Assembly (NCBI GenBank): GCA_946699065.1
Contig: CAMPDV010001789.1
Location: forward strand, 1-64,000
Source: Loxodes magnus
Taxonomy: Eukaryota > Ciliophora > Karyorelictea > Loxodida > Loxodidae
Direction of reading: 5' to 3'
DNA: 64,000 bases
How positions within the stretch are numbered: position 1 is the stretch's first letter; each line of letters starts with the position of its first letter. The notes under the pieces were generated by a model. That model ran no database searches and was not told the DNA's origin. It worked only from the letters and a program-made list of their open reading frames with translations. This document shows positions 1 through 64,000 of the stretch, piece by piece. The translations under genes and the position numbers were made by a program.

Positions 1-1773
1 TAAGAGTAGTAACAGTATTTGATCCTTGCTAACTGATATGCTTACCACGAGATATATCTGGATTCACAAAAGTTTTTCTCAAGTTCTTGCAAAATATTCT
101 CTGATTCTTAAAGATCAATTACATTGTGAAAAAATAGACTTAAGATCAGGTCACATGAAATTAGGTACTATGAAGCTTTAAGCTAAGTCAGTTTGGTTGA
201 AATTAACTTTAAAGAGATTTAAATAATTGTCGTTGTTATTAGCTTTACTTGAGATAGATGCAAAGCAAACTCTTTTTCCATTTTAATAGTTGTGGATGAA
301 TTTTGGTTTATCCATTTATTATATTAATAGAAGTCCATAGATAATATATCCTCTTCACTGTATATCACTGATTTCACCTTCAAATAATTTAACATAAGAT
401 TGAAAAGGAAAAAGACATTAGAAGCTTAATATAATGTTTTTCTTTGAAGTTTATCAGTTAAAGTTGAAGGAAAGCTAGGGTCTGGATGATATTGAGAATA
501 CCTTTGTGTATGAAGGACTTGATAATATCAGTGACATTTTTTGAAGATTCATCTTAAGAGATTATGATAGTAGATTTTTTAATTCTATCTACTCTCTCAA
601 GAGATTATAGAGTTTAAAATAAAATATTGTATCTCATAAAAACAGGCATTATAATAGGGAATAATTCTTCTGTGCTTAATTTTAGGGTATCTACAAAGGC
701 TTGGTACTGCTTTTAAACCGACTCATAAATTTCGGGATAATACTCCATAGTGCCTAAACTATCACATTTCTGCTCTGTATAAGTAAACTCAGGAGTGAAT
801 TTAAAATCTAGGAATTGACCATAATGACATTGTTAATCTGCCAAACATTGGAAATTTCATTAAGATAATTTCTTCTCTCTTTTAATTTAAGTTCATATAC
901 TATTCACTTTTAATGTAAGTATTGCTTAAAAAGCGAATAATACTACTTTCTTATGCTATTTATTCAAAATTCTAAGCTTAGCTCAAATCTTTATACTCAT
1001 TTTGAATTTAAAAATTTTTTAAATTCAAAGTTGTTAAGATTTCCAACCAACTCAGTACATCCTTTCTTAACTTCTTGTTTTCGTATAACTTAAGCTCTGA
1101 TTCTAAACCGTCTTCCCGTTTACAATAGCCGATGATAATTCAAATCATAGCTTGAAATAATTCTGTCGTTTAATCTTAGTTACGCTCTAGGTTTTTACTT
1201 ATTTTCAGCTCTATCAAAAAAGGATGTTCCATACGCTGTCAAAAGAATTTGGATATTATACCATATATCTTATCTTATTTCAAAGTTACTCATATTCAAA
1301 TACTGACATCCTTTATCTGATCCCATTTCTAGAACAATCTTCCATTTAGTTTAGCTCTACGAGGCATAAACTAGGTATAAAAAATATCCTCAATAGTCAC
1401 TAAAGGCACCACATCCTTCAATTTTATTTCCAAATATAGCGTAGAATTTATCACTATTACTATTAGTTGAAGCTTATTGATCACTAGTTATAAGAAGTTT
1501 GTCTAATCTAAATTTCACCCAGATAGAGATATGTAACTCAGGAAAGTCAAAAGAACTTATTGGTCCATGGATTATAAACTGTTTATCAGGTAGGAGACTT
1601 ATTTAAATACCATCTTTAGGTAGATTTTTGAGTATCTTTTCTTATTACTCGGCAACTTACTAAGTCTGGTCAACTTACTAGGCTATATTAATAGAAGTCA
1701 TATGGAAGATAGGCTATTTATGTCCTTGCTGAGATGCTTTAAGATTATTTTGCTCTTTGAATTTTAGAAACAT
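1..1773 (-). pseudogene. decayed LamG-GT13 glycosyltransferase copy, 3' end outside window
   Basis: This is the most diverged member of the window's glycosyltransferase family. The LamG-like part is recognisable at about 1,580-960 (a Phe-Ile-Ile-His-Gly-Pro start and the Gly-Asn-Lys-x-Glu-Gly-Cys block). The catalytic part is recognisable at about 760-20, with SEEDILSMDF in place of the family's CEDD motif and an RKTFVNP...RGKHI C-terminal block at the window edge. The first in-frame ATG is near 1,773, but no signal anchor like that of the intact copies follows it, so the N-terminus looks truncated. The reading frame has to change at least three times to follow the homology (roughly 900-800, 450-400 and 80-60), which is more than I would put down to introns. 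I infer a decayed paralog. It lies tail-out at the left edge, so its C-terminus is not in the window. Confidence 0.6.
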
Positions 1774-2044
1774 AAAGAATTTAAAAAAAGAAGAAGAAAA
1801 GCCAGCAAACAGATTAAGGTTTAAAGTTTCATTTTTAATTAAAAAAATAAACAAATTATAATGCTGCTTAGTTTATATTTAATGAAAACTAGGTTAAATA
1901 TAAAATTTCTTATTAGTTAAGAGATAAATGGAATAGAAGAAACGAGTTTAGAGAGATTATAATAAAGTCTTAATGGTAGAATTTATTATGAATGATTGCA
2001 TATAATTTATAGTTAAAGGGTATAATATCATAAGAAATTAATAA

Positions 2045-2704
2045 TGTATATTTTCAATATTTGGTATAAGGTTAGAGAATATAATAGTGAATTGCAAAGG
2101 AGAAAATAAAATAACTTAGTCTTTAGTATTGGATCATTTACTATTAGATGCTCGTGGAGATAATTTAAGATACTAATTAAATCAACTTTATGTGTCTAAG
2201 TTAGGCGTTGTTCTATTATAGGATGGAAATATGAAGAATATTAATAAAACTAAACTTAAATAAAATGATTAAAGGTATATGCTTTTGAAAGTATATCGAT
2301 GATCTAATAGACAAAAAAGAATATTATTATATATTGTACCAAATCATTAAAACACTAAAAATATTTAGACTATTAATTCCAAGATTACTGCTACATAAAG
2401 GATGAAATGGGATAAATTTAAATCACAGCCATCTGAGTAAAACGATTGAAAATGAAATTTTTATCGAAGAATAGTAGAGAATTAATAATAAAGAAGCACA
2501 GCCTATGTAAATTAAAAGTTCAGCATGTTTTATTAAAAGAGTTATAAATTTTAGTAAAGCCTTTTTTCGGAGTTGCTTTTAATCTAGTTAACACATTAAT
2601 TTAAAAGCTTGCTTCGTGTACTAGCTTTTAGTTTTTATTCAGGTTACGAATTCAGCTACTCATTCTTACCTAATTAAGTTTTTCAAAAAAATATTAAAGA
2701 ATGA
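2045..2704 (+). CDS. protein of unknown function
   Basis: About 220 residues read without a frame change to a TGA at 2702-2704. The composition is that of a real protein rather than of AT-rich spacer, for example DHLLLDARGDNLRYQLNQLY followed by KLGVVLLQDGN, and the C-terminus reads QVFQKNIKE. Several TGA codons inside are read as Trp. I do not recognise a family. No ATG in frame is evident near 2,045, so the true start is unknown and may lie in an upstream exon. It converges on the coiled-coil gene on the other strand, whose proposed stop is only about 60 bp away. Confidence 0.45.
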
Positions 2705-2764
2705 ACTATAAAAATTTTGTTACTTTATTCATAATAATAAATGTTCCTGACGAAACCAGGATAT

Positions 2765-3495
2765 TCAATTAATTTCCACTGTTCCTATTATCAATTTCTT
2801 TCTAATAAAAATAAGATAAATTGAGTTTAGCGATTATCGAGGATTTTCACCTCTTTATGCTGAACACCAGATTGCTCCGGTATTAAAAATAAAGTTTTAA
2901 AAGTCAAACTCTTCCCATTGCTCTTGTTATTTCCAATTCTATCTTTATTTCTAATCAAATTTTCTCTTATAGATGTATCCTAATTTATTTAAGTAAGTTT
3001 TTCTCTGATCTTTCTCTACTATATTTGTTTTTATTCCTCTACTGTGCTTGTATTCTTCTTTATTTATATCAATACTACGTCTCGAAAATTTGGAATTTCA
3101 TGCAGTGTCTTCACAAGTGTTCTGTTGAATTGCTGTAATAACTTTTTTCACTACTTTTTGTGATTAAACCTTAGTTTTCCTATTGGTCTCTTCAATCATC
3201 ATTGGATCTGCTTTTTGTTCTTCAAGCTTCTTTTCTACTATTTCCAGTCTATTAATCAGATCAGATTGCTTCTGAAGTTAATTTTGGGATTAGTTATTCT
3301 GGTCTTAAGATATTTTTCAGAAAGCGCTTAGTTCTCTTTCTTAGGACATAAGGCCGGATTTATTTATTCCGCTAGGCTGAGTTGTTCCATCAGCTTTTCC
3401 TTATTCTTTCTCAATTTTCTAACCTCTTGCTGAAGGTTCAGCACAACTTTGATGAGCTATTTAATATCGGCCAGAAGGATTAAGTTCTGAAACAT
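2765..3495 (-). CDS. coiled-coil protein of the DPM-x-IE family (copy 1)
   Basis: A charged helical stretch (LQQEVRKLRKNKEKLMEQL) starts about 30 residues after the ATG at 3,495. Further on is SDLINRLEIVEKKLEEQ, ending in the motif ADPMMIEE. The downstream half is basic and Gln-rich. Two relatives in this window (4.1-4.9 kb and 24.6-25.6 kb) share the same order: helical coil, then a D-P-M-x-I-E motif, then a basic tail. The reading frame is not continuous over the whole span, so there may be very short introns or the gene may be decayed. The proposed stop is TGA at 2,765. Function unknown; a nucleic-acid-binding role is only a guess from the basic tail. Confidence 0.45.
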
Positions 3496-4084
3496 CCTAG
3501 TGAAGAGAAGACTTTATCTGCTTCCTTGGATTTTCATAGGATGTAGGACTTATTACGTGCGTAACTTACTAGAAATTATTCTTCTCGCCATATACTGATT
3601 GAATTCCAGGCAGTTACGGTTAAGAAAAGAAAACTGGCTAAAATTGGATTAAGGTTTCCTCTTCAACTTTTTGGAGATAATTTAGAAATCTCTTTGAATC
3701 CTTCCAAATTTAAAATATATATATCAATTTCTTTATTTAATCTATTTTTTATGAAATATTTAACTTAAAGTTTGACTTGTAATTAACTAAAATTAAATTA
3801 AGTCTTTTATTTTACTTCTCTTAAATGAAGGAGTATAATAACATATATATAAGATCTACATTAATTACATGAGTATTTCCCTTTTTATATCTTAAATTAA
3901 TTGTTTCTTAATTGTTTTAAAGCTTGTATCATTCAAAAAACTCTAAGTTATAAATCTTTATATTAATAGTTAATCTTTGATATTCGAAGCAAGCGGTTTA
4001 TTACCTTAAATCTTATCTCAATATTATAAAGTCCTAAAGCCTTTAATAAATTTAATCATAAATACAATTAAAAAATTAAATTTT

Positions 4085-4905
4085 TAACTTTTTTGGAGAT
4101 ATTTCAACCTCTTACCAGCCAACCTTTAGATTGATATAGAGGCTAAATATAAAAGTTTAAATATCTCTATAACTCTCATCCTTGCTATACATACTATCCC
4201 TGAGGTATCCTTTCGCCTAGAAAATTATTGGTATCTTTCATCTTGTATATTTTCCAAATTTGTTGCAATATAATCCTTCTCTTTTTAGTTGTAGCTACTG
4301 TTGTAGCTTCTTTTTATTCTTCAACTTCTTCTAGTAGTTTTAGTATTCTTATTTAAAATTTTGAAATTCTTTATATTGCCCATTGATGTCTTAGAGAGTT
4401 GCATAAATAGAATCTTTTTACTCTTCTTTTAGGCTTAAATCTTGAGTTATTTCTCCTTCGATTATCATTGGGTCATTTCCTTATTATTGTATGTCCATTT
4501 AATGCTGCAATTTTTTTATGGTTTTCTTCTATTCTTTCTATTTGTTGACCAGTTCTTTCTGCTTCTATGTTAGTGTTATGATTAATTGTTCTAGTCTTTT
4601 GAAATATTTCAAAATGCTTAAGATCTGTTTCTTAGTTCATGATTCTCAATTCTATTTCCTCTGCAATTTCAAGTTTTTCCACCTATCTCTTATTATCTTT
4701 CTTCAGCTTTTTTATCTCTTCCTCGAGATCTAACATCACTTTATCAGTTAATTATGGCTTATTTACTGCTCTTGGTGAGATTCGAGACTTCCGAGCGCAT
4801 AATACTTTTAGCCTATTTCCTAGGCTTTTCTACAGAAGTGGAAGATTCGATTTGATGGATAACCATTTTGGTTTCTTTTCCTAATCCTAAAATTTCTAGG
4901 ATGTA
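4085..4905 (-). CDS. coiled-coil protein of the DPM-x-IE family (copy 2)
   Basis: This copy reads a helical segment (LDLEEEIKKLKKDNKRQVEK), then the family motif as NDPMIIEGEI, then a coil and a short Cys-containing tail (GLYCNKFGKY). It is a neighbour and same-strand relative of the gene at 2,765-3,495, so the pair probably arose by tandem duplication. The frame is not continuous throughout, and both ends are approximate: no clear terminal TGA was found. TGA at one position in the tail is read as Trp. Family and function are not recognised. Confidence 0.42.
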
Positions 4906-5640
4906 ATTAACTCCTACTTTTTTGGAACCACGAAGAATCCTATTTGAATCCTGACAAATAATTAAGCTTATAAATAAAATTATTTATAAATGCTTAAAAC
5001 ATTTAACTAATTATATTTTTCTATAAGACTACTAAGCTATTGATATCTTTATATAAGAAACTATTAATATCTTCCATACTTTATATTTTCTTGCTATTCA
5101 CTTCCTTTAGAACCAAATCCTCGCTTTCTTTCTTAGTTTTTTGATATTCTAAAATGCATTATTTTTAGTTAATATTTACTCTCATATATCTATTATTAAA
5201 TCATCATTTAATAAAAAATTAATTAAAACTCGGGAATCTAAACCTTAAGTTCTAACTTGATAGATCAATCTTAAGTCTTATTTAACTAACAAGAGTCAAA
5301 AATACAAAAAAGATAAATCTACTCAGGTTAAGGATTGTAAAATACTTAATTTCCTAACAAACTGAAAAGATTTGAGAAGTCTCTTGAGCAAGGAGTTATT
5401 TAGCTTTAATGCTTAATGAGAAAATGAATACAGAAATACAGATTACGAAGACGGAAATTAGAATCTTAGGCTTCTTTTGTAAAATAAAAAAAGAAAGATT
5501 AATGCTTGGTAAGTTAAGTTTAGCTTTAAATTGAAACCTTAACTTTAAAATTTATACTAATAAAAAAAAACCTAGCAGCAAATCCATAGAAAAATAAAGA
5601 AGAAGTTCAAGATGGAAATTGAATAAAAATTTCTAATATA
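4906..5640. other. AT-rich spacer, no gene seen
   Basis: The stretch holds only low-complexity A/T tracts by eye, and no reading gives protein-like composition. It ends at the left edge of the first structured repeat. Confidence 0.4.
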
Positions 5641-6170
5641 AATAAATAAATTTTATTATAGAGCTCGTAGCACTCTCGTTGGTGCGCAGCTCTTTAAAAA
5701 AAATGTTTCATACTGACAAGAATGTTTGTTACTGATAAAATTATCAGATACTGATAAACCTTGTTCAATACTGGTATAATTATTCAGTACTGATAAAAAT
5801 GTTCAATACTGATATAATTTTAGAATACTCGTATCTTTAATACTTGCTGGAGGTCCAAGGACATGGCAGGATTGTGTCTCATTGCATCACCAAAGCAGAG
5901 GACGACATGTGTCAATTATGGGTACTTAAATTCCCCATCTCTGATGAAGCTCGTAATATTATTTCTTTTTCGTTCCAGAATTAAAACTAAACTAAGCTAA
6001 ACCAAGCCAAGCCAGTGTCGAAGGTCTAAGAATCTTATGTCTCGAGGCCAAACCAAAGCAGAGGAAGACATAAAGTCGATTATGGGTACTTAACTTCCCC
6101 AACCTCTGATGAAGATGACCTTGTTGTTCACCTTCGAACAACTATGGCGGTTTTAAAAATTATATAATAA
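5641..6170 (+). repeat. structured ~520-bp repeat element, copy 1
   Basis: A GC-richer island in the AT-rich DNA, present three times in the window (also inverted at 22,718-23,208 and direct at 28,975-29,508). It opens with ATAAATAAATTTTATTATAG and a hairpin (5,660-5,693) pairing AGAGC...GCTCT around a TCTCGTTG loop. A zone at about 5,710-5,820 carries several imperfect repeats of TACTGATA. Then come two related ~60-bp units (5,891-5,949 and 6,052-6,113), each able to fold as a closed junction: CAGAG...CTCTG as closing stem, an inner GAC...GTC hairpin and a GGG...CCC hairpin. I see no protein reading. It could be a non-autonomous mobile element, a terminal repeat of a larger one, or a family of structured RNA genes. 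Confidence 0.8.
5660..5693 (+). other. conserved terminal hairpin of repeat copy 1
   Basis: AGAGC pairs with GCTCT and GCAC pairs with GTGC, leaving the loop TCTCGTTG. The same loop is kept in all three copies. In copy 3 the inner GCAC becomes GTAC, which still pairs through a G-U wobble, suggesting the fold matters. Confidence 0.6.
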
Positions 6171-6261
6171 AAACTTTATTTCAAGCCCTAAATTAAACGT
6201 TTTTTATTGTTGTCAAAAGACTGGATATTTATGGAGGTAAAGCTTAAAGTGAAAAAGAGTA

Positions 6262-6540
6262 CTTGATAAACACTGAAAATAATTTGGAACATAGAGGATA
6301 TTATATTATAACTATTTTGGAGGTATTTACATAAAGAAATCGATATTAGCTTTTCATGTGGGACTCTATTCAAGCGGGATCTTGATAAATAATAGCAACA
6401 AAATAAATAGCTTCAAAGGGGCAACGATGACCTTTTAATTATTTGAAATTTTGAGAAAAATTACAGAAGATGGAAGAGCAATTCTATTAGTTTATTAAAC
6501 AGAAAGAAGACCTTTCCCAGTTTGAAATTGATTCAGATAA
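6262..6540 (+). pseudogene. remnant of an ABCG-type transporter ATP-binding domain
   Basis: One frame gives a weak but ordered match to the second half of an ABCG nucleotide-binding domain: GGIYIKKSIL where the family has the SGGE-x-KR-x-SI signature, then a short spacer, SFKGATMTFQLFEILRK where the family has the SGLDS...A block, then ITEDGRAILLVYQ where the family has EGRTIICTIHQ. The Walker B Asp-Glu pair is not present, and there is no Walker A upstream; the sequence to the left is the repeat element. I infer a short decayed host-gene fragment, possibly captured beside the repeat. The match is by memory of the family only. Confidence 0.35.
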
Positions 6541-6939
6541 AGACATATACAGTCAAGCAAAGAATAATAAAAACTTTTAATTTTCTTTAATTTGAGGAGG
6601 AAACATTTCTTCTAATTAAATATAACTCTAACCCTTTTAGTTAAAATTAATTGGTTAATATATCTATATTAATCAAGCCATGTTCCTTATAATTTATTTT
6701 AACTTCAAAGCCTAAATACTAAAATAAAAATTAAGATTCGCCCTGTTAAAAATTAAAAAGATTTAAATAATTATAAGATTCAGCTTTAGACTAGATGCCA
6801 GATAGAAAATTTAGCTTTGTTAATTAGCTATCATATATCAACTTATATTTAAACAAGTTAGTTCCTTTTAGTCTAGTTAGATATTCCTTAATTAGTTCTA
6901 TCTAATTTATTAAGCTAATTATTTTTAGGTCTTTACTCG

Positions 6940-7816
6940 CTATTAAGATAAATCTTATATAATTGATACCTCTAAACCAAGAATATAGCCCTCACTTAAC
7001 AGCTAATGCGCTAATCCTGACGAGTAATCTACTCTTACAAAGGAATAATAGATTCTTACTAGAAAGAGGCTAATTCTCTTTAAAAATTAAGTTACTGTAA
7101 ATTAATCAAAATAGATTTGGATTCACTTATGCTATCATTCTGGTTAAAATCATAATCTTATAATTTAAGTCTGCAAATCAGTTTGCCAATTACTAAATAA
7201 AAGCTTAAATATAGATATCAGGATTACTAATTATTTGTATAAAAGCTTTATGGTTATAACTGGACATAGAAGTAAATAAACCTCTTATAAATGTATTAAA
7301 AGTATATTTGATAACTTAAATGAAGCAAATTAATGATGTAAAGGATATTTAAATAGTAACGAATGGCTATTAAAAGGATAAAGAGAATTGTATAGTATAC
7401 AAGGATATAAATAGCTTATCAATATTGAAAACTAGAGTAATAAAAATGATTAATGAATGACTAAGACAAATAGTTTAAATCCTTAATTATACATTAGTAT
7501 CTTATAAATAATTTTAGTTAGTAGCGCTTATTTAAAATTTGACCTACATTAAATTGAATAATTTACTATATTAGCCGTTTAACTCGTTACTTACATCAAT
7601 TATCCAAAGATAAATTTTCAAATCTTCTCTTTAGAAATTCTAAAATTATATCATATACTAAGAAAACGTGAATTTAACCTGTCTAATAATTGTTTTAAGC
7701 TTAGCTCTGATACTTATTTATCATTTTAGCTGAAGCTCTATAACCTTTACTTTCAATATCTATTTAAACAGGCATAAAGAAATAAGATTGAGATTTAATT
7801 TTAAGTTTATCATTGA
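6940..7816 (+). CDS. protein of unknown function
   Basis: A continuous reading of about 290 residues ends at TGA 7814-7816. Composition is convincing: TSKPRIQPSLNSQCANPDEQ near the start, then IWIHLCYHSGQN, FMVITGHRSKQTSYKCIKS and NLNEANQWCKGYLNSNEWLL. Four or more in-frame TGAs read as Trp. The frame stays protein-like upstream to about 6,850, so the start is not fixed. I do not recognise the family. It converges on the small minus-strand gene at 7,896, with about 80 bp between the stops. Confidence 0.5.
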
Positions 7817-7895
7817 TGGAAATAAAAATAAAAGCATTTTCACTAAAATAGAATAAAAACGAAAAAACTAGAAATTTTATACTCTTACTAGAACT

Positions 7896-8216
7896 TCAGT
7901 CACTTGACAGACTTTTTTCATCTGAATTAATATCTAACATCAACTTTCTTTCCTCATTTTCATAATTTATAACAACTATGTTTGGTTCTTTAATCTTATT
8001 AATTTACTCTAGTAAAGAAAACTTCGGAGAGATTTCCTGCTTTTTACTTTAGGGTAATTTACTCCTTGATTATTAGTCATTCTCAGTAGTAGAACCTTTT
8101 TAATTTTATTTCTATTCGACGAGAATTTGCCAACATTTCAAACTGTTTTTAGATAATGATTTTTTATTCTGAAATAAACTATCAGACAACCTGTTCAAAT
8201 TGTTTTCAGATTACAT
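7896..8216 (-). CDS. small protein, paralog of the gene at 43,009
   Basis: A 106-residue frame runs from ATG at 8,216 to TGA at 7,896. The C-terminal third contains NIVVINYENEERKLMLDINS, which matches NLIVVNYENEENKSVLDINS in the plus-strand gene at 43,009 residue by residue, with mostly synonymous or conservative differences. That protein-level conservation supports real coding in both. The N-terminal part is Ser/Lys/Gln-rich and not alike. Here the protein stops about ten residues after the shared block, whereas the other copy continues into a hydrophobic segment. Function unknown. Confidence 0.6.
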
Positions 8217-9157
8217 TATTTAAAATTGTTCTCTTTCTCAAAATTTGTCATATATCAAAACCCTTAAGTTAAATAATTGCCTTTTAACGAAATTCAAGCA
8301 AAGCTTACTGTTTTACTCATTATTTAAGAATTGATAAGAAAAGACTAATCTTTTTTAATAAGTAATTTGAACTATACACTTTAATTGTATATCTTTGCTA
8401 TATATACTACAATATTTAGCCAATACTCAAAATGAAGGAATGTCTATTTACTTTACTTACCCAATTTGTATAAATTAACGAAGTTAAAGTGCAATGCTAG
8501 TTATTTATTGCAATGTCTTTAGGTTTAATATTGTCTGAAGTTACTTGCTAGATTTCCTATTGCTCTTAGTATTTTTATTGAGATGTTTAAACTTATGTAA
8601 TAATAATGAAACTAAGTTAGTTAAAATTGTTAGGATTAATATTTTATGATTTACTTCCAGTCTTAAGGAATTAATCTGAAGTAGCTTGATAAAATTAATT
8701 ATTTATGAACCAAAGTCTTTGAAGAATACGAATCAAGATACTTAATTGATTTTGGTAATCCTTGACTATGGAGGTTCATTCACTAGCACGTGATCTATTT
8801 TTACAGAAACTGATCAGAAGATTATAATTAGTAAATAAACTAAAAGTGGTTGAGAGGAAAGATTTGAACCTAAGGTAGTTGCCTCAATATATTCCAATTA
8901 ATAATTAAGTTTGAATTAATGCACTAATTTGATTTTAGTTCTAAACCTTTTGAGTTTTTTATGATATTAAATAGAGATATTTGAACTAAATTCCTATTTT
9001 CTTTTGACTTATATCCCTTTTAGTTTCCATTCACACCTTTCTAACTTCACAAAATAATGAATTTGAATTACTCTACTCCAGTATAGCCCTTTACTATAAT
9101 TAGTAAATTTCTTGGAATATAAATATAGAATGGTAAAGTTTCTAGTATAATAAGGAA
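8217..9157. other. AT-rich spacer
   Basis: No reading with convincing composition was found by eye. A tRNA T-arm-like string near 8,860 was examined and rejected. Confidence 0.35.
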
Positions 9158-9676
9158 ATGTTATTAAGCTATTTATTCCAATTTTATCTGATAAATAATC
9201 TTAATAATAGAATAATCTTCATATTTCAAATGGATTGTTTAAAGCAACCAAGAAAAATTACTTATTCTCAGATAGAGCTGAATTTTAACATAGTTATAAG
9301 AATAAAATTTCCAGTTTCATTTAAATATAGCAAACCAAACTTAACTTTTAGTAGATAAGACCTAAATAACTATTAGTTGGATTATGACTTCTACTTATTC
9401 TAGTTTAAATAGAAAGTTCAGCGTAATTAAGCATTAAGATAAAGATTCTACAGTTAAAATTAATATTAATTATGCTTTGTGAATTAAATAGAAGGAATAG
9501 AATAGTATAGTTTTAATAAGCTAAGAGATAAAGTAAAGGGCTTTATAATTAGACATTAATCAATAAATGCTCTTAAAGCTTTATTTTAATCTTGTGGAGA
9601 GGCTCCATATTCTTTATTTATATTTATTAGGTTTTTCAACTTCTAGAATTTTTGTAACCTTATCCTTGATGCCTGA
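9158..9676 (+). CDS. possible protein of unknown function
   Basis: ATG at 9,158 opens a 172-residue frame ending at TGA 9674-9676. The first 66 residues contain none of TAA, TAG or TGA, and the later part (for example QIEGIEQYSFNKLRDKVKG and ALFQSCGEAPYSL) has balanced composition. There is no homology support, and every frame is open under this code, so this is a tentative call. Confidence 0.3.
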
Positions 9677-10948
9677 GTCTGGTTTTATTTAAAGTTACTT
9701 TCAACTACTATTTAATGTTTTTCGACTATATGACTTAACCAATTTTCTATATTGGGCTTTCCTGATAAAACAAACTTATTAATTCAAATATCGAAAAGCG
9801 GAATTATAGTACCCAAAGAAATAAAACTACTATTAATCAAGTAGCTATAAGTCAGTTAATTGAATGAAATTAAAAAAATATATTTAGAATCAAATGCAAG
9901 AAGTAAATCATTTGATAAAACCAAAAGTCAGAAAGGTTTATTTATAGAATAGAAGATACTCTAGCACTACTTTTAATCATATTTTAATCTGTAATTTACA
10001 TTTGATAGTAATCTCCTTAAGACTAAAATTTAATTATAGTTATTAAATAATAGTAAAGCAACCATGGATATGCTTAAGTTTAAGATAAATTTATGACTTT
10101 GAATGCTAAAACTTTGTTGATTTGGTTTATTCTTGAAATATAAGCTATTGTTATTTTTCAATTAGTCTATATTTAATTTATCAAGACTTATATTTTCTTC
10201 AATTTTTAAGATTTTCCAAGATAATAAATTTTTCTATAAAACTAAAATTGGTTCTATAAAGTAGAAATAGTGGCTACAGTGTTGATTGTAGCTTTATATA
10301 AAAGGTACATAATTTTAAGAATTGTAGTTCTTGTTTTCTAGTTAATTTCTAAAATAGCACTTCATTATATAATTTTATTTTAGTTATGTTGTAAATCATT
10401 TTATCAACTGAAAATATAAATTTAATATAATTAAAATTATTTTATATGCTAAGGATTTGCATTATGACTAAATTAAAGGAAATAAGTCTAATTATTCATC
10501 TTTTACTAATAAAGTTATTATTTACTTATAATTTTATCCTTTATACTTATATAAAGCTATTAAGATAATCATAAATACATTTTTTTATACTTGTTACTTA
10601 ATTAAATTGAAATAGAGTAAAAGCTTATAAGCTTAGAAATTGCTTTTTTAAAGGTGTGCTTTTTTTATTTTTAAACATATTCTAGTTGAATCTTATTTTG
10701 CTTATTAGGCTGAGTTTGAGTATCAAAGATAATCTAAATTGATGTATTATTTCCAAATGCTTTATTAATCTAGTTTGATATATAGATTATGCAAAAATAT
10801 TAGCAATGAAATTTAAACTAAACTAATAATTCTACTTTGCTTTAGTTTTATAGTCATAAAACTTTGATTGTGAAACGCTAATGAAGAAACTCACTTTGAA
10901 TTTATAATTTAATCTTATTAATATTTAGCTGTGCAGATTCATTATCAC
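9677..10948. other. long AT-rich stretch without a supported gene
   Basis: Mostly A/T runs; readings in all frames are dominated by Ile, Leu, Phe, Asn and Lys. A gene cannot be excluded without codon-usage scoring. Confidence 0.3.
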
Positions 10949-11640
10949 TCACTATTATTTTTCTATCATAGTTCTACTCAAATGTTTCTCTTATAATTTT
11001 TAAGTTATATTCTAGTTGTAAATTGATATTTACTTATCAACATAGGACTTATAATCCTTTTATGCCTCTATTTAATCTAATTATTGAGGCTTAAAGGTGG
11101 TTTTGTTGAACTAGTTAAAATAACTTTACTCTTGACCTCAATTTGATTTCTGCTTATTAATATAATTATGATTATAATATTATTTTCTTTCCTATAGTTC
11201 TAGTATTTCTATTTTTATTGTGCAAACAATTCTTACTAGTTATATATGTTTCGGTTTTATGAACTCTAGATTTTATTAATTTCTTGAATAACCTTTCAAG
11301 CTTTTTCAAGATTATTCTGTGCTGGTTATTATTTTTCTGCCTCATTTCATTATAATAATTTAGGTATTTTTTAGTCTTAATCCATAATTTTGCCTTAGTT
11401 TAGAGCTAGAATTTGTACAATTCCATTTTATTTATTTAAGTTTAAATACTTACCCATTTCTCTCTTTAAATCCTATCTTTACCAAAACACTTTATAGTGA
11501 ATTTTTAAACTTGTTAGTCTAATTTTATTTAAAGCTTATTAAGTTTATAAATGTCATTGCTTATAACAAGCATCCTTTTTATATCCTTTGCTACACATAT
11601 TTCAACTTATTCTTCAATCTAATTAATTATAAGTAACATG
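10949..11640 (-). CDS. possible basic, Gln/Lys-rich protein
   Basis: Reading towards a TGA at 10,949 gives protein-like segments: one frame reads NNNQHRIILKKLERLFKKL at about 11,310, and another reads NWGQEQSYFNQFNKTTFKPQ followed by LDQIEAQKDYKSYVDK nearer the end. The change of frame between them could be a short intron or decay. No family recognised, and the N-terminus is not located. Confidence 0.3.
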
Positions 11641-11969
11641 AAGCTTTATCAATAGAAAGCTATTAAGTATTTGTCATCCATCTAATCACTCTATTAGTTC
11701 TAACTAAAGCTAAGTTAAAAATTAAGCTTCTTATTTATAAGCTAAACTAAGTATATTCATATTTAGCTTAATAGTTTCTTAGCTAACTTAGTTTAATCAT
11801 ATACTCTAATTTTATTCTTAATGCTTAACTTAAATCCTAAGCTTACTAATACAAAGTTAACAGTGCTTGCATGCCAGTATTCTCTTCTCTCCTTTCAATT
11901 AGCTGCTTAAATACTTAATTAACTACTAGAAGTCACTATTTTATTTAAATCAGTCTAATCTTAATAAAC

Positions 11970-14327
11970 ATGAGGAACTAAAAAGCCTTCGCTTTCTTTC
12001 TTGCTCTTTGCTGTCTTACTGTAGTAGTTTACTTCAATATCATCACCTTTTAGAAAAAGACGAGTCCTTTGAAGATTGAGTAGATATAGCTGCCTTTGAA
12101 TATATCTCAAGAACTTAAAGTAATTGAAAAGGATGACAAATAAGTAAATAAATGAGAAACAACCTAAATAAAAGTTGAGGACTTTAAAGAAAAGAAGGCA
12201 AGTAAAATGCATATAAGTAAGTGGAAAAAAGATAGCATTTGATAATCTAAAAATATAACTAAAATTGCTTAAAGGAAAACCATCAACTAAGAGGATCAAA
12301 AATAAAATAAAATAGTAAAGCATAAATGAAAAACTAATACTTATCAGGTAAAAAAGTCAAATAAAACTGGAAGCTATTAGTAGAAAATTGGTAAATAAGA
12401 AAGTACTAATTAAAATTAAGTTGGAGTTAGAATTAATTAAAATTAAGCATTAGCTTAGAAAATTTAATTACTTAATCCTTTGCAAAAATGAAGGTAGAAA
12501 GTAGCTGATTAAAATAAGTTTTTAATAAGCTTAAAGAAAAACTAGCAATTTATAATACATGGACCTTTCCGCTCCTTTGACTTTCCTGAGCTATATATTT
12601 CTTTATGAGTTAAATTCAACTTTAATAACTTAGAACTTTAAAATAAAATAAGCTCTTAAAACAATATCAATAAGAAAATACTTGCTGGATAACAAAAGTA
12701 CCAACACTTTGCTATTCTAGGAAATAAAATGGTAGGCTGTGATTCCTTTAGCTATACTTGGGGCTATTTCTTATATCTTGTGTATTCTTCTAATCAAAAA
12801 TGAACTATTACACTTGAAACTGGATCTGATAGAGGATGCAGATATTATGATACTTAGATTGAAATAAAATAAGATTAATGATACAATATCTAGTTAGTGT
12901 TAACAGCTTTAGGAACTTCTTTCTTTGATGTATAAGAAAACTTTAATAGCCCAAAAGCTTAAATAAAAGTAAATGATAAATTGATTAATATAGATGATTA
13001 GGATTATTATAGACTAATGTAAACAGGAATAAGGTTTAGAATAGGAGCTTAAGTAGTAAAGAAATATCATCCAGAAATAGGGAATAATGAGGTAGTAGGA
13101 AACCTTAATCCATTAGAATTTAAGGGCTTTTATTTTTCTACTTAATATAAACTCTTAGATTCTAATTCGGAAACTATTTCCTTCAACTCTATACTAGAAT
13201 TCCGCAAAAAAATGACCTTAAAGGGAAAATATTATGCATTTTTACCAAGCAAAGAAGGTTAGAATTTTTATCTTTAAAATGCATATAAAATGGGCAAATA
13301 TCATATTGGATAGATTACCAAGACTAATTTTCTTTAGATGGCTTGAGATGGAAGAGTATGTCCTACTTATAGTTTCAATTAATGATATCCTGAAATTTAT
13401 GAATAAATTAAACTAGAATATCAAGCATTAATATAATAATATAAACTAAATAGAGAAGAAATCTATCCTATAGTAATGCCTGCTTATAAGAACCATAACA
13501 TTTTAAATGAAACTTTATCACATATAGAAAGAGCAAATAGAATAAGCTAAACTATTATAATTATTTCTTAAGATGGTAACTCAACTGAAGTTTAAGAAGT
13601 AATAAATTAGTTTAAAAATAGAGGAATTTTAAATATTATTCATGTAAAACATCCTAAAACAGAAGCTCCTTATGAGTTTAAAAGATAAAATAAAGATGGA
13701 GGGTTCCAACGTGCCTCAAATGCTTTTTTCTTATTAAATCTTACTTTTGAACATTTAAAAGCTAAGTCAGCGTTATGATGTGAAGATGATGTTGATTTGT
13801 CAGTAGACTTTTTTGAGTTTAGTAAATGAATAAATAGAGAGTTTATCCATAATAATAGATTTGGAAAGAGAATAGCTGCTGCATCAATAACAAGTTATGC
13901 TAAAAATTTGACTAAAATTTAATCTTTGTATCAAGTGTGATTCGATAAACCTATGTTGCATTGAAATTTTATACTTCCAAATTACATTTGAAAGGAACTA
14001 AAAAGCGTATTCAACGGTTGTGATTGATCTCTAACAGCATTTTGACATTTTAACTAGAATTTGAGAAAAACTTTTGTAAGCCCTGTAATTCCTAGAGGAA
14101 AGCATATTATATGAAGTCACAATGAAAGTATTAATTCTAAAGTTTTTAGCTCTGAAAGAATGCAAAAACTAGAGCAAACAACAAAAAACTTAAAGTTAAT
14201 AAACTTTCCAGTGAACTACAAAGATGTTCAGCCTCATGTAATTCTTCAGTATAATAGTACCACTTAGAAAGCATCTTTTACCTTTTCATGGGATTATCTA
14301 ATAAAAGTTTATAAAAAGACTATTTAA
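11970..14327 (+). CDS. type II membrane LamG-GT13 glycosyltransferase (intact, plus strand)
   Basis: 785 residues without a frame change. The start ATG is followed by Arg-Asn-Gln-Lys and a hydrophobic signal anchor at residues 6-24 (FAFFLALCCLTVVVYFNII), as expected of a Golgi type II enzyme. A Lys/Gln/Asn-rich stem follows. A LamG-like domain begins at about residue 197 (HGPFRSFDFPELYIS), with ETGSDRGC and FRIGA blocks. The catalytic domain resembles GT13 (MGAT1/POMGnT1): PIVMPAYK, then IIIISQDGNS, the metal-binding WCEDD (Glu605-Asp607), CDWSLTAFWH, and IPRGKHI. The Trp codons in WCEDD, CDW and FWH are TGA. The family transfers GlcNAc in beta-1,2 linkage; the acceptor here is unknown. The four aligned minus-strand paralogs end at a TGA after Tyr-Lys-x-x-Ile; this copy has TAA there. 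If TAA is only sense, translation would run on to about 14,625. Confidence 0.85.
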
Positions 14328-15575
14328 GAATTTTTATAATTTAAAATCCTATTATTATATTCTATCTTGATATTAGAGTCTAAACATAGACTTACATTAT
14401 TTAAATAAATTTAACAAATGATGAGGACATTCAATGCTTGCTGCAATTTAAAAGCTATATATAATTTAAGAGTTTAGTTAATTTTAAAAATAACTACTAA
14501 TATATAATAAAAGATCTCTTTTATTTTATCCAATTACTAAAGCACTTTATATTTTCATAAATTTTTGTTAATGCAAAATCTATTTTAAATTTAGTGCTTG
14601 ATAGTATGTTAATTTATTTACTGAGCATTTAGTTAAAACTTTTATTATAGCTATTAAATTTAAGTGTAAATTTTTTAAGATTAAAGGCTTTCTTATATTT
14701 TTAACTATGAAATTAAGTTATTTTTTGCTTAATGAAGTAGAATTAACTTTAGCTTACTTTAAAATTTGAATTAAATCTTCAAGATTTAGGGATTTAAGTC
14801 TTATAAAATCTTTTTATCTTATTTATAAAATAAGATTTATTCTAAAGCTTCAAATATTCTGCTTCAATCTTCATCTAGTATATATATACATCTATTAATA
14901 TCAATTGAATCTTAAAATTTTGGTTCTTTCTATTTACTTTTTTGTTTTTTTTGGTTAATATATTAAAAAGCTAAGTTTTTAATTATTTTCTAGGATTGAT
15001 ATATCTTTTGCTTTTCATATACTTAAAATTTGATGCACCTTTCTATTTCTTTAACTCAGAATTTTTAGTATTTTGCGACTATTTCTTTGTCTTTGAATAT
15101 ATTAGCCTCATTTACTTAGCTTTTCTTTTTTTTGGATTTATTAAATTCTAATTAATTTTTTTTGTTACCCTACTAAGAAACAACTCACATCTAGAGCTTA
15201 TAATTCAGATTTTATACCTCAATGATAGATTTACGAAGTTTTCTAAATTATAAAATTTGGATGCCTTTTTTACATAATCTTCTCCATAAATGTAAAGATC
15301 TGTTTTATCACTTTATTGCATCAAAGATATCTCTTATAAATGCTTTGAACAAAGGGCTATAAACTTAGATTATCTTTATTTCTTTTTATTCTTTTTTAGT
15401 TTTTTGCTTCGCAAACTCCTTCTTTTGGTTGATTAAATATATTAATAACCATTTAACTAAATATCTATTTGATTTTTAGCTAATTAATAAATTAATAAAT
15501 CTTTCTATTTCCTAGAATTAGAAGGAATAATTTAGGCTTTTTCTTCTCAAAAAAAAGCTAAAATTTCAACCTTAA
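14328..15575. other. AT-rich region, possible 5' part of the next gene
   Basis: No firm gene. The plus-strand frame of the following gene may start earlier than 15,576, or may have an upstream exon in this stretch. Confidence 0.3.
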
Positions 15576-18062
15576 TCAATATGAGAAATTAAAGAGATAT
15601 ATTGTGGAAATAGTTTGATTTATGGTACTAAAAACGATGCAAGCTAATTACTTTTTTTAGGTCTTATAAAAACTTAAAAAAGCTATCCTAAAAGGAAATA
15701 ATTCTAGATCTAATCTCTTAATTATATATGAGCATCTAGCTTTTTTTAGAATTTTTTTTCAAATCCAGAACAATTCTTGCTGATTTTAACATTTTGAAGA
15801 TTAAAACTCCAATAGCATAGATTTATCTTTAGGAATGATATAATTTTCATTAATGTTTATATCCAGTATTATACAAATAAAAAAATACTCTGAATACATT
15901 TATACTTTTCAAATTTTGCTCTTTTCTGGATCTAAAGGCTTAACACCAAATATTAAACTTAGTTTATTTTTATTTAGTCTATCATAATTTTAAAATTTAG
16001 AGCTGAACTTATAATATAATTACTTATCTACTTTCTTAATATTAATATATCCTTAAAGAGTTAATTTATAATCCTAGTAAATGAGATATGCTTATTGAAG
16101 CACAAGGCGATAAGTGAATCAACAATAAGGATACTTTACTCTTATTATAACTAAATAGTTGATGTAAGCAAGGCTTGAGTTAACTAAGTAGCAAACTCTT
16201 TTAATGCTAAATTAATTAAATGCATTACTAAACACTAAAAAGGAAGAGAACATAAGGAACTATTGATTTCTCTAATAAAAATTGTGTCTGTGTTTCCTAA
16301 TTTATTTTGATTTGTATATATAGAATTTATATCTTTCCATCTCTATAATAAATAGCAATGATTGGATTTATTGTAGTTATATTGAGTCACTGATAAAATA
16401 TCTTCTAAAGACTATTAAAATCTAAAGATAAAGTTCTATTTTAAGGTAGCTGTTTATCTTAATTAAACTCATCAAGTTTATTTCTTTATTTAGTGGAACT
16501 TTCCCCTTTTAGTTACTAATACTATAAGAATGGAAATGCTAAGACTTTTGCTTCTTTATATTTCAGATGTGAATTTTAATTAATTTCTATTTAAAGGCTT
16601 TCTCGATAGCAATATTTAGTTTTAATATAATACTTTTATATTTTAAAGGATATCTAACTCAATAAAAAAAGAGAAGGTTTGCAAATAAATAGAAGAATAA
16701 ATATTGTAGATTGAATAGCAATAAATTAGCTTGGATACCATTATTTTTGATAATTTTGGGAGGATAATTGCTAAATATAAAAGGAAAAAGATAAATGCTC
16801 GTTTATTTTCAATTCAAATTTTGAAAGAAAGGGTCAATATGGTAAGAAAGCAATCTTCAAAACGTGAGAAATTAAATTAAGTGTAGAAATAAACTTAGAT
16901 TGGAAATAGGAGATAATCAATCTTATATTAAAATAGTAAAATATCCTTAAAAGCAATTAAAACTAAATAATAAATAGAATATATTAACTATAATAGTTGT
17001 ATAAAAAGCAAAAAGACTAATTAATTGAATCTAAGAATCTAGTAATCTAAAAATAACCTTAACTAGATTTTTAAAAATGCTAAAAGCTCCTAGAAAGAAA
17101 TGCTATCATTACAGCTCGAATTAACTCTTTGTAAATAATTATAAGATGCTTTAGAGCCAGAAGAAAATAATAGAATAAGAATAATGAAGAATTTAAATAA
17201 GATACTACAACAGCAAGGAAAGCAATATAGAAAACATTTGGATTATGTATTTTATCATACTTAATACTAGATAAAAAACATATTTAAAATCCTATCCAGG
17301 AAAGATTTAACATAAAAGGAGAAAATAAAATTTTTAATACATCCTTAAATTTAATATTTTAATCCAAATGGTTCCTTTTCATTTAATATAGAAGATCCAT
17401 CCTTAATATTCCTGATTTTCATTCTTGATAATCTAAACATTTCATAAATATCTTAAATACCCTAATGGCTAACTAAATAATATAATTAGATACATCTTTT
17501 TTAACTAAATCTCGTTTAAATTCTTAATTATCTAACGCCTATCAATATACAATCTTTAAAAGCTATATAGCAAGAATTTTGACTAAGAATATAAGCCTAA
17601 GCAAATTAAAGTCTATAATATTTCCCTGTTTAGTTTAAATTAAAAAATATATATGAAGTTAAATAAATAAAATACCTTAGCTAGCAAATATAAAGCTACA
17701 AGTATAAAATTTTAGGAAATAGCTATATTACCAAAATACTTTATAACTTTAAACATTTTTGCTAGAATATATTTATAAGAGCTATCTTTATACTTTTAAA
17801 CTAAATTTATAGATGAACACTGCTAGAATTAATATATAGGCTAAATAGGGAAAAAATAGAAACATTATAGATAGATATATTTTAATTTATTTGTATGAGT
17901 GTTAAAAACTTTTAAATCTTAGATTAAGAATAAATTAGTTCCTTAGATATTTGTTAAGTTAAAATTATTAATAATTTTAGTGCTTTAAATTAATAAAGAA
18001 TGGTATAGGAGTAAGATAGGAGATATGCAAATTATTTAGAAAATAAATCTGCTTATTTTTGA
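15576..18062 (+). CDS. large membrane-associated protein with coiled-coil C-terminal half, unknown family
   Basis: One frame stays protein-like for about 828 residues and ends at TGA 18060-18062 after RRYANYLENKSAYF. The N-terminal half has several hydrophobic segments separated by polar loops, for example SLIYGTKNDASQLLFLGLIK, FLLILTFWRLKL and ELLISLIKIVSVFPN. The second half is Gln/Lys-rich and helical (EEQILQIEQQISLDTII, then MVRKQSSKREKLNQ and LCKQLQDALEPEENNRIRI). The overall architecture is reminiscent of the large ciliate-specific membrane proteins that carry PAS or histidine-kinase-like regions, but I cannot point to a conserved catalytic motif. If there is an internal start, ATG 16,530 or 16,839 are candidates. 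No frame change was needed. Confidence 0.55.
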
Positions 18063-18984
18063 CAAATTTAAATTAATACAGGAACTAGTAGCATCTAACT
18101 ATTTTAAAGGTATCAATTATACTTGAGATAATTCTTGTTAAAATAGAAGATCTAGAGCATAAAACTAGGGGTTTTAATCTTCTCTTAAAAATAATATTTA
18201 TTAATTATTTAGTTTCCTATTAAAAATGCTTAGTGTCCATGTATCAATTCATTGAAAAACATTTATAAAAAAGAAGATAAAAAGCTAAACATAACAAGAT
18301 TAATATAATTATATGATAATTTACTCTTTATTTATAATTCATTTAATCTTTAATTTCTTCATTTTAATATAAAATTAAAGCTAAAAATAAAATATTTATT
18401 TAAATAAATAATCATTAAGATATAAAGCTTATACTGTATGAATGATTTACTAGTTTATCTAATTCTAATTTAATTAAAGAATATGACAATTTAAGTTTTA
18501 ACTTCTTTTAGTTAAACAATGAGATTAATAGTTTGCTTAAGGTATTAAATAATTCTATTAACTTAAATTAATAATATATATCTCATATTTCTAACTACCT
18601 AAATATATTTCCTTTTATATCTACTTTGCGTGCACATATCAATATTTTATATAGAGCATACAAATACTTTAAAATTATCCTAGTTTTGCTTATCTTGATT
18701 AAATAAAATTAGTGCATGTGTATGTATAACTAGAAGTTTAGATAATATATTATAATGCTTTAGTTGAAGACTTAATAACTTTAATAAAGATATAAGTTCT
18801 TAAATAATTGAAGAACTTGATAAAATATATTTATATGAACATAGAAGTTACTTAGATATACCAGAAATAAATGTCTTTATTATAGCAATAATAATTGTTA
18901 AGCATACTAGACTGTTGATAATATTAACTGATAAAAGTAGATATTAATGAATGGGATGTTCCTTTATATAAAGAGTATAATAAA
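18063..18984. other. AT-rich spacer
   Basis: No supported gene seen between the membrane-protein gene and the first ubiquitin-like gene. Confidence 0.35.
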
Positions 18985-19215
18985 ATGTAGGTATATCTTA
19001 AAACTTTAACTAATAGAGTTATCACTTTGGAAGTAGAATGTTCAGATACTATAGAGACAGTTAAGCTAAAATATTAAGAAGTGGAAGGAGTTTGTGTTGA
19101 GTAGCAAAGGTTAATTTTTGCTGGGAAATAGCTAGATAATGATAAAACTCTATCAGATTACAATATAATGAAGGAATCTACTATTCATGTAGTATTAAGA
19201 TGTACAGGATGCTGA
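18985..19215 (+). CDS. ubiquitin-like protein ending in Gly-Cys (plus strand)
   Basis: Exactly 76 residues, the length of ubiquitin, from ATG to TGA. It reads MQVYLKTLTNRVITLEVE at the start and QQRLIFAGKQL, then LSDYNIMKEST, further on. It keeps Lys6, Lys27, Lys29, Lys48 and Lys63, and the Leu8-Ile44-Val70 binding patch. Position 11 is Arg, and the loop around residues 36-38 has lost its prolines. The C-terminus is Arg-Cys-Thr-Gly-Cys, so the Gly76 needed for E1 activation and isopeptide bonding is Cys. Gln2 and Gln49 are TAG, Gln31 is TAA and Gln40 is TAG, which fixes TAA/TAG as Gln. It is a single unit, not a polyubiquitin head-to-tail array or a ribosomal fusion. A convergent relative ends 742 bp away. 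Confidence 0.9.
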
Positions 19216-19956
19216 GAAAAGATATTATTCAAAACTTAAATCTGCTTATTTATTAATCTCCTTAGATAGAATATCCTTCAAATATACATTTTACAATAAC
19301 TAATATTTGATAATTCATTAAGTCTAGATAGAATTATGATATCAATAAGATTTTATTAATTCTTTATTGGAATCTAAACTAAAACTAATGTATTAGCTAT
19401 AAACTTAATCTTCATATTTATATAAAATATAATATACTAAAATCTTGTAAGCTTTTATTTAAAAGCTAATTAAGAGAAAGATCTTGAATGAATAAATAAA
19501 TAATAATTTAATTATCTAAAAAAGAAAAATTAGCTATAGTTCTTAATTAATAAGTCATTAATGATATTAGATTCTATAAATAAGCGATATTAAAATAAAG
19601 ATATATAAGATAATATATACAATTTGCTATTATTAAGAAATTATAAGCATTGAGTATTTAGAAAGGAATATCTCTAATTTAATCTTAATAGATAAAACTA
19701 TTATTTTAGTTTATAACTTATATAAAACAAAACTATCTACACTTTAAAATTTGTAGAGTAACTTATGATATATAAATAGTTAAAGACACTAGCTTTTTTA
19801 TATAAGTGTAACTAGAAATTTATAAATATTTCCTATTTTAAGGTTTTAAAACTCTAATGTATTAAGCTTTATCTTTGAGTAAACATAGTAAAGAAAAAAA
19901 GGGACTAATTTATTGAATATAAAAGAGTAAAATATAAGCTAAATAAAAATAAATAA
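19216..19956. other. spacer between the two convergent ubiquitin-like genes
   Basis: 741 bp of AT-rich sequence. I see no gene and no obvious inverted extension of the flanking ubiquitin genes into it. Confidence 0.4.
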
Positions 19957-20187
19957 TCAGCAGCCACTTAATCTTTTCACTATATGTATAGTTGATTCTT
20001 TCTAAATATTGTAATCACTCAAAGTACGTACATCTTCTAACTACTTTCCAGCAAAAATTAATCTCTATTCTTCAATAGGAACTCCTTCTTCATCTTGAAT
20101 TTTTTCTTTTACATTCTCAATAGTATCTGAAGGTGATACATCCAGTGTGATTGTGGCACCAGTTAGTAATTTAATAAATATCTACAT
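19957..20187 (-). CDS. ubiquitin-like protein ending in Gly-Cys (minus strand)
   Basis: 76 residues from ATG at 20,187 to TGA at 19,957. It begins [17 protein letters not shown] and contains [26 protein letters not shown] and LSDYNIQKEST. This copy is closer to canonical ubiquitin than its neighbour: it keeps Pro19 and Pro37, and Lys6, 27, 29, 48 and 63, while positions 11 and 33 are not Lys. It ends Lys-Arg-Leu-Ser-Gly-Cys, so residue 76 is again Cys, reached independently of clear differences in the rest of the tail. In classic ubiquitin the tail is RLRGG. Gln2, Gln41, Gln49 and Gln62 are TAG. A normal conjugation role is doubtful; a non-conjugated signalling domain or a thiol-based attachment is speculation. 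Confidence 0.9.
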
Positions 20188-21072
20188 TTTGTTTTATATA
20201 TTTACAAAGAACTAAATACACAAACACTTAATTTATCAGTGAGTATTATCTAAACTAATTTACTTTTGATATAACAGAATTTGCCAATATTAGTTTAAAT
20301 GTTTGTTTCTTATTAAATTTTTTCTTGCTTATAATTAATCTAAAGATGTATTAAGAAAGATATCTCCTACTAACTAATTGTTCTAAGAGTATTTTCATAA
20401 GTTTATATAATAGTTCTACTTTATTAAATGATTAAGTTAAGCTTGCAAATATTTATTATTAACTTTATGTTTCAATTAAATTAACTAAAATGTATAAACT
20501 CTAACTGAAGACTAGCTTGTATAAGAGTTATTCTTTATAATATGAATTTATTCAAAAGTTTGTACTAGATATTTGTAAAAAGTATTTATAGGCTATTGTA
20601 TAAGCATATTGTAGTGATCGTAAGCATATTGAATAAACTTATTAGTCATATAAAGAAATAGGTTGCTTTAATATCACTTTATAAAGTAACTTTACATCAT
20701 TTCATTATTTAGTCCATTTCTTATTATTATTTCAAACTATATCCCTTAAAACTGTTTGTCATACACTAAATCATGATACTCTAATATACCAAAAACTAAA
20801 AATTTACCAAATAACAACTAAAACTCAGCATTAGTTATAAATAAATAGAAAAGTGATGATCCATTTAAAATATTACCAATCTCTATAAAATACTCTAAAA
20901 GATAATTTAAAATAGGGACACTTTATAAATAAAACTTAATTAAGAAATCTATTAAATTGTTAAAAGTATTTAATATATAATTATTAGAATAAATTCATAT
21001 AGTCAGCTATATTTAATTATTTAACTTATTAAATTTAAATTCTAAATTTTATTATTAGAGTCTAAGAATGTG
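20188..21072. other. AT-rich spacer
   Basis: No supported gene seen. Confidence 0.35.
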
Positions 21073-22467
21073 TCAACTAGTCTACGAGCTTACTTTGTTG
21101 TAAATAGGGTTTTGAAATTCATTCTTGATCCATACTCCTTGCTATTCAGTTCCATCTTTTTTCTTTAATATTCCTTAGCCATTTTTAATGTTTTCAAATC
21201 ACTATCCTTCATATATATCACCATTTTTATATCAGTAAGTTCCTTACCCTTATCTCTAATCTTGTACTCATTAACCTTCATATTTATCTCCATTGCTATG
21301 CTTTAATATTCCATATCCTTGTTTTTTATTTTAATCGAAGTCTCCATCATAAATATCTCCACTTTAATAATATAAAATTCCTTTTCCTTATTTTTTGTCT
21401 TATTCTCATTTTCCTTCATATTTATCCCCACTACTATACTAGTATACTCCATATCCTTCTTTTTTATTCTAATCAAAGTCTCCATCATAAATATCTCCAT
21501 TTGAGTAATATAAAATTCCTTTTCCTTATTTTTTGTCTTATTCTCATTTTCCTTCATATTTATCTCCACCACTATACTTGTATACTCCATATCCTTCTTT
21601 TTTACCTTAAACAAAATCTCCTTCATAAGTATCGCCATTATAATAGTAAAGAGTTCCTTTTCCTTGTTACTTATCTTGTTCCCACTATCCTTCATATCTT
21701 GAACCACTTATTCATTTTATTATTCCATATCCTTGCTTTTTGCTCTCGACAAAGTTACCTTCATATTCATCTCCACTTTAGTATTATATAATTCCTTTTC
21801 CTTATTTTTCATCTGCTTATCATTATCCTTCGTATTTATCACCGTTAACTCACTTGAACTTTCCCTGACCCTACTTTTAATTTTAGAACCATTCTCCATC
21901 GTAAACTTCTCCATTACTATAATAATATACTCCTTTTCCATGCCTTTCATCTTCAAATCATTATCCTTCAAATTTATCTCCATTTTAGTGCTTGTAAATT
22001 CCATATCCTTATTTCATATTTTCGACAAATATTCCTTCAAAAACATCACCATTATAATAATAAAGGAACCCTTTACCTTATTTATTATCTTCTAATCATT
22101 ATCCTTCAAATCTTGTTCCACTGCTGTATTCATAAATTCCGTATCCATGTTTTTTACCTTAGACGATATTACCTCTGTAAATATCCCCATTTTCATATTA
22201 CTTAATATCACTATCCTTTATTTAGCTTTTTAAGTATTCTGCGCTAAAATTTCCATCATCTTAAATTATTTAAACTTCTTAGTGATTTATTTACCCTACT
22301 TGTTCTATTTACGTCTGATTTGCTTCTTTTTACTTTTAATCTTCTTTTATTTCCTCATTTTACTGATTTACATTTTATTAGTGAGACTGTGAGATATTCA
22401 TTCCTTCGCTTATTTATTATTTAATTTCTTCTATTTCTTCACCTTTAAAGCTCGATGAACGCCTCAT
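21073..22467 (-). CDS. MORN-repeat protein, 464 residues
   Basis: A single uninterrupted frame from ATG at 22,467 to TGA at 21,073. About 110 residues of Gln/Glu/Asn-rich N-terminal sequence come first. Fifteen MORN repeats of 23 residues plus a degenerate sixteenth follow, with cores such as GDKYEGQW, GDIYDGDF and KQGKGILYY. MORN repeats form elongated beta-hairpin stacks used in membrane, phosphoinositide or cytoskeletal attachment, and ciliates have many of them. Trp in the YEGQW motif is usually encoded by TGA and the preceding Gln by TAA, so the motif fixes the genetic code. Repeats in the middle (about 21,340-21,600) are nearly identical at DNA level, so units have been duplicated recently. 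The final TGA follows Gln-Thr-Ser and lies well after the last Trp-TGA. Confidence 0.92.
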
Positions 22468-22717
22468 TATAACGTAACTGATAGATACTGATAATTATTT
22501 AACTATTTCTATTAAATTAAAGTTAAAGTTTATTCTTTTAATTCTCTTATCTCATATTAGTTTAGTGTAATCGCATAATACATTTAGTAACAATAGCTTT
22601 GTCTAAATGATATAATTAAAGTTTACTTTTATCTTAAAGTCTGCTATATAAATAAATTAGCTCTAATATATCCTATATTTATCTGTTTTATTTTTTTTAA
22701 TTAAATTGCTTTGCTCA

Positions 22718-23208
22718 TTGTTCGAAGGTGAGCAACAAGGTCATCTTCATCAGAGGTTGGGGAAGTTAAGTACCCATAATCGACTTTATGTCTTCCTCTG
22801 CTTTGGTTTGACCTCGAGACATAAGATTCTTAGACCTTCGACACTGACTATTTTAATTTTTAATTCTGGAACGAAAAAGAAATAATATTGTGAGCTTCAT
22901 CAGAGGTGGGGAATTTAAGTATCCATAATTGACACATGTCGTCCTCTGCTTTGGTGATGCAATGAGACACAATCCTGCCCTGTCCTTGGACCTCCAGCAA
23001 GTATTAAAGATTACGAGTATTCTAAAATTATATCAGTATTGAATATTTTTATCAGTACTGAATAATTATACAAGTTGAACAAGGTTTATCAGTATCTGAT
23101 AATTTTATCAGTAAGAAACATTCTTGTCAGTATGAAACAATGTTTTAAAGAGCTGCGCACCAACGAGAGTGCTACGCGCTCTATAATAAAATTTATTTAT
23201 TTATTATT
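22718..23208 (-). repeat. structured ~520-bp repeat element, copy 2 (inverted)
   Basis: Reverse-complement copy of 5,641-6,170 with the same order: two related folded units, the TACTGATA-rich zone, the hairpin and the TTTATTATAG/AATAAATAAA end. Differences from copy 1 are scattered single bases and a short deletion in the TACTGATA zone. With copy 1 it forms an inverted pair whose hairpin ends face outward, bounding about 17.5 kb. Confidence 0.8.
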
Positions 23209-24007
23209 TATTTGCTTTAGAATAATTGCTAGCTAATTATTTAGAACTTTTATTACTAAAATCTTGCAACTATCAATATTACAAGCATTGCTTATTAAAA
23301 CTATCTACTAAATTATTTCTTTTTATGCATAAACAGCAAGTTGTAGCAATCCATAAAAATAAAGGGAAAATATAACAAAATTTAGGTTTAATTTAATTTA
23401 ATTTAGATAGTTAAAGTTTCACTTAAGCTAAATTAAACGAAACTAAAATTGATTTATACTTGCATTAGAAAATAAAATGATTTATCAAATCTATTTTTAT
23501 GAATTAATGTAAGAAAATATAATTCTTAAAGCTATTCAAATATAGAAGGAAGATTCTTAAGTTATTATATTAAAATACTCTTTATAATCTATATTTATAT
23601 ATAATTCTAAATTTACTAGTAATTATATAACTTATTCACTTTACTACTAATTTATATAATTTTATCTAAAAACTGAGGAAAAGTTTTAGAACTTAAAGAA
23701 TAATTAAAATTATGCTTTTAAATTTTTGGTATTAATGATAAAATGAAATATAATTGAATGGCTAAATTTAGAAATATAAATTAAGAATTAAATGAAAATT
23801 AGGTATAATAGCTAATTACTTAAGCATCTGCTGAGCTAGTATAAAGTTTATTTAATTTTACTTAATTTTAAGTTATTTAGATTGCTTTATTTACATTGTC
23901 ATTATAGCATATTTTATTCTAGGATGCTCTTCACTTATGTATTTATATAACATGAACTTTAAAATAAGCAAATCAAATAATTTAATTTATTTTGTTTATA
24001 TCTTCAT
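23209..24007. other. AT-rich spacer
   Basis: No supported gene; long A/T tracts follow the hairpin end of repeat copy 2. Confidence 0.35.
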
Positions 24008-24280
24008 ATGAAAAAATTAAGCATAGGAATTCACTTAAATGTTTATTTTCTAGAAAAATTGATTACAAGTAAAATAAAATTGAGATTCAAAACTAATAAT
24101 TAGCTTTCTTAAATCTAAGCATAAGGGATTAAGATTATATTAATACTAGAATTTAGTAATAAATTAATTATAGTTGCTAAGTAATTAGTAAGGCTATTTA
24201 TAAAGAAACTTAGATTATTTAGAATCTATTTAGTTTAATAAATTTTATATAATATTCTTTTATTTTAATAAATTATATGA
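24008..24280 (+). CDS. possible small hydrophobic/basic protein
   Basis: A 90-residue frame from ATG to TGA, beginning MKKLSIGIHLNVYFLEKL. Composition is only moderately protein-like, and there is no homology support. Confidence 0.2.
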
Positions 24281-24607
24281 GATTATAAGCTATTTCTTAT
24301 TTATTAAATATATACCATATTAGATAAATCCCTTTAACAGAATCTTAATTGTTTTTATTATTAAGCAACAATATGTGAAATATAATCTAAGTTGATTATA
24401 TATTATTAGTAGCAATGCTTTATAAGAAAATATTTTAATTAAAAATATAAAAATGGTGTAATTTAATAAAATAATGAATTATAATAAATTAATAAAGTAA
24501 TCTATTATATAATTTATATTTCTTTGCTGTTCTAAAATGCTATATATATGCTTAAAGTTAAACTAAGACTATTATTATATTTTTCTATTTTATTTAATTA
24601 TAATAAA

Positions 24608-25560
24608 ATGGCTTCTAAGAAATAACAGAACTTTGAACAAAACATTTAAACAGGAAAATTCTCTAAAAAATAAAAAAGCGAAATAATTACAATGAGTGAA
24701 AGTGAGAAATATGATGATATGACGAAAATTAACCACTTGGAAATCCAGAATTAAAAAAACTTCCGACACAAACTCAAATAGAAATATTATCTAAGTCATT
24801 AAAAGAGTTTATGTTTAAAAATAGATACCTCACTGATAAAGTAGAAAAATTAGAAAAACTAATAACGTCTTTACTTGAGAAACAATATTAATAATCATAA
24901 GAAATAGAAAACAAACTGGAACAAAGAATTCTTTAAATTTAATAATAAATTCAGGTTACGCCATTTTCGTTTTAACAGAATTAATCAGATCCTATGAAAA
25001 TAGAAAATGAAACCTCAAATTGAAATAAACAGTAAACGTTTATTTAAAATAAGTAGTAAATTTAAATTAAATAAGTGTTACAGGAATAATAGTTTAAAAG
25101 AAGAATAAAATGCTACGTGTGCAATAAATAACACCAATGAAAATACTGCTACTAACTAAGCGAAATTTAAAGAAAGAATAAATAAGATATTTTTAGAAAA
25201 CTATTTAGGATATATCCAACATAAAGCGGAAAAATTTATAGAAAAAAATTCTTTAATTCAAATCTTAATCCTTGGAGAAATAATTAGGAACGCTAAATGC
25301 AAGACCAAAACTATTCCGAATATTAAAAGGATGGTGCACTAATGAAGTGCTAAACCGCCTAACTAAGCTTAGTAGGAATTCAAGACAAACTAATAGAGAC
25401 AAGCTTATAGAATAGGTCAGATGGCTGATTACTAAGGCTTTAACAAGGCTTTTTAACTTTTAACTTTTTTTTAGAAAACTGTATAAAATTGAATAAATGA
25501 ACAATGACTTTTAAATATTTTTATTCAATATCTAGACAATTATTTTTAGAAGAAATTAAA
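24608..25560 (+). CDS. coiled-coil / Cys-His knuckle protein of the DPM-x-IE family (copy 3)
   Basis: It opens with MASKKQQNFEQNIQTGKFS, then a helical region (YLTDKVEKLEKLITSLLEKQ), the family motif SDPMKIENETS, and a knuckle-like Cys-x2-Cys-x3-His-x4-Cys (CYVCNKQHQWKYC, whose Trp is TGA). The distal part reads GTLNARPKLFRILKG and NEVLNRLTKLSRNSRQTNR. It shares layout and motif with the two minus-strand genes at 2.8-4.9 kb. The reading frame is not continuous over the span, so the gene is either interrupted by very short introns or decayed. A coil plus zinc knuckle also occurs in Gag-like proteins of retroelements, but no reverse transcriptase or integrase is seen nearby, so I leave the family open. 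Confidence 0.45.
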
Positions 25561-25890
25561 TTTAAAGGCTCGAGAATATAAAATATTATTTTATTCATGT
25601 TCATTAAAATAATCAAATATTTTCATTTAATTTGGAATATAATTTACAAATTATTTTTTTAAATAAGCTAACTGTATAAAATAGTAAAATAATAAGAAGA
25701 ATAAAATAATAGTTATTTTTTATTAAGATGCGTCTGTATTTAATTGATAAAGAAAGTGTTTTCTTAATCTTTTATGATCACTTTAATCATTTTAAATGAT
25801 TTTATGATGTTGTAAAATCAATATTAAAAGCAATGAGTTTAAAAATAAATAGAATTATATTAAGTTATATTTAAAAAAGTTTAAGAATCT

Positions 25891-28277
25891 CAAATTGTTC
25901 CTTTATAAATTCTCGTTAAAAAATCCCAAGAAAAAGTATAAATTACTCTATATACGTTTGCTTGCTACTAAAATATTACCTAAGGCTCTATATCTTCATA
26001 ACTCACTGAAAAGTCAATTAGTTATAAATTATCTGTTAAACTTTCAAAATTTTTTATTCTCTAAGCATCTAAATACTGTGTGTGGATACTTTCCTTACTT
26101 TGAAAATCTATGTGCTTTCCTCTTGGAATCACAGGGCTAATAAATGTTTTTCTCAAGTTTTAATTAAAATGTCAAAATGCTCTCACTGGTCAATCACAAA
26201 ATACGAATATACTCTTTAGTTCCTTTCAAATATAATTTGGAAGAATAAAATTTCAATGCCAGTCAGGCTTTTCTAAATTAACTTCATATAAAGATTATTA
26301 ATCAGTTAAAATTTTTGCAAAGCTAGTTTTTTGTACTGCAGCTATTCTCTTTCCATATTTATCATTATGGATTATCTCTCTATTTACTCATTTACTAAAT
26401 TCGAAAAAATCTATTGTTTATTAAACATCATCTTCACATCATAAAATTGACTTAGCTTTTAGATACTCAAAAGTAAGATTTAGTAAGAAAAAAGCATTTT
26501 AGGCACATTAAAATTCTCCTATTTTTTTCTTTCTTTAAATATTGTAAGTAGTTTCTGTTTTAGGATGTTTTGTATGAACTATATTTAATATTACTCTATT
26601 TTTAAACTCATTTATTACATCTTAAACTTCTGATGAGTTACCGTCTTAAGATATTATTATAATAGTCTAGTTTATTCCATCTGCTCTCTCCATATGCTAT
26701 AAAGTATTTTTTAAAATAGCATGTTTTTTATAGACAGGCATTACTATCGGATAGAGTTCTTCTGTATTTAACTAAAATCTTTCTATAAATACTTCGTACT
26801 ATTTTTTTACTTATTCATAAATTTTAGGATATCATTAGTTGAAAGTATAAGATCCACATACTCTCGTATCTCAAATCATCTAAATAAAGTTAGACTTAAC
26901 TACTTATCCATAATGATATTTTTTTATTCTATACACATCTTAAAGATAAAATTTCTATCCTTCTTTACCAGGTAAAAAAGCATATTATTTTCCCTTTAAA
27001 ATTAGTTTTTAATAAAATTCTATGATCAAATTAAACTAAGTAGTTTCTTAGATCTAACTTAACGATTTATACTAAGTAGAAAAGAAAAAGTTCTTAAACC
27101 TAAGGGATTAAGATTTCCTACTATTTTATTACTTCCTACTTCTGGATGATATTTCTTTACTACTTAAGCTCCTATTCTAAACCTTAATCCTGTTTACATT
27201 AGTCTATAATAATTCTAATTATCTATTTAAACCTTTTTATTGTTTACTTGTATTTAAGCTTTTGGTTTCTTAGAATTTTTTACTTTATCAAAGAAAGTAC
27301 TTCCTAAAGCTGTTAAAACTAGTTAAATATTATATCATTCATCTTATTTTATTTCCGCCTAAGTATCATAGAGCTAGCATCCTCTATCAGATCCAGTTTC
27401 AAGAGCAATAGTTCATTTTTTATTAGAAGTATGGACAAGATATAAGAAATATCCTCAATTATAGCTAATAGTGTCGCATCCTTCCATTTTATTTCCTAGA
27501 ATAGCAAATCTTTATTATTTTTCTTATTCAATAAATATTTCTTCACTTTTATTATTTTCAGAATTTATTTGATTCTAAAGTTCTAGGCTACTAAAATTAA
27601 ATTTCACTCAAATAGATAAATAAAGTTCGGGAAAATCTAAAGAGCGAAAAGGTCCATGAATAATAAAATATTGATCCTTATTTAAGCTTATTTCAAATTT
27701 ATTTTTATTTATTTACTAGCACTTTATAAGTTGCTTGGCTGAACTTCTTAAGTTAAAATAAATTCCTTATTTTAATTTGTTTCATTTTAGTTTCTATCTC
27801 TTTAAATGATTTTGTTTCACTGTTTTGAATCTGTTTAGTTAGTAATTTAAATATTTTATGAGTTTTATGGTTATTTAATTTGATATTCTTAAATATATTT
27901 TTCTTCCTAAGATTTGTTTGATTAAGGTTCTAAAGTTTAAGCTACTAAAGTGTTAGACTGTATAGTTACTTTCTTTTTTATTTTCTTTTTGATAATATTT
28001 TTACTAGTTTACTTTAATTTAGTGTTATTAGGTTTTATTTCTTAGCTAGTGTTTATAATCTTTATATCTGATTAGTTTATCTATTTTTAGTCATAGTTTG
28101 CTGCTTATCTGGTATATCTATTTCAATCTCAGATATTGGAACTTTATTTTCTTCTAAATCTACATTTTCGTTAGATGAATTCGAAGTTAGATATTAAGAG
28201 GCAATAATGAGGAGATAAATAAAAATTGCAAGAAAAGTAGTGGAAATGAAGAAAGAGGTAATTTTAGAAATATGCAT
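25891..28277 (-). pseudogene. LamG-GT13 glycosyltransferase copy with frame disruptions
   Basis: The N-terminus is well preserved: ATG at 28,277 followed by HISKITSFFIST and a signal anchor, then an acidic stem. The LamG-like part and the catalytic part (LWCEDDVQQTIDFF, CDWPVRAFWHFN, VIPRGKHI, and a tail ending Tyr-Lys-Gly-Thr-Ile before TGA at 25,891) are complete. Against its paralogs there is a one-base deletion near 27,100, in the stretch after the LNPL block of the LamG-like domain. There is a second frame change somewhere in the stem at about 27,780-27,850. The first is hard to explain by an intron, so I call it a recently damaged paralog; a sequencing error or ribosomal frameshift is the alternative. 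Residues after the deletion are still well conserved, so any loss is young. Confidence 0.7.
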
Positions 28278-28714
28278 TTTATAAATATTTGATTACATTA
28301 ATTAATAACTAAGTATTAGCTAAGTACTAAGTAGTTAAGTAACTATTACTTGGAAAGCTATAAAGCTTAATTTTATAAACAAGGATTGATATTGTAATTT
28401 AATAAATAAATTATTTTATTGATTTAGATAAACAAGTATAGTAATAAGCTTATAGCTTTATTTATATAGGCATATTATTAAAGTTAGAGTTTTAGTAATT
28501 TATGAATAGATTAATTTATTATATATTAAGGATCTGTTTTATTTAGGTATTTATTTCATGGTATATTAATATAAAGGATTTAAGTTACTATTATTATTTT
28601 ACTTTATAGAGTATTTCTACTATTTTTAGTATTAATTTCTTAGTATTAAACTTTCACTTTTCATAAATTTGCTTATCTAAGTAATTTAAACTAACAATCT
28701 TTCTTTTTAGCTTT
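28278..28714. other. AT-rich spacer upstream of the glycosyltransferase copy
   Basis: Runs of A and T; no gene seen. Confidence 0.35.
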
Positions 28715-28801
28715 TCAGTTAGTAATTTTTTTAATTTTTTCTTCCCTTTCTGTGATTACTTCAAATATAATACCTTTTTCTCTTTCTTCTAGTTTCATCA
28801 T
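28715..28801 (-). CDS. short exon-like frame
   Basis: 28 residues, ATG-ATG-Lys-Leu-Glu-Glu-Arg-Glu... to TGA, strongly charged and unlike the surrounding spacer. It is too short to judge alone and may be the last exon of a gene or chance. Confidence 0.25.
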   Translation of the reverse strand: MMKLEEREKGIIFEVITEREEKIKKITN

Positions 28802-28974
28802 CTTATGATCGAATAAATAAAGGGAAAAATTACGTAAAAAAGAGCTTAAATATATTGCTTAAGATATATATTACTTTTAATATAGCAAGCAACATAATAT
28901 ATAAGTAGATAAAACTTTTATTTAATATAAATTATTAATTTCGCTTATCTGAGATATTAAAGGTATTAAAAGCA

Positions 28975-29508
28975 ATAAATAAATAAATTTTATTATAGAG
29001 CGCGTAGTACTCTCGTTGGTGCGCAGCTCTTTAAAAAAAATATTTCATACTGACAAGAATGTTTCTTACTGATAAAATTATCAGATACTGATAAACCTTG
29101 TTCAATACTGGTATAATTATTCAGTATTGATAAAAATGTTCAATACTGATATAATTTTAGAATACTCGTAATCTTTAATACTTGTTGGAGGTCCAAGGAC
29201 ATGGCAGGATTGTGTCTCATTGCATCACCAAAGCAGAGGATGACATGTGTCAATTATGGGTACTTAAATTCCCCACCTCTGATGAAGCTCGCAATATTAT
29301 TTCTTTTTAGTTCCAGTATTAAAAATAAACGAAACCAAGTCAAGCCAACGTCGAAGGTCTAAGAATCTTATGTCTCGAGGCCAAACCAAAGCAGAGGAAG
29401 ACATAAAGTCGATTATGGGTACTTAACTTCCCCAACCTCTGATGAAGATGATCTTGTTGTTCACCTTCGAACAACTATGGCGGTTTTAAAGAATATATAT
29501 AATAAAAT
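28975..29508 (+). repeat. structured ~520-bp repeat element, copy 3
   Basis: Direct copy of 5,641-6,170, nearly identical including the hairpin, the TACTGATA zone and both folded units. In the hairpin the lower stem reads GCG against CGC, where copy 1 has TCG, and the inner GCAC is GTAC against GTGC (still pairable). Sequence to the right differs from copy 1 immediately after TATAATAAAA, so this marks the element's right boundary. Confidence 0.8.
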
Positions 29509-29700
29509 GGATATAGGCTGTGGTCAGGAAAGCCAGTAAGTAATATTATGCAGTGAATACTGCATCTCCAGTAACTTCGCATTAGATGTCATCACGGGAA
29601 AGGGTAATCAAACTTGGAAGAGACATGCATAACTTGCCCGAGGGTTCTTGCTAGCAGTATGAAAGTTTGACTGACGGGCCTCTAATGACTTAATAATTAA
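29509..29700. ncRNA. compact GC-rich structured RNA candidate
   Basis: A sharp GC-rich island of about 190 bp directly right of repeat copy 3. It contains a perfect hairpin ATGCAGT-GAAT-ACTGCAT (29,549-29,566), a GGCT...AGCC hairpin at its left end, and an 8-bp pairing TCAAACTT with AAGTTTGA enclosing about 48 nt, itself enclosed by GTCAT/ATGAC. I found no protein reading and could not match it to U1-U6, 5S, SRP or RNase P from memory. Strand is unknown. Confidence 0.4.
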
Positions 29701-29824
29701 TTCTTATTTGGATCTTATTCAAGAATAATCTTTTTTAAGTAGATTCCCATTTGGAGAAACTGATTTGACTCATTAGACTACTAGAACTTTATCATTTTTT
29801 TCAATAATTATATATTAATATTGA

Positions 29825-29866
29825 AAGAGCTGCGTTCCAACGAGGTTTCACACAGCGGTCTTTCTG
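29825..29866 (-). repeat. partial inverted copy of the repeat's terminal hairpin
   Basis: AAAGAGCTGCG followed by CCAACGAG matches the hairpin end of copy 2 in the same orientation, that is, inverted relative to copy 3. The other arm is changed but still pairs (AAAGA with TCTTT). It bounds a unit of about 0.9 kb with copy 3. Confidence 0.5.
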
Positions 29867-30088
29867 GTATTAGAAAGTTTTAACAGATAGTTCTAAATTA
29901 GAATAGTGTAAGTCAGAGCAAAATTTGTTTATTAGCTACTTTAGTTCAGATTCAGTCATACTATGCTGCTTTAGTTCGATTTAAATCTACTCTAGGTTTT
30001 AGTTAAAACTCTTAATAGCAAGGTTTTGCATTATAAATCTGAAAATAAACTTAGCAATAAATTTTTATTTTAGAAATATTAGAGATTT

Positions 30089-30500
30089 ATGGTCTATTAT
30101 TTAAAGTCAATCATAGACTTTATAAAAGATGCTAAAGGAAGATTTAAAATATTCATTATGATAAAATACAAAGTAGAGAGAAATTTTTAGTATAAGCTAG
30201 TTTAAGATTATTTAGCTCATAAGAATATCTATTCAAATGAGAACTGAATAAAGAAGCACAAGAATGCAAGCATGAAATTTATAATAATTATAAGGCCTAA
30301 AATCCTACATTTATACCTTTTAAGAAATTGAATAATTTTAAATTTTAAATTGCATAATAACTAATATAATTTTAAGCATAAAGAGTAAGCATATTCATTT
30401 TTAACTAAAAAGAATAGCAAGTTAAAACTCTTTTAGCTATTTAATAATAATAATAATGACAATCAACAACTTATTTTAACTGAAATTTACAAGCAAAAGG
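30089..30500 (+). CDS. possible protein of unknown function
   Basis: ATG followed by VYYLKSIIDFIKDAKGRFKI and LVQDYLAHKNIYSNENW; Lys/Asn-rich. No homolog known, and the end is not resolved. It is tentative because all frames are open. Confidence 0.25.
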
Positions 30501-31885
30501 TATATAAGTATCTAAGAAAGAATGATGAAAATATTATAATATAAAATCTTAATTTATACAACTACTTTAATTTTTACCTTTCTTTAGTTTTTACTTAATT
30601 AATAAAAAGCAAAAGGAAAATTTAGAAATATATATTGCCTTTTAATTATTTTTTAATGAAAATAAAGCTAGTTCGTCTTATTCTTTTCATATTGAGAATA
30701 TTACTAGATATCACATTTATATAATACTATACTTAAAGTATAAATCTAACCTTATTATACCTAAGTGAAAATTAAATAAGGTAGGTAATATTTATAACAG
30801 CAATGTATTTACTTTCTTGTAACTATTTTATTTCTATTATGTATTTTATTAACTTTATAGTGTATTTATGTATTTTTATAGCTCTATGCATCAAGCATTT
30901 ACTTTATATGAAATTTCTTAGTATATTGATGACTGCAATGATATTTATTTCTAATAAACTTAATTATTAAAATCAAAGGTATTTATTTTTCCTAGATTTG
31001 TTGGATATATTCCTTTATTTTTTCTACATATTTCTTATTAGCTTTTTATCAAATCAACATCGCTTAGCTTATTCGTTTTCAATATGATATGATCAAGTAA
31101 TAATTGTTTGTATTTTTAAGTTGAGAAGTGAACAGAAAAAAGTAAATTTAGCTAATTTAATAATTTTATGTCTTATCCCTTGACTTTATTTATAATAATG
31201 ATCTCTTGCATTTCTCATATGATAACAGTGTGCTTGTTACTGTTATATCTACTAGTTGCTTTAATTCAAAATAGTACCAGATTAAAAAAAAGCTACTAGT
31301 TTATTTGCTATTCCATAAGCAAAGCATTTTAATTCCTTAAATATTTGATATCACTAATGAGATAACTAAAGCACCTAGCCTAAGCAAACAAATTTTTTAT
31401 CTAAAGTTGAAATAAAAAAAATGAATATCAAGGAAATTTTTATAGCATTGAAAAGCTTCGAATTGAAATTATATGCAGATAATAAAAAAGAGAAAAGTTC
31501 TTTTGTTTTCACAGTTGATATATCAAAATCTTTATAAACTCGAATCACACAGAAGTAAAATCTATAAGGATCTAGAATCTAATTTAGCTTTAATAATTAT
31601 AAATTTGTAGAGTAGTAATGAGATGTGATATTACTAGATTCACTTGATATAGATAATTATGCTAGCTAAAGAAGCTATTTAAATAAATATCTTAGTTTTT
31701 TGTTTGATTTTAGATTAAATAAAATATAAGTATAATAATTTGCATCTCCTTTATATATTATTAATAAAATTTAGATGTAAATTTTAGACTTTATATTTGC
31801 TTTGATTTATGTTTTATGTATTATTATTTATCTATTTACTATACATACTTATGTAGTTAATATCTAAAAATTAAATGATTTATAA
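30501..31885. other. AT-rich region without a supported gene
   Basis: Long A/T runs; nothing recognised before the stop of the large MORN gene. Confidence 0.3.
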
Positions 31886-34800
31886 TCATTGAAGTTTGTT
31901 TTGACTAACTAAGATATGCTCTTCTTAGAAAATAAGTTGGATATCTTTATCCTCTTTCTAATCTTGAAGAATATTTTTGTCTCCCTTTATTTCTATACTA
32001 TCACCTTGCTTGATTTTTATTGGTTCCTTTTCATGTTTTTAAAGTTCTTATAGTTTTCTTTATTATATTTCAACTAATGCTAAGTTCTAATCTTTTTCTC
32101 ATTATTTAATTTCTTCTTTACATTATTCTTAAATAATTTTTATTTCTTCATAAGTTTTGCTTTTAAATCCCTACTTTTAACTTTAAACCTATTATCCTTC
32201 ATTTAAATCTTCCTTTACAGTTATTACATCTCTATTTGCTTATAATTTGCCAACTTCTCAATTTCCCTCATATACATCTCCTCTTTATGATTTGAAGATT
32301 CCTTATCCGTTAATTTAATTATTACTCCATTCTCCTTTGTATATATCTCCATTACTGAAACGGTAAATTCCTTTTCCTTGCCTTTTATCCTCTGATCAAT
32401 AACCTTCATAATAACTTAAATCATTATAATACATTATTCCTATGCCATGCTTTTTGTCTTTAAATCAGTTCCCTTTATAGACATTCCCATTTGAATAATA
32501 AAGTATGCCTTCCTAAAATTTTTAATTTTCTTCTCAATTACCTTCATATTTATCTTCATTAGCATAGGTTTCAACTCCAAACCCTCATTTTTATCCCTTA
32601 TATCAATTCCCTTAATATTAATTTCCATTAATGCTTTTTAAAATTCCTTATCCATTCTATTAGTCATTATCAAATTATCCATCATATTTATCACCATTTT
32701 TGAAGGATTAAATTCCATATCCATATTTTTTATCTTCTTTAAACTCTCCTTCATAAATATCTCCATCTACTTAAGTTAAAATTCCTTTGTACTTTTATCC
32801 ATTTAATCATTTGCCTTCAAAATTTGTTCCATCTAGTTATTTTAGAATTCCTTATCCATGCTATTTATTTCCCATCCATTTTCCTTCATAAATATCTCCA
32901 TTATAATAAATTAATTTTCCTATCCCTTATCTTTTATTCTATATTCATTAACCTATATACTAACTTCCGTCCTAATATTTCATACAACCTAATCCATGCT
33001 ACTTTCCTTATATCCAGGTACCTTCATAAACATCTCCATTCAAGTAAATAAATTTCCCTTTGCCTTACATTAAGTTATTTGAAAATTCTCCTTCATATCT
33101 GCCACCGTTATTAATAATTCATATTCCAAATCCATTCTTTTAATTAGAAAGTAAAGACCCTTCATAAAAGTTTTATTATTAGCTGTAAAACATTCCTTTA
33201 CCCTCTTTTTTATCTTTAAACCACTATCCAACATATCGGGCACCATTTTAATAAATATAAATTCCTACTCCATGTCTTAGTTTATTTAAAATCTCACCTT
33301 CATATAAATTCCCGTTTTAATATTTAATTTTTTATTTATTTAAATTTCCTTTAAATCACTCTCCATTATATTCTATTCCATTCTTAAATACATAAGTTCA
33401 TTTTTCTTTTATTTCTCCAGTTACTCATTCTCCTTCATATTTATCTCCATTCTAGTAAATTAAAACACCTTTACCTTATTGCATGTCATTAACCCAATTT
33501 CCTTCATACTTGTTTCCGTTTTTATACCTTAATATTCCTCATCCATGCTTTTGTTCATTTTTAAACTCTCCTTCATATTCATCTCCATTAGCATAATAAT
33601 ATTTTTCTATTGCTTGTAGTTTATCTTAGTTTCATTATCCTTAATACTTATTTCCATTTTTGTATTTATAGATTCCATTGCCATTCTTTTAATCCATTTG
33701 CCATTATCCTTCAAATTGGTCTCCATGATTAAAATAAAATATTCCAAATCCATTTTTTTAGTTATTTATTCATTCTCCTTTATATCGGTCTCCGTTTGCA
33801 TAATAATATACTTCAATCTCTTTTAGATTATCTTAGTCTCATCTTCCTAAATATTTATCTCCGTTTTTTAACTTTAAGGTCCCACGACCATGTTTCTTAT
33901 TTTGGAGTCATTCACCTTAATATTTGTCTCCATTAGCATAATAAAATACTTATATAGCTAGCAATTAATCTTCGACTCATTATCCTTAATACTTATCACC
34001 ATTTTTGTATTTATAGATTCCATAGCCATTCTTTTTATCCTAAAATCAACTTCCTTCATATTCATCTCCGTTTTAATAGAATTAAATTCCTTAATCTTGC
34101 TTAAAGTCTTGGAATCATTTTCCTTAATACTTATCTCCATTCTAGTAAATTAAAACACCTTTACCTTACTTCATATCATTCACTCAATTTCCTTCGTATT
34201 TGTTTCCGTTTTTGTACCTTAATATTCCTCATCCATGCTTTTGTTCATTTTTAAACTCTCCTTCATATTCATCTCCATTAGCATAATAATACTTTTCTAT
34301 TACTGCCAGTTTATCATAAAATCATTTACCTTAATATTAATTTCCGTTTTTAAGATTGTAAATACCAGTACCATGCTGTCTATCCTTGTATCACTCGCCT
34401 TCAAACTTATCTCCGTTATGCAAAAACATCTGTCCTTTACCTTATTTAAGATCTTTAGCTCATTACCCTATATACTTATCTCCGTTTAGATAAGTATAAG
34501 ATCCTACTTTCTCCCTTGAGTTATTAAATCAAAATCCATAATATTTTTCTCCATTCTGATATAATTAAACACCTTTACCATTTCTCATATCTTCTTCTCA
34601 TTATCCAGTAAAGGCTTCTCCATTTATTTAGCAAAATTTTCCATTTCCTTACTTTTTATTCATGTATCATTCACCTTCATACTTATCTCCGTTTACATAA
34701 ATACAAGTTCCTTAGCCATGTTTTTAATTCTCTTTCCATTATCCCTCATAAAAGTAACGATTCTATTTTTAATAAGATCCGTATCCTTACCTTTTGTTCA

Positions 34801-35173
34801 TGTATCACTCCCCTTCGTACTTATTCCCATTTTGTAACTAATTAATTCCTTAGCCTTGCTTTTAGTCTTCTTTTCACTAACCTTCATACTTTGAACCATT
34901 TTAGTACAAAATTACACCATATCCGTTTCTCTTATTCTCTCTCATGTCCCCAAAGTAAATACTATTATCACTATAGAAATGAAATATTCTCTATCCCTAG
35001 CATTTATTATTCACCTATCTGCTCTCTTTTATATATTTCGTATACCTGCATTCATAAAATATCATGTTATCGAAGAAATACTAATTCATAGCTTCTTTCG
35101 AACTAAACAGCAAAATAATCTTTTACTCCTCTTGTCTAACTTTTTCACTTTTATGTCTCTTTTCTTCCTCCAT
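31886..35173 (-). CDS. giant MORN-repeat protein, 1095 residues
   Basis: One uninterrupted frame from ATG at 35,173 (MEEEKRHKSEKVRQEE) to TGA at 31,886 (ending VSQNKLQ). After about 75 residues comes an almost unbroken run of roughly 40 MORN repeats (to about 32,230), with cores such as GDKYEGEW, GDEYEGEF and HGWGILRY. Then comes an acidic, Gln-rich coiled-coil tail of about 110 residues. Dozens of in-frame TGAs sit at the Trp of the YEG-x-W motif. Blocks of several repeats recur almost identically (about 33,470-33,600 and 34,190-34,310), showing segmental duplication within the gene. Many repeats are degenerate (YEG replaced by Tyr-Gln-Gly). Such proteins act as extended scaffolds at membranes or basal bodies in protists; the specific role is unknown. 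Confidence 0.93.
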
Positions 35174-35356
35174 TTTATTTAAATAAAGCTGGCCATTCTT
35201 TTATACTTATATAAATCTAATAATTCCTTTTCGCGTTATTTCAATAGAAATTTATTTCAGCAATGACTATTAATCTAGAGATATTTGGACTATTAACAAG
35301 TTAATATAATAAAATTAATATAACTATATTAGGAGCTTTATTATTTGCTATATGAC

Positions 35357-35880
35357 TCATATGGGAATAAGTTAATTTAAGTATTATATTAATGCTATTT
35401 TTAGAAGTTATACCTGATATCTGCTTTTCAGCACGCTTGTTATTTTCTTTTTCAGTTTGATTTTTCCCTTCGATTAATTAATGTTATCTTATGGATAAAG
35501 TAACTCTCTTCACTAGATAAATTTACAATAACTGCATGCTTTTTTCTAACTTTCTTTGAGTATAATGATGCTAATTAATTCATAATAGCCACTTCGTACT
35601 TGCTTACTTTCTTCTATTAATGGCTTTAGTTTATTAAAATATCTAGCTTTTGACTATCAAAGAAACTCCATATGAGCTTGGCTTTTTTGATTGTCAGCCA
35701 AATAATTCCAAACCCTTTTTACAATTAACTCTTTAAATCTTTGCTTTAAGTCTAAAAATTCCCAATATAAGGGAAATACCCTTTATGCCAAACTCAAAAT
35801 ATGAAAACTAAAATGAAATTATTCTTTGCTTTTGCTTGAAAAGTGTTAGAAGATTTAAATAGAGACTTAAACATAAATTT
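35357..35880 (-). CDS. protein of unknown function
   Basis: A protein-like frame reads VFPLYWEFLDLKQRFKEL, then VWNYLADNQKSQAHMEFLW, LKPLIEESKQVRSGYYEL and SQKKACSYCKF, to TGA at 35,357. Trp is encoded by both TGG and TGA. The start is unclear; an ATG near 35,870 opens a neighbouring frame. It lies upstream of, and on the same strand as, the giant MORN gene. Family not recognised. Confidence 0.5.
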
Positions 35881-36415
35881 ATGTACTGAGTCAAAAAACT
35901 AAGACAGCTATTTATTTAGTCTTAAGAAGATTAAGGTAGTTTATTATAAATTAGATAAATTGGGTTAACACTGATATGTGTAACTACTTGCTTGTCTGTT
36001 TATAAATTAGAAATTTATAGATGTGAATATAAATTCATACCTAGAAGAATAAAAGGATTATTTAGAAAAGTTTATTCTTCATTTAAGGTTAATATCAAAT
36101 AGAACTTCCTGCTTTAAACTATCCCTATTAAGTAAAAACTCAATATAATTGACCATAAAAATGAATAATTAACTTTATCAAATTTTCTAATTTAAATTAA
36201 ATGAATACTAAATTTAGGTGAAAGCACCCTTTATATTATTTTCTTTAAGATATGAGAACCAGAATGTAAATAAATCATATAAATAATTATTTCAAATAGA
36301 GAAGAAATTATGCTATGAAGAAGAGAAAACTAACTTTTCATCATAAAGTAGTATATTACTTATATCTTACTTTCTATTTATTTATAGTTATATAAAATAG
36401 GATTTTAATATTTAT

Positions 36416-36910
36416 ATGAATTATTTAAAATCCACATAATTAAGAAGCTAGTTATAAGATACTAATCCATATTCTTTTTTACCAAAATTAAAAGAACAAT
36501 TAAGCTAAGACAAGCAATCTATACTTATAAAATTACCTTTTCTTCTTTAGGAATTGTAATAGATCTAAAGAACTCTATCATATTACTTTGATAACTCTAA
36601 TATAAAAGTTACTTTATCATACTCTTATTGATATCTTATGTATTCTTCTAGTTTAATAGGAATATAAGATATATTAGTACTCTAAGATTTACTCATTATA
36701 ATTATACTCTCATACTAACTATCAAATCTTTATTATAAACTTAGTCAGTTATATTCGAGAAGGTAGAAATACCTTAACAAATATCTTCATTATTTTAACT
36801 TGTATTAACTAAGAAGCTATATGAGATTGCTTTTATCATTTAAAGTAGGAATATAGATTGAAAAATGTATATAATTAAATAAAGAGTATAAAGCTTTAAA
36901 TATAATATAA
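36416..36910 (+). pseudogene. truncated paralog of the gene at 44,629
   Basis: Residues 5 to the end match the C-terminal half of the 44,629-45,795 gene almost perfectly (KSTQLRSQLQDTNPYSFLPK onward). Differences are few, and the sequence to its left resembles the upstream flank of that gene, so an internal deletion has joined an upstream ATG to the C-terminal half in frame. At the position of the other copy's terminal TGA this copy has TAA. It may be a remnant or a short expressed protein. Confidence 0.6.
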
Positions 36911-36924
36911 AAAGTTATAACTAA

Positions 36925-37175
36925 TTCAAATCTTTCCTTTGTATACTTTCATTAGAAAATCCCACGAAAAGGTATCTGTTGTTTTCAAAATTGTACTATC
37001 GAACTAAAGCAAAATATTAGACTCTTTATTTGTATATTTCACAAGATAAACTGTTAATTATAAAATTTAATGCTATTTTTTCTAGATTTTTATAGAGTGC
37101 AAGATTAAAACTTTCAGAGTGAACACTATCATTATGACTTCAAGTTGCATGATTTCCTAGATTTCTAGCATTTTT
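36925..37175 (-). pseudogene. C-terminal fragment of a LamG-GT13 gene
   Basis: The first ~250 bp match the 3' end of the glycosyltransferase at 45,811-48,285 at high identity (the stretch from the last Tyr-Lys segment back to the RGKH region), then similarity stops abruptly. Together with the adjacent truncated plus-strand paralog, it is the remnant of a duplicated convergent gene pair. Confidence 0.7.
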
Positions 37176-37890
37176 AATAATTGGCACTACTACTGTTGCC
37201 TGTATTGTTTGTGCAATACTAAGTTTACATTAAAGCAATTTTAACAATTTAAAAGTTATTAACTATAAATACTTATTATATAAAGCATCAAAGGAGCTTA
37301 ATTATTTATTTTAAAGGTTTAAAGCTTCTTTATATAAATAAAATTAATGAAATAAAGCTCAAAATCCATCTACTTTTATTTTTTCTTCTAATTTTACCTG
37401 AATAATAGTTATTAATAAAAGTAAGCTTACAATTAATTAAAGGCTATTAGGTTATTATTTAAATATCTTAGAGTTAGAATAGTAAATGCTTCTAATTCAT
37501 TTTATAAGCCCAGCTATTTCCAAAACCTCCTATTTCTTAAGAACTTTGCTTACTAGATTAGGTACTTAGTCTATTTATTTGATATATAGCTATTTTAATT
37601 AAAGCCAAACTGATATATTAAGGATTTTAAACTACTTTAAGTTTGAGACTTCAAATTACTTAGTAGTAAAAATGGTATAAAGAGTATAATGATAAAATAT
37701 ATCTTTAAGAATAAGAAAGAAATAAAATAGCTATAATAGATTTAAATTTTTAGGTATTAGATGCTTAATAAAATAGATAAAACAGTCCAAACATAAGATT
37801 TTGCTATACTTTAAATAAACTTAACAAGTGATTTAGTTATATGATGCTAAAAGTTATAAAATAATATTATAATGTTAAATAGTTAATTGC
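37176..37890. other. AT-rich spacer
   Basis: No supported gene between the glycosyltransferase fragment and the next copy. Confidence 0.35.
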
Positions 37891-40800
37891 TCAAATAGAC
37901 CCTTTATAAACTTTCATTAGATAATCCCAAGAAAAGGTTTATTATTTTTTATAAGTAGTACTGTTGTAAAGAATTATCTAGGGCTAGATATCTTTATAGT
38001 TCACTGGAAAGTTTATTAACTTTAAGTTTTTTGTTGTTTGCTCAAGTTTTTGCATTCTCACAGAGCTAAAAACTTTAGAATGAATACTTTCATTGTGACT
38101 TCATATAATATGCTTTCCTCTTGGAATCACTGGGCTTACAAAAGTTTTTCTCAAATTCTAGTTAAAATGTCGAAATGCTCTTAGAGGTCAATCACAACCG
38201 TTGAATATACTTTTTAGTTCCTTTCAAATGTAATTTGGAAGTATAAAATTTCAATGCCACATAGGTTTATCGAATCACATTTGATGCAAAGTTTAAATTT
38301 TAGTCAAATTTTTAGCATAACTTGTTATTGATGCTGCAGCTATTCTCTTTCCAAATTTATTATTATGTATAAACTCTCTATTTATTCACTTACTATACTC
38401 GAAAAAATCTACTGACTAATAAACATCATCTTCACATCATAAAATTGACTTAGCTTTTAAATGTTCAAATGTAAGGTTGAATAAGAAAAAAGCATTTGAG
38501 GCACATTGAAACTCTCCGTCTTTATTCTAGCTTTTAAACTCCTAAGGAGTTTCAGTTTTAGGATGTTTTACATGAATAATATTTAAAATTCCTCTGTTCT
38601 TGAAATCATTTATAACGTCTACAACTTATGAAGAATTACCATCTTAAGAAATTATTATAATGGTCTAGTTTATTCCATCTGCTCTTTCTATATGTGATAA
38701 AGTTTCATTTAAAATATCATGTTTCTTATAAGCAGGCATTACTATTGGATAAAGTTCTTCCACATTAAGTTTAAATCTTTTTATAAAGGCATCATATTCT
38801 TTTTTGATTTATTCATAAATATCAGGATATCATTAATTAAAAGTATAAATTGGACATACTCTTCCATCTCAAACCATTTAAAGGAAGTTAGATTTAACTA
38901 TCTATCCGTAATGATATCTACCGATTTTATATACATCTTAAAGATAAAAATTCTAATCTTATTTTATTGGTAGAAATGTATAATATATACCTTTTATACT
39001 CAATTTTTTTCTAAATTAATTTATTGAATTTAAGGAAGCAGTTTCATGATTAAGTGCTAAGATTTTATATTAAGTAGAAAAATATAAGCTTTTAAACTCT
39101 AAAGGATTAAGATTTCCTACTATTTCATTGTTTCCTACTTCTGGATGATATTTCTTTACTACCTAAGCTCCTATTCTAAATCTTATAGCTGTTTACATTA
39201 GTCTATAATAATCCTAATCCTCTATTTTAATCAATTTATCATTTATTTTTATTTAAGCTTTTGGCTTTTTAGAGTTTTCTTATACATCAAAGAAAGAAGT
39301 TCCTAAAGCTGTTAACACTAACTAGATATTGTATCATTAATTTTGTTTTATTTCAATCTAAGTATCATAATAATTGCATCCTCTATCAGATCCAGTTTCA
39401 AGTGTAATAGTTCATTTTTGATTAGAATACACAAGATATAAGAAATAACCTCAGGTATAGCTAAAGGAATCACAGCCTTCCATTTTATTTCCTAGAATAG
39501 CAAAACGTTATTAATATTCTTTTTCAGTAGAGTTTTCTAAGCTTTAATTGGAAGACGATGATGTATTATTTTAAAAGATTAAGTCACTAAATTTAAACTT
39601 AACTCATACAGAAATATAGAGTTCAGGAAAGTCAAAGGAGCGAAAAGGTCCATGGATAATAAATTGTTAGTTTTTCTTTAAGCTTATTAAGAATTTATTT
39701 TAAGCAGCTATTCTATTTCTCTATTTTTAAAGGGGATTAAGTTTTTTATTTTTCTAATTTAAAGTTTTGCTTTAATTCTATCTAATTAAAACTTAAATTT
39801 AATTTTTCCCTTCTTATTTAACGATTTTCTAACTAATATCTTCAGTTTTATTTTACTTATTAGCTTAATATGTTTTATTTTTTTATTTATTTATTTTTAT
39901 TTTTCTTTAGTTTTGGATTTCTTAGTTAGTAATTTTCCTTTAATCAATTTATGATGTATTTTTATTAAATCCAAGACTATCATTTTTCCACTGATCAGCT
40001 CATATTTTGACTTTTTCTTTTTCTTTATTATATTCTTCCTCTGTATAAGCTACTTCTAATTCATTTTCTTTATTATCATCTTCCTCTGTATAAATTGTTT
40101 CTATTTAATTTTTTTTATTATCAACTTCCTTATTCTAAGCTGTTTCTAATCCACTTTCTTTACTATCATCTTCCTTCATCTAAGCTGTTTCTATTTAATT
40201 TTCTTTACTATCCTCTTCATTTGTCTAAGCTATTTCTAATCCACTTTCTTTATTACCCGCTTCCTTCATCTAAGCTGTTTCTATTTAATTTTCTTTACTA
40301 TCCTCTTCCTTCATCTAAGCTGTTTCTATTTAATTTTCTTTACTATCCTCTTCCTTCATCTAAGCTATTTCTAATCCACTTTCTTTATTACCCTCTTCCT
40401 TCATCTAAGCTGTTTCTATTTAATTTTCTTTACTACCCTCTTCCTTCATCTAAGCTGTTTCTATTTAATTTTCTTTACTATCCTCTTCCTTCATCTAAGC
40501 TGTTTCTATTTAATTTTCTTTACTATCATCTTCCTTCATCTAAGCTGTTTCTATTTAATTTTCTTTACTATCCTCTTCCTTCATCTAAGCTGTTTCTATT
40601 TAATTTTCTTTACTATCCTCTTCCTTCATCTAAGCTATTTCTAATCCACTTTCTTTATTACCCTCTTCCTTCATCTAAGCTGTTTCTATTTAATTTTCTT
40701 TACTACCCTCTTCCTTCATCTAAGCTGTTTCTATTTAATTTTCTTTACTATCCTCTTCCTTCATCTAAGCTGTTTCTATTTAATTTTCTTTACTATCATC

Positions 40801-41544
40801 TTCCTTCATCTAAGCTGTTTCTATTTAATTTTCTTTACTATCCTCTTCCTTCATCTAAGCTGTTTCTATTTAATTTTCTTTACTATCCTCTTCCTTCATC
40901 TAAGCTGTTTCTATTTAATTTTCTTTACTATCCTCTTCCTTCATCTAAGCTGTTTCTATTTAATTTTCTTTACTATCCTCTTCATTTGTCTAAGCTATTT
41001 CTAATCCACTTTCTTTATTACCCTCTTCCTTCATCTAAGCTGTTTCTATTTAATTTTCTTTACTATCCTCTTCCTTCATCTAAGCTGTTTCTATTTAATT
41101 TTCTTTACTATCCTCTTCCTTCATCTAAGCTGTTTCTATTTAATTTTCTTTACTATCCTCTTCCTTCATCTAAGCTGTTTCTATTTAATTTTCTTTACTA
41201 TCCTCTTCCTTCATCTAAGCTGTTTCTATTTAATTTTCTTTACTATCCTCTTCCTTCATCTAAGCTGTTTCTAATTTGCTATCTAAATAGTGTTATTGCT
41301 TTCCTTAATAATTATTTGATTAATTTACTTGTTCTTCATTCTATCAAGTTGGTTTAAATTATTGAGACATATTAAAGGCTGGTTACTTCTTCTCAATCTT
41401 CAATAAACTAACATTTGAGAAATATTTCTTGTAATAAACGAATTCTATTTTAATCTGGTATTAAAGCATTAGGATATAGAAGTAGACTACAAGAGTTATA
41501 GAGGTAATAGAAATAAAGAGTCTCAAAGCTTTTGAATTCTACAT
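37891..41544 (-). CDS. LamG-GT13 glycosyltransferase with 15-residue repeat stalk, 1217 residues
   Basis: A single frame from ATG at 41,544 (MQNSKALRLF, then a signal anchor ISITSITLVVYFYILML) to TGA at 37,891. After a Gln/Asn-rich stretch, residues of about 90-500 are some 26 tandem copies of the unit EDSKENQIETAQMKE, encoded by 45-bp repeats with a 270-bp (six-unit) higher-order duplication. A further Lys/Gln-rich stem follows, then the LamG-like domain from residue 631 and the GT13-like catalytic domain with CEDD (Glu1038 first). The repeat turns an ordinary stem into a long, acidic, probably glycosylated or helical stalk; no other copy has it. The frame joins stalk and enzyme without interruption, with TAA/TAG as Gln and TGA as Trp. 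The stop lies at the family-typical Tyr-Lys-Gly-Ser-Ile. Confidence 0.88.
40020..41270 (-). repeat. 45-bp tandem repeat array (stalk of the glycosyltransferase)
   Basis: About 26 units of 45 bp, near-identical in the middle and degenerate at both ends. Variant units (TTTCTAATCCACTTTCTTTA on the plus strand) recur 270 bp apart (around 40,370 and 40,640), and another variant pair is 765 bp apart. This shows block duplication by unequal exchange. It is a multiple of three, so copy number can change without breaking the frame. Confidence 0.95.
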
Positions 41545-42780
41545 GAATAATAAAAAATTAGATTTATAAAGCTTATTTAAATTCTAAGAAATTACACTAG
41601 TTATTAATTAAGCCTTTCTAATATCTAGTTTATTAAATCACTAGTTTACTACCACTTCTACCTTCTTTAGCAATTAACTTACACTTTTAAAAGTCTAATT
41701 TAAGAATCAACTAAGGCATAAGCTTAACTTAGTTTGGCTAAGAAACAATAACTTTAATTGCTAGTAGATTTAGCTTTTAATAGGTAAAATAATCTAATTT
41801 AAAAATAAATCTGCCATTTAGTAAGATTAATCCTTAGATTGGTGAGAGTTCTAACTATAAACAATTAATTACCAACTTACAACTAATTAATACAAGTCAA
41901 GAGATAAAACTACCTATTTATACTTGCAAATTAAGTACTTCGCTAAGCTATTTCTATATAGTAAAATAGATCTCTTAGCAATCAAAAATAGACGATTGAT
42001 ATGAAATAATTATTAATCTAAATCCTCTAATAGCATATCATATAATCATTCTTAAAAAGCATTATTGTAAGAATAATACTCCAATCATTATTTAAGATAA
42101 GCATATTGCTAATTATTATTATATCTTAGTTATTTTCTTTTAGATGACATAGATCACAATAGAGATTTACATTCCATGCTGATACTTTAGAATCAATTAA
42201 TAACTGATAAATAAGTATATCGATAATATCTAAATATTTCAATATAAATGTATTGCAGTAAAAACAACAAGATTATAATTAAGCTACATAGATATCTAAA
42301 AACAAAGCTTTATTATAAATCTTAGAGCAAGTTATCTTTCTCTCATGTCAAAGTGTTAATTTTACTACATTGCTAAGACAACTAAGAATTGATGTCAATC
42401 TAAATCTCTTTTTTAGCATAGCTTTATACAAAATGATATGTCAAATTATGGTTGAAAAGCATTTAAAAATAATAAATATAGTGTATCTTATATGCTTTCA
42501 TTCATTCAATCAAGCATATTAAGATTAAAATAAGCTATATCTTAAAGTAGCAAAGTAATTTCTTAATAAATAGTTGTTACAAGCCTTATAGGAGTTCTAC
42601 AGTAACTCAATTTATATTCTAAGTAACTAAACATTAAAATGTATTGATGATTATCGTTAAAGCTTTCTTCTTTATATATCTATAAATTGGTTAAAGTAAA
42701 ATATAAAAATAATTAGATTTAATTATTTATCATACCTGCTAGTACATATACCAAAGGTATATAATTAAAGTTATACTAAA
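41545..42780. other. AT-rich region without a supported gene
   Basis: Nothing recognised; it contains the presumed upstream region of the stalked glycosyltransferase. Confidence 0.3.
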
Positions 42781-43008
42781 TTATTATAATTTAATTAATA
42801 TTTCTTGTTATTTCTGTAAAAATCAGTGAAACAGAAAGTTCTATCATAAAATTTTTATAGGTTAAATACGTAATTGAAGGTATTGGATTATGAAGTTTAT
42901 GAGAAAGGAGAGTTTTTTTTGTTATAATGAAATCAGGAAACAAACTTAAAGAGCTATTGTAGTAGTTAATTAGATTAATAAAATAAAGCATCTAAGCAAA
43001 TAGAAAAT

Positions 43009-43479
43009 ATGGGTAAACGATCTTCGACTATAATCAGCAACAGAGAAATTATTTATGAGAAAGGATTAAAAGAAATAGTTAGATACTTAAATTAAGTAGC
43101 AAAATATCTTTCTGAAGTATTTCAATTTGATCCAGGTAGAAAGATAGTATAATAAAACTTAATTGTAGTAAATTATGAAAATGAGGAAAACAAGTCGGTA
43201 TTAGATATTAATTCGAATGAGAAAATCAATAAAGAAAATGAAATTCTTCTTAAGATTATAAAGATTTTACTCATTTACAGCTTATTTATAAAATGTATTC
43301 TTAAATTTTTCCATCAGAGTTAAATTTAAAGTTATATATCAAACTATTTTTTATATACACATTTAAATAGATAATTAGAAACAAAGGATACACTACTTCA
43401 AATAAGAAAATCTCAAATATAAAGGGATTTTTTAAAATTGTTATTAGAGATGTTATCTTTAATCCCTCTTAGTATATGA
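43009..43479 (+). CDS. small membrane protein, paralog of the gene at 7,896
   Basis: 156 residues from ATG (MGKRSSTIISNREIIYEKGL) to TGA at 43,477. The central block NLIVVNYENEENKSVLDINS matches the minus-strand gene at 7,896-8,216. Here it is followed by a hydrophobic segment (IIKILLIYSLFIKCIL), possibly one membrane span, and a coil. A protein-like stretch in another frame just upstream (about 42,900-43,000, KSGNKLKELLQQLIRLIKQ) may be a preceding exon. Function unknown. Confidence 0.5.
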
Positions 43480-43775
43480 TAGAGTTTATAATTTCGGAAG
43501 AAAAGATTAATAATAGCAATGAACACTAGAATAAAAGTAACAAACTTAAATAGTTAATATAGTATATTACTCAATTTATATAGGACTATTTTCAATAAAC
43601 GTAAATAAATAAATTTGCTATAAGAGATACTATTATTATCTAGGCTTTTAATCTATTTAGCTTAGTTATTTCATAGGTATTTTTATTAATCAAACTTTCA
43701 ATATTATCATAGCTATTTAAATCCTTATTCCCTATGCAATACTTTATTATCCTTAATATAAGCTATATAAAAATT

Positions 43776-43943
43776 GGAGATCGACTGGAAATTGACTGTT
43801 GATTTCGATAGTTGCATTCTAGCAAGCAGAGATACGCGGTTAATACTGAACACCAACACTGTTTAATGGCTCTCAACTTTGAGGGCCAAATCATTTCATT
43901 CTGATCTCACCCTTTCTATGCTTTCTCGAGGAAAGGTAAGTAT
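43776..43943 (-). ncRNA. U1 snRNA candidate
   Basis: A GC-rich island of snRNA size. Read on the minus strand it begins ATACTTACCT, identical to the 5' end of U1 that pairs with 5' splice sites. Some 40 nt later GATCA-GAA resembles the loop that binds U1-70K (GATCANGAAG). A strong hairpin GGCCCTCA-AAGT-TGAGAGCC follows. An AATTTTTAT stretch near 43,770 could be an Sm site, though it lies later than in animal U1 and I see no clear final stem-loop. An unrelated structured RNA is possible. Confidence 0.35.
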
Positions 43944-44628
43944 TATATAGATGATATCATAGAGAAGCAAGAAATTGAACCTTATGTGGTTCGATAAAGC
44001 CGAAAGACGAATCTATCTTATCTTATCTTAATTTAATCTTAATTATAAGCTATAAGCTGGTATTTAGTATTATATTAATAAATTATCTTTTCTTTGCTTA
44101 AGTTATCAAATTAACTTAAATTAGATTAAGAAAATGAAATCTATTAATTTTTACTCTATCTGCAAGACTAAAGCTTTATATAAGAATAATGAGTAAATCT
44201 AAATAAAAAAGTAAGCACTTATTTAATAAAGGACTTTCAGAAATATCCTAAAATATATCATTAGAGTATGATTTTTAAATAGATTGATAGTAAATATGAG
44301 AATTGCTCTCTACTCTAGCTAGTTTACTGTAACTAAGCATATATTAATAAGATATATTACATATTTGCCTTTAAAATAACATATTGCTTTTAGAGCATAG
44401 AGAAGAAATTATGCTAAGAAATAAAGTATTAACTAGCATATGAACATAAAGTAGTATAGTACTCATAACTGATTATATATTAGCTTGTAGCTATATAAAA
44501 GAAGGCTTTTATATAGTTGTATTAATTATTAACAAATACTCTTTATATCTACTTTAAAAGGCTATTACTTGATGGTAGAATATTTTAAGAGTTTAAAATT
44601 ATTAAAGTCTAAGAATAATAAAAGTTAA
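43944..44628. other. AT-rich spacer with a GC-richer left edge
   Basis: The first ~60 bp are still GC-rich (GAACC...GGTTC hairpin at 43,978-43,993) and could belong to the RNA candidate's promoter or to a second RNA. The rest is ordinary AT-rich spacer. Part of it (about 44,370-44,520) is similar to 36,250-36,420. Confidence 0.35.
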
Positions 44629-45795
44629 ATGGAAGATGGAGGGAGAAGGTAGAGATAGATTGTTTAAAGTTTCGTTAATAAAAAATAATGATTATATTAT
44701 AGATTAAAGCTAAAGGAAATTATCTTAAATCTAGTTCTTAAGTTATTCAATTATTTAAATTGAACATCTATTATTAGCTTCTTAGATAAGCTAGAGGCTT
44801 TTAGCTTTTAATATAAAATTTAAATGTAATAAAGTAAATAAAGGCTGTAGAACTAAATTATTTTCTACCAAGATTTAAAGGGTACTTGTTAAAATATTGC
44901 AAAACTTTTTCCGTGAAAAGCTAGTCTTTTGATTTCTTTTTATGAGCAATGCTAAATAAATTTTCTTATATATTTAAGATTATTAATCAAAAATGTTCTA
45001 TAAAAACAAATAATTTTCTACTCTAATCAGCATCAACTAATATCTTTAGAATTGGTTTAGCTAGCTTTATGCAAATCTTTATCATTAACTTAACCTTAGA
45101 CTTTATTATTTTCACATTGCCTTAAATTTCATTCTTCATATTAAAGTGAATTTATGGCCATACTCATAGATTAATTTCTAAGAAGATATATTCATAAGCA
45201 AATTTTTAGTCTAAATAGTATAAATAACTTAGGAATAGATAAGGAGAAAAGAATGAGAAATTATTTAAACTATATGATTGAACAAAACCAATAAAATACA
45301 TATTCATAAGTAAAATCCACATAATTAAGAAGCTAGTTATAAGATACTAATCCATATTCTTTTTTACCAAAAGTAAAAGAATAAATAAGCTAAGATAAGC
45401 ATTCTATACTTATAAAATTACCTTTTCTTCTTTAGGAATTGTAATAGATCTAAAGAACTCTATCATATTACTTTGATAACTCTAATATAAAAGTTACTTT
45501 ATCATACTCTTATTGATATCTTATGTATTCTTCTAGTTTAATAGGAATATAAGATATATTAGTACTCTAAGATTTACTCATTATAATTATACTCTCATAC
45601 TAACTATCAAATCTTTATTATAAACTTAGTTAGTTATAATCAAGAAGGTAGAAATACCTTAACAAATATTTTCATTATTATAACTTGTATTAACTAAGAA
45701 GTTATATGAGTTAGCTTTTATCATTTAAAGTATGAATATAGATTGAAAAATGTATATAATTAAATAAAGAGTATAAAGCTTTAAATATAATATGA
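44629..45795 (+). CDS. protein of unknown function converging on a glycosyltransferase
   Basis: 388 residues in one frame from ATG (MEDGGRRQRQIVQSFVNKKQ) to TGA 45793-45795. Predominantly helical and Leu/Gln-rich, with segments such as FPWKASLLISFYEQCQINF and QELQQIQRTLSYYFDNSN, and a hydrophobic stretch DILVLQDLLIIIIL near the C-terminus. The C-terminal half is duplicated at 36,416-36,910. Most of the visible differences there are conservative in the protein, which supports real coding. The stop lies only 15 bp from the stop of the minus-strand glycosyltransferase at 45,811, so 3' UTRs must be very short or overlap. Confidence 0.6.
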
Positions 45796-45810
45796 AAAGT
45801 TATAATTAAT

Positions 45811-48285
45811 TCAAATCTTTCCTTTGTATACTTTCATCAGAAAATCCCACGAAAAGGTATCTGTTGTTTTCAAAATTGTACTATCGAACTAAAGCAAAAT
45901 CTCAGGTCTCTAATCTGTGTAATTCACTTGGAAATCTATTAATTATAAAGTTTTAGTAATTTTTTCTAGGTTTTTATAGAGTGCAAGATTAAAACTTTTA
46001 GAGTGAACACTATCATTATGACTTCAAGTTATATGCTTTCCTCTAGGAATCGCAGGACTTATAAAAGTTTTCCTTAAATTTATATTGAAATGCCAAAACG
46101 CTCTGAGAATTCAATCACAAGGAACAAATACACTCTTTAGTTCCCTCCAAATATAATTTGGAACTATAAAATTTCAGTGCCATTTTGGTCTATCAAATCA
46201 TACTTAATGCAAAGATTAATTGTTTGTAACATTTCTAGCATAGTTTGTTATTGACACTGCACCAATTCTTTTCCCATACTTATCATTATGAATAAACTCT
46301 CTATTTATTCACTTACTATACTCGAAAAAATCAACGGACTAATAAACATCATCTTCACATCATAAAACTGATTTTGCTTTTAGATGTTCGAAAGTAAGAT
46401 TGAGCAAGAAAAAAGCATTTTAAGCACAGTAAAACTCTCCATCTCTATTCCAATTTACAAATTTTTTATAATAAGTTTAAATATCTAAAGGAATCTCCGT
46501 TCTAGGATGCATTACATGAATAATATTTAAAATTCCTCTATTTTTAAACTAATTTATGATATTTGAGACCTATGGTGAGTTTCCATCTTAAGATATTATT
46601 ATAATGGTCTATTTTATTCCATCTGCTCTCTCCATATGCTATAAAGTTTCTCTTAAAATCCTATGTCTTTTATAAGCAGGTATAACTACTGGATAGAGTT
46701 CTTCCACATTAAGTTTAAATCTCTCTATAAATGCTTCATATTCTTTTTTCACTTATTCATAAATTTCTGGATATCATTAATTAAAAGTATAAGGCAAACA
46801 TTCTCTTCTATCTCAAACCATTTAAAGAAAGTTAGATTAAGCAACTTATCCGTAATGATATTTTCCTATTCTATACACATCTCTAAGAAAAAATCTCTAA
46901 TTTTCTTTGCTGGGTAAAAATGCGTAATATTTTCCTTTTACTGGCTATTTTTTGTAAAATTCATGAATAGAATTTAATTAAGCTGTTTCTTAGTTAAAAC
47001 CTTAGTTTAATAGATTATACTAGGTAGAAAAAAAGAAATTCCTAAACTCTAAAGGATTAAGATTTCCTACTATTTCATTGTTTCCTACTTCTGGATGATA
47101 TTTCTTTACTACCTAAGCTCCTATTCTGAATCTTATAGCTGTTTACATTAGTCTATAATAATCCTAATCCTCTATTTTAATCAATTTATCATTTATTTTT
47201 ATTTAAGCTTTTGGCTTTTTAGAGTTTTCTTATACATCAAAGAAAGAAGTTCCTAAAGCTGTTAACACTAACTAGATATTGTATCATTAATTTTGTTTTA
47301 TTTCAATCTAAGTATCATAATAATTGCATCCTCTATCAGATCCAGTTTCAAGTGTAATAGTTCATTTTTGATTAGAATACACAAGATATAGGAAATAACC
47401 TCAGGTATAGCTAAAGGAATCACAGCCTTCCATTTTATTTCCTAGAATAGCAAAACGTTATTAATATTCTTTTTCAGTAGAGTTTTCTAAGCTTTAATTG
47501 AAAGACAAAGGTATATTATTTTAAAAGTTTAAGTCACTAAATTTAAACTTAACTCATACAGAAATATAGAGTTCAGGGAAGTCAAAGGAGCGAAAAGGTC
47601 CATGGATAATGAACTACTAATCCTTTTTCAAACTTATAAGGAAATCAGTTTAAGAAGGAATTTTTTTCTTGTATATATGCTTATTATTGGACTGCTATTC
47701 TTTTTAAAGCTTAATTTTCTTCTAATTATTATTTTTAACTGCTTAAGTGTATCCTTTGATACTAATATTTGTTGACTAAAGAGAACTTTGATTATTTATT
47801 TTTTTATCTTAAGGAGTATTATTTAACCTCTGCTATTAATCACCAACTTAAATATTTAGGTACCCTAAGCTTTTATTATACTACTTAAGATTTCCTTCTT
47901 CTTTTTTCATATTAAAATCTTAACTACTATAGCTCTACTAAGAGGCAGGTTTTTCTTTAGTTTTCTTTTTAATGAAAAATTTATTTCTCTCATACTAAAA
48001 TATCTTCGTTCCGTTCTATTTTAATCCTTCTTATTCAGTGCTAACCTACTAAGCTTATACCATTCTATCTAGATTGCTACTTGCCTAGGTTATATTTCTC
48101 TGCTGTTTTGATATATTTAAAACTTTTTGAATTTTCTCTATTTGAGGAACAGCCTTCTAGTTCTAATCGTTCTTTTCAATGAAAAGTATCTGTATTTGAA
48201 ACTAAGAGACTATGATATAGAGGTAAGCCAGTATTGAAAGACAGCTTAGAGCAGCAAAGAGTTAGAGGAGCTTAGAGGTTTGCAT
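45811..48285 (-). CDS. LamG-GT13 glycosyltransferase, 824 residues
   Basis: Intact frame from ATG at 48,285 (MQTSKLLQLFAALSCLSILA, signal anchor) to TGA at 45,811 (after Tyr-Lys-Gly-Lys-Ile). The stem is Gln/Asn/Lys-rich. The LamG-like domain runs from residue 228 (HGPFRSFDFPELYISVWVKF) to about 395, with LETGSDRGC and FRIGA blocks and NLNPLEF. The GT13-like catalytic part has VVIPAYKR, IIIISQDGNSP, LWCEDD (Glu644-Asp646), PCDWILRAFWHFN and IPRGKHI, parts of it corresponding to the metal site and acceptor loop of MGAT1/POMGnT1. The predicted location is the Golgi, lumen-facing. About 500 bp of the LamG-coding part is nearly identical to the neighbouring copies at 39.1-39.6 kb and 56.0-56.5 kb, while the catalytic parts differ more. 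Confidence 0.9.
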
Positions 48286-48310
48286 TATTAAAAACTCCTT
48301 TAATTAAAAA

Positions 48311-48607
48311 AAGCGAAGCTAAAGTAAATAGATCTATAGATTAGTTAAGAGATAAAGACTTTTAAATACAGAAGGCTAAGCAATACTCAAGGAAGTATCT
48401 TTAGCTATATTAAAGAGATGGAAGCATTAACAAAGAATTAAAGCTTCAAAGAGAGGGGCTTTTAAAAAGCGAATATAGTTAAAGCAAGATAAAAAGATAA
48501 ATTTGATTATGAAGTTTGCAGTAGCTAAGTTAAAGGTTGAGGAGTTATATATAAAAAGAGTATCAAGTAGATAAAGCAAGTCAATCAGATATGAAAAAAG
48601 AATTTGA
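48311..48607 (+). CDS. possible very basic protein, divergent from the glycosyltransferase
   Basis: The frame reads YRLVKRQRLLNTEGQAILKE, then RIKASKRGAFKKRIQL and FAVAKLKVEELYIKRVSSRQ, to TGA at 48,605. It is Lys/Arg-rich with balanced composition. No ATG lies between it and the divergent glycosyltransferase start 26 bp away, so its start, or its reality, is uncertain. Confidence 0.35.
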
Positions 48608-49328
48608 AATGTGATAAGTATAATGATAGCAAGAGACTAAATATAAGATTAAGTTATTAAATATATTATATTCTCAGTTTTCCATAATCTATAAAAGAAT
48701 CAGCTTAGCAATTAAATTAAACTTAAGCCAATAAATTAGTAGAAAAGCTTTAATTAAAAGAATAAGTATATCATAAAGTCTAAGAACTAGAAGATTAAAT
48801 TAGAATAATAAATTCTAAGTTGAAATGAAGAAATAGGAATAGCTAATTAAAGGGAAATCTGATAAAATAGAAAATAGTTGTACAATAATCATCTTCATCA
48901 TGCAATTTCATTTAATCTTAATGCTTTAAGTTCTATATTTACACCTTAAGGTTTATAAACATAGTAATATAATGATAAAAACTTTGAATATAATCAAGAA
49001 AGTATTCATTTTAACACTTTAATAAGGAACTTAATTTAGACAAATAACTCAAGCAAAATAAGTTTCAAATAAGTATTTTTAAATCTTCTTCATTAGAATA
49101 GAAACGAATCAGGAGGATATAAAGCTAAAGATACAAATATTAATATTAAAAATAAGGTGCTTAAAAAGAAGTTAAAACATATCTAAGTAAATAAATATAA
49201 GTCACTATTATTATTTCCTTTATACTAAAAGGGAACCATAGTGAATATGTTTATCATAAAGTTCTTAATTCAGAGCTAAGATTTAGTTATGTATCCTCAT
49301 TAATATTTTTAACATAATCCTCTTGATA
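48608..49328. other. AT-rich spacer
   Basis: No supported gene. Frame-compatible hydrophobic sequence just before 49,329 may extend the next gene upstream. Confidence 0.3.
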
Positions 49329-49751
49329 ATGTAGTCATAAAATATTAAGCCAAACTATTTTATAGCGTTATATAAGGATACCTTTCGGAAGGTAGGTAGA
49401 ATGTAAGTGACGTAGTAAGGAAGATTGAGTATTTAGAAATTAGAAAACAAACTCTAATGCTTGATTTAAAATACTGAAAATAGTATTTAGAATTAAATTA
49501 AAATAGTTAATGAACTGAGTAATTGGACTTTATCTATTAAATAAATGATGACACTTTAAAAAATTTAATTGAATAAGCAAACAAAAGTAGAATATAGTAA
49601 TAAGTACAGGAGAAGAAGAGATGAACATAACTAGAGATAATAGCTTCATGATGAATAAAAGATGCTATATAAAAGTAGCCTAGCTAACAGATAATTAGAA
49701 AACTAGAAGAAGAGATATAAATATTAGTCAATATAAGAAAATCAAGACTGA
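49329..49751 (+). CDS. Gln/Asn-rich protein of unknown function
   Basis: 140 residues from ATG (MQSQNIKPNYFIALYKDTF) to TGA 49749-49751, ending in a very basic helical region (KYRRRRDEHNQRQQLHDEQK) and ENQD. Upstream in the same frame is a hydrophobic stretch (IFNIILLIM), so the protein may be longer and membrane-anchored. Family unknown. Confidence 0.4.
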
Positions 49752-50061
49752 ATCGAAATTAGTTAGAATACTCCTAAATCTTAAATGTCATCTAACTATC
49801 TTTTCTACTATCCACTTACAGCTCAAAGATTATAAATATATATCTTAAAGAAAAACAGTAATTAATACATTTCCGCATTTAGGTATTTCTTAAAACATAT
49901 TTATTCTTACACACAACTATTAAGTTAAAGCTTTTGAACTTTAGAGCAAATAAAGTAAATAAGCTTTATTTATTTTTTAAAAGTTAGATTTTAGCTTAGC
50001 TTTTGTTCTTTTACTTCAATCAACTTTTTAAATCTTAAATCTTAAATAAAGTTAAGATTAA

Positions 50062-50790
50062 ATGAAAAGTGATATATTAGACTCTATAAAGTCAATGACT
50101 TACTTTTTTAATGATTAATATCTAAAGCATGCATTTTTAGCCTACTAAGGATGTCATTAAAATATATTAGTAACTAAGAAGGAAATTAAAATTATAATAG
50201 ATTACGAAATTACTAAAGCTTAAAATTTAGACCAGGACGAGATTATTTAAGTCATATAAAAATAATTTTACAACAGTAAAATCAAGGGAAAGCTAATGAT
50301 TAGACATAAACTTTAACCTTTTAAGGATGTGACGCCAGCAAAATAAACTAATTCTTTGAGGTGATTTTCAATAAGGCAGTGAAAATCATAGAAGAAAGTA
50401 ATTAAAGAAGCTAGTGTTGCTTTCTAGGAAATTACAAATAGAAAATCAGAAAATCAGAAAATCAGAAAATCAGAAAAATTGATTGAGAATGAAGTTAGCT
50501 TTAATTTAGGGAACTTAGTAGCAAAATAATGAATTGCGATAATACAAAAAGAATGTTTAAATATTACCAGCTTAAAATTAAGAGATGTAGATTAAGCTTA
50601 AGAATAATAAGGTGGCTTTCTAAGAAATAGGAATAAATTAAATAAATTTTAAACTAAACTTCATGATAAGAATAGTTAAAGCAAACCTTATAATTTGCTA
50701 CCTGTTTGTTAATAAATATTTCTAACTACACAAATTAACTACAGAATTATAAGTAATAATTAACCAACTAAATCAATGAAAATATTTTGA
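50062..50790 (+). CDS. protein of unknown function, 242 residues
   Basis: A clean frame from ATG (MKSDILDSIKSMTYFFNDQY) to TGA at 50,788. Convincing composition throughout: ILVTKKEIKIIIDYEITKAQ, KKVIKEASVAFQEITNRKSE, FNLGNLVAKQWIAIIQKE and LRDVDQAQEQQGGFLRNRNK. Trp codons are TGA. A short 8-bp tandem repeat (GAAAATCA, about four units at 50,441-50,477) lies inside the frame. No family recognised. Confidence 0.55.
50441..50477 (+). repeat. 8-bp tandem repeat inside a gene
   Basis: GAAAATCA repeated about four times. Its length is not a multiple of three, so copy-number change would shift the host frame. Confidence 0.85.
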
Positions 50791-51011
50791 TAATCTAAGC
50801 TATGATTACAACCAACTAAAATACTTAAAATAGAGAGGACAAAATGCTAAAGAGCTAGATGCTTATAATAGCTAAATAAGTATGAGACGAAAAGTTTATT
50901 AGACCAACATAAAATATAATTAAAGGTGATAAGAGTACTTAAGCTTTCCTAGTTAGCTTCTACCAATTTATTTAAATTATAATGATAAAATATAATATTT
51001 AATATATAAAT

Positions 51012-51524
51012 AAAAAATTAGAAAATCAATAGGAGGGTATTTGCAAAAGTTATTCCAACATTTATAACTGTTAAATAACTTCAAATAGAATAGTTACAGT
51101 GAATCATAAAGATTCGTAAAAACTTTACTCAGAGAATAACTAAAAGAAGAAATGTAAAATGGAATAACTTTTTACTGATAAATTAGAAGCTTTTCGATAA
51201 ATAGTAATAAAATTTGAACTAAAGTAGATAAGACATTATGAAGAACATACTAGTAATAATTTACGTAATTTAAGAGATTGCAAGTTAAATATATTCTAAA
51301 AATGATTGAATTCTATTGATCTTTTAAACTACATCAATGAAATAATAAATAAGCATAAGCAAGAAATTTTATCCATCAATCAAAAGGATATTATAAGATA
51401 AATTTACTCAAGTTTAAACAATAATTATACGCTTGTTGTGAGAGGTTAATAGAGATTTTATGTACTAAATTTATTTAATTAAATAAGCAAAATAAATAAA
51501 TTTAATAGCATTATTTACAACTGA
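51012..51524 (+). CDS. coiled-coil protein, possible Cys/His N-terminal region
   Basis: The frame gives CKSYSNIYNCQITSNRIVTV, then HKDSQKLYSENNQKKKCKM, and then a long helical region (EQLFTDKLEAFRQIVIKFEL, YINEIINKHKQEILSINQKD) to TGA at 51,522. The spacing of Cys and His followed by a coil recalls B-box/coiled-coil proteins, and the coil resembles the one in front of the Kelch gene at 58.3 kb. ATG 51,159 is the first clear start; the Cys-rich part would need an upstream start. Confidence 0.4.
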
Positions 51525-51553
51525 ATCATAAAAAACTAAAAATATAAAAATTA

Positions 51554-51799
51554 ATGGATATCAAATTATAGCTAGAACTAGATAGAAAGAATTAAATAGA
51601 AATAAGAACTAAGATTTATAAAGTTAAACTAACGGGAAATAAATAAAGAACATAAAAAGAAAGCAGCAATTTCTAGCTTTAGTTTAGAGTTTAAAAAAGC
51701 ATTCACAAGAATTTCTTGTTAAAGTGTTAGGAATATAATCCATATTATTTAATTACATTTCAAACTGGATTGTTTGGTTTATCTTTTAATTATATTTGA
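51554..51799 (+). CDS. possible small protein downstream of the coiled-coil gene
   Basis: 81 residues, MDIKLQLELDRKNQIEIRTK..., to TGA at 51,797. It could be a separate gene or the next exon of the preceding one. Confidence 0.3.
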
Positions 51800-52128
51800 T
51801 TATAATTTCTATCTTTGATTATATATTTTAAAGATATTTAATTTTAATGAAGCTATTCATTATGAGTAAATTGAAAAACACAAATAACGCAAGGAATTGA
51901 ATTACCATTTAGTATCTGGCAAGATAGATTAAAGTTGGTTACTATCGAATATGTGTAGTAAGTAGTTTGAAGTGATTTTTCATACTATATCTAAGGTATT
52001 TTAGTGATTATAATTAATTTTTGTTTTTAAGTATTATTATTTAAGTTGAGTAACGAAATTCTATTTATGAATAAAGAAAACCAAAATAAATAGAAGTATT
52101 AATATGTACAACTTATAAAGTTTAAAGA

Positions 52129-54489
52129 TAATCACTTAAGCTTTTACCACTTAGGTAAATAAATTTTAATTTATAGCTTAATTTCCTTCCTTGGTATGAT
52201 CTTATTATTTAGCCTCCTTAAAAGATTAAAATTTTTTAGTTTATAAAGGCAATTAAAGCTTAATAAATATCTCTATTTACTGTAGCTGTTTGGTGTAATT
52301 ATGATTAAATAGCTAGTATTAATTTTGATTGAGCTGATACAAGCATTAAAATAATTTTAGAATGTTTAATGTATAAGCTTGATTTAAATTAAGTCATAAG
52401 CTTTGAATATAAAGATATTTCCTTAATTGAAATATTAATTTATGGTTTCTAGTGAGTGCTATGTGAAAAGTACTAGTAAGCTTTATAACTTTTGAAAATA
52501 AAAAGTTATATAGAAAATTAAATATACTAGAAACTGACTTAATATCAGATACCATTATCATAATTGCATTTTATCTATAGACACAATCAAATTTAAATAC
52601 AAACTATTTTTAAATTAAACCTTATCAGAGTAGGAGTCTAATAACTCAATTCTTCTGCTGAAAAACCCTTGGAAGAAGGATATCATTTAAATTCCAATCT
52701 AAATGCATTGAATATATAAAAAATACAGACTTTGCCAAATGAAAGCAGAACTATAAGAACATCTCATCCTTTAATAATGGCATGCTTAAGCTTTGTTAAA
52801 GTATTTCAAGAGCAAGCTATTATGCTATATAAGAGGTCTTTTTATCCATAATAACTAAAGCTTGCCTTAAAAGAGATGCTTGGTAGGTTTAAATCTAATT
52901 ATTATTCTATTTTTTAATATTAAACAGCACTTAAAATATTTAATCTTTATCTTTCAAAAGTTTCGTTTTGTAAAACCTTTAATGAGTGAATCGACTAAAT
53001 AAAGAGGTTAGTATGGTATCATCTATAAATTTTAACAAAAAGGGTATAAGATCCAGTAAAATTATACCTTAAGCAAGGCTTTCTAAAATAGCAAACTAAA
53101 GGGTAAATGTATCTTAATTATCTCTCTTTAAGAGTTGATTAAATAACTAATTTCATTAGTCTGATAAAAACTAGCACTTTACCCACCACAACCTCATAAC
53201 TAACAATTGACTTGATACTAAGAAAGCAAGTTGTATACTTTAGATTATAATATAAATTCTATACAATAATAAAGCTTATTAGATATAGCTAATTCTTTAA
53301 TAAAGCTTTAGCAGTAAGGATCAAATAAATATTGCTTAAGACTCCGTCTCTTAAAATAATCCTAGAAATAGTTAGTATAATGAATATAAAAGATCTAATA
53401 ATCAGCTGATATTAGTTAACTAAGCCTATGGTACTATAATTTTAATTCTTAACTATTTTTATCTCTTAATATTGAATACACAGCTAAAATCTAAAAAGTT
53501 GCATCTATTAAGATGATATTTAAATCACTATGACTTTATAAGATAAGCATGAATATTAAATTTTATTCTAAATATGCCCATAGATTTATCCATAAGAGAT
53601 TTGTATTACTTTTAATTAACTCAGAAACATATAAAATATCTAACAGTACCATAGCCTTTTATATGTAGATCCTACTTAATATGGTAGCTGCTATATATAT
53701 AATTAATATGGATAAAATAAAGGCTGAAATAAGCAAATTCTATCTTCCCTAGACTTTAATCAACTGTTAATACCAGAACTCTCAGCTTATCTTGATTTAG
53801 TTTTTAATAATTTCTTAACATACTTAAAAATAAATCTTTAAGTTAAGCCTCGTTATGGAATTATTTTAGGAGAGTTTTTATAAATATAGGTTTAAATTGA
53901 AAGCTAAAGAGTATAACTAAGGAGTTAAATACAGTGTATAAGAAGTTTGCTCAGTTATGAAATTAAAATAGAGCTATAAGCAAATTATATTAAATAGAAT
54001 GTTAAATTAAACTTATTATCTATATTAAAGTGTAAATAGAGGTGTAGAGACAAAGTAAGAAAAAGCTTAGTTAAAAGCAGTAAAGCAATAACTTTGCCTC
54101 TTAACTGAATAATTAGACTCTTTCCATAATTATTATAATAAGAGATTAATAGTCTATTCTTACTATAATAGGTAACAGAGAATAATAAAAAGACTTGGAA
54201 AGAACTAGAAACTACCTTTATATAAGTAATTTCTATTAATAAAAGAGAGAACAAGTTAGATCATATTTAATCAGATTTTGCTTATAAACTACTTTTTAAA
54301 CAAGATCTCCAAAATTTTATATCCACTTAAAAAGAGCTCGATGTGGAATTAAGAGATAGATTTTCAGAGAAATAATTGAATATAAATAAAAGTAGCTTAG
54401 TAAGAGTCACAGAAGAGAAAAGAAAGATATAATCAAGTAAGAAATACCACAAATTAAGAATTTATAGGCTAAATATATTAACTATATGA
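52129..54489 (+). CDS. large membrane protein, TmcB-like architecture
   Basis: One frame remains protein-like for about 780 residues to TGA at 54,487 (ending LRIYRLNILTI). An early segment reads IEILIYGFQWVLCEKYQQAL, which recalls the YGFFL...N..GLELL repeat-like block of the large ciliate TmcB-type membrane proteins. Later parts read HPLIMACLSFVKVFQEQA, SAYLDLVFNNFLTYLKINLQ and TWKELETTFIQVISINKREN. Several TGAs read as Trp. Near 52,150-52,300 a neighbouring frame gives clear transmembrane-type sequence (SLISFLGMILLFSLLKRLKF), so a short intron or frame change is likely and the true start lies upstream. The gene converges on the glycosyltransferase at 54,781. The family assignment is from memory and weak. 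Confidence 0.5.
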
Positions 54490-54780
54490 AGTAACTATTT
54501 AGAATGATAAATTAATTATATGATATATTCCTTACTTCTAGTCTTAATATAATCAATTATTAAACTTACAAATAAAAACTATTTAATAGGCTAAATTTAA
54601 AAAATGAAAAAGAAGGATAAAAAAAAGCTTAGAGTAACTAAAAAAAATTTTTAAAAATATAAGAAAAATTATGCTGATTGTATCAGTTAAAATTTAATGA
54701 TATATAAAGTAGCTAATATATATAATAACTACTTAGAGAAAAAATAAACTTTAAATTTTAATTAAAAGTATTAAAATAAT

Positions 54781-57210
54781 TCAAATTCTTCCTTTATATA
54801 TTCTCATTAAAAAATCCCAAGAATAGGTCTAAGTTGTTTTTAAAATTGTACTATTGAGCTAAAGCAAAATCTCGGGTTTCTAATTTGTGTAATTCAGTTT
54901 GAAATCTATTAATTATAAATATTAGATCATTACTTCTAGTTACTTTTAGCTCTCAGGGTTCAAATCTTTAGAGTGAACACCATCAATGTGACTTCAAGTT
55001 ATATGCTTTCCTCTTGGAATCGCAGGACTTACAAAAGTTTTCCTTAAATTTATATTGAAATGCCAAAATGCTCTGAGAATTCAATCACAAGGAACAAATA
55101 CATTCTTTAGTTCCTTTCAAATATAATTTGGAAGTATAAAATTTCAGTGCCAATTTGGCCTATCAAATCATACTTAATACAGAGATTAATTGTTTGTAAC
55201 ATTTCTAGCATAGTTTGTTATTGACACTGCACCTATTCTTTTCCCATACTTATCATTATGAATAAACTCTCTATTCATTCACTTACTATACTCGAAAAAA
55301 TCAACGGAATGATATATATCATCTTCACATCATAAAACTGATTTTGCTTTTAGATACTCAAATGTAAGATTGAGAAGAAAAAAAGCATTTTAAGCACATT
55401 GAAACTCTCCATCCCTTTTCCAGTTCTTAAAATCTTAAGGAGTTTCTGTTTTAGGATGCATTACATAAATAATATTTAAAATTCCTCTATTTTTAAATTC
55501 TTTTATGACATCTAAAACCTCTGATGAATTACCATCTTAAGATATTATTATTATAGTCTATTTTATTCCATCTGCTCTTTCCATATGCTATAAAGTTTAT
55601 CTTAAAATGTTATGTCTTTTATAAGCAGGGGTTACTATAGGATAAAGTGTTTCTATACTAAGATTAAATCTTTTTATATAAGCATCATATTCTTTTTTTA
55701 CTTATTCATAAATACCAGGATATCATTAGTTAAAAGTATAAGGTAAGCATACTCTTCAATCTCAAACCATTTAAAGAAAGTTAGACTAAACAACTTATCC
55801 GTAATGATATTTTCCTATTTTATATGCATCTCTAAGAAAAAATCTCTAATTTTCTTTGCTGGGTAAGAAATTATAATATTTTCCTTTTACTGGCTATTTT
55901 TTGTAAAATTCCAATATAGAATTTAAAGAAGCTGTTTCTTAGTTAAAACCTTAGTTTAATAGATTATACTAGGTAGAAAAAAAGAAATTCCTAAACTCTA
56001 AAGGATTAAGATTTCCTACTATTTCATTGTTTCCTACTTCTGGACTGTATTTCTTAACTACCTAAGCTCCTATTCTGAATCTTATAGCTGTTTACATTAG
56101 TCTATAATAATCCTAATCCTCTATTTTAATCAATTTATCATGTATTTTTATTTAAGCTTTTGGATGTTTAGAGTTTTCTTATACATCAAAGAAAGAAGTT
56201 CCTAAAGCTGTTAACACTAACTAGATATTGTATCATTAATTTTGTTTTATTTCAATCTAAGTATCATAATAATTGCATCCTCTATCAGATCCAGTTTCAA
56301 GTGTAATAGTTCATTTTTGATTAGAATACACAAGATATAAGAAATAACCTCAGGTATAGCTAAAGGAATCACAGCCTTCCATTTTATTTCCTAGAATAGC
56401 AAAGCGTTATTAATATTCTTTTTCAGTAGAGTTTTCTTAGCTTTAATTGAAAGACAAAGGTATATTATTTTAAAAGTTTAAGTCACTAAATTTAAACTTA
56501 ACTCATACAGAAATATAGAGTTCAGGGAAGTCAAAGGAGCGAAAAGGTCCATGGATAATGAACTACTAATCTTTTTTCAAACTTATAAGGAAATCAGCTT
56601 AAGGAGGGTTAATTTTCTTTAATCTCTACTAAATAATAGCTTTCTTAACTTTTTAAGAGTACTCTTATTGTTTATTTTTATCAATATAATTTGTATTTAA
56701 AGTTTAGTTTACCATTGTCTAATTTTTTAAGGTAACTTGTTCTGTTTTATTAAAGTTATTGCTGTCTAGAACACTTTAATCTGATTATAAAGTTTTCAAT
56801 ATATTTAAATAATTTTACTCTTGGATAGTGTTGTTTTATTAATAAATCTTAGAGTAGCTGGTTGTTTATTATGGGACTTTGATATTTTTCTTCTTTATTA
56901 AAGTTTTAATTTTATCCCATCCAATTAGCTGAGTTTCGTTTTACTAATATTCCTCTTAATTGGTCTTTTTCTATCTAATATCTTATATTTAGCTTAACTT
57001 TTCTTCATTAAAGGCTATATCTTACTAATTTGAAATATTCAAAGCCATTTAGATTTGTTCAAAATTTGAAGGAACAGATTGATATTTCTAGTGTTAGTTC
57101 TCAACTAATATGATAGTAATATTGTACTAAGAGGTGATGATGTAGAGGTAAAATATAATAGAAAGGCAGGAAGCAGGTATAAAGAGGTATAGTAACTTAA
57201 TGGGCTACAT
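54781..57210 (-). CDS. LamG-GT13 glycosyltransferase, 809 residues
   Basis: Intact frame from ATG at 57,210 (MQPIKLLYLFIPASCLSIIF, signal anchor) to TGA at 54,781, after Tyr-Lys-Gly-Arg-Ile. The domain order is as in its neighbours: Gln/Asn-rich stem, LamG-like domain from residue 220, then the GT13-like catalytic domain. The metal motif is CEDD with Glu629, followed by Ile-Tyr where others have Val. The C-terminal CDW and RGKH blocks are conserved. The closest relative is the copy at 45,811-48,285; the two differ mainly in stem and N-terminus. Product and location are inferred as for that copy. Confidence 0.9.
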
Positions 57211-57622
57211 TTTTAAATTATAGTATTTAACTTTTAATAAATTCATCTTATTAAATTATATATATGTCTTCCCTTTTATCTATTTAGCTTAACTATATTC
57301 ACTTTCTCTTCCAACTATCCTGCTAGGAAGTGATAAGTCAGGGATTAAAAAGCTTTTAAAAAGTAACTGGTTAGTGGAAATTGCAAAGAAGGTATCTAAT
57401 TGATAGATATTTAGCACTTTTGGTAAGATATTTTAGCTCTTATCACTTAATTATTTAATTTATTTACCTATTTGGAGTTTTTCAAAAACTAGATAGGAAT
57501 AGATTTATAAGAGGAACAGTTGCTAAGCAAAACTATTTTTTGGTTATTTAAGCTTACTGTAATTAAGTCTATTATACCCTTGAATCAGGCTAAAAAGGAT
57601 TAATATTCTTATTAACTTTGAT

Positions 57623-58255
57623 GGTACTTGAAATTAAGGAAAAATAGGATAAAGATGTTAAAGACACAAATATAAAAGATTCTAAAATAAACATATATAA
57701 ATTGAAAGTATATGAGAATATAAAAAGAATGCATTAGGAGCTTACAAACACATTAGAGTTACCATAAAGTAAAGATAAAGTAGTTAAGATATAGCTTATA
57801 TAATACACGCTATTTTAAGATAGAGTCTAAAAGATAAAACTCTATATATATAAATTTATAAATATCTGAATATTTAAAGGCTATCCAATTAGATAGCTCC
57901 AACTACAAGAAATATGTTCTAGCCTTTTAGTTATATTTGCTTATTTTAATAATCTACCTTATTCTAAGAAAAGCTTGTATAAATTATATTGCTTTTAAGA
58001 TAATAAAGTAGAGAGTAGAAATCATAATATTATCAAGCTAAACAAAAAATTATCTTAGAATGTTTGAAGCTTCTAGAGACTTAAAAGAAATATATTGAAG
58101 AGACTATTAGTAAAATAAGTGTATTTTACATCTTTATTCTGCTTTTAGAGCACTAAGGATTATTTTATTCACTTTAAAATGTTTGCTAACTTGAGAACTA
58201 ATCCATAAGTATTTTATACGATTAAATGATTTAAAGCTTATAAAGGCTTGAATGA
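57623..58255 (+). CDS. helical protein, possibly the 5' part of the Kelch gene
   Basis: The frame reads IWEYKKNALGAYKHIRVTIK, QIAPTTRNMFQPFSYICLFQ and IILECLKLLETQKKYIEET to a TGA at 58,253. The same frame continues past that TGA with protein-like sequence, so the codon may be Trp, joining this to the next gene. No ATG start located. Confidence 0.35.
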
Positions 58256-58256
58256 A

Positions 58257-59585
58257 ATGCTGCAAAATCATTTTTCTTAAATAAGTAACCTAACGGTAAA
58301 TGTATAGTAAAACTTTTTTAATGTTATAAGCATATATATGAGTAAGAATTTCATACTCAGATAAGATAAATCAAGTAAAACTAGAAGTATATTAAGAAAA
58401 TATAGCATAATGTTGATATCTTATAAAAGAAGGTATTACAGGTAGAGAGACTCTAAAGTAGTTCTTTTGAAGTAATCTAGAAAAAAACGAGGAGCTAGCA
58501 AATTTTAAAAACTAGTTTGAAAGTGAAATTAAAAACTAGATTTAGGAACTAGATACAAATCAAACTTATTTATAAGAACTAAATGAAAGTGATTTAGAAA
58601 AATTACTGAAGAACAAAGTATATGAAAAACTTGTAAACTTGAAAGAAGAGCATACAGTACTACCAAAGAAAATAGGTTTGGCATTTCCTACTGAAGAGGT
58701 TAAACAAGAAATCTAAAAGCAGTTACTACAACAATAAAAATCTTAGGAAAATATAACCCACACAAAAGAAACAAAAAATCAAAGTTAAAGTAAACTTTTT
58801 ACTCAATACCGCAGAGCTATTCATCACTCTAAATAAATTTAAATTTGCAATCTCAGTACAAAGTAAGTCATTTTAGAAAATTTAATTCATTCTTCATTAA
58901 AAGGAAATTGCACTTACTCATTATAAATATTCGATACTTAGATTATTCTTGCAGGTGGACATCCTAAAACTTCGCATATGAGCAACGTAACAAACATATA
59001 AGGAAATACCATTCTAAATGATGCTAAAATGAACTGTCCTAAGTAATTTCCATCACTAACTTTCAATAACAATAACTGGTTTATATTGTAAATGGTTGGG
59101 AGCAAAAGAAGTAATACCTGAAGGTATGCGAGAGTTATAATATCAACACTCATAATATTGATCTAATCTCCTAACATCCCTATAAAATGTACGGCAATGG
59201 TATTTGCTATGCTTTCGATATGATTTTTACTTTTGGAGGATAAAATGCAAGAAATAAAGTCTGCTCATACGAAGTGATAAGAGAAAAGTGAATAGAGTCT
59301 AAAGAAAACATGCCGAAATCATCAGGAGGTGTCGCAGCAGTATACAGTAGAGACATTAAGTCTATATTTTTGTATGACAACTGGAATGATTTTGGAAAAA
59401 CTTATATATGACTGTAAGAGTTTTAAAGAACATGAAAACAATTTCCTCAAAGTGAGCAAAGGTTCTGGTATAACGCTATATGTGAAAATAGTAAAATATA
59501 TATGTTTGACGGAAGTCCAAATTAAAGTGTATTCTATTAGTATTATTATGCAGGTAGGAAGGAATGGACGAAAGCAACTTAATGA
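58257..59585 (+). CDS. coiled-coil Kelch-repeat protein
   Basis: First comes a Cys/His-containing coil (CYKHIYEQEFHTQIRQIKQN and VDILQKKVLQVERLQ), then a second coil (LEKNEELANFKNQFESEIKN, EEVKQEIQKQLLQQQ). Kelch blades follow: IILAGGHPKT; VYIVNGWEQKKQYLKVCESY; ICYAFDMIFTFGGQNARNKV; IKSIFLYDNW...KWIESKENMP; and KIYMFDGSPNQS. Kelch blades form a beta-propeller used for protein binding, and a B-box-like coil in front is a common ciliate arrangement. The reading frame changes at about 58,470 and again near 58,990, consistent with very short introns. TGA 59,583 follows Lys-Ala-Thr-Gln. Blades lack some of the canonical Tyr/Trp pairs. Confidence 0.55.
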
Positions 59586-60070
59586 TTAATACATTAACTT
59601 TAAAATTTTTCCTTTATATAATATTAAAAAAGGTTTTAAAGCTTGTATATAAAAAGGAAAAGCTAATTAAAATTTAAGACTTTCATTAGGAAAAAATATA
59701 AATAAAAATAAATAAATCTCATATCTATTATTTATAAAATAAATATATATGAAGATAATAAAGATGAAACTAGATATTGAAGTATTAAACAAAATTCCAA
59801 GAGTTATTTCTTTAAAAATTATTAAAAAGGTATAAAATAGCAAAAAAGCTTAAAAATGGTATGCTAAATCTTTTAAGTTAAATAAATTTATAAATAACCT
59901 ACTTTATGATATTTTTTATTAGTCATATAAAGTAATAGGAAAATTTTAATGAATATTACAAGCTTTTTAATTAATAATCTAAATAGATGAGACTTTTAAA
60001 TTATTGATGTAATAATAAGAGAAAAACTTATATATATGCATGAGAAAAGAAGCTTTAAGATATTAATAAG

Positions 60071-60718
60071 ATGATAAAAGAAGATATCCTAATATATAAA
60101 TCTTTTAAGATTGAATAGGAAAAATTAAATAACCTTATTCAACTGATTTATTTGTTTATACTAGAACTGAAAAAATCATCAAACTTTTGATGTCAATTAA
60201 TAGATTAAAAGCTCCTAATTAAAAATTAAAAGATATTAAAGCATTTTTAAACAAATTTTATTACGCTTGCTTGGTGAAATTAAAAAGTAACCTAAATAAA
60301 CAAAAACTCGTAAATATTACAAAGAATTTAAATTTTTTATATAGATATTTTATATGTAAGATTTAACTAGATTTATCAGACTATTATACTTTAAACTAAA
60401 TAAGATTTATTTTCTTTATCTGAGATTTTAATTGCATCAAAATTAAATAAAATCTATTTGCTTATTATAATATAGAAAAAATTTGATTTTTTAATTACAT
60501 CTATTCTCTAAAATCTAATCCAATTATACGTTTTTATAAAGACATTGTGCTTCCTAAGATTTCATGTGTATTTCGAATATTTTAGTCAACTTATAATATC
60601 TTAGCTTATGGTATTTTATTATTGTTTGATTGCCTTAATGATATATAATTAAATTTCGCATAAAATCTTAAAATCAGAAAGCCAACATTTCTTCATCTTT
60701 TACCTTCAACTCTTTTGA
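60071..60718 (+). CDS. possible cyclin-like protein
   Basis: 215 residues from ATG (MIKEDILIYKSFKIEQEK) to TGA 60716-60718. The middle, IDILYVRF...LSEILIASKLNKIYLL, follows the pattern of a cyclin box (conserved 'LIASK-x-x-EI' helix). The first helix lacks the usual Trp-Leu-x-Glu-Val motif. Predominantly Ile/Leu/Lys-rich, so composition is only moderately convincing. I rate cyclin as a hint, not an identification. Confidence 0.3.
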
Positions 60719-60978
60719 TTGAAATATTGAATAATATTTAAGCTGATACTTAGTTTACTTTTAGCTTTATTAATTTGAAAGAAATTTAATAAGCATGAGC
60801 TTTTCATACTTATAATAGCTAAAATTCTGAATTTTACGTTGTATATTTAATGATTTTTCATTAATTTCTTTTATATATCTTTTGCAGTTTTTATTTCAAC
60901 CTTTTCACTTAGAATCTAGTGCTTTTAATTATATTAATAGTTGAGCAAAGAAGTACCTTTCTAGAATATTATGATAAA

Positions 60979-62226
60979 ATGGTTGAAATTAGACAAATAA
61001 AATAATAATTTAATTATAATAAACCCATTTATCCAAGCTATATTAATAAGTATTTGCATAATTGTATGAAGTTAAATAATCCAATTCATCACATACAAAT
61101 CCCTTTTTTCTTGCGTCAAAAGAATACTAAAATTATTTGTATATTAGAACTTTATTTAGATAAAAGGAATATTTCTGTAGTTAATATAACCAATAATGCA
61201 GAAATACTAGCAAGGATATTTTCATATTTATACCTTATTCGTATAAAAATACCTGAAAATAACTATCTTTCAGTACTTATATACTTAAATAGTAAGTTAC
61301 TTATATCAAAAATAATTCTCTTAAATACCAAACTAATTAATATAAATAAAGTAGTACTAAGAGTCAAATATACTCAGCATTAATTATTATTAGTAATGAA
61401 TATATGAAATGAGAGAGGATATGGAATAATAACTTGATTAACTAGGAATAAAAATCTTGGTTTTGATATGTTATAAATAATGATAATAGAAAGAAATTCG
61501 CTTAGTTAAATGAGAAAAATGTGAATAAAGTTAGCTCGCCATGGAGATTAAAATTGAAGAACCAATCCAATTATTATAATATGAAAGTAATATAATTGGA
61601 TAAAATTAGAAGCTTAGAGAGAAGTCTTTAGATAATATCCTCTAAATAAATAAAAAATTGTAGATACAGAAGAAAATAAAGAATATAAAGCAAATTTAAT
61701 CAAATAAAAATAAATGATTCTTTATACTTGAGTCTATTTAAACTCTAAGTATAGCAAAAGATATAAAGCCTTATATATTCATTTAAAGAATAGCTTAATT
61801 TAATTTATACCCAATATTTAAATAATTATATTTTTATCTTAGAAAGCATTAATAACAATACTAGATCGTACCCAATTAAAAAAATTACTGAGAAGTGTAA
61901 TTAGCACTAATTTTGAAATAGAAAATGGGATGATAATTATAAATTAGTCATTTTAATTCATTAAGTATCATCATTATAATATTAAGCTACTTTACTAAAT
62001 AGATTAATCTTATACAATTTTTATAAGTTAGGTGAGATAAATTTCTAATAGCGGATTTATGGTGTCTTTTAAACTTAAATTAAATGGAAAAAGTAGCTTG
62101 TAATATTTATATGTTCAATTACTCGAAGAAATAATTTACTTATCTTGTTTATAGCAAGTTTGTTTAGGAAACTTATAAAAGGAAATTTTATTTATTTGCA
62201 TAGATAGTGACCTTAAGATACTGTGA
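60979..62226 (+). CDS. possible protein of unknown function, 415 residues
   Basis: Frame from ATG (MVEIRQIKQQFNYNKPIYPS) to TGA 62224-62226. The stretch around 61,054-61,383 has no TAA, TAG or TGA, and the end (ISNSGFMVSFKLKLNGKSSL, EILFICIDSDLKIL) looks coding. No homolog recognised, and Ile/Leu/Asn content is high. Confidence 0.33.
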
Positions 62227-62849
62227 TCAACAAACTAGCTTTTACTATTTAAAAATGTTCAGGTTTAAAAAATCAAAATAAAGATTAAGCAAAAATTTCT
62301 TTTTTGAGTAAAAGTTGCTTAATGTAAAATGCATTCGTTTATTATAATTTCTTTGCTTTTTTAGCTACCATTAAACCTCTTCTAAACTTTTTGATTTAAA
62401 TAAAATATCTCAACAATCTATTAATTCTGAATTATTCTACTGATTATACCTAAAATGGTTTTAGCTTACATAATTCTTTAGCTTAAAGACAGTTTAAAAT
62501 TAAATTTCCTTATTTCTCTTCCAAAGTAAAATGGACTTACTCACTTTCAAATCTAAATCTTGGATCCTTCCAGTTTTTATTTTCTTTCAGCATGATTATG
62601 GGTTACTAAGTAGAGTGAAAATTTAGAATTTCTTTATAATTTCTTAATAAAATAGCTTTTATTTCTCTTTCTCAGATTATATAAAATGTCAAACTTTTAG
62701 TAACTAAATAGCCATTTAGAAATATTACAAAGAGAATTATAAAATGATAAGCCTAATAAGACTAACTGCCCAAATAGATACAAGACTTATGCCTAAGTTT
62801 ACAGTAGTCTGATTGGTGTTTTTCTATAGAGAGTATTGATGGAATCAAG

Positions 62850-63431
62850 ATGAAAGAAGTAAAAAACTAGGAGATAGAAAGTTAACTTAATATACCAGTG
62901 TACAAACTAGAATGTAGTCATTTCTGTAATGAAGCTAGTATTGTATATGATTATAGTGATATTCTTCGAAACCAGCTTCAACTTAAGTTATCTTATGAAA
63001 TGTTCAAATGTGAATGTTAGAAAGTAATTAAGAAGTAAATAGTCAAGCGAGTATTCAAGAGCATCTGAGGTTATATGAGTTCTGCTATTAGTGCTAATAA
63101 TGGTTAAAAAGGAGACTTTATTTAAACTAGAGAAATGCTAGCATACTTTCTGTATTGACCACCTAGTTTTAAATCTAAAAAATCAGTTATTGAAAGATGA
63201 AATAAGCCTAGAGTGTTTGATATGCAAAACCTAAATAGCAGATAATCAGACTAAAGAAATAGCAAAAGGAGGAAAAATACTATAGATATTAATTAGCTTT
63301 ATGTTAAGAAAGAGAAACAAAAAAGAGCAAAAGAATAAGTTAAATGCAAAATTTGCTCATATTTAATTAAAATATTGGCTACTACATTTTCAACTATTTA
63401 TTTATTTATTTATTCACAGATATAAGAATAA
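62850..63431 (+). CDS. Cys-containing protein of unknown function
   Basis: The frame starts with Met-Lys-Glu-Val and contains NIPVYKLECSHFCNEASIVY, LSYEMFKCECQKVIKK and later EQVKCKICSYLIKI. Pairs of Cys with His in between suggest metal binding, but no known finger spacing fits. Upstream in frame the sequence stays protein-like (LQQSDWCFSIESIDGIK). The 3' end is not resolved. Confidence 0.4.
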
Positions 63432-63849
63432 AAAACTTTAAAAGTGCCTAAGATATTTTTGTTATTATTTAAATTTAGTACTAATTAAGATTATATTTAA
63501 TGTAGGCCATTAATTTTCACTACTTGCTATAATAGGTTTAGATGTATTTAACGACTCTTCATTTTATTTTATTTCTTCCTTCGTCTGTGTCTTTTAGCAC
63601 GTTGAAAAATAAAAGGAGTGTAATATTAAAAGCTTAAATTTTTGTTAAGCTGCAAATATTTTTATAGTGGTTATTAAAATAAGGAAAGCATTACAATTAA
63701 GTTAAAAGAGTTTTAATTATAGAAGGTTTTTATATATTTGATAAAGGACTCTATAAGTTTAGCTAAAGTTTAATTACTAAGAGATTGTTAATAATCTGAA
63801 AAAGCAACACTAAAAATAAATTAAACAAGTTTGAGAGAATAATGGTATT

Positions 63850-64000
63850 TCAGATAAAACTACCCTTCTCATCATCTACTTCATTAGTCTCCTTTATAAT
63901 GCTTGCTATATTTTCGATGTTTTCTATTAATTTCTAGCTATCTAAGATTTCTTGAAATTTAATTTTTTCAAGTAATTATAGCTCTCCTTCTCCCTTTCCC
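63850..64000 (-). CDS. 3' end of a gene entering from the right
   Basis: The last ~49 codons read ELQLLEKIKFQEILDS and KLIENIENIASIIKETNEVD, an acidic coiled-coil type tail ending at TGA 63,850 after Lys-Gly-Ser-Phe-Ile. The rest lies outside the window. Confidence 0.5.

Follow-up and report, generated by a model that had tools for sequence, protein, structure and literature searches.

A probable karyorelict-type genetic code in a 64,000-nucleotide stretch of nuclear protist DNA, with TGA at tryptophan sites and at gene ends

The window, i.e. the whole stretch of 64,000 nucleotides analysed, has a G+C content of 24.5% and contains two ubiquitin-like genes, two MORN-repeat genes and a family of glycosyltransferase paralogs, listed in Table 1. 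The glycosyltransferase copies extend far beyond the region considered in the original prediction, as they are found at 12-14, 26-28, 38-41, 46-48 and 55-57 kb, with a fragment at ~1.0-1.6 kb. An intron was unnecessary in the gene models that were checked; karyorelict introns are mostly 17-25 nt long. Coding-likelihood segments, produced by a codon-usage gene finder and used as a guide only, span positions 21091-22446 for MORN gene 1 and 31943-35179 for MORN gene 2.

Searches of the window for rRNA, tRNA, eRF1 or an intron tying the DNA to karyorelicts found none; in particular, the tRNA search and the Rfam scan gave zero matches. A repeat of ~540 bp matched no Rfam entry, either at gathering score or at E 5. 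The six-frame Pfam scan, confined to positions 1-12300 and 57000-64000, revealed no family at E 0.01, and the same result was obtained at this threshold for the three + strand frames of 41548-45719. For the paralogs' N-terminal domain and for three further candidate coding stretches, Pfam returned either no match or matches below the cut-off. Relatives were sought by exact DNA patterns in viral and genome contigs, by protein in phages and by Gln/Trp peptide patterns in viral contigs, and none was found; in the last search ordinary codons were probably used for back-translation, and relatives sharing the same code could be missed.

Table 1. Genes and gene fragments identified in the window
Feature	Position	Strand	Terminal codon	Remarks
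Paralog F	1012..1587	-		older fragment (aligned part)
Paralog A	11970..14327	+	TAA 14325	Pfam GNT-I 25.6 bits, cut-off 25.4
Ubiquitin-like gene	18985..19215	+	TGA 19213-19215	76 codons; Pfam ubiquitin, alignment to human ubiquitin
Ubiquitin-like gene	19957..20187	-	TGA 19959-19957	76 codons; Pfam ubiquitin, alignment to human ubiquitin
MORN-repeat gene 1	21073..22467	-	TGA 21075-21073	ATG 22467; 15 repeats counted
Paralog B	25890..27703	-	TGA 25892	domain part only; 1-nt frameshift near 27100-27060
MORN-repeat gene 2	31886..35173	-	TGA 31888-31886	ATG 35173; 37 repeats counted
Partial copy (3' end)	36426..36980	-	TGA 36928	TGA at homologous end
Paralog C	37891..41544	-	TGA 37893	putative anchor, stalk, GT domain
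Paralog D	45811..48285	-	TGA 45813	
Paralog E	54781..57246	-	TGA 54783	

The two ubiquitin-like genes have 49 of 76 residues in common. In the + strand gene TAG occupies Gln2, Gln40 and Gln49, and TAA occupies Gln31; in the - strand gene TAG is found at Gln2, Gln41, Gln49 and Gln62. The original prediction, which placed TAG at Gln2 and Gln49 of both genes and TAA at Gln31 of one, agrees with this pattern, Gln40, Gln41 and Gln62 being additional sites. All eight in-frame TAA or TAG codons fall at Gln sites of human ubiquitin (P about 1.5e-10), TAG at seven sites and TAA at one. Pfam ubiquitin scores, 84.1 bits (+ strand) and 91.9 bits (- strand) with stops masked, rise to 90.1 and 99.8 when table 27 is used.

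With stops masked, Pfam MORN scored 126.5 bits for gene 1, over 21088-22260, and 196.2 bits for gene 2, compared to 254.3 and 379.8 under table 27; the masked product of gene 1 also matched PDB MORN1 at E 1.8e-46. Starts and TGA ends of both genes were chosen by the analyst, without a homologous end, and were excluded from the stop-codon evidence. Position 5 of the repeat, the W of YEG-x-W, was evaluated in 52 repeats, where it is encoded by TGA (29), TGG (9), Phe codons (10) or others (4), and never by TAA or TAG. This single column, among 23, holds 29 of the 37 TGA codons of the repeats, the other eight being distributed over six columns. The prediction that this Trp is mostly TGA stands as a codon count, but the Pfam MORN profiles cannot tell Trp from Phe: reading TGA as Phe gives 387.0 versus 379.8 for gene 2, while for gene 1 Trp prevails over Phe (254.3 versus 244.8).

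In the glycosyltransferase family, an N-terminal hydrophobic segment of paralog A, judged by eye to be a type II anchor, is followed by a stalk and a GT-A-like domain. In the stalk of paralog C a 15-aa repeat recurs about 28 times, corresponding to a 45-nt array at 40019-41273, and the partial copy is 98% identical to the end of paralog D over 300 nt. With regard to GT13 (GNT-I), paralog A scores just above the curated Pfam cut-off (25.6 against 25.4), while C (19.4), D (22.3) and E (22.0) remain below it, and the GT domain of paralog B has no Pfam match at E 0.1. PDB searches with one copy gave zero matches, a profile search returned chondroitin synthase alone (E 0.0018), and the match to GNT-I came from a loose search (E 0.25), whose alignment is used as supporting only. 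An AlphaFold model of the glycosyltransferase failed, its mean pLDDT being 33.6.

Codon meanings were inferred on these genes by aligning six paralogs with stops masked and using ordinary codons, 40 of 41 of which were recovered, as a control. The best residue was Gln for both TAA (18.0, next residue 6.5) and TAG (8.4, next 0.6), and Trp for TGA (28.8, next 0.6). TGA and TGG occur together in six columns, TAR and CAR in ten, and at some sites paralog F has TGG or CAA where other paralogs have TGA or TAG. TGA was predicted to encode the Trp of the WCEDD and CDW motifs, and is indeed present in all five copies reaching them, but a family-conserved WCEDD Trp is unsupported, as this residue pairs with Val of GNT-I in the weak alignment (E 0.25). 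The Gln of an SQD motif, which the same weak alignment shows in common with GNT-I, is TAA in five of five copies. The six columns in which TGA and TGG are exchanged are better evidence for Trp than WCEDD.

Support for each of the three assignments comes from analyses in which none of them was assumed. As predicted, annotation with the standard or the Tetrahymena code would be wrong: both, and the bacterial code as well, would disrupt these genes. With the bacterial code, the whole window has only four ORFs of at least 120 aa, the longest of 420 aa. The Tetrahymena code (table 6), in which UGA serves solely as a stop, is contradicted by the paralogs, where TGA occurs in 14 of the 16 columns with a conserved Trp; eight in-frame TGA codons lie within the GT domain of paralog A.

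Eight gene ends could be anchored by homology, and TGA is found at seven, TAA at one and TAG at none of them; these ends are few and related, as the ubiquitin-like pair contributes two and the glycosyltransferase family six, two of the latter being nearly identical. The exception is paralog A, where TAA lies at the homologous end and the following in-frame TGA is 99 codons downstream. The 60 nt past the eight ends contain 10-22% G+C, compared to 25-30% in the coding parts. When a Trp codon is present within the 30 codons preceding the end, the last one is TGG, in seven of seven such ends, all from two gene families only.

With a probability of about 0.83, the window is nuclear protist DNA whose karyorelict-type code (NCBI table 27) is ambiguous and depends on context. 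The sequence shows that within genes TAA and TAG encode Gln and TGA encodes Trp, and that TGA takes the place of the expected stop at conserved C-terminal ends, namely those of both ubiquitin-like genes and the majority of the glycosyltransferase copies. The claim that all three codons are sense codons is confirmed by the ubiquitin Gln sites, the masked paralog inference and the TGA/TGG exchange; its headline, however, omitted that TGA is the usual stop too. Tables 27 and 28 had been proposed as alternatives, and the sense meanings, identical in both, fit either. The Condylostoma-type code of table 28, in which all three codons are both sense and stop, would also account for the TAA end of paralog A, but table 27 is preferred because of the seven TGA ends out of eight, with one TAA and no TAG; given how few these ends are, table 28 is judged improbable rather than negligible.

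In the genes studied TGA is the commonest Trp codon (79%) and makes up 2.2% of the 4830 codons counted, while TAR represents 83% of Gln codons. The Syndinean code of Amoebophrya ex Karlodinium veneficum has the same sense assignments and, as reported, consistently uses UGA as stop (PMC6394959). In that organism, however, Gln is most often encoded by CAA, and each of the 14 dynein alignments shows a strong preference for UGG over UGA (PMC6394959), contrary to the usage found here, so that this origin seems quite unlikely.

Still less likely is that these are decayed or deaminated (RIP-like) copies in a standard-code organism, with CAA, CAG and TGG turned into stops by C-to-T changes. Low G+C content and a repeated glycosyltransferase family would be in keeping with such a process, as would the CAR to TAR and TGG to TGA transitions. 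Decay, however, also predicts TAG or TAA at Trp sites, and the 16 paralog columns with at least three Trp codons contain 64 TGA, 16 TGG and no TAA or TAG, in agreement with MORN position 5. One variable paralog column, with two TGG alongside TAA, TAG and AAG, lies outside these sets. TGA is found in no Arg-majority column, a test of low power since CGA occurs only twice, and the same pattern is seen in two ubiquitin-like genes as divergent as those described. Of the 15 paralog pairs, 13 allowed a dN/dS ratio to be computed, with values of 0.16-0.34; these values and the TGA/TGG exchange in six columns argue that the genes are not decayed.

Other reassignments, such as TAR=Glu (Blastocrithidia, table 31, and peritrichs), TAR=Tyr (Mesodinium), TAR=Lys, or TGA=Cys (Euplotes) or selenocysteine, have a negligible probability: ubiquitin and MORN Pfam scores remain high under these readings, and in the MORN columns Lys stands above Gln for TAA (Lys 3.4, Glu 0.4, Gln -6.5) and TAG (Lys 12.4, Gln -4.0), but TAR as Gln outscores Glu, Lys and Tyr in Pfam comparisons of both ubiquitin genes and MORN gene 2, and Gln leads in the paralogs and is the human residue at all eight ubiquitin sites. 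For TGA, Cys and selenocysteine were rejected, as in the paralogs its exchange partner is TGG and no TGA-bearing column contains a Cys codon; the Pfam GNT-I score gives no separation (Trp 25.6, Cys 25.7).

Under the karyorelict-type reading, and following published work on ambiguous codes, TAA and TAG would be read by a cognate tRNA-Gln and TGA by tRNA-Trp, and eRF1 would win at TGA only near the poly(A) tail of the mRNA. A short, AT-rich 3' UTR may aid termination, as may a shortage of TGA codons immediately before the genuine stop. For Amoebophrya and Blastocrithidia, PMC12005148 reports that a UGA-cognate tRNA was not found and that UGA is thought to be read by a tRNA-Trp(CCA) with a 4-bp anticodon stem, likewise reported for Loxodes; for this reason a tRNA with a UCA anticodon is a poor test.

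The code itself is already known from karyorelict ciliates, and what is unusual is the usage of TGA. Published values are 0.042% of codons in Condylostoma and 0.120% in Parduczia (PMC4967479); the frequency found here is 18 times that of Parduczia, which counts against a plain karyorelict reading. That UGA is at the same time the regular terminator and the majority Trp codon, with occasional termination at TAA, is a tentative proposal, and a doubtful one. If true, the load of context-dependent decoding would be far above that of the other ambiguous codes compared for usage, providing a natural limit test of the ambiguity tolerable under position-dependent termination. Should TGA be the main Trp codon genome-wide, the organism would be a strong natural case for testing how ribosomes separate stop from sense by position, because most Trp residues hang on that choice.

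Among known systems, the karyorelict code (table 27; Parduczia, Loxodes) shares with the window TAA and TAG as Gln, TGA as Trp within genes and as stop at their end, an AT-rich sequence after the stop, and possibly a preference for TGG as the end-nearest Trp codon, as seen in the seven ends, from two gene families, that have one within 30 codons. It differs by the single paralog ending in TAA and by a TGA frequency far lower in Parduczia (PMC4967479). The sequence following the stops agrees with the 3' UTRs of Loxodes, reported at 18.6% G+C (PMC11441545), but the coding parts, at 25-30% G+C, fall below the 33.5% of Loxodes magnus (PMC11441545). Condylostoma magnum (table 28) shares the sense meanings, but all three codons terminate there (PMC4967479), while TAG is absent from the ends anchored here. 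Amoebophrya sp. ex Karlodinium veneficum shares sense meanings and the UGA stop, but prefers UGG and CAA (PMC6394959) to the TGA and TAR preferred here. Blastocrithidia (table 31) has in common TGA as Trp and the use of all three codons as sense, but reads UAR as Glu, with UAA as stop (PMC12153298), and UAR as Glu is contradicted here by the ubiquitin sites and the Pfam scores.

All three standard stop codons serve as sense codons within 18985-35173, as the original prediction held; TAA and TAG are assigned to Gln and TGA to Trp from a local family of glycosyltransferase paralogs, comprising five copies (A-E, copy B entered as two pieces) and an older fragment (F), aligned with stop codons masked. 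Each codon was left out in turn and its residue predicted from its column-mates: TAA scored 18.0 as Gln (runner-up 6.5), TAG 8.4 as Gln (runner-up 0.6) and TGA 28.8 as Trp (runner-up 0.6). As a control, 40 of the 41 sense codons present in at least 8 columns were recovered, ATG being missed. TAA or TAG occurs together with CAA or CAG in 10 columns, and TGA with TGG in 6. The dN/dS of the paralogs, 0.16-0.34 for the 13 of 15 pairs which could be computed, indicates purifying selection. Read with the bacterial code, the window, whose G+C content is 24.5%, yields just 4 ORFs of at least 120 aa; tRNA and Rfam searches of the window gave no match.

Judging from sequence, the paralogs appear to resemble the GNT-I (GT13) family. 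In the Pfam GNT-I search copy A reached 25.6 (cut-off 25.4), copies C, D and E remained below the cut-off and copy B had no match. For copy A, reading TAA and TAG (TAR) as Glu gave 22.0, and reading TGA as Cys 25.7, which makes no difference. In a weak PDB alignment (E 0.25), TAA is paired with Gln in an SQD motif common to the paralogs and GNT-I, and the Trp of WCEDD, cited in the original prediction, lies opposite a GNT-I Val, so that the WCEDD argument is not one from family conservation. Read by eye, the family members seem to have a hydrophobic anchor at the N-terminus and a stalk rich in Gln, Asn and Lys, which in copy C contains a 15-residue repeat about 28 times over; the conserved domain preceding the glycosyltransferase part may be strand-rich, according to a low-confidence model. 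Relative to the other copies, paralog B contains a one-base frameshift, which could reflect a pseudogene or an assembly error.

Two ubiquitin-like genes facing each other align without gaps to human ubiquitin. Their in-frame TAA/TAG codons, at residues 2, 31, 40 and 49 of the plus copy and 2, 41, 49 and 62 of the minus copy, all coincide with human Gln (8/8, only one being TAA), bearing out the proposed Gln reading; with 6 Gln among the 75 residues compared, the chance probability is 1.2e-5 per gene. Pfam ubiquitin scores for TAR read as Gln, Glu, Lys and Tyr were 99.8, 93.3, 91.4 and 89.2 bits in the minus gene, and 90.1, 88.4, 83.8 and 81.4 bits in the plus gene. Neither gene contains an internal TGA. 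In both copies Gly-Cys replaces Gly-Gly right before the final TGA, changing the last residue, the one used for conjugation in ubiquitin.

The two MORN genes contain 52 repeats, counted ignoring position 5, the W of YEG-x-W. This position, where Trp had been described as mostly TGA, holds 29 TGA, 9 TGG, 10 Phe and 4 other codons, and this one column of 23 accounts for 29 of the 37 TGA in the repeats. With TGA read as Trp, Phe or Cys, Pfam MORN scores were 254.3, 244.8 and 186.5 in gene 1; in gene 2 they were 379.8, 387.0 and 280.5, with 267.3 for Arg. The model does not distinguish Trp from Phe, whereas Cys in both genes and Arg in gene 2 are clearly worse. For TAR in gene 2, Gln (379.8) exceeds Glu (369.1), Lys (330.3) and Tyr (219.7). 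Scoring by MORN columns, however, speaks against Gln both for TAA (Lys 3.4, Glu 0.4, Gln -6.5) and for TAG (Lys 12.4, Gln -4.0).

C-to-T decay of gene copies had to be excluded as a source of in-frame stops, since it makes the very changes seen, CAA/CAG to TAA/TAG and TGG to TGA. Decay should also leave TAG or TAA at Trp sites, but the 16 paralog columns with at least 3 Trp codons contain 64 TGA, 16 TGG and no TAA or TAG, and neither codon is found at MORN position 5. Two columns lie outside this count, one with a single TGA, the other variable (two TGG, TAA, TAG, AAG). TGA is absent from Arg-majority paralog columns, a weak test because CGA occurs only twice.

Coordinates of the features discussed; anchors and stalks are as read by eye.
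Feature	Position	Strand	Remarks
Ubiquitin-like gene, plus copy	18985-19215	+	Pfam ubiquitin 84.1 bits, masked
Gly-Cys ending	19204-19215	+	
Ubiquitin-like gene, minus copy	20187-19957	-	Pfam ubiquitin 91.9 bits, masked
Gly-Cys ending	19968-19957	-	
MORN gene 1	22467-21073	-	
MORN gene 2	35173-31886	-	
Glycosyltransferase copy with anchor and stalk	41544-37891	-	
Glycosyltransferase copy with anchor and stalk	48285-45811	-	
Glycosyltransferase copy with anchor and stalk	57246-54781	-	
Glycosyltransferase copy with anchor and stalk	11970-14327	+	
Paralog B frameshift	27100-27060		
Recent duplication	36426-36725, 45311-45610		98% identity over 300 nt
Dispersed repeat, ~540 bp	5638-6180	+	matched pieces 93-98% identical
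Dispersed repeat	28975-29512	+	
Dispersed repeat	22718-23075	-	

Ten gene ends were listed, eight of them anchored by homology: TGA closes seven, TAA one and TAG none. The seven are codon 77 of both ubiquitin-like genes and, following a common YKGxI motif, the ends of four paralogs (B, C, D and E) and of a partial copy, at 36928. Because this partial copy hardly differs from D, the ends are not independent. The two MORN ends, set at TGA near the edges of coding-likelihood segments (21091, 31943), were left out of this count. In paralog A TAA follows YKGxI, the next in-frame TGA lying 99 codons further; among karyorelict transcripts a small minority may reportedly terminate with UAA (Seah et al. 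2022), a pattern that would suit paralog A. The 60 nt past the anchored ends have a G+C of 10-22%, versus 25-30% in coding parts. The closest upstream Trp codon is TGG in all 7 ends, from two gene families and including MORN gene 1, which have one within 30 codons, at a distance of 12 or 19 codons. In Loxodes magnus UGA is described as the sole stop, and the stretch of about 20 codons leading up to it is poor in coding UGA and UAA; 3' UTRs have a mean G+C of 18.6%, and intron length, which peaks at 17 bp, does not exceed 25 bp in 93% of cases (PMC11441545). All three codons are stops in Condylostoma and UGA in Parduczia (PMC4967479), and karyorelict single-cell transcriptomes indicate UGA as stop and UAR as Gln (PMC6935857). 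From the anchored ends, although few, and this published usage, table 27 (karyorelict) is therefore the better fit of the two codes initially proposed, table 28 (Condylostoma) being the other; the karyorelict label rests on stop codon and composition, not on phylogeny.

Besides the genes, a recent duplication extends to the 3' end of paralog D, and a dispersed repeat carries short tandem units containing TACTGATA; the repeat had no Rfam match, and a 46-nt piece of it no exact match in viral or genome contigs.

The code type itself is already known; what merits a specialist's attention is how heavily TGA is used for Trp. Among 4830 codons, drawn from the A-F paralog domains, the two ubiquitin genes and most of both MORN genes, Trp is encoded by 106 TGA and 28 TGG (79% TGA), and Gln by 222 TAA, 109 TAG, 58 CAA and 9 CAG (83% TAR). 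Since neither the paralogs nor the repeats are independent samples, these figures are local only. Within the paralogs, TGA makes up 65 of 83 Trp codons. No Loxodes UGA usage figure was found in the available portion of PMC11441545. For UGA, the published usage is 0.042% for Condylostoma and 0.120% for Parduczia (PMC4967479); Amoebophrya shows a strong preference for UGG, and its top Gln codon is CAA (PMC6394959).
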